Shown: positions 1 to 37,403 of the stretch, piece after piece | How the letters are laid out: every line of letters begins with the position of its first letter | Numbering within the stretch: position 1 is the first letter of the stretch | Source of the DNA: Cytophagaceae bacterium | Lineage (GTDB): Bacteria; Bacteroidota; Bacteroidia; Cytophagales; Spirosomataceae | Length of the DNA stretch: 37,403 nucleotides | Assembly (NCBI GenBank): GCA_026785975.1 | Contig: JAJAZB010000328.1 | Location: 1 to 37,403 of the forward strand | Direction: 5' to 3' | The notes under the pieces: model-generated | What the model was told of the DNA's origin: nothing | The model's database searches: none | Seen by the model: only the letters and a program-made list of their open reading frames with translations | Translations under genes and position numbers: made by a program

Positions 1-142
1 CCGTGGATTTACGGTGGGTTTAGGGTTTTAAAAGAGTACACACTTCATGAACAAAAAGGCCCGCCCCGAGTACTCGGGGCGGGCCTTTTTGTTCATGAAG
101 TGTGTACTCTTTTAAAACCCTAAACCCACCGTAAATCCACGG
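1..142. repeat. 142-bp perfect palindrome at window edge
   Basis: Bases 1-71 are the exact reverse complement of 72-142, with the centre between 71 and 72 and no mismatch. The right arm includes the last 31 bases of the lipoprotein gene ending at 112, so the left arm is an inverted copy of that coding end. The central part is a GC-rich hairpin flanked by A and T runs. The palindrome begins at base 1 and may continue outside the window. A fold-back at a contig end caused by the strong central hairpin is a serious alternative to a real duplication. Confidence 0.95.
51..92. terminator. Bidirectional rho-independent terminator
   Basis: The core reads A5-GGCCCGCCCCGAGT, then its mirror image, then T5, which gives a very strong GC stem with a T run on either strand. 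It lies 20 bases beyond the stop codon of the minus-strand lipoprotein gene and is the obvious terminator for it. Confidence 0.8.
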
Positions 143-1659
143 GTGGCGACGGGAAAATCGGCTATTTTCGTTGCCGCTCCCGACGTGAGGTTGACCATGT
201 AAAGGCTCGATGCGCCGCCCACTCTGAAGATACCGTAGGCTATTCCGGTGGTTCCGGTAATGTCAAATCCATTGGATGCTTCGATATTCATTTTCAGCGG
301 GCCAACATCAACCAGAATTCCACCATTCGGCAGGGGATCCTGCTTCACAAGCCGATCTGTGTTGCTATCGATGTCGTACAAAACCGTCGTAGCGGGGGCG
401 GGCGGAGTTGGCGGAAAATTATTGGTGTAAGCCGCCGCCGTAACCGTCGGCGAGCTCGGACTCAACGGGGTATCAGTACCCGCAACAGCACCCGTTTCGG
501 GATGGAGGCGTATGTTCTGACCCGTATTGCTCACCACCCGAATCCGGTCGACAGTTGGGTTGAAATCAACCCCGAAGTCAGTACCCGACAAGCCCGGACT
601 AAACGCCCCCGGACCAACCATCGTTGCCGCGCCACTCGACGCGTTGATGGTGTAAATACGGCTGGTGCTCCCGATGGCGTAAAGTTGCCCATTGACCGGG
701 CGCATATCCAGACCGACAACCGTCTCGCCCGACTGTAATCCCGCAATAGCCCTGGAGACCGTAGTAAGCGTTGAACTCATCGGGTTAAAAATCACCAGAT
801 TATTCAAATCATCCACGGCGTAAGCAACGGGATCGGTGGGTACGGCCAAACCGATAATGTTGCCGGATGGCAAATCACCCAATTTTGTTAATTTCCCAGT
901 TGTAAGATTAACCTGGTCAAGCTCCCACTTCCCACCAAACTCAACCGAAGCCAGGGCAAACATATTATTTGGTGAAATGTCGAAGCCACCAACCTGGGTG
1001 ATGTTCATCCCTAACGGGCCTACATCGACCAACGTACCATTGTTCGGCGGATTCTGGATGTATAAACGGTCTGTAACCGGATCAATATCGTAAAGTACCG
1101 TGGTCGCGGCCCCAGCCCGGTTGTTTGTGTAAGCTACGGCTGCAATGGCGGGTGTTCCCCCAACGCCACCATTGATCGAACCATCCGTGGTCATGGTCGC
1201 ACCTGTTTCTGGATTCAGGCGGTAATTTTGCCCTGGGCTGGTTACCAAACGGATCCGGTCAACGGTCGGATTGAAGTCAAATCCGGCGATGGGTCCATTC
1301 AAGGGAGGCGAAAATGACCCTGCTCCCAGAGGACGAGCGGCACCGGTCATTGGATTGATGATGTACAACCGACTGCTGCTACCCACCCCGTACAGCTGCC
1401 CGGTTGCGGGCCGGAAGTCAATCGCCAGAAGATTTTCGTTGGGCTGCAGGCCCGTGATGCTCATTGTCGCGGAAGCCGTTTCGGAAGTTTGAACATTTAA
1501 CCGCAAAAGCTGATTTCCGGCCGTTAAGGCATAAAACGTGAGATCGGGTCTCGGCGTTGGGGCGAGTGGGTGATCCTGGCAAGCGTTCAAAAGGAGCAGG
1601 GAAGCGACGGTCAATACCGATGCCGTAAAGCGCACTCCTCGTTTGTAGATGGTTTCCAT
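112..1659 (-). CDS. DUF4394 lipoprotein with two tandem domains
   Basis: This is a 515-residue exported lipoprotein. The N terminus has a basic start, a hydrophobic stretch and the lipobox LLNAC with Cys27, so it should be lipidated and sit in the envelope. The mature part is two copies of a DUF4394-like beta-propeller-type unit, roughly residues 40-275 and 280-515. Each copy has the landmarks ITGL/IAGLQ, GQLY.(V/I)GS.SR(L/I)Y, FNPTVDRIR, GQN.RL.PETGA, AYTNN, TTVLYDID and LVDVGPL. DUF4394 has no established enzymatic role to my knowledge. Internal duplication is clear by eye. The ATG at 1659 directly precedes the signal peptide. The gene ends in a strong terminator and looks monocistronic. 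Confidence 0.88.
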   Translation of the reverse strand: METIYKRGVRFTASVLTVASLLLLNACQDHPLAPTPRPDLTFYALTAGNQLLRLNVQTSETASATMSITGLQPNENLLAIDFRPATGQLYGVGSSSRLYIINPMTGAARPLGAGSFSPPLNGPIAGFDFNPTVDRIRLVTSPGQNYRLNPETGATMTTDGSINGGVGGTPAIAAVAYTNNRAGAATTVLYDIDPVTDRLYIQNPPNNGTLVDVGPLGMNITQVGGFDISPNNMFALASVEFGGKWELDQVNLTTGKLTKLGDLPSGNIIGLAVPTDPVAYAVDDLNNLVIFNPMSSTLTTVSRAIAGLQSGETVVGLDMRPVNGQLYAIGSTSRIYTINASSGAATMVGPGAFSPGLSGTDFGVDFNPTVDRIRVVSNTGQNIRLHPETGAVAGTDTPLSPSSPTVTAAAYTNNFPPTPPAPATTVLYDIDSNTDRLVKQDPLPNGGILVDVGPLKMNIEASNGFDITGTTGIAYGIFRVGGASSLYMVNLTSGAATKIADFPVATRGFTVGLGF

Positions 1660-2153
1660 GCTGGAATTGGGTTGTTGAGTAAGAGGTGATAGAACGTTAA
1701 GAAAAGCGTACTGGAAAATGATTTAAAATGGCGATTTCGGAGTAGCAAAACCGGTCGACTTTCAATGAAGCCTGCGTTTTCTTCCTAATTGCCCACGTAT
1801 TTACGAAAGCCGGTTTATAACGGTTTTAGCAAGAAAGAGAATTTTGTAAAATATATGCCGACGACCAATAAAACCTACGCAGGCTAAATCCAGCCCGGTT
1901 ATCCGGTGTTTTATTGCCAGCGAATCCCGTACAAGCTGTCCGGGAAATTTAAGAAGTAGTAGAGTGTATAATTTTTTACCCTAAAAAAACTTGTACGGGT
2001 TGAAATCCATTCAAAAACCAGTCCCGATTGATTTTGGGCTTTTACCAGGCTACCCTTCCTTCAAAGTCTCTAATTTACGGCGAAAATAATCAGACAGTTT
2101 ACGGTCGTCGCTCGGGCGATAGTCACCTTCGGCTGGTTTCCATTTTTGTTTCT
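1660..2153. other. Intergenic region between divergent genes
   Basis: These 494 bases separate the lipoprotein gene from the NUDIX gene. No convincing consensus promoter was found on either strand, although both genes must be transcribed from here. The only structure seen is a spaced 10-bp inverted repeat at 1926-1999. The plus-strand reading frame of the NUDIX gene stays open back to 2028, but that stretch has no resemblance to the family and is treated as leader. Confidence 0.6.
1926..1999. repeat. Spaced 10-bp inverted repeat
   Basis: CCCGTACAAG at 1926-1935 is mirrored exactly by CTTGTACGGG at 1990-1999, with 54 AT-rich bases between. It lies in the leader region of the NUDIX gene. It could be an operator pair, a weak RNA stem or chance. 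Confidence 0.4.
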
Positions 2154-2789
2154 ATGCAATCGACTGACTGGCTCTTTATTGCTCAACGCCTGCAAGCCCT
2201 GGCCCAGGCGGGCCTCACTTACTCACAAGGCGGGTATGACCGCGAGCGCTACGAGGAAATCCGGGTGCTCAGTGTACGAATCCTGAGTAATCTGACCGAT
2301 GAACCCATTGAAAAAATCGCTCCCCTTTTCACCGCCGAAACCAATTACCCAACACCTAAAGTCGATGTGCGCGCCGTGATTTTTCGCGCTGCCGACGAAG
2401 TGTTGATGGTTCAGGAGAAAATTGACCAGAATCGCTGGACGCTACCCGGTGGCTGGGCCGACGTGGGTTACACGCCGTTTGAAGTGGCCGCCAAAGAAGT
2501 TTGGGAAGAAACCGGCTTGGTGGTCAGGCCGGTGCGCTTGCTGGCGGTGTTCGATAAAAAGCGTCATCCGCACCCGTTACAGCCCTGGTACGTCTACAAA
2601 TTTTTCATTCGGTGCGAGGTAACGGGCGGTGAAATCCTTCCCGAAACCGCCGAAACTGGAGGTTGTCGTTGGGTCAATCGGGCTGAAATTCAAACGCTTC
2701 CCCTTTCCCTTGACCGCACGACCGCTTCGCAAATTGAAACAATGTTTACCTTTGCAACAAATCCCGCCGCGCCCGCGTTGTGCGACTGA
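2154..2789 (+). CDS. NUDIX hydrolase with N-terminal helper domain
   Basis: The product is 211 residues from the ATG at 2154. Residues 1-60 look like the alpha-helical N-terminal domain found in front of one NUDIX subfamily, and residues 70-200 are the NUDIX fold. The NUDIX box spans residues 100-122 and ends in KEVWEETGL, giving the metal-binding glutamates. The GE of the textbook box is GY here, which is common in this subfamily. Members hydrolyse nucleoside diphosphates linked to another group, such as ADP-ribose; the substrate here cannot be told. An upstream in-frame start at 2028 would add 42 residues unlike the family, so the shorter start is preferred. Confidence 0.85.
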   Translation: MQSTDWLFIAQRLQALAQAGLTYSQGGYDRERYEEIRVLSVRILSNLTDEPIEKIAPLFTAETNYPTPKVDVRAVIFRAADEVLMVQEKIDQNRWTLPGGWADVGYTPFEVAAKEVWEETGLVVRPVRLLAVFDKKRHPHPLQPWYVYKFFIRCEVTGGEILPETAETGGCRWVNRAEIQTLPLSLDRTTASQIETMFTFATNPAAPALCD

Positions 2790-2863
2790 ATCGCCCGGAG
2801 CAAGGGGCAATGGGCCTGGGGTACATTTTTTGCTATCCTTACCTCCCTATTCGTTTCAAAACT

Positions 2864-3094
2864 ATGAAATTTATTTTCACACTCATCCTGATTTTTGTGC
2901 TGGTGCCCCCGCTCCTTCGGTTGGTCATCCGGCTGTTTTTGAGCAATCAGGTCAGCAAGGCGCAGCGACAGGTGCATGAGCAACAACGCGCCGCCCAGCG
3001 CCACGAGGGGCGGATCAACGTGGATCGCACCCCACCCCGCAAGGACGATTTTAAGGGCGGTGACTACGTGGATTACGAAGAAGTGAAGGATTAA
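2864..3094 (+). CDS. DUF4834 family small membrane protein
   Basis: This is a 76-residue protein starting at the ATG at 2864. Residues 1-28 are a hydrophobic segment (MKFIFTLILIFVLVPPLL) likely to be one membrane helix. A Gln/Arg-rich soluble part follows, and the protein ends in GDYVDYEEVKD. That combination, an N-terminal helix plus a C-terminal YVDYEEV motif, matches the DUF4834 family of Bacteroidota, whose function is unknown. An in-frame start at 2780 would overlap the NUDIX gene and add a non-family leader, so it was not chosen. The gene sits 74 bases after the NUDIX gene and 3 bases before the next gene, so it is probably cotranscribed. Confidence 0.75.
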   Translation: MKFIFTLILIFVLVPPLLRLVIRLFLSNQVSKAQRQVHEQQRAAQRHEGRINVDRTPPRKDDFKGGDYVDYEEVKD

Positions 3095-3097
3095 CCA

Positions 3098-3697
3098 ATG
3101 CCCCAACTGGCTACTGCGCAACCCATTGATGCCACCGAACGCTTTATGGCCTTTCGCCGGTTAATGCAAATGGCCGGTCGTTTTTACCGGGCCAACCCCA
3201 ACAATCCTCCTTTACAAATGGACATCGGTAGCGATGACGTGCAGAATCTGCTCCGCCGCCTGAACTCGCACGGCGTTCGTTATTTGCTGGTGGGCGGCGT
3301 GGCGGGAATGTTTCACGGCCATACCCGAACGACTCAGGATTTGGATCTCTGGATTGAACGTGGGGAGGAAAACCGGCAACACCTGATCGATGCCTTACGC
3401 GAAGCCGATGTGGTTGGGGCTGAAGCCTTACGTCAAACCCCACTACTCTTTGGTTGGACCTCGGTACGGTTTGGAAGTAGTAATTTTGAGCTTGATTTGG
3501 GTGAAACCCTGAAAGCCTTCGACGCTACTGATTTCACGGCGTGCTATCAACGCTCCGTCCAGGCTGAACTCGACGGGGTACCCTTCCGGGTTATTCACCT
3601 GTCTGATTTGCTCCGGGAAAAACGCAGCCTGGGCCGCGCCAAAGACCTGGCTGACCTCGAAGAACTTGAGAAAATTGCTCAACGCCGTTCTGAGTGA
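3098..3697 (+). CDS. Nucleotidyltransferase-fold protein, MNT/AbiEii-like
   Basis: The product is 199 residues from the ATG at 3098. The stretch VRYLLVGGVAG, then HGHTRTTQDLDLW is the signature of the nucleotidyltransferase fold found in minimal nucleotidyltransferase and AbiEii-type antitoxin/toxin proteins: a GG loop followed by D-x-D metal ligands. The C-terminal half has a third candidate acidic residue (ELDLGE) and ends in RAKDLADLEELEK, typical of the group. An internal ATG at 3218 gives a 159-residue protein that fits the core fold better, so the start is uncertain. No partner HEPN gene is adjacent. Its stop overlaps the prmC start (GTGA), which implies translational coupling. Substrate unknown. 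Confidence 0.7.
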   Translation: MPQLATAQPIDATERFMAFRRLMQMAGRFYRANPNNPPLQMDIGSDDVQNLLRRLNSHGVRYLLVGGVAGMFHGHTRTTQDLDLWIERGEENRQHLIDALREADVVGAEALRQTPLLFGWTSVRFGSSNFELDLGETLKAFDATDFTACYQRSVQAELDGVPFRVIHLSDLLREKRSLGRAKDLADLEELEKIAQRRSE

Positions 3698-4566
3698 CCT
3701 CCGCCCATTCCCTTTTTCGCTTCCTGGCCGACGAACTGATGGCAGCTTACGAGCGTACTGAGGCACAAGCCATTGCGTACCGGCTACTTGACTTTCACCT
3801 TCACCTTTCCCGCACGGACATTCTTCTCGACAAACGGCTTCCGGCGGTTCAACCCGATTGGCAACTGCTGTTGAAGCGGCTGCAAGCCCAGGAACCGGTG
3901 CAGTACGTTCTGGGCGAAACGGAGTTTCACGGACGCCCTTTCCGGGTAACGCCCGCTACGCTCATCCCCCGGCCCGAGACGGAAGAGTTGGTGAATCTGG
4001 TGATCCAGGAGGTCAAAAAAAATTCAACTTTCAATTCTCAACCGCGCGGCGGACCGTTTTCAATTCTGGACCTCGGTACTGGCAGCGGGTGCATTGCCGT
4101 TACGCTGGCGCTGGAACTGCCCCAGGCCGACGTTTTCGCCTGGGATATTTCGCCCGACGCTCTCGCCGTGGCCCGTCAGAATGCCGAACGCCTCGGAGCG
4201 CGTGTACAGTTTGAACAACAAGATATTCTAAAACTAACCCCCGAATCCGGCGATTCGCCTTACACGGTTATCGTCAGCAATCCGCCTTACGTGACGCGCT
4301 CAGAAACGGCACGAATGCAGCCCAACGTTCTCGACTACGAGCCGCATCTGGCGTTGTTTGTACCCAATGATGACCCGCTGTTATTTTACCGGGCCATCGC
4401 TACGCTGGGCCGTCGATGTTTGGCGATTGGTGGGTTGGTTTTCGTAGAAATCAACCGGGTGCTGGGCGCCGAAACGGCGTCGGTCTTTCTGGAACAGGGC
4501 TTTTCGTCAGCCGAGGTCGTTAAGGATTTGTCGGGAAATAATCGGTTTGTACGCGCACTTCGCTAA
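3694..4566 (+). CDS. prmC: Release factor glutamine N5-methyltransferase
   Basis: PrmC (HemK) methylates the glutamine of the GGQ motif in peptide release factors using S-adenosylmethionine. The 290-residue length is normal. Residues 1-75 form the helical release-factor-binding domain, IPRPETEELV at 91-100 is the family linker motif, DLGTGSGC at 126-133 is the SAM-binding loop, and NPPY at 196-199 is the catalytic motif. The start is a GTG that overlaps the previous stop codon. Residues about 108-121 are encoded by a copy of an intergenic repeat, an unusual in-frame insertion between two conserved motifs that should be harmless there. Confidence 0.93.
   Translation: MTSAHSLFRFLADELMAAYERTEAQAIAYRLLDFHLHLSRTDILLDKRLPAVQPDWQLLLKRLQAQEPVQYVLGETEFHGRPFRVTPATLIPRPETEELVNLVIQEVKKNSTFNSQPRGGPFSILDLGTGSGCIAVTLALELPQADVFAWDISPDALAVARQNAERLGARVQFEQQDILKLTPESGDSPYTVIVSNPPYVTRSETARMQPNVLDYEPHLALFVPNDDPLLFYRAIATLGRRCLAIGGLVFVEINRVLGAETASVFLEQGFSSAEVVKDLSGNNRFVRALR
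4023..4066 (+). repeat. Intergenic repeat fragment inside prmC
   Basis: The 20 bases at 4023-4042 are, as reverse complement, identical at 19 of 20 positions to 37075-37094, the repeat next to the HlyD gene. A further TTTTCAATTC follows at 4057-4066. Here the repeat is translated as the low-complexity linker NSTFNSQ of PrmC. Confidence 0.6.
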
Positions 4567-4802
4567 TTGTGAGGTTGTTTAGCACACGTCGGACCTGAAA
4601 TTCCCGCTTTTTCAATATTCTCAATCTGCTCCTCTCGGACGAATCAAACCAGAAAGTCATTCCTCCAAGTGCTCGGGATTGGACCGCCCCGAAGGAGTAA
4701 TTCTATAATAATTCGGAGATAAAGCGGACACCGCGTGGAGCAGAGCTTTTGCGTTTTCAGGCAGAAAAACCTACTTTCACCCTCCCAAAAAAACGCGTCA
4801 TC
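4567..4802. other. Gap between prmC and moxR
   Basis: No gene or clear promoter was recognised in these 236 bases. GGACCGCCCCGAAGG at 4681-4695 recurs exactly at 9690-9704 in the hairpin beside kup, so it may be the remnant of a dispersed repeat. Confidence 0.5.
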
Positions 4803-5783
4803 ATGGCGGAAGTCCAATCGTCGCTCCAATTGCAGCGTAAAATCAAGCAGGTGTTAGCCGAAATGGGCCAGGTGATCGTGGGGCAGGAACGCCTGCTCGA
4901 CCGCTTGCTGGTGGGGCTATTTACGGGGGGGCATATTTTGCTCGAAGGCGTACCGGGTCTGGCCAAAACCCTAACCATCAACACGCTGGCGAAGGTCCTC
5001 AGCCTGGACTTCCAACGCATTCAATTCACGCCCGACCTGCTGCCTGCCGACCTCATCGGCACGATGATTTACGACCGGCGCCTGGATGATTTTAGGGTGA
5101 AAAAAGGCCCCTTGTTTGCGAACCTCATCCTGGCCGATGAAATAAATCGCGCGCCCGCCAAAGTGCAATCGGCCCTGCTCGAAGCCATGCAGGAGAAACA
5201 GGTAACCATCGGCGACGAAACCTTCCCGCTCGACAAGCCCTTTCTGGTCATGGCCACGCAGAACCCGGTTGAGCAGGAGGGCACGTTTCCGTTGCCCGAG
5301 GCGCAGGTGGATCGCTTCATGCTCAAGGTATTCGTAGATTATCTGGAGAAACCGCAGGAGTTGGAAGTCATGCGGCGGATGGCCAACATGGAGTACGATT
5401 ACGAGGTAAAAGCGCGGTTGGGCAAGCAGGATATTTTTGCTATCCAGCACGAGATAAACCGGGTCAATATCTCCGAAACGCTGGAGCGGTACATCATCGA
5501 ACTGGTGTTTGCCACCCGCCGCCCGTTGCAATACGGCCTGAAAGACGAGGCCCGGTACATCCAGTTTGGGGCCTCGCCCCGAGCCAGTATTGCGCTGAAT
5601 TTGGGGGCTAAAGCCCTCGCGTACTTCGACAACCGCGACTACGTTTTGCCCGAAGACATCAAGGAAATTGCCCCCGACGTGCTCAATCACCGGATTTTGC
5701 TCAACTACGAAGCCGAAGCGGATTCGATCACGACCCCGCAGGTGATCGACACGATTTTGCGGCGAGTGGCGATTGGACGTTAA
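4803..5783 (+). CDS. moxR: MoxR-family AAA+ ATPase
   Basis: The product is 326 residues from the ATG at 4803. The Walker A motif is GVPGLAKT (49-56), Walker B is LILADE (108-113), and sensor 1 lies in MATQNPVEQEG, followed by the MoxR lid domain. MoxR ATPases act as chaperones that help assemble or activate metal- or VWA-domain protein partners. In Bacteroidota moxR is usually followed by DUF58 and Bat (VWA) genes; here a gene on the opposite strand follows at once, so the copy stands alone. A TTG 54 bases upstream is in frame but lies before the conserved N terminus. Confidence 0.9.
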   Translation: MAEVQSSLQLQRKIKQVLAEMGQVIVGQERLLDRLLVGLFTGGHILLEGVPGLAKTLTINTLAKVLSLDFQRIQFTPDLLPADLIGTMIYDRRLDDFRVKKGPLFANLILADEINRAPAKVQSALLEAMQEKQVTIGDETFPLDKPFLVMATQNPVEQEGTFPLPEAQVDRFMLKVFVDYLEKPQELEVMRRMANMEYDYEVKARLGKQDIFAIQHEINRVNISETLERYIIELVFATRRPLQYGLKDEARYIQFGASPRASIALNLGAKALAYFDNRDYVLPEDIKEIAPDVLNHRILLNYEAEADSITTPQVIDTILRRVAIGR

Positions 5784-5784
5784 G

Positions 5785-5863
5785 GTAGCGCCGACCTCTG
5801 GTCGGTGCCCGGCAGCCAACTAATTTGTAGGTCACCCGAACTCCGACCCGAGGGCGTCGCTAC
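5785..5863. repeat. Palindromic intergenic element between convergent genes
   Basis: GTAGCG at 5785-5790 is mirrored by CGCTAC at 5858-5863. Inside is a perfect CCGACC-tct-GGTCGG hairpin. It fills the whole gap between the convergent moxR and epimerase genes, so it may serve as a shared terminator even though it lacks a T run. Confidence 0.5.
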
Positions 5864-5866
5864 GTT

Positions 5867-6928
5867 TCATTTCAGCACATAACTCAACGCCTCTGCGTTT
5901 TCCTGAATCCAGTCGTGAATTTCGGTCACGATTTGCTTCATGCCAATCCGGGGTGCCCAGCCCGTCAGGGCCGTGACTTTTGCATTGTCGGTCACGTAAA
6001 GCCGGATGTCCGCCGTACGGTTTTCGACGATCGGATTGATCGGGATTGTTTTGCCCGTCACTTCCTGGCATAGGCGGGTCAGTTCCTGCAACGAGGCACT
6101 CACCTCGTTACCCCCACCAGCGTTCAGGATTTCGCCATTCACCGCATCAAGGTGATGTAGCTGCCAATCGACCAGCCGGTACAAATCGGCGACGTGGAGC
6201 ATATCGCGGGTTTGCTTGCCGGTGCCGCCGTAGCCGATGTAAGCCAGTTGTTGTTCATAAAAATGCTTGGCGACCCACAGCACCATCACACCCTGATCGA
6301 CTTTCCCCATTTGCCAGGGACCCGTAATCACCCCGCAGCGGTTGATGACCGTTTTGAGGCCGTAAAACTCATTGTATTCCTGGATAATCAACTCCGAGGC
6401 CAGTTTGGTTGCCCCGTACAGCGAGCGCGCGCCCTCCAACGGGAAATCCTCCGCAATTCCTTTGGCCGAAACCCCTCGCACCGACTGATCTTCCGCTAAG
6501 GCGAACCGGGTTGCCTGCTCGACAAAGGCCAGTTTTTCAATCGTTTTAATTGGGTACACCCGACTGGTGGAGAGGAATAAAAACGCCGCTTTGTGCCTTA
6601 GGGCGTAATTGAGGCAGTTGATCGTACCCAGCAGATTGGTGTTGATGAGGTAGTCGGGTGTGCCGTTTAGCCCGGCCAGCACGGAGGGTTCGGCGGAGGC
6701 CTCGATGACCACGTCGACGGGCGGCAAGGTGTCAAAATCCTCCTTCGAACGAATATCGCCGTGGACAAACTGTACCTCCGCTTTGGTCAGGCGGCTGAGG
6801 TTTAGCTCCGAACCCCGTCGTTTCAGGTTGTCGAGCGCACTAATTTGATAGCCTGGATAATTTGTCTTTAAAGCAACCGCCAGCGAAGAGCCGACGAATC
6901 CGGCCCCGCCGGTAATAAGAATGTTCAT
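5867..6928 (-). CDS. NAD-dependent sugar epimerase/dehydratase
   Basis: This 353-residue extended short-chain dehydrogenase starts at the ATG at 6928. GGAGFVG (7-13) is the NAD-binding glycine motif, and YGATK (171-175) is the catalytic Tyr-x-x-x-Lys with a partner Ser/Thr in LSTSRVYP (119-126). ALDNLKRRGSELNLSRL and the STSRVYP variant recall CDP-paratose/tyvelose 2-epimerases rather than UDP-glucose 4-epimerases, but I cannot settle the substrate. Such enzymes act in the cytoplasm on nucleotide sugars for surface polysaccharide. No other sugar gene is nearby. A longer reading to 6982 adds a non-family leader and is rejected. Confidence 0.85.
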   Translation of the reverse strand: MNILITGGAGFVGSSLAVALKTNYPGYQISALDNLKRRGSELNLSRLTKAEVQFVHGDIRSKEDFDTLPPVDVVIEASAEPSVLAGLNGTPDYLINTNLLGTINCLNYALRHKAAFLFLSTSRVYPIKTIEKLAFVEQATRFALAEDQSVRGVSAKGIAEDFPLEGARSLYGATKLASELIIQEYNEFYGLKTVINRCGVITGPWQMGKVDQGVMVLWVAKHFYEQQLAYIGYGGTGKQTRDMLHVADLYRLVDWQLHHLDAVNGEILNAGGGNEVSASLQELTRLCQEVTGKTIPINPIVENRTADIRLYVTDNAKVTALTGWAPRIGMKQIVTEIHDWIQENAEALSYVLK

Positions 6929-6974
6929 GAAATCGAATAAAAAGGATTTTTGGTAGTGGTCACAATTAGTTGAT

Positions 6975-7083
6975 TTTGTCATCCTGAGGCACGAAGGATC
7001 TGGTTAGTGTGACTTATAAAGCCTGACGATAGCCAGCATTTCAAATATCCCCAACCAGATCCTTCCTGCGTCAGGATGACAAA
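6975..7083. repeat. REP-like inverted repeat, GTCATCCTGAGG family
   Basis: The 31-base arms at 6975-7005 and 7053-7083 are inverted copies with two mismatches, spaced by 47 bases. The left arm contains GTCATCCTGAGGCACGAAGG, which recurs at 18290-18309. It lies between the aldehyde dehydrogenase and epimerase genes, both on the minus strand, so it would form a long hairpin in any joint transcript. Confidence 0.85.
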
Positions 7084-7109
7084 TAGTAACTACAAAAAAA
7101 CCAGTACCC

Positions 7110-8690
7110 TTAACTGTATCCTTTCGTCCAGGTGCCATCCAGCAGCCGCCAGATATCCAACGGATTATTGTTTTTGAGTTCATCGGGCAGCAGGTTTTCG
7201 GGGAAATCCTGGTAGCAAACCGGGCGCGTAAATCGCCGGATGGCCGATGTGCCCACGGAGGTACTGCGGGAGTCGGTAGTGGCGGGGTACGGTCCGCCGT
7301 GTACCATCGCGTGGGCCACTTCCACCCCCGTTGGAAACCCGTTGATGACCACCCGACCCACTTTTGTTTCCAGGATTTCAATCAAATCGGCGTATTCGTT
7401 CAGATCGTCGGGCGTACCGTGTACGGTCGCTGTCAGGTGGCCATGCAAACTTCGGGCAAAAGCCAGGGTCTGCATTTTATCATCCGCCACGATGGTCAGG
7501 GAGGCCGGGCCGAATACTTCGTCCGTCAACTCGGGGTTAGCCATTGCAGTTTTCGCCGTGGTGCGTAGCAACTGAGCCGTTACCGCGCCTGATTCCACGG
7601 CGGGTGTGGAGGCCGTGAGTCGCTCCGTTCCGCTAACCCGTTGCAACTGCCCGATACCGCGCTCGTAGGCTTGACGAATGCCCCCGGTGAGCATAAAACC
7701 CGGAGCCGTCGCGCTTAGTTTTTCGGCAACGCTTCGGACAAACGGGGCCGTTTCGGGAAGATCCGGCACCACAAAAACACCCGGATTTGTGCAAAACTGC
7801 CCCACGCCCAGCGTAATCGAACCGGCCAGCGCCGAGGCCAGACTTTCACCGCGTTCACGAAGCGCACCGGGCAGGATAAAAACGGGATTCGTGCTACCCA
7901 TCTCGGCGTAAACCGGGATTGGCTCAGGCCGACGCACGGCGGCATCGTAAAGCGCTTTGCCGCCCCGAAACGAACCCGTAAAGCCCACTGCCTTGAGCAA
8001 TGGGTGTTGCACCAGCGTCATGCCCACTTCCGTACCGGCACCCTGCACCAATGAAAACACGCCGTCGGGCAAGCCGCAATTTTCCGCCGCCCGACTGATG
8101 GCCCCCGCCACCAGTTCGCAGGTTGCCGGATGCGCCGGGTGGGCTTTAAATATCACCGGGCAGCCCGCAGCCAACGCCGAGACGGTATCCCCGCCCGCCA
8201 CCGAAAACGCCAGTGGAAAATTGCTCGCCCCAAATACGCCTACTGGCCCCAGGGGGCGTTGCATTTGCCGTAAATCGGGTTTGGCGGCGGGCAAACGGGC
8301 GGGTTGCGCCGTGTCGATGCGGGCATCGAGCCAGGAACCTTCGCGCAGGAGTTCGGCAAAAAGACGCAATTGGCCCACGGTTCGGCCCCGTTCGCCTTGC
8401 AAACGGGCTTCGGGTAAGGCTGTTTCGGCGGCAGCCGTTTGAATCAATTCGTCACCGAGAGACAGGATTTCAACGGCGATTTTTTCGAGAAAATCAGCTT
8501 TCTCAACGCCTGATTTTCTTCGGTAACTTTCAGACGCTACCGCCGCTTTTTCTACGGCCCGAGCCACTTCGTCCAGTGTGGCTTCGTGAAAAATCAGGGG
8601 TAGTTTTTCACCCGTAGCCGGATTTATACCCTGGAAAATCTGAGCGCCGGCGGCACTTCGTTCGTAGCCAATAAAATGTTGTCCAGTCAT
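7110..8690 (-). CDS. 2,5-dioxovalerate (KGSA) dehydrogenase
   Basis: This is a 526-residue aldehyde dehydrogenase. ASNFPLAF holds the catalytic Asn157, FKAHPAHP the cofactor-binding Lys182, AEMGSTNP the general base Glu263, and GQFCTNPG the nucleophile Cys300. The length and the GQFCTNPG and AEMGSTNP contexts fit the alpha-ketoglutaric semialdehyde dehydrogenase branch, which oxidises 2,5-dioxopentanoate to 2-oxoglutarate, often with NADP. The next gene upstream in the same direction is a sugar-acid dehydratase candidate that would make this substrate, which strengthens the call. The two are separated by a 116-bp palindromic element. Confidence 0.85.
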   Translation of the reverse strand: MTGQHFIGYERSAAGAQIFQGINPATGEKLPLIFHEATLDEVARAVEKAAVASESYRRKSGVEKADFLEKIAVEILSLGDELIQTAAAETALPEARLQGERGRTVGQLRLFAELLREGSWLDARIDTAQPARLPAAKPDLRQMQRPLGPVGVFGASNFPLAFSVAGGDTVSALAAGCPVIFKAHPAHPATCELVAGAISRAAENCGLPDGVFSLVQGAGTEVGMTLVQHPLLKAVGFTGSFRGGKALYDAAVRRPEPIPVYAEMGSTNPVFILPGALRERGESLASALAGSITLGVGQFCTNPGVFVVPDLPETAPFVRSVAEKLSATAPGFMLTGGIRQAYERGIGQLQRVSGTERLTASTPAVESGAVTAQLLRTTAKTAMANPELTDEVFGPASLTIVADDKMQTLAFARSLHGHLTATVHGTPDDLNEYADLIEILETKVGRVVINGFPTGVEVAHAMVHGGPYPATTDSRSTSVGTSAIRRFTRPVCYQDFPENLLPDELKNNNPLDIWRLLDGTWTKGYS

Positions 8691-8702
8691 GGTGGGAGGG
8701 TG

Positions 8703-8818
8703 GTCTGAACTTTGATTGGCCTGGATTAAAGGGTTTCCAGAATAAAAAACCCAGAAATTAAAAATCAGGAATCACCAATCCTGTTAATTCGTCAATCCGG
8801 GCCAATCAAGGTTCAGAC
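8703..8818. repeat. 116-bp palindromic intergenic element
   Basis: The ends GTCTGAACTTTGATTGG (8703 onward) and CCAATCAAGGTTCAGAC (to 8818) are inverted copies over about 25 bases with two mismatches. The middle contains further short mirrored words such as CCTGGATT and AATCCGGG, plus GGGTTT and AAACCC. It almost exactly fills the gap between the dehydrogenase and the FAH-fold gene. It resembles dispersed palindromes I associate with Bacteroidota genomes. Confidence 0.8.
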
Positions 8819-8821
8819 GAT

Positions 8822-9655
8822 TTAGTTAACGACATTGACAAGGGTACCGATGGGCGAGATGGTGATTCTGATCTCGTCGCCTGCTTGCAGGGTGAAGTCG
8901 TTGCCGGGTACGACGCCCGTGCCGGTCATCAGGAAGCAGCCCTGGGGAAAGGAACATTCGCGAAAAAGGAACTCCACCAATTCATCGAAGCGACGTTTGA
9001 TGCGGTCAATCGTGACGTCCCCGGCAAACACCCCGGCTCCGGCCCGGCGGATTTCCAGGCTGATTTTTGTCGTCATCGGCAGGGGTTCATCGGTCACGAA
9101 AATGCCCGGCCCCAGCCCGGCGCAACGATCGTACACTTTGGCCTGGGGCAAATACAAGGGGTTTTCGCCTTCGATGCTGCGCGAACTCATGTCGTTGCCG
9201 ATGGTGTACCCGACGATTTTGCCCGAGGGTGAAATCACCAGCGTCAGTTCCGGTTCGGGCACGTCCCAGGTCGAATCTTTGCGAATATTCACCTTTCCAC
9301 CCGGCCCCACGGCGCGGTGGGCGGTGCCTTTGAAGAAGAGTTCGGGCCGTTCGGCATCGTACACTTTATCGTAAAACGTACTCCCGCCCGACTCCTCCGA
9401 CTCTTCCATCCGGGCGAGTTTGCTGCGTTGGTAGGTCACGCCCGCCGCCCAGATTTCCTGGCTGCCGATTGGCGCATCGAGGGGTTGTAACGCCATCCAT
9501 TCGGCCCCACCAACGGGTTGAAGGCGGTCTTTTTCAGACTTGAGATAGGTCGCCAGATCATCGCGCACGAGCAGCGCATCCCATTCGTCTTCGAGTTGGT
9601 AGGCAAAATTGTCGTACTGAAGAATCGCGCCGGAGGAATTTTTGTAGAGATGCAT
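8822..9655 (-). CDS. FAH-fold 2-keto-3-deoxy-pentonate dehydratase candidate
   Basis: The product is 277 residues from the ATG at 9655. The fumarylacetoacetate-hydrolase fold is shown by EPELTLV (Glu134 and Glu136) and GNDMSSR (Asp155), the divalent metal ligands. SRSIEGENPLYLPQAKVY (158-175) is a hallmark I associate with the subgroup holding archaeal 2-keto-3-deoxy-D-arabinonate dehydratase and bacterial XylX, rather than true fumarylacetoacetase. Such enzymes dehydrate a 2-keto-3-deoxy pentonate to 2,5-dioxopentanoate, the substrate of the neighbouring dehydrogenase. Which pentose (arabinose or xylose) feeds in cannot be seen; earlier pathway steps are absent here. Confidence 0.78.
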   Translation of the reverse strand: MHLYKNSSGAILQYDNFAYQLEDEWDALLVRDDLATYLKSEKDRLQPVGGAEWMALQPLDAPIGSQEIWAAGVTYQRSKLARMEESEESGGSTFYDKVYDAERPELFFKGTAHRAVGPGGKVNIRKDSTWDVPEPELTLVISPSGKIVGYTIGNDMSSRSIEGENPLYLPQAKVYDRCAGLGPGIFVTDEPLPMTTKISLEIRRAGAGVFAGDVTIDRIKRRFDELVEFLFRECSFPQGCFLMTGTGVVPGNDFTLQAGDEIRITISPIGTLVNVVN

Positions 9656-9669
9656 AAAAGATAAGAGAA

Positions 9670-9770
9670 AGGCCCCCAACCGACCCGTCGGACCGCCCCG
9701 AAGGGGGCTTTTTATAGGTTAACAAAAGAAAACCCCCTTCGGGGCGGTCCGACGGGTCGGTTGGGGGCCT
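9670..9770. terminator. Long hairpin between kup and FAH genes
   Basis: A 38-bp perfect inverted repeat, 9670-9707 against 9733-9770, encloses a 25-base loop. The far end shares its last base with the kup stop codon (TAA, 9770-9772). It is far longer than a normal terminator and is probably a dispersed palindrome that also ends kup transcripts. An inner CCCCGAAGGGG can fold alone. Confidence 0.8.
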
Positions 9771-11719
9771 TAGGCTTTCACCCGCTTCAGTCGCACGTTT
9801 TCGGCGGGGCGAATGATGAGGGGTACTTTTTCAACTTTTACCGAACTACTGTCCAACCCAAACCATTTGTCCTCGGAATTGGTAAACGATTTGATGAAAA
9901 AGTAAGCCTCCATCGTCACTCGTTCGAAGAAGGGTAATTCATTTTCGTAAGAAAGAAATTTTTCGAGGACGACAAACCGGAAGTCACCGATGACGTTCTG
10001 TTTGCTCAACGATTCGTACCGGCTGGTGATGTCTACTTCTTTGTTCATGACCAGGTCTTCGATGACCTTTCTGAAGTAAAGATTGATCCGTTGCTCAACC
10101 CGAAACCCTAATTTGAACGTCACCTTGATGATGTCATCGGCTTCGATGATATTCACTTTGTACTCCATCGTGTACGGATCGTCGAGTGTATCGACGTGAA
10201 CAAACCAGTAGATATCGGCGCGTTTGGGGCGTTTCTGGAAAATGGAATAAATGATTTTCGACTCAATTTCATTGGCCCTGGAGGCATTACTCATGAAGAC
10301 CAGATGGGTGGCGTATTTGGGAATACTTTTGTCATGGCTGAGATCGCGGAGCGGCTCGATGTATTGATCGAGTTTAACATACTCCGTCAAGCGGGCTTTG
10401 ATCTTGAAGGCTCGGAGCCAGATAATCATGACCCCCGCCATCAACGAGGCAATCAACATCGAAACCCAACCGCCAGCGGTGAATTTGAGCAGGTTCGCCG
10501 TTAAAAAGGAGCCTTCGATGATCAGATAGCCAACCAGAAACAGGAGAACGAAGTAGAAATTGTAGCGGTGGGAGTACAGGTAATAAGCCATCATCAGGGT
10601 ATTCATCAACATGGTCAGGGTAATGGCCAAACCATACGCTGCCTCCATCCGCGATGATTCCTTAAAATAAAACACCACCCCGATACAACCCAGCCAAAGC
10701 AACCAGTTGATACTCGGCACGTACAATTGCCCCTTTTGATCAGAGGGAAAAACCAGGCGTACCTTCGGCCAGAAGTTGAGGCGAATTGCTTCGGAAATCA
10801 GAGTAAATGAGCCTGAAATCATGGCCTGACTGGCGATGATGGCCGCCAAGGTTGCAATAATAACGCCCGGTAGCAAAAACCAGTCGGGCATCAACTCATA
10901 GATGGGCTTGCGGCCCTGGAGAAGTTGTCCCTGCTGTTCGAGTAACCAGACGCCCTGGCCGAAATACTGCAACAGCAGGCAGGTTTTTACGAAAACCCAA
11001 CTGACGCGAATGTTGGCCCGCCCGGTGTGACCCATATCCGAGTAGAGTGCTTCGGCACCCGTCGTACAGAGAAAAATAGCCCCCAGTAACCAGAACCCAC
11101 CCGGATATTCAACCAAAAGCTGGTAGGCGTAGAGCGGATTAACGGCCCGTAGGATGGTCCAGTCGCGGGCTACCCAAATAACGCCCAGTGTACCCAACAT
11201 GGAGAACCATACCATCATGATGGGGCCAAAGGAGCGACCCACCACTTTCGTTCCCAAGGCCTGCACCAAAAAGATGAGCGTGAGAATGGCCAGGACAATC
11301 GGCAGAATAAACCGCTCTAATTCGGGATAACGCAGTTCGAGTCCCTCAACGGCAGAAGCCACCGAAATGGGTGGGGTAATGATGCCATCGGCCAGTACGG
11401 TGGCGCCCCCGATAATGGCCGGAATAGTCAGCCACTTAGCATGGCGGCGCACCAGGGTGTAGAGGGAAAAAATTCCGCCTTCACCCCGGTTGTCGGCCCG
11501 AAGCACCAGAATGACGTATTTTACTGTCGTTTGAAGTGTCAGTGTCCAGAAAATGCAGGATAAACTCCCCACGACCAATTCAGGACTAATCACCGATTGA
11601 CCAATAATCGCCGACATCACATAAAGCGGCGAGGTTCCGATGTCGCCGTAAATGATCCCCAGCGCCACCAGCGACCCCGCCGCCGTGACTTTATCAGAAT
11701 GTTTTTTTCGGTCTTCCAT
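9770..11719 (-). CDS. kup: KUP-family potassium uptake protein
   Basis: Kup is a low-affinity K+/H+ symporter of the inner membrane. The protein is 649 residues from the ATG at 11719. GIIYGDIGTSPLYV near the N terminus is the family signature, followed by about 12 hydrophobic segments up to residue 440 and a cytoplasmic C-terminal domain of about 200 residues. A GTG at 11734 would add five residues (VIHPG) and is less likely. A consensus Bacteroidota promoter sits about 50 bases upstream. The gene is probably transcribed alone, since the long hairpin follows its stop. Confidence 0.93.
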   Translation of the reverse strand: MEDRKKHSDKVTAAGSLVALGIIYGDIGTSPLYVMSAIIGQSVISPELVVGSLSCIFWTLTLQTTVKYVILVLRADNRGEGGIFSLYTLVRRHAKWLTIPAIIGGATVLADGIITPPISVASAVEGLELRYPELERFILPIVLAILTLIFLVQALGTKVVGRSFGPIMMVWFSMLGTLGVIWVARDWTILRAVNPLYAYQLLVEYPGGFWLLGAIFLCTTGAEALYSDMGHTGRANIRVSWVFVKTCLLLQYFGQGVWLLEQQGQLLQGRKPIYELMPDWFLLPGVIIATLAAIIASQAMISGSFTLISEAIRLNFWPKVRLVFPSDQKGQLYVPSINWLLWLGCIGVVFYFKESSRMEAAYGLAITLTMLMNTLMMAYYLYSHRYNFYFVLLFLVGYLIIEGSFLTANLLKFTAGGWVSMLIASLMAGVMIIWLRAFKIKARLTEYVKLDQYIEPLRDLSHDKSIPKYATHLVFMSNASRANEIESKIIYSIFQKRPKRADIYWFVHVDTLDDPYTMEYKVNIIEADDIIKVTFKLGFRVEQRINLYFRKVIEDLVMNKEVDITSRYESLSKQNVIGDFRFVVLEKFLSYENELPFFERVTMEAYFFIKSFTNSEDKWFGLDSSSVKVEKVPLIIRPAENVRLKRVKA

Positions 11720-11771
11720 GCCTGGATGAATCACGTTTCCAACGTCGGAAAACGTCTTTTTAATGGAGGCA

Positions 11772-11800
11772 CAAAGTTAACCGAATTCCCAAAAGGGCAA
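11772..11800 (-). promoter_or_regulatory. Bacteroidota-type promoter for kup
   Basis: On the minus strand a TTG (11798-11800) is followed after 18 bases by TAACTTTG (11772-11779), matching the TTG-N17..23-TAnnTTTG consensus of primary sigma factor promoters in Bacteroidota. Start of transcription is expected near 11765, about 45 bases before the kup ATG. Confidence 0.65.
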
Positions 11801-11817
11801 GCCAAACTACTTTTTTC

Positions 11818-12474
11818 TTAGCGCTTGGAGCTGCCAAACAAATAGCCGATGGTCAGGCCGAGGCTGGCGTTGCGGAGGGTAGTGTTACCGCCGCCGGGCG
11901 CTAAGTCGGCCAGACCGAAGTTGTAGTTAGCCCCGAGGAGTAAACCGCCAATTTCTGCTCCAATTGCTAAACTGCCGCCAAAATCAGTCTGCTTGAAATC
12001 GCCTCCGTCATTGCCGTACTTGATGTCGGTTGTTGCTTCAACGCCACTGGTTTTAATGTTCTTTTGCCCACCAATACCCACGGCTGCGTAGGGACCAAGC
12101 CCCCCGAACAACCGCACTGTATTGCCAAGATTGATCTTGAGCAGTGCCAAAATGGGCACCTCGATGTAGAGCGGACTATATGTGGCATCTAAATTGAGTG
12201 TGGATCCGATGCTCGAAAAGTCATTTTTTGTGTTGTACCCTTTGCTACTCAACAGCACGGCGGGTTGTATAGAAAAATGGCGGCTGATGCCCAGGTCGGC
12301 CAACGCGCCCGCCTGCCAGGCCACCCTCGGGTTATACGAAGCTGCGCCTTTACTCGAACTAATAACCCTGGATGAAGTAAGGCCCGCCTTAACGCCGAAG
12401 CGAACCTGCGCCTGGGCCGACAAACTGATGAGTAACGCAAAAAGTAGTACGAGGGGAAGGGTTCGTTTTTGCAT
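11818..12474 (-). CDS. PorT-like outer-membrane beta-barrel protein, copy 1
   Basis: This 218-residue protein has a signal peptide (MQKRTLPLVLLFALLISLSAQA) and then AQVRFGVKAGL, the usual opening of PorT-family or OmpA-like eight-strand beta barrels of Bacteroidota. Alternating aromatic and small residues and repeated Gly-rich strands support a barrel. It aligns along its whole length with the next gene, sharing FGVK.GL.SS, WQAG.LAD.GI, IQPAVLLSSKG, PLY.E.P.LAL.KINLG and RNASLGLT.G. These are tandem paralogues. Ligand or role unknown. The start is the ATG at 12474; the open frame to 12525 is leader. Confidence 0.85.
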   Translation of the reverse strand: MQKRTLPLVLLFALLISLSAQAQVRFGVKAGLTSSRVISSSKGAASYNPRVAWQAGALADLGISRHFSIQPAVLLSSKGYNTKNDFSSIGSTLNLDATYSPLYIEVPILALLKINLGNTVRLFGGLGPYAAVGIGGQKNIKTSGVEATTDIKYGNDGGDFKQTDFGGSLAIGAEIGGLLLGANYNFGLADLAPGGGNTTLRNASLGLTIGYLFGSSKR

Positions 12475-12573
12475 GAGCTGATGGTTTTTAAATGAGTTGA
12501 TGAAGAAATTACCCGCTGTCACCAATCATTTAAAATTTAGTGCCACGTGCCCATACCTACGGAACGTAGACGC

Positions 12574-13236
12574 TTAGCGGTTTACATCGCCCAACAAAAA
12601 CCCGACCGTCAGGCCCAGGCTGGCATTGCGGATTTTAACGTCACTGTCTTCCGCGAGTATATTGGCTAACCCCCGATTGTAATTGACGCCAACGATCAGT
12701 TTGCCAAATTCGACGCCAAGAGCCACGCTGCCGCCGTAGTCGATGCGTTTGAGGTCGGCGGCGTTGGTATTCCCGAATGTAATATCTGTTTTGCTGTCTC
12801 CTAACCCGGAAGCGGTGTATTTACCGCCTACGCCCACCGCGACGTAGGGGCCAACCCCGGCGTAAATTCGGAACGTATCGCCGAGATTGATTTTTGCCAG
12901 AGCCAACACGGGGATTTCGACGTACAAAGGTTCGTAGGTGTATTTTATCGAAATACCGTTGCCCGCGTCATACGTGCTTTGGAAACCCTTGCTGCTCAAC
13001 AACACAGCGGGTTGCACCGAGAAATTCCGGTGAATCCCCACATCGGCCAACAAGCCCGCCTGCCAGGCAAGCCGTCCGTTCGGTAGCGCCTTCGGTTCGT
13101 AGCCAAACTGGTTGTTGGAAATCAGGAACGTGGACGAATTCAATCCCCCTTTCACGCCAAAACGGATTTGGGCTGCCGCCGAATATGCTGAGAGTAGGGC
13201 GATAACGAGCAAGGAAATTTTGGATAGTTTTTGCAT
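12574..13236 (-). CDS. PorT-like outer-membrane beta-barrel protein, copy 2
   Basis: This 220-residue protein has a cleavable signal (MQKLSKISLLVIALLSAYSA, AAA then Q) and the barrel opening QIRFGVKGGLNSS. It is the upstream partner of the copy at 11818 and shares most of its strand motifs, with extra residues (FGYEPKALPNG) in one loop. Loops differ more than strands, as expected for barrel paralogues diverging at surface loops. The 99-base gap between the two copies shows no clear promoter or terminator, so cotranscription is likely. Confidence 0.86.
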   Translation of the reverse strand: MQKLSKISLLVIALLSAYSAAAQIRFGVKGGLNSSTFLISNNQFGYEPKALPNGRLAWQAGLLADVGIHRNFSVQPAVLLSSKGFQSTYDAGNGISIKYTYEPLYVEIPVLALAKINLGDTFRIYAGVGPYVAVGVGGKYTASGLGDSKTDITFGNTNAADLKRIDYGGSVALGVEFGKLIVGVNYNRGLANILAEDSDVKIRNASLGLTVGFLLGDVNR

Positions 13237-13350
13237 GGCTGAAGAGGGTTATGTGGTGGGTACTTATTAACCAAGCTGTTGGTGGTTCGCTATACGGTTC
13301 ACTATCAGGTTTTTAATCAATAATCAGTAGCCAGCTAACTTTATCAACGA

Positions 13351-13725
13351 CTACTTAGTGGCCGGTAAGCCCGCCGCCGACCAGGCTTGAAAACCCCCTT
13401 TTAAGTCGTAAACGGTTTTGTAACCTTGCTTGGTCAGCCAGTCGGCGGCGGCCCGGCTGCGGCCACCCACCTGGCAGTACACGAAAACGGGGCGCGATTT
13501 ATCGAGTTTAGCAGCCAGAACTTCAAATTGCTCGCTGCGGTAATCAACGTTGCGGGCACCCTTGAGGTGGCCTTTTTCAAACTCCTCCGGCGTACGCACA
13601 TCCACCAGTTGAACTTGCGGCGTAGCGGCCAGGGTCTGAGCAAAATCGGCGGCGGGAATGACTTGCTGAGCCAGCGCAACCCGACTCAGCGCGGTTAAAA
13701 TCACAAGGAACAGGGCTGTTTTCAT
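13351..13725 (-). CDS. Exported single-domain rhodanese
   Basis: This is a 124-residue protein with a signal peptide (cleavage likely after RVALA) and one rhodanese domain: VDVRTPEEFEKGHLKGARNVD, then the active-site loop VYCQVGGRS with Cys83, then GYKTVYDLKGGFQAW. The catalytic cysteine is present, so it can carry a sulfane sulphur, but its physiological partner is unknown. Export places it in the periplasm. The gene lies 114 bases upstream of the PorT-like pair on the same strand and is divergent from eno. Confidence 0.9.
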   Translation of the reverse strand: MKTALFLVILTALSRVALAQQVIPAADFAQTLAATPQVQLVDVRTPEEFEKGHLKGARNVDYRSEQFEVLAAKLDKSRPVFVYCQVGGRSRAAADWLTKQGYKTVYDLKGGFQAWSAAGLPATK

Positions 13726-13833
13726 CGCGACGTTTGTACAAAAGTTGGGAGGAAGATAAAAGGTTTAGTCCGATGTTCCACGCTTTTTCCGTTATTTTGC
13801 ACTGACATTTGTCCTCCCTCCCGAATTTTCTAA

Positions 13834-15132
<1,299 letters not shown>

Positions 15133-15150
15133 ATAATGCTGAACTTCAAA

Positions 15151-15233
15151 GAATGCTGAATGCTGAATTATGAATGCTGAATAAAAACGGGCGTGTCTGA
15201 CATTCAGCATTCATAATTCAGCATTCATAATTC
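15151..15233. repeat. Iterated-word palindrome between eno and the FtsB-like gene
   Basis: The 32-base arms at 15151-15182 and 15202-15233 are inverted copies with two mismatches. Each arm is made of repeats of GAATGCT or GAATTAT. The loop is 19 bases. Related words occur at 32418-32486 inside the ribosomal superoperon. The element fills the gap and ends 5 bases before the next ATG, so it could affect that gene's translation or act as a partial terminator for eno. Confidence 0.88.
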
Positions 15234-15237
15234 TCCC

Positions 15238-15543
15238 ATGCTCCGACGCCTTCGTTCCCTCAACTTTTACTGGATGACCGGCATGGGTTTGCTGGCGTGG
15301 ATGCTTTTTTTCGATGCCAACGACCTCATCACGCAGGCACGAACCTGGTGGAAACTGCAACAGCTACGTCAGGAGCAGGATTATTACAGCGAACAGATTA
15401 AGCAAGTGGAGCGCGAACGGCGTGAGGTGATGGGTACGCCCAGGTTGGTCGAGAAATTTGCCCGCGAAAAATATTTAATGAAAAAGCCGGAAGAAGAGGT
15501 TTTTGTTATCGTGAATGAGAATAACGAGCCATTGGAAAAATAA
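15238..15543 (+). CDS. FtsB/DivIC-like septum formation protein
   Basis: This is a 101-residue bitopic membrane protein. A short basic N terminus (MLRRLRS) precedes one membrane helix at about residues 10-26. A coiled coil follows (LQQLRQEQDYYSEQIKQVE), then the conserved block LVEKFAREKYLMKKPEEEVFVI that marks the FtsB/DivIC family. These proteins link the divisome at mid-cell with FtsL and FtsQ. Placement just after eno parallels the eno-ftsB arrangement known from many bacteria. The call rests on topology and the C-terminal block. Confidence 0.85.
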   Translation: MLRRLRSLNFYWMTGMGLLAWMLFFDANDLITQARTWWKLQQLRQEQDYYSEQIKQVERERREVMGTPRLVEKFAREKYLMKKPEEEVFVIVNENNEPLEK

Positions 15544-15566
15544 ACGAATTCCTGCCAATCAGTTCC

Positions 15567-16109
15567 ATGGTCAACGTGCTCTTCGTGTGCTTAGGCAACA
15601 TTTGTCGCTCCCCGATTGCCGAGGCGACGTTTCGACAAATGGTCGACGAACGCGGGTTGACCGACCACATCCAATGCGACTCGGCGGGTACCCACAACTA
15701 CCACATTGGCGATTTACCCGACGCGCGCACCCGTCGGAACGCCGAACTTCACGACCTGATCCTTACGCACCGCTGCCGTCGCCTGACCGGTAGTGACTTC
15801 AGCAAGTTCGACCACATCATCGGCATGGACGAGAGCAATATTCAAAATATTCGCGCCATTGCATACAAAGCCACGGGCCAGTATCCATCGGACGAACAGG
15901 TCTTTCTGCTTCGGAAATTTGATCCCGATTCGGCCACATTTGAGTCCATTCCCGACGTGCCCGATCCGTACTACGAAGAGGATGCTTTCTTCGAGAAAGT
16001 CTACCAAATCGTCCGGCGGTGCAACGAGTATTTACTGAACTTCCTGGTCAAAAGGTACAGTTTAGCCCCTGTACCCCAAGGCGCTCATCGCACCAACCAG
16101 CCGGTCTGA
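15567..16109 (+). CDS. Low-molecular-weight protein tyrosine phosphatase
   Basis: This 180-residue cytoplasmic phosphatase has the CX5R phosphate loop at CLGNICRS (Cys8, Arg14) right at the N terminus. The general-acid aspartate lies in VPDPYYEE. Members dephosphorylate phosphotyrosine and sometimes phosphoarginine or small molecules. The C-terminal 25 residues (PVPQGAHRTNQPV region) run past the usual end of about 155 residues. It starts 23 bases after the FtsB-like gene and lies 37 bases before gpmI, so one transcript is likely. Confidence 0.93.
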   Translation: MVNVLFVCLGNICRSPIAEATFRQMVDERGLTDHIQCDSAGTHNYHIGDLPDARTRRNAELHDLILTHRCRRLTGSDFSKFDHIIGMDESNIQNIRAIAYKATGQYPSDEQVFLLRKFDPDSATFESIPDVPDPYYEEDAFFEKVYQIVRRCNEYLLNFLVKRYSLAPVPQGAHRTNQPV

Positions 16110-16146
16110 TTAAAAGCGGTTTCGGCGAACCGCCCTACAATTTTTT

Positions 16147-17673
16147 ATGAACAAAAAAGTCATTCTCCTCATCCTCGATGGTTGGGGAATTCCCAAAAAG
16201 GGCGAGGAAGCTCGTTCAGCCATCGCCGCCGCCAACACCCCTTTTATGGATTCGCTCTACGGCCAGTACCCGCACAGTACGCTCGAAGCCAGTGGTTTAG
16301 CGGTCGGTTTACCCGTTGGACAAATGGGAAATTCAGAAGTTGGCCACACGAATCTGGGGGCCGGTCGGGTGGTGTACCAAAATCTGGTGCGCATCAACAA
16401 AGCCGCCGAGGAGGGTACGCTGGCCACCGAGCCGGTATTAGCTGAGGCGCTGAATTACGCCAAACAGAACGACCGCAACGTTCATTTTATCGGCTTGGTG
16501 TCCAATGGCGGGGTGCATTCCCACATCAACCATCTCAAGGCCCTTTGCTCAACAGCGCACCAAACCGGGCTGGAAAACGTCTTCATCCACGCCTTCACCG
16601 ACGGGCGCGATACCGACCCAAAATCAGGCTTGGGCTTTTTAACCGACCTTCAGCAACACCTCGACCAGACCACGGGGCGGATCGCGACGGTTATCGGGCG
16701 ATATTACGCCATGGACCGCGACAATCGGTGGGAACGGGTAAAACTGGCCTACGGCGCAATGGTCGACGGCATCGGAACGCCCACGCCGGATATTCCGGCG
16801 GCTATCCGAGCGTCGTACGCCGCTGAGGTAACGGATGAATTTATCAAGCCGCTCGTCGTCACTGATGCCGACGGTTCGCCCGTCGCGCGGATCAGCGACG
16901 GTGATGTCGTGCTTTGCTTTAATTTCCGCACCGACCGGGGCCGTGAGATTACCCAGGCACTCACGCAACAGGATTTCCCCGAAATGGGAATGAAAAAACT
17001 GGATTTGTATTACCTCACCATGACGGGCTACGACAAAGATTTCGTGGACGTACACGTGATCTTCGACGACAGCAACCTTAAAAACACGCTGGGGGATGTA
17101 CTGTCCGTGTTTGGTAAAAAGCAAATTCGTATTGCCGAAACCGAAAAGTATCCCCACGTCACGTTCTTCTTTTCGGGCGGACGCGAAGAGCCATTTGCGG
17201 GCGAAACCCGTTTGCTTTGCCCCTCGCCCAAAGTGGCTACGTATGACCTGAAACCCGAAATGAGCGCCGATGCCATTCGCGATGCCATTGTTCCTGAACT
17301 GGAAAAAGGAGAGGTGGATTTTGTGTGCCTCAATTTTGCCAACCCCGACATGGTCGGTCACACGGGCGTGTTTGATGCCGTTGTGAAAGCCTGTGAAACC
17401 GCCGATACCGACGCCCAGGCCGTCGTTACCGCCGCTTTGCAGTACGGGTACACCAGCATTATCATTGCCGATCACGGCAACGCCGAGTACATGATCAACG
17501 ACGACGGTAGCCCGCATACCGCCCACACGACTAACCTGGTGCCCTGCATTCTGGTTGACAATACGTATCGTCAACCCATCAAATCGGGCAAACTGGCTGA
17601 CATTGCGCCAACCATCCTCGAACTCATGGGTTTGCCTAAACCGGCGGAAATGACCGGAACGAGTCTGCTTTGA
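16147..17673 (+). CDS. gpmI: 2,3-bisphosphoglycerate-independent phosphoglycerate mutase
   Basis: GpmI interconverts 3- and 2-phosphoglycerate using two Mn2+ ions and a phosphoserine intermediate. The 508-residue protein shows LLILDGWG (first metal aspartate), MGNSEVGHTNLGAG with the nucleophilic serine, HSHINHL, DGRDTDPKSG, GRYYAMDRDNRWER, and the C-terminal metal sites FANPDMVGHTG and IADHGNAEYM plus PHTAHTTN. All catalytic motifs are present. Its product is the substrate of enolase, encoded three genes upstream on the same strand, so the two steps are likely coexpressed. Confidence 0.97.
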   Translation: MNKKVILLILDGWGIPKKGEEARSAIAAANTPFMDSLYGQYPHSTLEASGLAVGLPVGQMGNSEVGHTNLGAGRVVYQNLVRINKAAEEGTLATEPVLAEALNYAKQNDRNVHFIGLVSNGGVHSHINHLKALCSTAHQTGLENVFIHAFTDGRDTDPKSGLGFLTDLQQHLDQTTGRIATVIGRYYAMDRDNRWERVKLAYGAMVDGIGTPTPDIPAAIRASYAAEVTDEFIKPLVVTDADGSPVARISDGDVVLCFNFRTDRGREITQALTQQDFPEMGMKKLDLYYLTMTGYDKDFVDVHVIFDDSNLKNTLGDVLSVFGKKQIRIAETEKYPHVTFFFSGGREEPFAGETRLLCPSPKVATYDLKPEMSADAIRDAIVPELEKGEVDFVCLNFANPDMVGHTGVFDAVVKACETADTDAQAVVTAALQYGYTSIIIADHGNAEYMINDDGSPHTAHTTNLVPCILVDNTYRQPIKSGKLADIAPTILELMGLPKPAEMTGTSLL

Positions 17674-17731
17674 GCGCTATCCCGGTACGGTCTTGAAACT
17701 GCCCACGACTGGATTCTGTTAGAGTATTGCC

Positions 17732-18274
17732 ATGAAGAAATTGCTTATTCCTGTTTTAGCGTTGCTGGCGGCTTGCTCGCAACCGCAGGCCGAACGTCAA
17801 ACTGAAACCTACTTTGACCCGAACGCCTTTCTGTCGGCGCAGACGGCGGCTTTGAATGCTCAGAAACCGCTTTTAAGCAAGACGATTGCCGTGGGCGATC
17901 AGCCCGAAACGCACCAGACCCGCGAGGTAGACTGGGCAAAAGAATTGCAATTATTTGAACAGCTTAACTTGAATAAACCCGCTTTCGCCGGTAGTTACAT
18001 CGTCGAAGAAATCTCCAAAACCACCACGACGTACCGGTTGAAATCCGGCGAAGACTTGCCGGTGCATTACCTGGAGGTCATTCGGGACGAGAAAAGTAGC
18101 CAGCCCTTGAAAGTGAAAGCCACGTTGCGCACGAAAAATTACCTGTACGAATCGGAGCGTAACCTTAATTTTACCTGTGTAAATGGGCGCTTGGTCAGCT
18201 ACGAAATTGAGGGCTTTCAACGGCTCTTTTTTAGCGATCCCGATCCATTTCACATTGAAGGTCGAATCCTTTAA
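17732..18274 (+). CDS. Lipoprotein of unknown function
   Basis: The product is 180 residues with a lipobox ending at Cys15 (LLAAC), so it should be a lipid-anchored envelope protein. I do not recognise a domain. The mature part begins with FDPNAFLSAQTAALNAQKPLLSKTI and then appears rich in beta strands (TTTTYRLKSGEDLPVHYLEVIRD, LYESERNLNFTCVNGRLVSYEIEG). It ends with a strand and a short tail. It begins 58 bases after gpmI and is followed by a repeat hairpin and a terminator, so it is likely the last gene of the eno-gpmI group. Confidence 0.7.
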   Translation: MKKLLIPVLALLAACSQPQAERQTETYFDPNAFLSAQTAALNAQKPLLSKTIAVGDQPETHQTREVDWAKELQLFEQLNLNKPAFAGSYIVEEISKTTTTYRLKSGEDLPVHYLEVIRDEKSSQPLKVKATLRTKNYLYESERNLNFTCVNGRLVSYEIEGFQRLFFSDPDPFHIEGRIL

Positions 18275-18284
18275 TACAAACCTG

Positions 18285-18318
18285 TTTTTGTCATCCTGAG
18301 GCACGAAGGATGACAAAA
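18285..18318. repeat. REP-like hairpin, GTCATCCTGAGG family
   Basis: TTTTGTCATCCT and AGGATGACAAAA form a perfect 12-bp stem around a 9-base loop. The sequence GTCATCCTGAGGCACGAAGG matches 6978-6997 exactly. It directly follows the lipoprotein stop and may work as its terminator, since the 3' arm is A-rich in one direction and T-rich in the other. Confidence 0.8.
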
Positions 18319-18351
18319 CGTTTATTCTCTGAAACCCTAAACAGCTTCAAC

Positions 18352-18385
18352 AAAGCGCCCCTTCCGAGGTCGGAAGGGGCGCTTT
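18352..18385. terminator. Bidirectional terminator between lipoprotein gene and carA
   Basis: A stem of about 16 bp (AAAGCGCCCCTTCCG and its mirror) with a minimal loop is followed by GGTTTT on the plus strand and preceded by A-rich sequence for the minus strand. It separates the convergent lipoprotein gene and carA. Confidence 0.88.
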
Positions 18386-18410
18386 GGTTTTAAATAGCCT
18401 ATCTGTTCGG

Positions 18411-19502
18411 TTAAAGCATCCCGATAAACTGGTCGAAAAGGTAGCGCGCATCGTGCGGTCCGGGGCAGGCCTCCGGGTGGTACTGCACCGAAAATGCGGG
18501 CTGATCCGTGCGGCGAATCCCCTCGATGGTACCGTCATTGAGGTTGAGGTGGGTCACCTCCACGTTGGGGTGTTCGGCGATCTCTTTTCCGCTCACGGCG
18601 AAACCGTGGTTTTGGGAAGTCACCTCGCAATGACCCGTTAGCAGGTTCTTAACCGGGTGGTTCAGCCCCCGGTGGCCGTGGTGCATTTTGTACGTTGAAA
18701 TACCACTCGCCAAACCCAACAACTGGTGGCCCAGGCAAATTCCGAACAGCGGTTTCCCGATTTCCAGCAAGCCCTGCACGGTTTCGACCGCGTAATTCAT
18801 CGCCGCCGGGTCGCCGGGTCCATTCGAGATAAAAAATCCGTCGGGTTTCCAGGCCGCCACTTCCTGGGCGGTCGTTTTTGCCGGAAAAATTTTACAGTAG
18901 CTATCGCGGCTCACGAAGTTTTCCAGGATACTTTTTTTGATTCCGTAGTCTAAAACGGCAATTCGATGGCGGGCGGAAGGATTGCCAAACTCATACGCGT
19001 TCTCCGTGCTGACCTGTGAAGCCAGTTCGAGACCATTCATGGGCGGGACTTTCACTAATTCAGTCTGCAAGTCGTTTTCATCTAGAATTTCTGACGAAAT
19101 AATGCAGTTCATCGCACCTTGCTGGCGAATATGCCGCACCAGTTGGCGCGTATCCACTTCACTGATTCCGACGATATTGGCGCGTTCAAAATACTCCTGC
19201 AACGAAAAATCCGCCAGAGACCGCGAGTGAATGGGTGAAAACTGATTGCAGATCATCCCGCTGATTTTCACCCCCGCCGACTCTTCTTCGGCCCCAAGCA
19301 TCACTCCGTAATTCCCAATGTGGGCGTTGGTGTTCACAATAACTTGACCGAAATAAGAAGGATCGGTGTAGATTTCCTGGTAGCCGGTCATACCCGTGTT
19401 GAAGCATATTTCACCGCCGTGCGTACCCGTTTGACCGAGGGCTTTGCCACGAAACACCGTGCCATCTTCGAGCAATAAAAGCGCTTGCTGAGATTTTTTC
19501 AT
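18411..19502 (-). CDS. carA: Carbamoyl-phosphate synthase small subunit
   Basis: CarA is the glutaminase subunit that releases ammonia for carbamoyl phosphate synthesis, feeding pyrimidine and arginine pathways. It is 363 residues from the ATG at 19502. Residues 1-150 are the CPS small-chain domain (GEICFNTGMTGYQEI, TDPSYFGQ). The class I amidotransferase follows, with ISNGPGDP, the nucleophile elbow GICLGHQLL, and the His-Glu pair in QYHPEACPGPHD. The large subunit carB is not nearby. carA after rplQ is the usual order in Bacteroidota. An open frame upstream to 19565 crosses the rplQ terminator and is not used. Confidence 0.95.
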   Translation of the reverse strand: MKKSQQALLLLEDGTVFRGKALGQTGTHGGEICFNTGMTGYQEIYTDPSYFGQVIVNTNAHIGNYGVMLGAEEESAGVKISGMICNQFSPIHSRSLADFSLQEYFERANIVGISEVDTRQLVRHIRQQGAMNCIISSEILDENDLQTELVKVPPMNGLELASQVSTENAYEFGNPSARHRIAVLDYGIKKSILENFVSRDSYCKIFPAKTTAQEVAAWKPDGFFISNGPGDPAAMNYAVETVQGLLEIGKPLFGICLGHQLLGLASGISTYKMHHGHRGLNHPVKNLLTGHCEVTSQNHGFAVSGKEIAEHPNVEVTHLNLNDGTIEGIRRTDQPAFSVQYHPEACPGPHDARYLFDQFIGML

Positions 19503-19533
19503 GAATTGATTGGAAAGACCTGAGTCGGATTGG

Positions 19534-19581
19534 GCCGTAAAAAAGGGCTTCGACCGAAAAGTCAAAGCCCTTTTTTACGGC
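19534..19581. terminator. Terminator after the ribosomal superoperon
   Basis: GCCGTAAAAAAGGGCTTCGAC and GTCAAAGCCCTTTTTTACGGC form a 21-bp stem with one mismatch and a 6-base loop. It lies 16 bases after the rplQ stop and just before carA. As an A- and T-flanked stem it works on the minus strand and would limit read-through of ribosomal transcripts into carA. Confidence 0.88.
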
Positions 19582-19596
19582 GATGGTTCATTGAAT

Positions 19597-20181
19597 TTAG
19601 GCTTCTTTTTCTTTTTGCTCTTCGCCGTTAGCCGGAGTTTCAGGCTCAGTCGGCGGGGCTATTTCTTCAGCAGGCGTGATATCGGCGGCAGCAACTGGAG
19701 CCGCTTCAGGAAGCGTTTCCGCAACCGGAACCACTGGAGCTACCGTTACACTCGCATCCGACTTCTTGCCCCCGCGACGTCCGCGACGGGTTTTCTTCTC
19801 GGGAGCGGCGTTGAGCAATGTTTCGTTGAAATCGACCAGTTCGATCAGGCAAATGTCGGCATTATCGCCCAACCGGTTTCCCAGTTTGATGATCCGGGTA
19901 TAACCACCGGGGCGGCTGGCTACCTTCTCGGCAACAACGCTGAAAAGCTCTTTTACCGCTTCTTTGCTTTGCAGATAGCTAAACACGGTCCGACGCGAAT
20001 GCGTGGTGTCGTCCTTTGAGCGGTTGATGAGCGGCTCCGCGTACTTGCGAAGTTCCTTCGCTTTAGCCAACGTGGTCTGAATTCGTTTACTCAGAATCAG
20101 TGACGCCGTCATGTTTGAAAGCATGGCGGAGCGGTGGGAGGCCGTGCGGCCTAAGTGATTGTCTTTTTTTCCGTGACGCAT
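19597..20181 (-). CDS. rplQ: 50S ribosomal protein L17
   Basis: L17 binds 23S rRNA near the peptide exit side of the large subunit. Residues 1-121 are the normal protein ([20 protein letters not shown], then [27 protein letters not shown]). Residues 122-194 are an extra tail: first a basic patch ([12 protein letters not shown], 129-140), then Ala/Pro/Glu-rich acidic sequence ending [10 protein letters not shown]. Such tails are known in Bacteroidota L17 but this one is long and likely disordered. It is the last gene of the superoperon, 105 bases after rpoA. Confidence 0.96.
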
Positions 20182-20286
20182 GGTTCGTAAGTAGCGGTTA
20201 AGTTGGCAGGGGCAGCCTTTTCTGCCGACTCACCTATTACGATAAAACTAAAAATTAGAATCGAGTGGCTGCTTTTTCGATTACGA

Positions 20287-21276
20287 TCAATCCTCTTCGA
20301 GACGATATTTAACAACGTCCATTCCGAAGGTAAGGTTTTTGTCGGCAACAAGTTGCTCCAATTCCGTCAGTGACTTTTTACCGAAATTGCGAAATTTCAT
20401 CATGTCCGAAATTTCCAATTTCACCAAATCGCCGAGTGTACGAACGTCGGCTGATTTCAGGCAGTTGTAAGCCCGAACGGACAGGTCAAGATCGGCCAGC
20501 GACGTTTTGAGTAATTTCCGCATGTGCAGCATTTCCTCATCGACCACGTTGTCTTCTTCCGTTTTAGCCGTATCAAACGTCATCGTTTGATCGCTAAACA
20601 GCATAAAGTGTTGGATCAGAATGTGGGCTGCGCCCTTCAAGGCCTCCTCCGGGTGAATAGAACCGTCGGTCTCGATGTCAAGCACCAGCTTTTCATAGTC
20701 CGTTTTCTGCTCGACCCGCGTGTTTTCGATGCTGTATTTTACGTTTTTAATGGGCGTAAAAATGGCATCAATCGCAATGTGCCCAAAAGGTTGCTCGGTA
20801 TTGCGAGGCTCATCGGCCGGTACGTAACCGCGTCCTTTCTCAATAATAAGCTCAAGGTCAAGCTCTTTTGAATCATCAAGATGGAAAATTTCCAACTCAG
20901 GATTCAGGATTTGAAAGTACGGAGTAAACTTAGCGATGTCACCCGCTTTAAACACCGTTTGATTTTTTACCTTAATGTTGATTCTGTTATCCAACACTTC
21001 TGACGCCTGACGGAAACGAACCTGCTTCAGGTTCAGAATGATTTCCGTTACGTCTTCCATGACCCCTTCAACGGACGAAAACTCGTGAAGAACCCCCGAC
21101 AAACGAACCGACGTGATGGCGTAGCCTTCCAACGACGAGAGTAAAATCCGGCGCAAGGCGTTGCCAATGGTTACTCCGTACCCTTTTTCGAGGGGCTTAA
21201 ACTCAAATGTCCCGCGAAAGTCGTCGGCTTTTTCCATGACCACCTTGTCGGGCATTTGGAACGCTAATATTGACAT
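20287..21276 (-). CDS. rpoA: RNA polymerase alpha subunit
   Basis: The alpha subunit dimerises to seed RNA polymerase assembly and contacts activators and UP elements through its C-terminal domain. The 329-residue length is standard. The N-terminal domain contains [23 protein letters not shown] and later [16 protein letters not shown]. After an acidic linker ([13 protein letters not shown]), the C-terminal helix-hairpin-helix domain has [23 protein letters not shown] and [13 protein letters not shown]. The gene follows rpsD and precedes rplQ as in the alpha operon, with two hairpins in the gap before it. Confidence 0.98.
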
Positions 21277-21310
21277 AGAGAGTGGTTTTTGCTTAGTTGT
21301 AGAAAAGTCA

Positions 21311-21374
21311 GAGCCTTGATTTTCAGAGCGAAAACAAGGCTCAGACGTAACGTAAACTTTCAGTCAGAAAGTTT
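21311..21374 (-). promoter_or_regulatory. Tandem hairpins between rpsD and rpoA
   Basis: On the transcript the first stem is AAACTTTC/GAAAGTTT with a 5-base loop (21354-21374). The second is GAGCCTTG plus TTTTC paired to GAAAA plus CAAGGCTC (21311-21342), 13 bp with one bulged base. They fill the gap after rpsD. S4 is the repressor of the alpha operon in Escherichia coli; a role as attenuator or processing site here is inference. Confidence 0.6.
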
Positions 21375-21381
21375 CGGCGGC

Positions 21382-21987
21382 TTACTTCGAGTACAATTCG
21401 ACGATGGCCTGCTCGTTGAAATTCTCCGGGATTTGGTCGCGCTCAGGAAAACTGATGAACTTACCCGTCATTTGGCTGTTGTCCCATTCCAACCAGTTGA
21501 ATCGCTTCGTGTTTTTTCCGGCCAGACTATCGCTGATGGTTTCAAGCGATTTTGACTTTTCACGAACGGCTACCAGTTGACCAGGTTTGAGCGAATAGGA
21601 AGGAATATTAACAAGTTCCCCATCGACGATGATGTGATTGTGTGATACCAGCTGGCGGGCGGCGCGGCGCGTAGGGGCAATACCCAGGCGGTACACGGTG
21701 TTGTCCAAACGGGCTTCGCAAAGTCTAAGCAAGTTCACACCAGTAATACCGTCCTTAATCGCGGCTTTGTGAAACAAGTTTTCAAATTGCCGCTCCAGAA
21801 TACCGTACGTGTATTTTACCTTTTGCTTTTCCTGCAATTGCAGGGCGTATTCTGATTTTTTACCCCGGCGACCTTTGCCGTGCATACCGGGGGCGTAATT
21901 CTTGCGACTAAGCGCTTTGCTGTTGCCGAGAATCGGCTCACCAAACTTTCGCGAGATTTTAGATTTTGGACCCGTGTAACGTGCCAT
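21382..21987 (-). CDS. rpsD: 30S ribosomal protein S4
   Basis: uS4 is a primary assembly protein of the small subunit that binds the five-way junction of 16S rRNA near the mRNA entry site. The 201-residue protein opens [19 protein letters not shown] and lacks the N-terminal zinc-binding cysteines. The S4 RNA-binding domain is visible at [30 protein letters not shown]. It is the upstream partner of rpoA, and the intervening gap carries two hairpins. Confidence 0.98.
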
Positions 21988-22095
21988 TCTTGTATAGTTT
22001 GAGTTGCCGGGCTTTAAGCATCCGACAAGGTAATTGTTTGGTTGAACATGGCCGTAAGGGGGTAATTACCAACCAACCTTACCAGCGTTGACTAC

Positions 22096-22491
22096 TTAAA
22101 CGCGGCGACGCTTAGGGGGACGGCAACCATTGTGCGGCATTGGTGTGATGTCTTTGATGACCATCACTTCAATACCCGCGTTTTGAATCGTACGAATTGC
22201 CGATTCCCGGCCCGCGCCCGGCCCTTTCACAAAAACCTCCGCTTTGCGCATTCCCGCTTCGTGAGCCACCTGAGCGGCATTGGAAGCGGCCGTTTGTGCG
22301 GCATAGGGGGTGTTTTTTTTGGAACCTTTGAATCCCATCTTACCCGCCGATGCCCAGGAAATTACCTGACCAGCATTGTTGGTGATGGAAATAATGATGT
22401 TGTTGAACGTAGCCTTGATGTGTACCTGGCCAACGGGTTCAACCGTTACGACGCGCTTTTTAGCTTTATCTTTCCGTTTTGCCTGAGCCAT
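22096..22491 (-). CDS. rpsK: 30S ribosomal protein S11
   Basis: uS11 sits on the platform of the small subunit near the E site and helps hold mRNA and 16S rRNA helices. The 131-residue length is normal. The N terminus is Lys-rich ([13 protein letters not shown]) and the core has [30 protein letters not shown] and [14 protein letters not shown], ending [13 protein letters not shown]. It lies 108 bases before rpsD and 87 bases after rpsM, both gaps longer than usual within this superoperon. Confidence 0.98.
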
Positions 22492-22496
22492 TTTTC

Positions 22497-22577
22497 GATT
22501 GGGAATACGAATTAGGAATTAAGAATTAGTTGAGTCAGGCTTTTTAATTCCTAATTCGTAATTCCTAATTCCCAATT
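22497..22577. repeat. Iterated-word palindrome between rpsM and rpsK
   Basis: Repeats of AATTAGGAATTA and AATTCGTAATTCC fill the gap. The left block (22497-22530) and right block (22542-22577) are imperfect inverted copies, with one unit of about nine bases missing on the left. In the mRNA it would form a hairpin just before rpsK. Confidence 0.8.
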
Positions 22578-22578
22578 G

Positions 22579-22956
22579 TTATTTAGTTGCCTTCTTCTTG
22601 TTTGCTACCGTCTTACGCTTGCCTTTGCGGGTACGGGAGTTGTTCTTAGTTTTCTGCCCCCGCACGGGTAGCCCTTTCCGGTGGCGTAAACCCCGGTAGC
22701 TACCAATGTCCATCAGGCGTTTAATATTGAGCTGAACTTCCGAGCGTAACGCGCCTTCAGTTTTAAACTCGTTACCAATCAGAGTACGAATCGCACTGGC
22801 TTCATCGTCGTTCCATTCAATCGCTTTTTTGTCACGATTGATACCCGCCCGGTCCAGAATAGTTTGAGCAGTGCTACGGCCAATACCGTAGATGTAAGTG
22901 AGGGCAATTTCGCCGCGCTTTTTATCGGGAATGTCAACCCCTGCAATTCTCGCCAT
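22579..22956 (-). CDS. rpsM: 30S ribosomal protein S13
   Basis: uS13 lies in the head of the small subunit and bridges to the large subunit and P-site tRNA. It is 125 residues: [19 protein letters not shown], the helix-two-turn-helix region with [12 protein letters not shown], then [18 protein letters not shown] and a very basic tail ending KKKATK. It begins 9 bases after rpmJ, the standard order. Confidence 0.98.
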
Positions 22957-22965
22957 AGCTTTAGA

Positions 22966-23082
22966 TTAACCTTGTCTTTGTTTGAATTTCGGGTTCTTCT
23001 TGTTGATTACGTAAAGTTTCCCCTTGCGACGGATGATTTTGCAATCCGCGCTACGCTTTTTAATGGAGGCTTTTACTTTCAT
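22966..23082 (-). CDS. rpmJ: 50S ribosomal protein L36
   Basis: This short gene encodes 38 residues ([20 protein letters not shown], then [18 protein letters not shown]). bL36 normally binds zinc through Cys-Cys-Cys-His; here only Cys14 remains and the other positions are Arg, Asn and Phe-like replacements, so this is the zinc-free form usual in Bacteroidota. It lies between infA and rpsM as expected. I confirmed it by reading codons from the ATG at 23082 to the TAA at 22966. Confidence 0.96.
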
Positions 23083-23135
23083 GATTTTTTCAAATTTGAG
23101 TTGACAAATCCAAAGAGTCAACTCGCGAAATACAC

Positions 23136-23354
23136 CTACTTGTAGCGGTAAACAATCCGGGCCTTCGATAAATCGTAAGGCGACATTTCTAATTTCACTC
23201 GATCTCCAGGCAGAATTTTAATATAGTTCATCCGCATTTTGCCGGAGATATGCGCGATAACTTCGTGTTTATTTTCGAGTTGTACCCGAAACATTGCGTT
23301 TGAGAGTGCTTCCAGTATGGTCCCGTCCGTTTGGATGGAATTTTGTTTGGGCAT
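23136..23354 (-). CDS. infA: Translation initiation factor IF-1
   Basis: IF-1 blocks the A site of the 30S subunit during initiation. The 72-residue OB-fold protein starts [20 protein letters not shown] and includes [40 protein letters not shown] and ARIVYRYK. It begins 9 bases after map and lies 53 bases before rpmJ. Length and motifs are standard. Confidence 0.98.
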
Positions 23355-23363
23355 ATAAATTCG

Positions 23364-24176
23364 TTAAGCGATTGCCAGGCTACGACTGGATAATACTTCT
23401 TCAATGTATTCAAAGGTCGTCAATATTTCTGGCTGGCCTTTTCGTACCGCAACCGTGTGCTCATAATGGGCCGAAGGTTTGTGGTCGGACGTGCGGATGG
23501 TCCAACCATCGGCTTCCTGAACTACGTTCTTCTTGCCAAGATTAATCATTGGCTCAATGGCGATGACCATTCCCTCCTGCAATTTAGGCCCCTGACCGCG
23601 CCGACCGAAATTAGGCACCTCGGGGCTTTCGTGCAGATATTTACCGACACCGTGCCCTACCAATTCGCGTACAACTCCGTAGCCAAACGACTCAACGTAG
23701 CTCTGAACGGCGTATCCGATATCGCCAATCCGTCCTCCATTCACTGCCTTTTCGATTCCCTTAAACAACGATTCGTACGTACGTTTCAAGAGTGCTTTTA
23801 CTTCAGGCCGTATTTCTCCGACGGGGTACGTGTAGGCACTATCAGCATGAAATCCGTTCAACAAGACACCGCAGTCGATTGAAATGATGTCCCCTTCTTT
23901 CAAAACATATTTACCGGGAAACCCATGCACTACCGCGTCATTAACTGAAATACACAATGACGCCGGGAATTTATTATACCCCTTAAACGAAGGTACTCCA
24001 CCCTGGTCGCGAATAAACTCCTCCGCTACCTGGTCGAGTTCTTTCGTTGTGACTCCTGGTTCAATCAAACGAGCCACTTCGGCGTGAGCCTTGCCGAGTA
24101 CCTGACCACTAACTTTGATCCGTTCGATCTCTTCGTCAGTCTTCAGATAAATCAGCTTTTTAGATGGTTGTGACAC
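23364..24176 (-). CDS. map: Methionine aminopeptidase type I
   Basis: This enzyme removes the initiator methionine from new proteins in the cytoplasm with two metal ions. The 270-residue protein has all five ligands: Asp in SIDCG, Asp in FHADSAYT, His in LVGHGVGKY, Glu in IAIEPM and Glu in AHYEHTV, plus the substrate His in VVHGFPG. Its start overlaps the end of secY by 17 bases, so translation is coupled. map between secY and infA is the classical spc-alpha junction. The C terminus (EEVLSSRSLAIA) is slightly extended. Confidence 0.97.
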   Translation of the reverse strand: MSQPSKKLIYLKTDEEIERIKVSGQVLGKAHAEVARLIEPGVTTKELDQVAEEFIRDQGGVPSFKGYNKFPASLCISVNDAVVHGFPGKYVLKEGDIISIDCGVLLNGFHADSAYTYPVGEIRPEVKALLKRTYESLFKGIEKAVNGGRIGDIGYAVQSYVESFGYGVVRELVGHGVGKYLHESPEVPNFGRRGQGPKLQEGMVIAIEPMINLGKKNVVQEADGWTIRTSDHKPSAHYEHTVAVRKGQPEILTTFEYIEEVLSSRSLAIA

Positions 24177-25476
24177 TTTCAGTTCTACCTTTTACCCGGC
24201 CTGATTTCATTAATCCTTCGTACCGACGCATGAGCAGATAACTCTCAATCTGCTGCAAGGTATCGAGCACCACACCCACCAGAATCAGCAAGGAAGTTCC
24301 CCCAAAAAACTGGGCAAATCCCCGCGACATACCGAATAGGTTAGCGATGGCGGGCAAAATTGCCACGATTGCCAACATAAAAGCGCCCGGTAACGTGATC
24401 CGGTCGAGTATTGTACCAATATACTCCGACGTTGCCATGCCGGGTTTCACGCCCGGAATGAACCCTCCGCCCCGCTTCATATCATCGGCAATCTGCTGAG
24501 GATTCACCGAAATAGCGGTGTAGAAAAACGTAAATATGATAATCAGAAAGGCAAACAAGAGGTTGTATTGCCAAGTCGTGTAATCAGCGAAAGATTGCGC
24601 CACTGAAGCCGCAAAATCGCTTTGCTCCGCAAACAAATTCCCAACCAAATTAGGAATAAACATGAGTGCCTGAGCAAAAATAATAGGCATGACCCCGGCG
24701 GCGTTCAACTTCAAGGGAATGTATTGTCGTTGGCCACCTGCCACCTTATTACCGATTACTTGTTTGGCGTACTGTACCGGAATCCGCCTTACAGCCTGGG
24801 TAAGCATCACGGCACCCATCACGACAAAGTACAACACAACGAGTTCAATAATGAAAATCAAAGCGCCTGACGTACCCCGCGCACCAGCCTCCTGCACAAT
24901 CGCTTCGGGGAAACGCGACACGATACCAATCATAATCAACAACGAGATACCGTTTCCAATTCCCTTATCCGTAATTCGTTCCCCCATCCACATACAAAAG
25001 ACGGTACCCCCTACCAGAATGACGGTCGAATAAACCGTAAAAAAACCACGGTCAACCAACAACGCTTCGGCGGCAATTTGAGATTGGGTGTACGTAATGG
25101 CTTGGGCTGCCGTAACAAATATGGTTAGTACCCGGGTAATCTGATTCAGTTTCTTACGACCTGATTCCCCGTCTTTCTGCATTTTCTGAAAGTACGGTAA
25201 TGCAATTGTCAGCAATTGAATGGCAATTGAAGCCGAGATGTAGGGCATAATCCCTAACGCAAACACGGAAGCATTGGAAAAAGCGCCCCCCAAAAACGTA
25301 TCCAACAATCCCAATAATCCGCCTTGCTCTTTGCCCAACTTGGTCGCATCTACTCCAGGCAGTACAATAAATGCACCCAGGCGGTAAACCGTAATAAACA
25401 ATAATGTATTGAAAATGCGCGTACGCAATTCATCAATAGAAAAAATGTTCTTGAAGGTGGTGATTAGCTTTTCCAT
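24160..25476 (-). CDS. secY: Protein translocase subunit SecY
   Basis: SecY forms the protein-conducting channel of the inner membrane. The 438-residue protein has about ten hydrophobic segments, the opening FKNIFSIDELRTRIFNTLLF, GGAFSNASVFALGIMPYISASI (plug and early helices), and the conserved MKRGGGFIPGVKPG loop. It ends in a basic tail RVKGRTESVTTI. It follows rplO in the spc operon, so membrane targeting is coexpressed with ribosome production. Confidence 0.98.
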   Translation of the reverse strand: MEKLITTFKNIFSIDELRTRIFNTLLFITVYRLGAFIVLPGVDATKLGKEQGGLLGLLDTFLGGAFSNASVFALGIMPYISASIAIQLLTIALPYFQKMQKDGESGRKKLNQITRVLTIFVTAAQAITYTQSQIAAEALLVDRGFFTVYSTVILVGGTVFCMWMGERITDKGIGNGISLLIMIGIVSRFPEAIVQEAGARGTSGALIFIIELVVLYFVVMGAVMLTQAVRRIPVQYAKQVIGNKVAGGQRQYIPLKLNAAGVMPIIFAQALMFIPNLVGNLFAEQSDFAASVAQSFADYTTWQYNLLFAFLIIIFTFFYTAISVNPQQIADDMKRGGGFIPGVKPGMATSEYIGTILDRITLPGAFMLAIVAILPAIANLFGMSRGFAQFFGGTSLLILVGVVLDTLQQIESYLLMRRYEGLMKSGRVKGRTESVTTI

Positions 25477-25529
25477 TCTGAAGTCTGTTCAGGTTCTCCC
25501 CCGTCGTTTATCAAATTCCAGACCAAAAT

Positions 25530-25976
25530 TTACACCTTGATTGCCTTACCGCCTGCTTTCTCAATGGCTTCAATGGCGGAAGCCGAGAACCCATTCGCCT
25601 GTACTTCAACAGCCGCATTGATATCTCCCCGATTCAGTATTTTAACCAGGTCTTTTTTGCCAATAAGTCCGTTGTTGCGCAACAATCCTATATCGATTAC
25701 ACTCGCATTGGTTTTCTCAAAGAGTGCCTGAATGACATCGAGATTGATCGCTTTATATTCGACCCGATTGATGTTTTTAAACCCAAATTTAGGAACCCGG
25801 CGCTGGAGTGGCATTTGCCCCCCTTCAAAACCACGCTTCCGGCTATAGCCCGAGCGGGATTGTGCTCCTTTATGTCCACGGGCGGAAGTGCCTCCCAAAC
25901 CGGAACCCGCACCCCGACCGACGCGCTTTCTTTCTTTCACCGAACCAGAGGCTGGCTTCAACGAACTAAGATTCAT
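25530..25976 (-). CDS. rplO: 50S ribosomal protein L15
   Basis: uL15 is a late-assembly large-subunit protein with an extended Gly/Arg-rich N terminus that threads into 23S rRNA. The 148 residues start MNLSSLKPASGSVKERKRVG and continue with GRGAGSGLGGTSARGHKGAQ and GFEGGQMPLQRRVPKFGF, then the globular C-terminal domain. It sits 53 bases upstream of secY. Length is normal. Confidence 0.98.
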   Translation of the reverse strand: MNLSSLKPASGSVKERKRVGRGAGSGLGGTSARGHKGAQSRSGYSRKRGFEGGQMPLQRRVPKFGFKNINRVEYKAINLDVIQALFEKTNASVIDIGLLRNNGLIGKKDLVKILNRGDINAAVEVQANGFSASAIEAIEKAGGKAIKV

Positions 25977-26044
25977 GATGCTATTTTGTTTGTGCAGACA
26001 AAGAAGCCGCTAAACTAATTTGTAGCCCAGCGAATTCTAATGTT

Positions 26045-26224
26045 TTACAATTCTTCAACTCTAACTAAATGGTTCACTTTTCGGATCATCCCGGCAATGG
26101 CTCCATTAAGCTCGACTTCAACGCTCCGGTTGATTTTCCCTAACCCCAAAGCGGTAATTGTACGCTTCTGAACTTCGGGCCGATCAATCGTACTTCTCAC
26201 TTGGGTAATTTTCACTTTTGCCAT
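26045..26224 (-). CDS. rpmD: 50S ribosomal protein L30
   Basis: I read this 59-residue protein from the ATG at 26224 to the TAA at 26045: [40 protein letters not shown] and [19 protein letters not shown]. It is the short bacterial uL30, with the conserved [14 protein letters not shown] and GMI.KV.HLV motifs, a large-subunit surface protein. It sits between rpsE and rplO as expected in the spc operon. Confidence 0.96.
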
Positions 26225-26279
26225 GACCTTGCAAATTTAAGCATCCGTGGCAGCCTTGCGAGCCGCCCGGAAGTTATGA

Positions 26280-26801
26280 TTATCCGTTAAATACGGTGGC
26301 CATTTTCACCCCACGCTGAAAAGCTACCTGGTGCGGCGCACGCATTTTGCTGAGGGCATCGATGGTCGCTTTAACTACATTGTGCGGGTTAGACGAACCT
26401 TTTGATTTAGCCAATACGTCTTTTACTCCGGCACTTTCCAACACGGCACGCATGGCACCTCCGGCAATAACACCCGTACCTGGAGCGGCGGGTTTAAGCA
26501 GAATAAAACCGCCACTAAATTTTCCAATCATTTCGTGGGGAACGGTGTGCTTGAGTAAAGGAACCTGCACCAAGTTCTTTTTGGCATCTTCGATTCCTTT
26601 GGCAATGGCATCGGTCACTTCATTCGCTTTACCGAGGCCAAACCCTACGACTCCGTTTCCATCGCCAACAACAACGATCGCTGAAAAACTGAAACGCCGG
26701 CCCCCTTTAACAACTTTGGCAACGCGGTTGATAGCAACCACCTTTTCTTTCAAATCCGACTCGTTAACTTTGGTAGCTCGAACTGTATGGAGTTGTGACA
26801 T
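26280..26801 (-). CDS. rpsE: 30S ribosomal protein S5
   Basis: uS5 sits at the mRNA entry channel with S3 and S4 and affects decoding accuracy. The 173-residue protein has the double-stranded-RNA-binding domain with [20 protein letters not shown] and the flexible loop, then the C-terminal domain with [20 protein letters not shown]-type sequence (here [10 protein letters not shown]). It begins 9 bases after rplR. Confidence 0.98.
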
Positions 26802-26810
26802 TGTCTTGGT

Positions 26811-27164
26811 TTAAAATTTGAGACCTCCTTCACGCGCTCCCTCGGCCAATGCCTTCACTTTACCGTGGTACAAGTAGCCATTTCGGTCAAATACAACGGC
26901 AGAAACTCCCTGTGCAATAGCTTTTTCAGCCAGTTTCTGACCAACCGTTTTAGCAATGCCAACCGTATTGGCTACATCGCCATCCATCTCTTTCGAAGAC
27001 GCGCTGACGAGCGTTATCCCTTTTAAATCGTTGATGATTTGCGCGTAAATACCACTATTCGAGCGAAAAACTGATAGCCGGGGGCGGTCTTCGGTTCCCG
27101 TCAGGCGGGTGCGGATGCTACGCTTAATGCGGGTCCGCCTTTCTTCTTTGCGATTATGTTTCAT
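26811..27164 (-). CDS. rplR: 50S ribosomal protein L18
   Basis: uL18 binds 5S rRNA in the central protuberance together with L5. The 117 residues start [20 protein letters not shown] and include [20 protein letters not shown], then [20 protein letters not shown] and GAREGGLKF, the usual C terminus. Position between rplF and rpsE is canonical. Confidence 0.98.
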
Positions 27165-27242
27165 TTCAAAACTTGTTTTGTGGATTACCGACCCACGCTT
27201 TCAGAGGCATCAAAGTCAATTATACTTCGACCCTCGCCCTAT

Positions 27243-27797
27243 TTATTTCTTACCGGCTGACTTACCCGCTTTACGGCGAACTTCCTCACCCACAAAGCGG
27301 ATCCCTTTTCCTTTGTAAGGTTCAACTTTACGCAAGGACTTAATTTTGGCGGCCACCTGTCCGATCAATTGCTTGTCCGTACCTTCAAGGATAACCTTGG
27401 GATTAGACCCTTTCTCGGTCAGCGTTGAAACTTTCAGTTCGGAGGGAACCGCTACAAACACGTTGTGTGAATAGCCGAGTGTCAACTCCAGGATGTTGCC
27501 TTGGCTGCTGGCTTTGTACCCAACCCCGATGATTTCCAGCTCCCGACGGTAGCCTATACTTACGCCAACCACCATATTATTAACTAAAGCACGGTACAAA
27601 CCATGCAGGGCTTTGTGCCGCTTCTGCTCCGTTGGGCGCTTTACGGTAAGTTCGCTACCATTAACCTCGACGGTAATGTCAGGATTGATGGTCTCGCTGA
27701 GGGTACCCCTCGGGCCTTTCACCGTAACAACGCTATTATCTACATTAACCGAAACGTCGGCGGGCAGCGTGATAATCTTATTTCCTATTCGTGACAT
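27243..27797 (-). CDS. rplF: 50S ribosomal protein L6
   Basis: uL6 lies near the factor-binding site of the large subunit. The 184-residue protein has the two tandem L6 domains, opening MSRIGNKIITLPADVSVNVD with VTVKGPRGTLSE, and the C-terminal domain with YKGKGIRFVGEEVRRKAGKS. The tail GKSAGKK is basic. It is 12 bases after rpsH. Confidence 0.98.
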   Translation of the reverse strand: MSRIGNKIITLPADVSVNVDNSVVTVKGPRGTLSETINPDITVEVNGSELTVKRPTEQKRHKALHGLYRALVNNMVVGVSIGYRRELEIIGVGYKASSQGNILELTLGYSHNVFVAVPSELKVSTLTEKGSNPKVILEGTDKQLIGQVAAKIKSLRKVEPYKGKGIRFVGEEVRRKAGKSAGKK

Positions 27798-27809
27798 GGC
27801 TTCAGTGGC

Positions 27810-28205
27810 TTAATAAACGTAGCACAACAGTTCACCTCCTACGTTGAGCGTCTTGGCTTCTTTGTCGGTCATGACTCCCTTCGAGGTCGAAAGAATGGCA
27901 ATCCCTAAACCGTTGAGCACACGAGGTGTCTCTTTGGCCCCGGTGTACTTCCTCAGACCGGGTTTACTAACCCGAGTCAGGTTTACAATAGCCGATTGCT
28001 TCGTGACGGGATTATACTTGAGCGCTATTTTGATCGTACCCTGTACCGTGGCCTCGTCGAACTTGTAGTTCTGGATAAAACCCTTCTCAAAAAGAACTTT
28101 CGTGATTTCCTTTTTGATATTGGAGGCAGGTATTTCTACGACCCGGTGGCGCGCCTTGATGGCATTGCGCAGGCGAGTCAGGTAGTCTGCGATGGGGTCT
28201 GTCAT
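27810..28205 (-). CDS. rpsH: 30S ribosomal protein S8
   Basis: uS8 is a primary binder of 16S rRNA helix 21 and the translational repressor of the spc operon in Escherichia coli. The 131-residue protein starts MTDPIADYLTRLRNAIKARH and contains SKPGLRKYTGAKETPRVLNG and GIAILSTSKGVMTDKEA, ending GGELLCYVY. Whether it autoregulates here was not tested, and no S8-site mimic was identified by eye. Confidence 0.98.
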   Translation of the reverse strand: MTDPIADYLTRLRNAIKARHRVVEIPASNIKKEITKVLFEKGFIQNYKFDEATVQGTIKIALKYNPVTKQSAIVNLTRVSKPGLRKYTGAKETPRVLNGLGIAILSTSKGVMTDKEAKTLNVGGELLCYVY

Positions 28206-28286
28206 GGTTGCAATGCGTTGTTCGCAAGGCCATTTTTGAAATTGGCTTGCAAAATTAGAGAAACAGAACGAATTATCAAACTTTTT

Positions 28287-28556
28287 CTACCAGGAGGACT
28301 TGGTGATGCCCGGAATTTTGCCATCAGAAGCCATTTCACGGAACGTTACCCTTGAAATGCCAAACTTGCGCATGTACCCGCGCGGACGACCCGTTAGCTT
28401 GCAACGATTGTGCAGGCGCACCGGGGAGGCATTACGGGGAAGTTTGTCAAGGCCGACGTAATCACCGGCTTCTTTAAGTGCTTTACGTTTGGCAGCATAT
28501 TTGGCTACTGTCGCTTCACGTTTGCGTTCACGCGCTTTTACGGATTCTTTTGCCAT
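28287..28556 (-). CDS. rpsN: 30S ribosomal protein S14, zinc-free type
   Basis: uS14 lies in the head of the small subunit. The 89-residue length and the absence of the CXXC pairs mark the longer zinc-independent type. It starts [20 protein letters not shown] and shows [31 protein letters not shown] and ends GITKSSW. It follows rplE by 36 bases. A gap of 81 bases with a weak stem (GCAAGGCCA against TTGGCTTGC) follows before rpsH. Confidence 0.98.
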
Positions 28557-28592
28557 TGTCGTGTATCGATTGACCGGGGAATACCGGATTGA

Positions 28593-29147
28593 TTATTTCT
28601 TCTGGTTGGCGAAGGGCATTCCGAGTGCTTTCAACAACTCAAGACTTTCTTCGTCAGTTTTAGCGGTGGTTACGAACGTGATGTCCATACCTGAGATTTT
28701 CTGAACTTTGTCAATCGAAATCTCCGGGAAGATAATTTGTTCTTTTACACCCAGCGTGTAATTACCACGTCCGTCAAATCCTTTATCGCTGATTCCTTTA
28801 AAATCCCGTACTCGTGGGAGAGCAATTGTCGTCAGGCGATCCAGGAACTCGTACATACGCTCACCACGTAAAGTTACTTTGGCACCAATGGGCATATTAG
28901 CCCGCAGTTTGAAGTTGGATATGTCCTTCTTCGAGATGGTAGGTACCGCTTTCTGCCCGGTGATGGTCGTTAATTCCTCAACGCCTACGTCAACTAATTT
29001 CTTGTCGGCAACGGCGGCACCGATGCCTTTGTTAACCACGATCTTTTCCAACTTTGGAACCTGCATGATTGACTTATACTGAAATTTTTCTTTCAGTGCG
29101 GTCATCACTTCACTGTAATACTTTTCTTTGAGTCTGGGAGTTGCCAT
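28593..29147 (-). CDS. rplE: 50S ribosomal protein L5
   Basis: uL5 binds 5S rRNA and contacts P-site tRNA through its loop. The 184-residue protein begins [20 protein letters not shown] and has [19 protein letters not shown], then [34 protein letters not shown] and [18 protein letters not shown]. The 89-base gap before it, after rplX, carries an AT-rich palindrome. Confidence 0.98.
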
Positions 29148-29186
29148 TGGTACAACTGATTTGTGGATTTCCGGCCCACTTGTTCA

Positions 29187-29238
29187 AATTTGAAAACGTG
29201 ATGATTTGAGAATTAATCATTCACCAAATTTTCAAATT
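29187..29238. repeat. AT-rich palindrome between rplX and rplE
   Basis: AATTTGAAAA at the left and ATTTTCAAATT at the right are inverted copies, and inside them GTGATGATT pairs with AATCATTCAC with one bulge. The words AATTTGAAAA and TGATTTGAG/TTTGAG recur at 33671-33732, so both are members of one class. Confidence 0.75.
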
Positions 29239-29575
29239 AAATAAAATCGCCTGATTTTTTACTGAAGCGTTGAAGCTTTCCTTTATCATTCAACTTCCGA
29301 CCCGTGCGGGTAGGCTCACCCGTTTTAGGATCAACAACCATTAAGTTGCTGATGTGGATAGAACCTTCACGTTTTTCAATTCCCCCCTGCGGGTTAACCG
29401 CCGTGGGTTTTACGTGCTTGGTTATCAGGTTGACACCTTCAATGGTAGCCCGTTGCTTATCAATCATCACCTGAGCTACTTTGCCGGATTTACCCTTTGC
29501 ATTGCCGGAAATTACCATGACGGTATCACCGGATTTGATGTGCAATTTGGGCTTCTTATTTACTTTCTTTTCCAT
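29237..29575 (-). CDS. rplX: 50S ribosomal protein L24
   Basis: uL24 starts large-subunit assembly and lies near the exit tunnel. The 112-residue protein has the KOW motif in GDTVMVISGNAKGKSGKV, then VNLITKHVKPTAVNPQGGIE, KREGSIHISNLMVVDP and PTRTGRKLNDKGK. It begins 24 bases after rplN. The short C-terminal extension (RFSKKSGDFI) is common in Bacteroidota. Confidence 0.98.
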   Translation of the reverse strand: MEKKVNKKPKLHIKSGDTVMVISGNAKGKSGKVAQVMIDKQRATIEGVNLITKHVKPTAVNPQGGIEKREGSIHISNLMVVDPKTGEPTRTGRKLNDKGKLQRFSKKSGDFI

Positions 29576-29599
29576 CGTTGGTTTCGGGTAGACTCCAGA

Positions 29600-29968
29600 T
29601 TAAAGCACTTCGGGGGCCAGTGAAACAATTTTCATGAATTGCTTTTCGCGCAGTTCCCGGGCTACAGGCCCAAAGATGCGAGTGCCGCGAGGCTCATCAT
29701 TATTGTTGAGCAATACGGCAGCATTGTCTTCAAATCGGATGTACGATCCGTCTTTACGACGCACCTCTTTTTTTGTACGAACCACCACGGCCTTTGATAC
29801 TGTGCCCTTCTTCAAGTTGCTCGAAGAAAGTGCCGATTTCACCGTTACCACGATTTTATCGCCAACGGATGCGTACCGTTTGCCCGTACCACCTAATACC
29901 CGGATAACCAGTACCTCCTTGGCACCACTATTGTCCGCTACGCCGAGTCTGGATTCTTGCTGAATCAT
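29600..29968 (-). CDS. rplN: 50S ribosomal protein L14
   Basis: uL14 lies at the subunit interface and is the docking site of the RsfS silencing factor. The 122-residue protein has the classical opening [20 protein letters not shown], then [20 protein letters not shown], and ends [12 protein letters not shown]. Length is exactly typical. Confidence 0.98.
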
Positions 29969-30057
29969 TGCCTTATTTGGTTACCTAAGTGTTTGCTAAC
30001 TGCTACTTGCTATCAACTTTGGAAGGCAGGTAACCGATAACTGGTCAATAAACCGGA

Positions 30058-30315
30058 CTACTTTGCTTTTTCGACAATACCGACCAAGCGCCAACGCTTG
30101 TTTTTCGATAATGGGCGGGTTTCCATAACCCGAATTGTATCACCAATGCCACACTCGTTATTTTCGTCGTGTACCATTAGTTTCGTCGTCTTTTTCTGAA
30201 ACTTCCCGTAGATAGGGTGCTTCACTTTCCGCTCAACCGTAATCGTTACGGACTTATCCATCTTGTCACTCAAGACGCGACCAACGCGGGTTTTTCGAAG
30301 ATTTCTCGTTTCCAT
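30058..30315 (-). CDS. rpsQ: 30S ribosomal protein S17
   Basis: uS17 is an early 16S-binding OB-fold protein. The 85 residues begin [20 protein letters not shown], with [39 protein letters not shown] and [18 protein letters not shown]. The start ATG at 30315 follows rpmC by 32 bases. Confidence 0.98.
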
Positions 30316-30347
30316 GCTTGGAATTTATTTACTGCTTCGCCAGCGGA

Positions 30348-30536
30348 TTATAGTTGACGGGCCGAAAGTTCAGTCATCAGGCGGGCAATCAGTTTACGCG
30401 AGGTGCGAAGACGCATTGGGTTTTCGATCGGTGAAATAGCGTGAGCAAATTTTAGCCGATCGAAGGCTTCTCTTTCCTGAGCAACTTGTTGCTTGAGGTC
30501 GTCCGCACTGAGCGATTTGATCTCCTTATTTTTCAT
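30348..30536 (-). CDS. rpmC: 50S ribosomal protein L29
   Basis: uL29 is a two-helix protein by the exit tunnel that helps bind signal recognition particle and trigger factor. It has 62 residues: MKNKEIKSLSADDLKQQVAQ, a middle helix, and NPMRLRTSRKLIARLMTELS followed by ARQL. Its place between rplP and rpsQ is standard. Confidence 0.97.
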   Translation of the reverse strand: MKNKEIKSLSADDLKQQVAQEREAFDRLKFAHAISPIENPMRLRTSRKLIARLMTELSARQL

Positions 30537-30598
30537 GGCCGTAATGGAATTACCGTAATGGAATTGCAGTAATGAAATTAGCTAAATGTGGTTTTTAC

Positions 30599-31027
30599 TT
30601 ATTCGGCTGCTTCCTCGTAATCACGCCGCACCACAAACCGGGTACGAAGAGGTAGTTTCTGGGCGGCCAGGCGAAGTGCTTCCTGAGCAAGTTCGAGCGG
30701 TACGCCAGTCGATTCAAATAGTATGGTGCCTGGTTTCACGTTGGCAACCCAGTATTCAGGGGCACCTTTCCCTTTACCCATCCGCACTTCAGCGGGCTTC
30801 TTGGTAATGGGATTATCAGGGAAAATACGAATCCACACCTGGCCTTCACGCTTCATGGCGCGGGTTACCGAGATACGGGCTGCTTCAATCTGACGGGCAG
30901 TAATCCGACCCGGTTCGAGCGACTTAATTGCAAACGAACCAAAGGCGATTTCGTGACCGCGCGTTGCTATGCCTTTAACCCGCCCTTTTTGCTGCTTACG
31001 AAACTTGGTTCTTCTGGGTTGTAACAT
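30599..31027 (-). CDS. rplP: 50S ribosomal protein L16
   Basis: uL16 organises the A-site side of the peptidyl-transferase centre. The 142-residue protein starts [20 protein letters not shown] and has the motifs [39 protein letters not shown]-like sequence, [19 protein letters not shown] and [19 protein letters not shown]. It begins 55 bases after rpsC. Confidence 0.98.
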
Positions 31028-31082
31028 GATTCTATGCCGTTAGGGGCGAAATCTTACTTTCACCTAAACCTCTTGTTTTAGA

Positions 31083-32018
31083 TTAACGACGTCCGCCGCC
31101 GCCAGCACCACCAGGACGATTGCCACCGCCAGCACCGCCAGGACGATTGCCGCCGCCGCCACCGCCGCCGGGACGACTACCGCCACGACCACCACCGCCA
31201 CCGGGACCACTACGGGCGCCGGGAGCACCCGCACCCTGGCCACCACGACCCCGGTCACCGCCCCGATCATCGCCACCGCGACCCCGACGATCACCCCGAT
31301 CATTGCGGTCACGCCGGTCATTGCGATCACCTCCGCGTGCATCACCGCCCGTGTTGCCAACCGCCGCGTAAGCATTGGGTGTCAAATCGCGCTTGCCGTA
31401 TACTTCACCTTTGAAAATCCAGACTTTAATACCGATTTTACCGTATACCGTCTGGGCTTCAGAAATAGCATAATCAATGTCGGCCCGGAGCGTGTGCAGT
31501 GGGATACGCCCTTCTTTGTACTGCTCGGTACGGGCCATTTCGGCACCCCCCAAACGACCCGACAGTTTAACCTTAATGCCCTGAGCGCCGACGCGCATAG
31601 CCGAAGCGATAGACTGCTTCATGGCCCGGCGAAACGAGATACGAGCCTCCAACTGCTGGGCGATGGTTTCGCCAACCAGTTTAGCATCAGTTTCAGGACG
31701 TTTAATTTCAAAAATGTTAATCTGAACGTCCTTACCGGTAATCTTCTTAAGTTCTTCTTTGATCTTATCGACTTCCTGACCGCCCTTGCCAATAACAACG
31801 CCAGGGCGGGCCGTGTTGATAGTCAACGTGATGCGCTTTAAAGTGCGCTCAATGATGACCTTCGAAATGGCTCCTTTGGAGATCCGCGCTTTGATATATT
31901 TACGAATTTGCTCGTCTTCAACCAGCTTCTCCGCGAAACTCTTGCCGCCGTACCAGCTTGAATCCCATCCACGGATAATGCCCAGGCGCAGACCAACGGG
32001 GTTAATTTTCTGTCCCAT
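31083..32018 (-). CDS. rpsC: 30S ribosomal protein S3 with long RGG-type tail
   Basis: uS3 lines the mRNA entry channel and has helicase activity with S4 and S5. The 311-residue protein starts at the ATG at 32018 ([20 protein letters not shown]). Residues 1-110 hold the KH domain with [10 protein letters not shown], and 111-220 the S3 C-terminal domain ending [14 protein letters not shown]. Residues about 225-311 are an extra tail: alternating Arg/Asp ([16 protein letters not shown]), then RGG/GGDR repeats, then PGGGGG and NRPGGAGGG repeats. It has no Lys or Glu and must be disordered. S3 tails occur in Bacteroidota, but this length and composition are striking. An in-frame start at 32078 overlaps rplV and is rejected. 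Confidence 0.97.
31087..31350 (-). repeat. GC-rich minisatellite encoding the S3 tail
   Basis: The tail is written in C/G-rich repeats. Near the 3' end a 24-to-27-base unit encoding NRPGGAGGG occurs twice, followed upstream by runs of CCG/CCA triplets and then by GATCACC/CGGTCA-like units for the Arg/Asp part. Repeats of this kind change length by slippage, so the tail may vary between strains. Confidence 0.8.
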
Positions 32019-32022
32019 TTTG

Positions 32023-32409
32023 TTATGCTTCGTTGTTAGTGTCTTCGGCGACAGCGCCTGGATTTGCGTTACTGGCAACGACCAGCGTTACGTGATTGGA
32101 CCGCTTGCGAATGCGGTGACCGCGTCCCTGGGGAGCAGGCCGCAGACGCTTCAACATGGGGCCACCGTCAACAAAAATGGTTTTTACGTACAGGTCGGCC
32201 TCTTCTAATTTCACCTGATCTTCAAATTTTTGCTGCCAGTTGGCTACCGCCGAAAGCAGTAACTTCTCCAGACGCGGTGCCGCTTGTTGCGGTTGAAACT
32301 TCAGAATGGCCAGCGCTTTATTAACGCTCTGACCGCGCACCAAATCAGCAACCAAACGCATTTTACGCGGCGAAGTTGGTACGTTTCGGAGTATGGCGAT
32401 TGCTTCCAT
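32023..32409 (-). CDS. rplV: 50S ribosomal protein L22
   Basis: uL22 lines the exit tunnel and its beta-hairpin reaches the constriction. The 128-residue protein shows [20 protein letters not shown], then [14 protein letters not shown] and [20 protein letters not shown] with [10 protein letters not shown] short acidic C-terminal tail ends EDTNNEA. The rpsC start follows 4 bases after its stop; a palindrome lies in the 76-base gap before it. Confidence 0.98.
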
Positions 32410-32417
32410 ATTTTATT

Positions 32418-32486
32418 AAATGCTGAATTATGAATGATGAATTCTGAATGAGAAAGCTAAAATTCAGCATTCAGCATTCAACATTC
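32418..32486. repeat. Iterated-word palindrome between rpsS and rplV
   Basis: The left block (32418-32449) repeats AATGCTGAATTATGAAT-like words and the right block (32462-32486) is made of ATTCAGCATTC units in inverted orientation. The same words build the element at 15151-15233, so a single dispersed family is present in the window. Confidence 0.82.
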
Positions 32487-32764
32487 TATCGTTTGCCTTT
32501 ATCTTTTTTCGCTACGTGGCCACGGAAATTACGTGTGGGCGCAAATTCACCCAGCTTGTGCCCGACCATATTTTCGGTGACGTAAACCGGAATAAACTTG
32601 TTGCCGTTGTGAACGGCGAACGTGTGACCGACGAAATCGGGTGAAATCATCGAGCGACGCGACCAGGTTTTAATGACCGACTTCTTACCCGCCGTGTTCA
32701 TCGTCTGAACTTTGTTGTCGAGGCGAAAGTCAATGTAAGGGCCTTTTTTGAGCGAACGTGCCAT
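32486..32764 (-). CDS. rpsS: 30S ribosomal protein S19
   Basis: uS19 sits in the head of the small subunit next to S13. The 92 residues start [20 protein letters not shown] and include [40 protein letters not shown] and [17 protein letters not shown]. Its ATG overlaps the rplB stop by one base (TAATG on the minus strand), so the two are translationally coupled. Confidence 0.98.
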
Positions 32765-33588
32765 TATTTCTTCTTTCTGCTAATGATCAACTGATTGGAT
32801 GCCTTCTTTCTACTACGGGTTTTCTTGCCCTTAGCCAACAAACCATTGCGCGAACGAGGGTGACCACCCGATGCCTTACCTTCGCCCCCACCCATGGGGT
32901 GATCGACCGGGTTCATGGCAACGCCGCGTGTACGGGGACGAATACCCAGCCAACGGCTACGGCCCGCTTTACCCTTGCTTTCGTTCATGTGATCCGGGTT
33001 GGACACCGATCCAACCGTAGCCCGGCACGTACCAAGAATCATGCGGGTTTCGCTCGAAGGCATTTTCAGAATCACGTACTTCCCTTCACGACCCAAAATC
33101 TGGGCGTAGGTTCCGGCACTCCGAGCCATGGAGGCCCCCTTGCCGGGAGTCAACTCGATGGCGTGAATGATCGTACCAATCGGGATGACCTGGAGCGGTA
33201 ATGAATTTCCTACTTCGGGGGGAATGTCGCTACCGGATTGTATTTTCTGGCCTACCTTCAGGCCCTGGGGAGCAACGATGTAGCGCTTTTCACCATCGGT
33301 ATATTGTACCAATGCGATACGAGCCGAACGGTTGGGATCGTACTCAATCGTCAGCACTTCAGCAACGATGTCCAGCTTGTCGCGCTTGAAATCAATGATT
33401 CGGTACTTGCGCTTGTGCCCCCCACCGATGTAGCGCATGGTGCGGCGACCCGTGTCGTTGCGGCCGCCGGTTCTCTTCAACACCGTCGTCAGGCTCTTTT
33501 CGGGCTTGCTGGCCGTGATGTCGGCAAACGACGGAGCTACGCGAAAGCGCTGGCCGGGGGTCGTTGGTCGGAGTTTTTTAACTGCCAT
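32764..33588 (-). CDS. rplB: 50S ribosomal protein L2
   Basis: uL2 is needed for subunit joining and peptidyl transfer. The 274-residue protein has the OB-fold N-terminal domain ([16 protein letters not shown]) and [18 protein letters not shown]-like sequence, here [18 protein letters not shown]. It also has [20 protein letters not shown] near the C terminus, where the conserved His of HPMGGGEG lies. It ends in a basic Lys-rich tail. A 137-base gap with a repeat separates it from rplW. Confidence 0.98.
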
Positions 33589-33670
33589 GTCGGTTGTTTC
33601 TGCGGCGGCACTATGTCCCGGTTTGCCAGTGCCTGCCCGTTTATATCAACCCGCCGGAAACGGGTTTTTT

Positions 33671-33732
33671 AATTTGAAAATGTGCTAATTTGAGAATTTG
33701 AAACGTTCAGCACATTTTCACATTCTCAAATT
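33671..33732. repeat. AT-rich palindrome between rplW and rplB
   Basis: TGAAAATGTGCT (33675-33686) and AGCACATTTTCA (33709-33720) are exact inverted copies. AATTTGAGAAT (33687-33697) can also pair with ATTCTCAAATT (33722-33732), so two alternative folds exist. It shares words with 29187-29238. Confidence 0.85.
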
Positions 33733-34013
33733 CCTTCATAGAAATCAATGACTTCACCGGCGGCTACGGTCACAACTGCTTTTTTGTGAGTTTGCGTACT
33801 GCCGCTGGTGATCCGGCTGCGGGTGCTGCGCGATTTCGATTTGCCAATCTGACGCATCGTTCGTACCCCTTCAACCTTCACGCCGTACAGTTTTTCAACC
33901 GCTTTTTTGATCTCGACTTTGTTGGCTTTCAATTCCACCTCGAAACCGTACTTGCCCTGATTATTCATGGCAGTGTACTTTTCGGTCAGGATTGGTCTTA
34001 CAAGAATGCCCAT
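33726..34013 (-). CDS. rplW: 50S ribosomal protein L23
   Basis: uL23 is the docking site for trigger factor and SRP at the exit tunnel. The 95-residue protein begins MGILVRPILTEKYTAMNNQG, continues KYGFEVELKANKVEIKKAVE and VEGVRTMRQIGKSKSR. It starts 5 bases after rplD. The C terminus (AAGEVIDFYEGI) matches the common Bacteroidota ending. Confidence 0.98.
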   Translation of the reverse strand: MGILVRPILTEKYTAMNNQGKYGFEVELKANKVEIKKAVEKLYGVKVEGVRTMRQIGKSKSRSTRSRITSGSTQTHKKAVVTVAAGEVIDFYEGI

Positions 34014-34018
34014 GGTAA

Positions 34019-34648
34019 CTATTGGTTAAAAAGCAATTCGATTTTAGAAACAGCCCCTTCGCTAATCAGCACCCGATCCGCATTGAGTACGTTATACGTC
34101 GTCAACTGCTCCGCTGTCGCGATTCGGGTTTTCTTTAAGTTACGGCCCGATAAGATCACATTCTGATTTGCTTCGGCCAGAACCAACAGAATCTTCGTAT
34201 CGCTCAGGGAAAACGCATTCAGTAAACTAACGAACGACTTGGTTCTGGGGGCATCGAAGCTGAAATCTTCCAATACCGTCAAAACCCCTTCCTGGGCTTT
34301 TGAGGCCAGCGCCGACTGACGGGCCAGCGTTTTCACTTTCTTATTGAGCTTGAAGGAATAATCGCGGGGACGGGGGCCAAAAATACGTCCGCCGCCTTTA
34401 AACAATGGGGATTTGATGGAACCGGCACGGGCACCGCCCGTTCCTTTTTGACGCTTGATTTTGCGCGTCGAGTGGCTTACCTCCGCCCGCTCTTTTGACT
34501 TGTGCGTACCCTGACGTTGGTTGGCCAAGTACTGCTTTACGTCGAGGTACATCGCGTGCTCATTCGGCGCAATGCCGAATACCTCGTCCGAAAGGGTAAC
34601 TTTTTTACCCGTTTCACTCCCGGAAATATTGAATACACTCAGTTCCAT
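34019..34648 (-). CDS. rplD: 50S ribosomal protein L4
   Basis: uL4 reaches into the exit tunnel with its extended loop and in Escherichia coli represses the S10 operon. The 209-residue protein starts MELSVFNISGSETGKKVTLS and has the tunnel loop VSHSTRKIKRQKGTGGARAG, then SPLFKGGGRIFGPRPRDYSF. The C-terminal domain has ALASKAQEGVLTVLEDFSFD. It starts 4 bases after rplC. No L4 leader hairpin could be recognised upstream of the operon. Confidence 0.98.
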   Translation of the reverse strand: MELSVFNISGSETGKKVTLSDEVFGIAPNEHAMYLDVKQYLANQRQGTHKSKERAEVSHSTRKIKRQKGTGGARAGSIKSPLFKGGGRIFGPRPRDYSFKLNKKVKTLARQSALASKAQEGVLTVLEDFSFDAPRTKSFVSLLNAFSLSDTKILLVLAEANQNVILSGRNLKKTRIATAEQLTTYNVLNADRVLISEGAVSKIELLFNQ

Positions 34649-34652
34649 CGGC

Positions 34653-35270
34653 TTATTTCTCCAGAATGACGAATGAATTTTTTGCGCCCGGTATCGATCC
34701 GCTCACGGCAATGAGGTTTTGCTCAAGCATTACCTTCACCACACGCAGGTTCTGAACCTTCACCCGGTCATTGCCCATGCGACCTCCCATGCGGAGACCT
34801 TTAAATACCCGTGAAGGAAACGAGCAGGCCCCAATCGAACCGGGGTGACGTGCCCGGTTGTGCTGACCGTGCGTCGCACCACCCACTCCGCTGAATCCGT
34901 GACGCTTCACAACGCCCTGAAAACCCTTGCCCTTCGAGGTACCAATCGCATCGACAAATTCACCTTCCGTGAAGAGATCGGCCGTTACGGTATCGCCCAG
35001 ACTGAACGCCTTTTCAAATTCTTTGAATTCCACCAGTTTGCGCTTGGGCGTTGTGCCCGCCTTCTTGAAGTGGCCTTGAAGCGGCTTCGTGGTGTTTTTT
35101 TCTCTCTTGTCGCCGAAACTTAACTGAACGGCGGCGTAACCATCTTTTTCAACGGTCCTGACCTGTGTAACCACGCAGGGTCCGGCTTGAATCAGCGTAC
35201 ACGGTACGGCAGTGCCGTCGGCGTTGTAGAGGCTGGTCATGCCAATTTTTTTACCAATAATACCTGACAT
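34653..35270 (-). CDS. rplC: 50S ribosomal protein L3
   Basis: uL3 begins large-subunit assembly and touches the peptidyl-transferase centre. The 205-residue protein opens [20 protein letters not shown] and has [20 protein letters not shown] with the following [20 protein letters not shown], the segment holding the methylated glutamine in many species, and [20 protein letters not shown]. It is the first gene of the superoperon here. rpsJ, normally before it, is not found in the upstream 522 bases. Confidence 0.98.
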
Positions 35271-35328
35271 TTTCTTGAGTATTAAGAACTTACGGCTACC
35301 TCACAGCGGGTGCCTTAGAAAACGGACT

Positions 35329-35361
35329 GCAAAAGTAGAGTTTTTAGGGCAGGCTTACAAA
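35329..35361 (-). promoter_or_regulatory. Promoter of the ribosomal superoperon
   Basis: On the minus strand TTTG (35358-35361) is followed after 20 bases by TACTTTTGC (35329-35337), a full match to the Bacteroidota TTG-N17..23-TAnnTTTG promoter. Transcription would start near 35322, giving a 5' leader of about 50 bases before rplC. Confidence 0.78.
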
Positions 35362-35518
35362 CATGAAGCCAAAATCTGCCAAAAAATCAGGTACTTAATC
35401 AGGAAGAGTTGAGAATAAAGCGGGCAAGAATCTTTGTGAATGTATGATTGCGAGTGCGTACGAAGTTGTAAAACCTGGCACCTCTCTTTTCACACAACGC
35501 AGGCAGGCGGGTAGCCTG
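35362..35518. other. Rest of the gene-free stretch upstream of rplC
   Basis: Together with the candidate RNA this forms the 522-base gap between rplC and the HlyD gene. No coding frame, rpsJ remnant, tRNA or repeat was recognised in this part; a CAGGC/GCCTG mini-stem near 35500-35518 is the only structure. Confidence 0.5.
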
Positions 35519-35720
35519 TCAACCGGCGCAGATTCCTGTCAGCTTACTACTCAACTCATCGATTTGGGCATTCAAATGTTGATGAGTCAGCAACAGTTCT
35601 GACATTCTGGGAGTCGGACTGGTCGTCCTTCATCAGAAGTTGCCCCGCTACTACTCTGTTCTGTTTCCGTGCAGTTATGCCAACCGTTTACGGAGATGCA
35701 ACGAGCGGGGCCGTTTTTTA
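35519..35720 (-). ncRNA. Candidate small structured RNA upstream of rplC
   Basis: A strong promoter at 35727-35758 would transcribe this gene-free stretch toward rplC. A stable stem (GCCCCGCT 35642-35649 with AGCGGGGC 35704-35711) lies at its 5' end. It is followed by a nested hairpin at 35529-35609 with CAGA/TCTG, TGTCAG/CTGACA and CTCATC/GATGAG stems and a symmetric 12/12-base internal loop. The layout recalls 6S-type long hairpins but I cannot match a known family. A 28-codon open frame (35519-35605, MSELLLTHQHLNAQIDEL...) lies within and cannot be excluded as the real product. The ends are guesses. Confidence 0.35.
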
Positions 35721-35726
35721 CGAGGT

Positions 35727-35758
35727 GCAAAAGTAGAAGATTCTGCCGGGGATGGCAA
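35727..35758 (-). promoter_or_regulatory. Consensus promoter with no obvious gene
   Basis: On the minus strand TTG (35756-35758) is followed after 20 bases by TACTTTTGC (35727-35735), the same -7 word and spacing as the rplC promoter. It sits downstream of the HlyD stop and points to an RNA or small gene in the gap before rplC. Confidence 0.7.
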
Positions 35759-35787
35759 CGGTTTCTGAAAAAAGTTTTTAGAAACCG
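35759..35787 (-). terminator. Hairpin after the HlyD gene
   Basis: CGGTTTCT and AGAAACCG pair around an A/T-rich core that can also pair, making a stem of about 12 bp with one bulge. It lies 6 bases after the HlyD stop. The T run is inside the stem, so its strength as a terminator is uncertain. Confidence 0.6.
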
Positions 35788-35792
35788 GCGGA

Positions 35793-37067
35793 CTACTGCC
35801 CGGCAGCACTGACCCGACGCAGGTTGTAGAACAGTTTTTCAAGCAGTCGTGAGTCATCGGTCAGGATTTCTGCCGAAGCACTCATTCCCGTTTTGTAGGA
35901 TAGCGATTTGCCGTAATTCGTCGTCAGGCCCGCAGGCAGGGCCACTTTAGCCAGGAACACGCTGTCGCGCACAGATACCTCGGCAATGGATTCGATGCGT
36001 CCGCGCACGGCACCGAATTCCTGAAACGGATACCCCGCAAATTTGACCAACACCGTTTGCCCGGCTTTTACTTTGCCAAAATTCTGCTGCGGTACGCGCA
36101 ATTCCCCGAAGTACCCGGTGTGGACGGGGACAATGTAAAATAATTCCTGCCCCATCGCCAAGTGCTGGCTCTCCTGCACGAACGACGGAAACACCACCTG
36201 CCCGGCCACGGGTGCCGTCAACACGTACTTCGCCTTCCAGGCTTCCGCCGCGCTGCGCAGGGTATTGAGCGTTTGCAGAAACTGGTCGCGCTCTTCGGCC
36301 ACCTGCTGGTCGAGTTCCAGGATTTCCTTTTGTTTGGCCCGTTGCGCCACGCCGTTGTTAATGAGCGCCGCGCCAGTTTGTTGCAGCGGAAACGAGCGGG
36401 CGAGGCGTTTGCTTTCTTCGCGTTTCAGTTCCAACGGAGCAATCACCTTTTGCTCGGCCAGGCTCAGTTGCACCTCGTAGTCGTCCTGGGCCAGTTGCTG
36501 ATCGCGTTGCTGGAGGGTGCGCTGTTCGCGGAGGTTGTCAGCTAAGGCCGCCAAATCCCGAATTTCCTCGTGCAGCAGTGCTTTTTTCTGGCTGTAAAAT
36601 CCGCCCGCCAGGTAAGCCTTGAGCTGAATGTGCGCCTGCTCGAAGGTTTGAAAACTGGCTTGTAATTCACCGAGTTGGTGGAAGTTGCGCAAGTTGGGCA
36701 TGGATAAACGTTCGAGTTGGTCCCGGCGGGCAAGGTTCCAGGCGCGTTCCAATTCAGCCATCAGCCGCAGCACGTCTTCGTGGCGGGCGGTGCTTTCGAG
36801 GTAGGCTAGCGATTGCCCAACGTTTACCCGACTCCGTTCGGCGACCAGCAGACGCACTAGTTTGCCCTCGGTGCGGGTCAGTACGGCTTTGGGGGCGTTG
36901 AGCGAAGTGAGTTTGAACGACGCCCGCACCACGTCGGGGTAGCGGATTACCCACGCGCCCGTCAGCACCCCGGCCAGCACCAGCGCCACGAGCGTAATGC
37001 CCCAACGCAACAGCCAGCGCGGAGGGCGGGCAATGAGTTCCTGGACTTCTTCGGAGCGGAGTTCCAT
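35793..37067 (-). CDS. HlyD-family periplasmic export adaptor
   Basis: The protein is 424 residues from the ATG at 37067 (a GTG one codon earlier is possible). One membrane helix lies at about residues 20-42 (LLRWGITLVALVLAGVLTGA). A short lipoyl-like segment (GKLVRLLVAERSRVNVGQSL) follows, then a long coiled-coil hairpin (about 85-280), the second lipoyl half (VAGQVVFPSFVQESQHLAMG), and a beta-barrel region (GQTVLVKFAGYPFQEFGAVR). Such adaptors link a type I, often peptidase-containing, ABC transporter to an outer-membrane channel; no transporter gene is next to it in the window. It stands alone, followed by a hairpin. Confidence 0.88.
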   Translation of the reverse strand: MELRSEEVQELIARPPRWLLRWGITLVALVLAGVLTGAWVIRYPDVVRASFKLTSLNAPKAVLTRTEGKLVRLLVAERSRVNVGQSLAYLESTARHEDVLRLMAELERAWNLARRDQLERLSMPNLRNFHQLGELQASFQTFEQAHIQLKAYLAGGFYSQKKALLHEEIRDLAALADNLREQRTLQQRDQQLAQDDYEVQLSLAEQKVIAPLELKREESKRLARSFPLQQTGAALINNGVAQRAKQKEILELDQQVAEERDQFLQTLNTLRSAAEAWKAKYVLTAPVAGQVVFPSFVQESQHLAMGQELFYIVPVHTGYFGELRVPQQNFGKVKAGQTVLVKFAGYPFQEFGAVRGRIESIAEVSVRDSVFLAKVALPAGLTTNYGKSLSYKTGMSASAEILTDDSRLLEKLFYNLRRVSAAGQ

Positions 37068-37074
37068 CACGGGA

Positions 37075-37110
37075 GTTGAAAATTGAAAGTTGAAAATTGA
37101 GAGTTGAAAA
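37075..37110. repeat. Iterated GTTGAAAATTG repeat block
   Basis: Units of GTTGAAAATTGAAAGTTGAA are repeated in the 29-base space between the HlyD start and the four-helix-bundle gene and run into the latter. A 20-base portion (37075-37094) matches the prmC internal copy at 4023-4042 in the other orientation at 19 of 20 positions. Confidence 0.8.
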
Positions 37111-37403
37111 CATACTGATTACGAAAAGCTATGCCTTTGCCTTGAGGATGGTAAAACTTCAGCAGTTTCTGGTGGAACACAAAAAAGAATACGTGCTTTC
37201 CAAGCAGGCGGTGCGGAGTGGTACGTCAATCGGTGCCAATCTGGAAGAGGCGAATCAGGCGGAAAGCCTGGCAGATTTTATTCACAAACTCTCAATTAGC
37301 AACAAGGAAGCTCACGAAACGCATTACTGGTTGCGCCTACTTCGCGACGCGGAATGGCCTGACAACCGCCTGGCCGATTCGTTGCTAACCGACTGCGGTG
37401 AAC
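37097..37403 (+). CDS. Four-helix-bundle (S23-type) protein, cut by window end
   Basis: Reading from a TTG at 37097 gives MRVENILITKSYAFALRMVK, then FLVEHKKEYVLSKQAVRSGT, SIGANLEEANQAESLADFIH and KLSISNKEAHETHYWLRLLR, the full signature of the family once found in 23S rRNA intervening sequences (TIGR02436). The start codon and first residues lie inside the repeat block; no ATG is available in frame before the conserved core, and the frame upstream is closed by a TGA. The function is unknown. About 102 residues are visible; the family is usually 115-125, so some 15-20 are missing at the window end. It diverges from the HlyD gene with only 29 bases between. Confidence 0.85.
   Translation, partial: MRVENILITKSYAFALRMVKLQQFLVEHKKEYVLSKQAVRSGTSIGANLEEANQAESLADFIHKLSISNKEAHETHYWLRLLRDAEWPDNRLADSLLTDCGE

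Follow-up and report, generated by a model that had tools for sequence, protein, structure and literature searches.

A candidate constraint on net charge in the variable C-terminal tail of ribosomal protein S3 of Bacteroidota

In Bacteroidota, ribosomal protein S3 (uS3) carries a C-terminal tail whose net charge is similar among orthologues with tails of very different lengths, suggesting a tuned electrostatic arm that grips RNA rather than a stretch of junk. On the comparisons described below, we consider the chances about even that what is conserved in this tail is a net positive charge (around +8 for Bacteroidota, +10 in the S3 studied here) rather than sequence, length or the number of RGG motifs, and, jointly with this, that the tail would tether RNA electrostatically at the head of the 30S subunit, with a fixed strength and a reach that varies. 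The S3 studied here is encoded in the window, by which we mean the whole stretch of DNA that was analysed (37,403 nucleotides, contig JAJAZB010000328.1 of a Cytophagaceae bacterium). Many ribosomal proteins end in disordered segments, most of them without an explanation, and the S3 tail offers a testable number, a net charge of about +8 across the phylum despite changes in length and sequence, so that the vague notion of an RGG-like tail becomes a question of charge versus length that can be separated by experiment. The constancy of this charge also bears on how ribosomes that work without Shine-Dalgarno (SD) pairing hold mRNA.

The S3 gene and its tail in the window

The open reading frame starts with the ATG at 32018 (MGQKINP) and its stop codon occupies 31083-31085. 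The translated protein matched the NCBIfam profile TIGR01009 over residues 1-209 with 302 bits, against a cut-off of 114.5, as expected of a bacterial uS3, and the two Pfam domains PF07650 and PF00189 (KH_2 and Ribosomal_S3_C) both scored above their cut-offs in the core. The neighbouring genes, named by eye, are rplV (32023-32409) and rplP (30599-31027), which gives the usual L22-S3-L16 order of the S10 operon. The source assembly comprises 4.93 Mb in 523 contigs, is 88% complete, and is the sole genome of its genus in our sample. The features of the gene are as follows.

31083-32018, minus strand: rpsC, ribosomal protein S3 (uS3), 311 residues, from profile matches and its position between rplV and rplP
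31401-32018, minus strand: conserved S3 core, residues 1-206 (KH_2 and S3 C-terminal domain), from domain matches; pooled pN/pS 0.021
31374-31400, minus strand: anchor, residues 207-215 (YGKRDLTPN), with near-invariant positions in 39 Bacteroidota S3 proteins
31086-31373, minus strand: variable tail, predicted to be disordered, residues 216-311 (96 residues), 19 basic and 9 acidic, net +10
31239-31346, minus strand: Arg/Asp polyampholyte block, residues 225-260, 12 Arg and 9 Asp in the translation
31086-31238, minus strand: Gly/Pro/Arg block with NRPGG repeats and a terminal RR, residues 261-311, 7 Arg and no acid

The anchor positions that were nearly invariant in the 39 proteins are G208, K209, L212 and P214. 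An earlier, sequence-only reading of this DNA had placed at 31083-31350 an 87-residue tail, residues 225-311, rich in Arg, Asp, Gly and Pro and free of Lys and Glu. These residues occupy 31086-31346, so the placement was correct within a few bases, and the composition was borne out by count (41 Gly, 19 Arg, 9 Asp, 6 Ala, 5 Pro, 4 Asn, 2 Ser and 1 Gln, with no Lys or Glu, net +10). The same residues hold eight RG, five RGG and three RPGG motifs, that is, clustered RG/RGG repeats, and the charges are unevenly spread, with all nine Asp and 12 of the Arg in residues 225-260 and the other seven Arg in the acid-free residues 261-311.

The tail is predicted to be intrinsically disordered, without a stable fold. 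An AlphaFold2 model built on a 39-sequence alignment gave pLDDT below 50 throughout residues 207-311 (mean pLDDT of the model 65), although the alignment was shallow, as judged from the pTM of 0.41 and from residues 1-16, which also had low pLDDT, and the low values in the tail are thus weak proof of disorder. Two long open reading frames overlap the tail region, a Val/Ala-rich one on the minus strand (31064-31375) and a Pro-rich one on the plus strand (31120-31371), and both look like by-products of GC-rich Gly and Arg codons rather than genes. Upstream of the ribosomal operon there is a frame of 425 residues (35793-37070, minus strand), which we take, by eye, to resemble a membrane-fusion adaptor of the HlyD type.

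Tail composition and net charge among relatives

S3 was matched in 139 of the 150 genomes examined from the host family and in 153 of 158 in the phylum sample. The first round of reading covered 190 S3 loci, some 15 of which belong to other phyla, with one stretch cut short (L163, which shows no tail and was excluded), and locus groups were assigned from record titles and search kinship. The 57 family tails read first were those of the 30 best-scoring loci and of 27 further genera; 20 more family tails were read later. Two loci, L098 (Dyadobacter) and L075, stood under other phyla in the comparisons of tail features and of core with tail, so this group is blurred in those comparisons, and both were excluded from the net-charge test. 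By eye, L075 combines an Alphaproteobacteria record title with a Bacteroidota-like S3, and L108 an Oceanobacillus title with an S3 tail of alphaproteobacterial type, mismatches that are likely due to contamination or mislabelling. The tail of locus L005 is identical to that of the Arcicella aurantiaca locus L032, from which the host family is probably that of Arcicella, Dyadobacter and Runella.

All 57 family tails were net positive, with lengths of 44-106 residues counted from residue 207. After the anchor, their mean composition was 36% Gly, 20% Arg, 11% Asn and 8% Asp, with only 1.6% of the residues F, W, Y, I, L, M, V or C. At least three RG motifs were present in 54 of the 57, a C-terminal basic cluster in 54, and RGG in 55. 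The sequence-only reading had held that a specific function would be doubtful if tail composition were random in close relatives; with these frequencies, it is not. Most of the sampled tails outside the family were about 26 to 100 residues long, and ten Bacteroidota loci were practically tail-less, with 1-17 residues and a net charge of 0 to +2.

RGG motifs were absent or single in several Bacteroidota tails of about 30-50 residues, so that the motif is not conserved among orthologues, and short tails attained the same net charge with Lys and without RGG. The proportion of Arg among basic residues, Arg/(Arg+Lys), followed core GC3, with rho values of 0.64 in the family and 0.53 in 163 Bacteroidota tails. 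RGG was dropped as a candidate conserved feature because the use of Arg or Lys follows GC and because several shorter tails lack the motif altogether.

Eukaryotic RGG/RG RNA-binding regions are disordered, carry Arg-Gly repeats, and contain few hydrophobic residues, and the S3 tails resemble them in each of these traits. The tails differ from these regions in that RGG count is not conserved, Lys partly replaces Arg in low-GC relatives, and aromatic residues are almost absent. Of the likeness to eukaryotic RGG proteins proposed from the sequence, then, the predicted disorder and the RNA-binding-like character of the tail stand, and RGG as the conserved feature does not. Such regions are also named in the accessible part of a study reporting low-complexity regions as a frequent feature of prokaryotic ribosomal proteins, and Arg-rich ones as frequent among RNA-binding proteins (PMC6821194). 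A protein search with the tail alone detected no second protein of this kind in the assembly; the same query missed S3 in all 59 other S3-positive genomes, and its sole other match was weak and lay at a non-S3 place in genome G014, so that the negative result carries no weight. A DNA pattern for RGGxRGG, which misses this S3 tail by design, gave nine matches against three for the control pattern, and no clear RG tail was seen among them on quick reading.

To express tail charge, the sum of Arg and Lys minus that of Asp and Glu was counted after the nine-residue anchor, and tails shorter than 25 residues were excluded from the charge tests. With one S3 per genus, from 35 of 36 family genera, tail length ranged from 35 to 96 residues, basic residues from 12 to 21, and acidic residues from 5 to 10, and net charge ranged from 6 to 11, with a mean of 8.3 and an sd of 1.00. 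A null in which tails were random draws from the pooled tail composition (iid null) had an sd of 5.12, and none of 1000 null sets was as tight. A further 106 Bacteroidota loci (17-91 residues after the anchor, 7-18 basic, 0-11 acidic) had a mean net charge of 7.8 and an sd of 1.25, against 4.96 for the null; ten of these loci were named relatives, probably of the same family, and when these and repeated tails were removed, the 93 distinct tails that were left had a mean of 7.7, an sd of 1.31 and a range of 5-12, against a null sd of 4.83. Resampling the tails in blocks of up to 20 residues again gave no set as tight (0 of 500; mean null sd at least 3.4), so multiplication of charge-neutral units alone does not yield the constancy. 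The variance of net charge among orthologues is thus below that of each null, as would be found if tail charge were under constraint.

Shared ancestry was accounted for by phylogenetic contrasts on 161 S3 cores, in which net charge evolved more slowly than it would under independent change of basic and acidic residues, at 0.169 of that rate (bootstrap 0.122-0.242), and the partial correlation between basic and acidic counts, given length, was 0.80 (0.73-0.86; 161 tips). Without the host family, the rate ratio was 0.157 and the partial r 0.77. In the family, whole-S3 charge had an sd of 1.4, against 1.1 for the tail, and the charges of core and tail were uncorrelated, so that the constrained object is the tail and not S3 as a whole. 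Net charge climbed slightly with tail length (slope 0.044 per residue), and lineages within Bacteroidota differed in their own value, from 5 to 12. The S3 tail in PDB 9i5v, as far as it was aligned, has a net charge of +8.

A narrow range of net charge might also reflect a limit of physical chemistry, in which charge would be capped so that the tail does not stall its own synthesis and free S3 does not stick to RNA, with no specific partner. It would fit this account that the first block intermixes Arg with acidic residues, that the mean position of the acidic residues lies in the first half of the tail in 56 of the 57 family tails, and that constraint falls on net charge rather than on sequence. 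A cap leaves the floor unexplained, however, since none of the 181 listed tails of at least 25 residues had a net charge below +5, and we regard such a limit as an unlikely full account.

Selection, control tails and further S3 genes

Selection on the tail was evaluated from pooled pN/pS in pairs of relatives. Gapped alignments of 23 hand-picked pairs, some of which share a member, gave 0.135 for the tail and 0.021 for the core; the window's own S3 formed two more pairs, kept outside this pool, with tail values of 0.18 and 0.22. Gapped alignments of low-complexity tails inflate similarity and create false compensating columns, and ungapped pairs were therefore used as a check. In 17 pairs of equal length, pooled pN/pS was 0.37 for the tail (0 to 0.61 in single pairs) against 0.021 for the core. 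Both versions are below 1, indicating purifying selection on the tail that is weaker than that on the core. A column-based table of charge compensation was discarded as evidence because of the same artefacts of gapped alignment, and per-tail counts and phylogenetic contrasts were used in its place.

These values bear on the simplest alternative, that the tail is neutral ballast, a functionless low-complexity end whose length changes by slippage on a tolerant solvent surface. Tail length does range from 35 to 96 residues within the family, close relatives differ by indels, and the last third of the tail contains partial tandem DNA repeats with units of 27 bp and 30 bp (88% and 77% matches), so that duplication contributed material to the tail. 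But pN/pS is below 1 with and without gaps, and charge compensation persists under both phylogenetic contrasts and block resampling. Moreover, tail GC in the window is 0.73 yet tail GC3 is only 0.41, under the core GC3 of 0.55, and among the 57 family tails GC3 was lower in the tail than in the core in 39, with a correlation between the two of rho 0.82. The high GC of the tail therefore stems from the choice of amino acids and not from third positions, and the tail is more than a product of GC-rich slippage. Neutral ballast is accordingly disfavoured, and of the explanations considered here it is the least likely, with only a slim chance of being right.

Two other sets of tails in the family were examined by the same measures. 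In bL17 tails from 30 family loci, the best-scoring 30 of 40 matched genomes, phylogenetic contrasts gave a partial r of -0.04 and a residual ratio of 1.03, that is, no compensation; restricting the set to tails shorter than 100 residues (23 loci) gave a partial r of 0.28 (-0.09 to 0.56). The sd of bL17 net charge was nevertheless 0.62 of the null, and none of 500 null sets was as tight. For the tails of RRM proteins (n=27), in which paralogues were mixed and no tree correction was made, the ratio of sd to null was 0.55 (0 of 500) and the partial r 0.33, compared with 0.20 and 0.89 for S3; this count excludes two of the 30 RRM loci, including that of the window's own genome, and one tail of seven residues. 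Both control tails are narrower than the iid null, which is therefore lenient, and S3 differs from them in degree, so that the comparison of tail with tail carries more weight than that with the null.

The control tails are also diverse in themselves. Those of the RRM proteins (L253-L281) span 7-157 residues and are mostly basic, some of them RG-rich. In several family genera bL17 tails reach 130-150 residues (L234-L236, L238-L240 and L242), with a segment like a helix-hairpin-helix, seen in the part read of most of them, and one 70-residue piece of such a tail scored 20.4 bits with PF00633, under the cut-off of 24. The window's own bL17 (19597-20181) has a tail of 76 residues, much shorter than these.

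Before further S3 genes were read, we wrote down the prediction that their tails would have net charges of 5 to 12 with an sd of about 1.2. All 40 further genes, which came from genera near those sampled earlier, fell inside the predicted range; 37 of their tails were new (three had been seen before) and 35 were distinct, two being repeats among the 40. The 20 genes from the family had a mean net charge of 8.15 and an sd of 0.73, and the 20 from the rest of the phylum a mean of 8.00 and an sd of 2.07, a wider spread than the predicted 1.2 or so, though all 20 were in range. Ten S3 tails of alphaproteobacterial type (L101-L110; 20-61 residues, 3-16 of them basic) had net charges of -1 to +1. 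S3 tails in general therefore do not need positive charge, and a net charge near 0 is perhaps a second set point, as judged from ten tails only.

A possible role at the mRNA entrance

In the available part of a structural study, uS3, uS4 and uS5 surround the mRNA entrance (PMC10085706), as the sequence-only reading had assumed for S3, and the likely partner of the tail is on this ground incoming mRNA or rRNA of the head. A constant charge on tails of differing length is compatible with an arm whose hold on RNA is fixed and whose reach is not. As the sequences show, the tail is a lineage-wide extension, predicted to be disordered and under purifying selection, in which gains or losses of Arg and Lys are offset by Asp and Glu. 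It may form an electrostatic arm located on the solvent face of the 30S head, next to where mRNA enters. Such an arm would bind RNA non-specifically and with fixed strength, be it mRNA on its way in or the rRNA of a head under assembly, and neutral Gly, Asn, Gln and Pro residues, together with paired Arg and Asp, would alter its reach only. In its most specific form, the proposal is that selection keeps a net charge of about +8 over a roughly fivefold range of length, and that this charge-metered arm takes hold of RNA where mRNA enters, at fixed strength but over an adjustable distance, and so keeps mRNA on ribosomes in which the anti-SD sequence is locked away; this full chain is a speculative one and probably goes too far.

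The rRNA partner could also be the only one. S3 binds the 3' domain of 16S rRNA, and the tail might act as a clamp that grips 16S rRNA while the 30S head folds and take no part in translation by the finished ribosome. A constant charge would be apt for a brief hold on rRNA, but relatives without a tail must presumably assemble their heads too, and we hold this account to be doubtful, if somewhat less so than the other alternatives.

For mRNA as the partner, the use of SD sequences is relevant. Sequestration of the anti-SD has been published for Bacteroidia (PMC9976891, seen in part), and the SD-poor counts obtained here agree with it, as does the earlier description of this lineage as relying little on SD pairing. 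SD-like motifs precede two of 25 genes in the window and 3% of 159 genes from 29 family loci, no more than a control motif does (4%). Among the ribosomal-protein genes compared (20181-35270 of the window, and L002-L110), such motifs differ in frequency within Bacteroidia: eight loci of Dyadobacter and Runella, with 9-13 genes apiece, have none, L089 has them before 5 of 13 genes, and L079 before 6 of 12.

The sequence-only reading had linked the tail to the loss of SD pairing, and one may suppose that the tail captures incoming mRNA and so replaces that pairing, the anti-SD being sequestered. The lineage is indeed SD-poor, S3 lies at the mRNA entrance, and over all 116 loci tail length correlated with the SD fraction at rho -0.53. 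In nine tail-less Bacteroidota loci, SD motifs preceded 47 of 101 genes, with per-locus values of 2/12 to 9/11, though two of these loci had just 3 of 12 and 2 of 12. Within Bacteroidia the correlation was weak (77 loci, rho -0.25, p 0.03) and vanished once loci from the family search were set aside (61 loci, rho -0.07, p 0.58), and the sign flipped when likely family members were also removed (50 loci, rho +0.37, p 0.009). Long tails of 54-88 residues were present in loci that use SD motifs, namely L079 (6 of 12 genes), L215 (10 of 13) and L104 (7 of 11). Furthermore, SD pairing acts at the platform of the 30S subunit, and S3 is located at the entry side. Tail size does not track SD loss beyond deep splits, and the proposed link with SD loss was not upheld. 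Recruitment of mRNA by the S3 tail is possible, but a tail that replaces SD pairing is distinctly improbable, being favoured only over neutral ballast.

Extensions of bacterial ribosomal proteins have been described as lineage-specific and mostly disordered, several of them near the mRNA entrance, in Mycoplasma pneumoniae and Cutibacterium acnes, and a C-terminal extension of 17 residues is mentioned for S3 of M. pneumoniae (PMC9534751, PMC10085706). The accessible parts of these papers describe no RG/RD-rich S3 tail or charge constraint; the tails reported here reach 106 residues, and their net charge was measured phylum-wide. Disordered regions with conserved net charge are known from yeast Ste50 and from its proteome (PMC6634968), where, according to the part of the paper available, bulk charge is likewise constrained while sequence diverges, and variance was also tested against a null. 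That null was simulated evolution, unlike the ones used here, and our case is a bacterial ribosomal protein examined with phylogenetic contrasts, two other tails and held-out genes. Disordered extensions of ribosomal proteins and conserved net charge of disordered regions in yeast are thus known, and what appears to be new is the S3 tail with its charge constancy, of which we found no account for Bacteroidota in a literature search largely confined to papers outside subscription.

The S3 of Flavobacterium johnsoniae (PDB 7jil, 252 residues) has the same core and anchor region and a shorter tail. In our sample, the S3 of L154 is of the same length as that of 7jil and matches it over the aligned part of the tail, except for one anchor residue (Glu for Asp). 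This L154 tail contains a single RG, lacks RGG, is richer in Lys than that of the window's S3, and carries a net charge of +8.

What the first reader, a model, noticed from the sequence alone, without database searches (positions are those of the whole stretch)
37075..37403. Four-helix-bundle gene whose start lies in a repeat: possible mobile repeat system
The S23-type protein begins with a TTG inside the GTTGAAAATTG repeat block, exactly where family members normally start. S23 proteins are known from mobile intervening sequences in 23S rRNA. A gene whose edge is a dispersed repeat, with repeat-only copies elsewhere in the window, is the pattern expected of an autonomous element with non-autonomous relatives, similar to REP elements and their RAYT transposases. 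No nuclease motif is visible, so the mechanism would be new. This is inference.
Basis: inference. Interest (0 to 1): 0.6.

Follow-up and report, generated by a model that had tools for sequence, protein, structure and literature searches.

The report
S23 genes inside seven-base-repeat mobile elements
A small bacterial protein gene of unknown function (S23, 'four-helix bundle') turns out, in this genome and across many bacterial phyla, to travel inside a compact element whose two ends are mirror-image arrays of 7- or 8-base repeats, which offers an owner for scattered 'orphan' heptamer repeats that have been reported for decades without an explanation.

Summary
A TIGR02436/PF05635 gene starts inside a heptamer array at 37071-37111 and runs off the contig end. 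Of 191 S23 genes, 116 (61%) are bracketed by inverted arrays, against 2 of 141 control genes; 111 of those 116 arms have period 7 or 8. The repeat word is element-specific: S23 genes at different sites share words only when their proteins are close (about 1% of pairs below 50% identity, about 73% above 70%). Within a genus, a 605-bp array-S23-array unit is present in one genome and absent (17 and 8 bp) from two others. Gene-less arrays were not found in 800 kb of three S23-free genomes and become commoner with S23 number. The pattern holds in cyanobacteria, Planctomycetes, Clostridia, Acidobacteria and others. A blind test worked: the only sampled gammaproteobacterial genome with the published Xanthomonas heptamer GGGAATC has its one S23 gene bracketed by it. 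Element status and co-movement are well supported. That S23 acts on the arrays is inferred; the catalytic step is unknown (no nuclease, no reverse transcriptase in half the genomes, no visible target duplication, no sign of selected RNA pairing).

The parts
37071..37111 (+). 5' arm of the focal element: degenerate heptamer array, word (A/G)TTGA(A/G)A; supplies the TTG start codon of the gene
   Evidence: period-7 array scan; 73 genome copies of GTTGAAAATTG vs 6 for the reversed control
37097..37402 (+). S23 / four-helix-bundle gene (TIGR02436, PF05635), truncated by the contig end; the 3' arm is not visible
   Evidence: structure model pLDDT 93.5, best match 2RLD
35793..37070 (-). neighbour, not part of the element: HlyD-type secretion adaptor gene, divergent to S23
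   Evidence: TIGR01843 E 2.4e-33 (below curated cut-off), PF13437
4022..4067 (.). array of the focal word (ATTCAACTTTCAATTCTCAACCGCGCGGCGGACCGTTTTCAATTC) inside the prmC/hemK coding sequence, in frame; the protein is about 8-10 residues longer there than solved relatives
15150..15234 (.). gene-less hairpin, word GAATGCT, the word of S23 element L004 of the same genome
22498..22584 (.). gene-less hairpin, word GAATTAG/GAATTAC, in the rpsM-rpsK spacer; the word of S23 element L012
32417..32488 (.). gene-less hairpin, word GAATGCT, in the spacer between the ribosomal-protein genes ending at 32409 and starting at 32486

Best explanation
The focal gene is one copy of a class of small (about 500-700 bp) mobile elements: inverted heptamer/octamer array - S23 gene - inverted array. 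SHOWN: the architecture is general across bacterial phyla; word and protein co-segregate at unrelated sites; the unit is present or absent as a block between related genomes; gene-less array hairpins with the same words exist. INFERRED: the S23 protein, a pentamer in a solved relative, recognises its cognate arrays and is what mobilises or maintains both its own element and gene-less derivatives, in the manner of RAYT and REP. It has no recognisable nuclease, so strand breakage and joining are probably done by host replication or repair enzymes at hairpin-forming arrays; template switching would also keep the arms complementary, and slippage would change them in 7-bp steps. Insertions are found mainly between co-transcribed genes in the sense orientation, where S23 is probably expressed by read-through.
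For: Inverted arms at 116/191 S23 genes vs 2/141 control ORFs and 1.6 expected by mispairing. Best period 7 in 77 and 8 in 34 of 116 arms. Arm-word sharing at different sites: 1-2% of pairs below 50% protein identity, 24% at 60-70%, 73% above 70% (different genomes); same genome but below 50% identity: 2%. Period 7 vs 8 clustered on the S23 tree, 15 changes vs 27 shuffled, 0/500. Clean empty sites: 605 bp in G060 vs 17 and 8 bp in G064 and G066; L113 vs L093/L118, and L079 vs L075. Gene-less arrays of the same word at the site where relatives carry S23 (L113). Arrays absent from 800 kb of three S23-free genomes, 2 per 400 kb with 5 S23, 28 per 400 kb with 12 S23; correlation over 61 genomes rho 0.45-0.50. 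Cyanobacterial plasmids. Blind test with the published GGGAATC heptamer. Sense orientation at 71 vs 8 site clusters. Purifying selection on S23, median omega 0.07.
Against: No nuclease motif or other gene in the element, no target-site duplication seen, and no direct evidence that S23 touches the arrays. About 39% of S23 genes lack a clear inverted pair (decay, wrong flank, or truly other). Many insertions are old and shared across genera (leuC-leuD, thiolase upstream), so movement is rare. The correlation of arrays with S23 number is not corrected for relatedness and has exceptions (G011 with no S23 hit has one array; G006 with 8 S23 has no match to the word pattern). In the rpsM-rpsK spacer, relatives have plain hairpins of similar length, so some gene-less arrays may grow in place. 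Gain versus loss was not polarised on a species tree.
Confidence: 0.6

Rival explanations
1. RNA-level, IVS-like element: the arms pair in the operon mRNA and are cut by RNase III as in 23S rRNA intervening sequences; S23 is an RNA-binding (Avd-like) protein and the element spreads through an RNA copy made by a reverse transcriptase.
For: Same protein family and stem-loop layout as rRNA IVSs (PMC4990558); strong sense-orientation bias, 71 vs 8 site clusters; weak fold similarity to Avd of diversity-generating retroelements.
Against: No excess of G-U over A-C mismatches between arms (120 vs 134 at one per site). RVT_1 not found in 31 of 61 genomes, including G000, G017 and G060, which hold 10-13 S23 genes, and G060 has a clean insertion.
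Confidence: 0.2
2. Regulatory pair: the arrays are operator or attenuator sites bound by S23, which regulates the host operon (or itself); the gene and its binding sites are inherited and transferred together without being a mobile element.
For: Insertion inside operons, strong purifying selection, and long conservation at some sites such as leuC-leuD and the thiolase upstream region.
Against: Occupied and empty sites vary between congeneric genomes and involve unrelated operons; tens of gene-less copies at unrelated genes; the same word-protein pair occurs at unrelated sites in different phyla.
Confidence: 0.12
3. The arrays arise in place by slippage and template switching, and S23 genes merely sit in such spots; S23 spreads by ordinary horizontal transfer.
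For: Variants are matched between the two arms of one hairpin (L040, L042) and a palindrome runs into the flank (L026), as arm copying would give. Similar-length plain hairpins in the rpsM-rpsK spacer of relatives. Site 4 of L079 carries another word than the S23 copy of L075.
Against: Words follow protein clade at unrelated sites and between phyla (KSB1, Nitrospirae, Desulfobacteraceae share octamer words). Arrays were not found in 800 kb of S23-free genomes. The whole unit, arrays included, is missing at empty sites.
Confidence: 0.08

Closest known systems
23S rRNA intervening sequences (IVS) with an S23 ORF (Coxiella, Leptospira; PMC4990558)
   Same: same protein family; ORF bordered by complementary sequences; considered selfish; ORF-bearing and ORF-less forms (short ORF-less IVSs: my own knowledge)
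   Different: the elements here lie between protein genes, not in rRNA helices; arms are heptamer/octamer arrays with clade-specific words; many gene-less copies per genome; whether rRNA IVS arms are heptameric was not tested
REP sequences and RAYT transposases
   Same: a gene bordered by inverted repeats that also occur genome-wide as gene-less hairpins; repeat type coupled to protein clade
   Different: S23 is a four-helix bundle matching only PF05635, not a Y1 (HUH) transposase; arms are tandem arrays of 7-8 bp
Orphan heptamer repeats: cyanobacterial STRRs, TAACTGA (MacGregor 2015, PMC4679880), GGGAATC (Rehm 2015, PMC4692102)
   Same: period 7, intergenic, often inverted pairs (70-75 in Xanthomonas), several words per genome; GGGAATC itself brackets the one S23 gene of G449
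   Different: neither paper mentions S23 and no cause was known; most published arrays are gene-less
Avd, accessory protein of diversity-generating retroelements
   Same: four-helix bundle, weak fold similarity (Foldseek TM up to about 0.65 to 8UBE, E above 1); family link noted in the literature (PF05635 in PMC10053308)
   Different: no reverse transcriptase domain found in the own genome; none inside the element

Membership tests
S23 / TIGR02436 / PF05635 protein family | sequence match above the curated cut-off | tested here: met
   85 bits vs cut-off 24 (TIGR02436), 77.6 vs 33.8 (PF05635)
S23 / TIGR02436 / PF05635 protein family | S23 four-helix-bundle fold | tested here: met
   model pLDDT 93.5; 2RLD TM about 0.9, 2GSC about 0.7
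rRNA intervening sequence (IVS) | lies inside an rRNA gene | tested here: not met
   neighbour of the focal copy is a HlyD gene; three 23S probes found nothing in the fetched S23 loci and the fourth, 13 nt with 3 mismatches, only scattered hits
rRNA intervening sequence (IVS) | complementary border sequences | tested here: met
   met for the class; for the focal copy the 3' border is beyond the contig end
rRNA intervening sequence (IVS) | excision by RNase III | not testable with these tools
   needs RNA data
REP/RAYT | Y1 (HUH) transposase | tested here: not met
   only PF05635/TIGR02436 match
REP/RAYT | non-autonomous copies of the flanking repeat in the same genome | tested here: met
MITE / insertion sequence | terminal inverted repeats with a target-site duplication | tested here: inconclusive
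   inverted ends yes; no evident duplication at the G060 site, few clean sites examined
Diversity-generating retroelement (Avd) | reverse transcriptase present | tested here: not met
   no PF00078 hit in G000 (genome 88% complete)
Heptamer repeats (STRR type) | tandem 7-bp units, intergenic | tested here: met

The most novel reading that the evidence does not exclude
S23 is the dedicated mobility protein of a pan-bacterial class of DNA elements. It reads 7/8-bp array 'words' specific to its clade and spreads them, with or without its own gene, without any nuclease of its own, and it is the common source of the orphan heptamer repeats of cyanobacteria, xanthomonads, Beggiatoaceae and Bacteroidota.
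Probability: 0.4. Interest if true: 0.93.

Novelty: categorically new. Interest (0 to 1): 0.85.

Why it matters
It gives a testable home to a widespread protein family of unknown function and to heptamer repeats that have been reported for decades without a mechanism. If S23 acts on the arrays, this would be a mobile-element class whose only protein is a small helical-bundle ring, as compact as REP/RAYT and found in many phyla. It would also suggest that 23S rRNA intervening sequences are the rRNA-resident members of a larger class.

Tried and rejected
Chance or low complexity: rejected by mispaired, control-ORF and other-period controls. Words as a genome-wide trait: rejected. Host reverse transcriptase as an obligatory partner: not supported, absent in about half the genomes. 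Selected sense-RNA stem: no support from the G-U test. Phage carriage: no S23 hit in 50,697 phage records. 23S rRNA location: no convincing match to four motif probes. Own-genus empty site for the focal copy: impossible, only one genome in the genus. Published-heptamer check on the 191 loci: TAACTGA x2 occurs in one S23 flank, GGGAATC x2 in none; the GGGAATC link came from a separate blind search, so it rests on one genome and one frameshifted gene. Literature: nine searches found no paper linking S23 genes to heptamer arrays; the library holds open-access papers only.

Full report
1. The thing itself. At the right end of the window, a HlyD-type gene on the minus strand (35793-37070) is followed by a heptamer array, (A/G)TTGA(A/G)A, at 37071-37111, and an S23-family gene on the plus strand (37097-37402) that is cut by the contig end. 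The TTG start is supplied by the array; the nearest paralogue, L007, starts with GTG at the aligned codon. The model of the protein is confident (pLDDT 93.5, four helices) and matches 2RLD and 2GSC; Avd matches weakly.

2. The same genome. G000 (a draft genome, 4.93 Mb, 523 contigs, 88% complete) gives 13 S23 hits, two of which (L012/L013) are the halves of one broken gene. In gene orientation most of the complete ones are flanked by short arrays that are inverted copies of each other, and each uses another word: AACAATG (L005), GTGATCA (L003), GAATGCT (L004), GAATTAG (L012), TTCGATG with a CGGTCCGCCGCGCGG core (L001), TTGAGAA (L007), a TAATTTC-type word (L009). L002 has no clear arms. The focal word is shared with the near-identical paralogue L007 and with several dozen gene-less sites, many of them hairpins.

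3. Statistics. I collected 196 distinct S23 genes; 191 had usable flanks. The inverted-repeat score between upstream and downstream 250 bp had median 33 against 17 for flanks paired at random. 116 genes score 30 or more, against 1.6 expected from mispairing and 2 of 141 control ORFs from the same loci. In those 116 arms the best period is 7 in 77, 8 in 34, and anything else in 5. The pattern is as strong outside Bacteroidota (37 loci, median 33) as inside it (38 loci, median 29). S23 genes on cyanobacterial plasmids, including two cas6-S23-cas4 loci, show it too.

4. Gene and arms belong together. Between S23 genes at different sites, arm words are shared by 1-2% of pairs below 50% protein identity, 24% at 60-70% and 73% above 70% (different genomes). 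Unrelated S23 elements inside one genome share words in 2% of pairs. Proteins from KSB1, Nitrospirae and Desulfobacteraceae, 66-69% identical, carry the same octamers at unrelated sites. Period 7 versus 8 is clustered on the protein tree (15 changes, 27 in shuffles, 0 of 500 as low); the tree is weakly resolved.

5. Occupied and empty sites. Between a WbjC-like and a WecB-like gene (names from my reading of the translations) G060 has 605 bp (array-S23-array), G064 has 17 bp and G066 has 8 bp. In a fatty-acid-oxidation operon of Flavobacteriales, L113 has the element before the fadB-like gene, where L093 and L118 have nothing like it. At a second site, 2.4 kb away, L093 and L118 have S23 while L113 has gene-less arrays of the same word. 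Two Aquimarina loci show a further case. No target duplication is evident. Direction (gain or loss) was not tested on a species tree.

6. Gene-less copies. In 400 kb of G051 (12 S23) there are 28 period-7/8 arrays without an S23 gene in the stretch; in 400 kb of G019 (5 S23), 2; in 800 kb of three S23-free genomes, none. Over 61 genomes one degenerate word pattern and its reversal correlate with S23 number (rho 0.45, per Mb 0.50, p below 3e-4). Relatedness of genomes was not corrected for, and G011, without an S23 hit, has one such array. The window holds four gene-less arrays whose words match three S23 elements of the genome. In the rpsM-rpsK spacer, however, relatives carry a plain hairpin of similar length, so that array may have replaced or grown in a pre-existing hairpin.

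7. Blind test. Rehm et al. 2015 described GGGAATC heptamers in Xanthomonas, with 70-75 inverted pairs per genome, without a cause and without mention of S23. I searched 369 gammaproteobacterial genomes for (GGGAATC)4; one has it. Its only S23 gene, frameshifted and apparently between accB and accC (my reading), is bracketed by GGGAATC units upstream and GATTCCC units downstream. A gene-less copy in that genome shares the inner flank GTTCAAGC with the S23 copy. This is one genome and one broken gene, but the prediction was made before looking.

8. How it may work. S23 lies in the sense direction of both neighbours at 71 site clusters and against them at 8 (p 1e-13), so it is probably expressed by read-through. 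The protein is under strong purifying selection (omega about 0.07). Arms do not show the G-U excess that selected RNA pairing should leave. About half of the genomes, including three with the most S23 genes, lack RVT_1. Variants are matched between the two arms of a hairpin, as template switching in a quasi-palindrome would give. I therefore favour a DNA-level element whose protein recognises the arrays and whose strand chemistry is borrowed from the host. Recognition and chemistry are inferred, not shown.

9. Novelty. I found no paper in the open-access library that joins S23 genes and heptamer arrays. Membership in rRNA IVS (location) and in REP/RAYT (transposase) was tested and not met, although the element is organised like both. 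If rRNA IVS arms prove heptameric, IVSs would be the rRNA-resident subset and 'new variant of a known kind' would be the better label.

Noticed in passing
window 1-142: Perfect palindrome of two 71-bp arms with no loop at the contig start: probably a fold-back assembly artefact.
   Followed up: no
window 6975-7083: Inverted repeat TTTGTCATCCTGAGGCACGAAGGATCTGGTT with a 47-bp loop: another dispersed-looking repeat type.
   Followed up: no
window 9669-9771: Very long GC-rich hairpin (43-bp arms) between two genes of the minus strand, terminator-like but unusually long.
   Followed up: no
window 4040-4056; L001, L015, L017, L031, L033, L043: A second motif, CGGTCCGCCGCGCGG, sits inside arrays of several words in this genome, in both arms at L001: a possible nested small repeat.
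   Followed up: partly
L340, L343 (cyanobacterial plasmids): S23 genes with heptamer arms inserted between cas6 and cas4 of CRISPR loci.
   Followed up: partly
G071 (order-level relative of the window's genome): More than 30 matches to the TAATTCC-type word, many in 21-bp steps: possibly arrays homogenised as triple heptamers.
   Followed up: no
G030: By far the most matches to the heptamer word pattern (over 1,100 in 2.7 Mb), with long pure arrays beside its S23 genes (L189).
   Followed up: no
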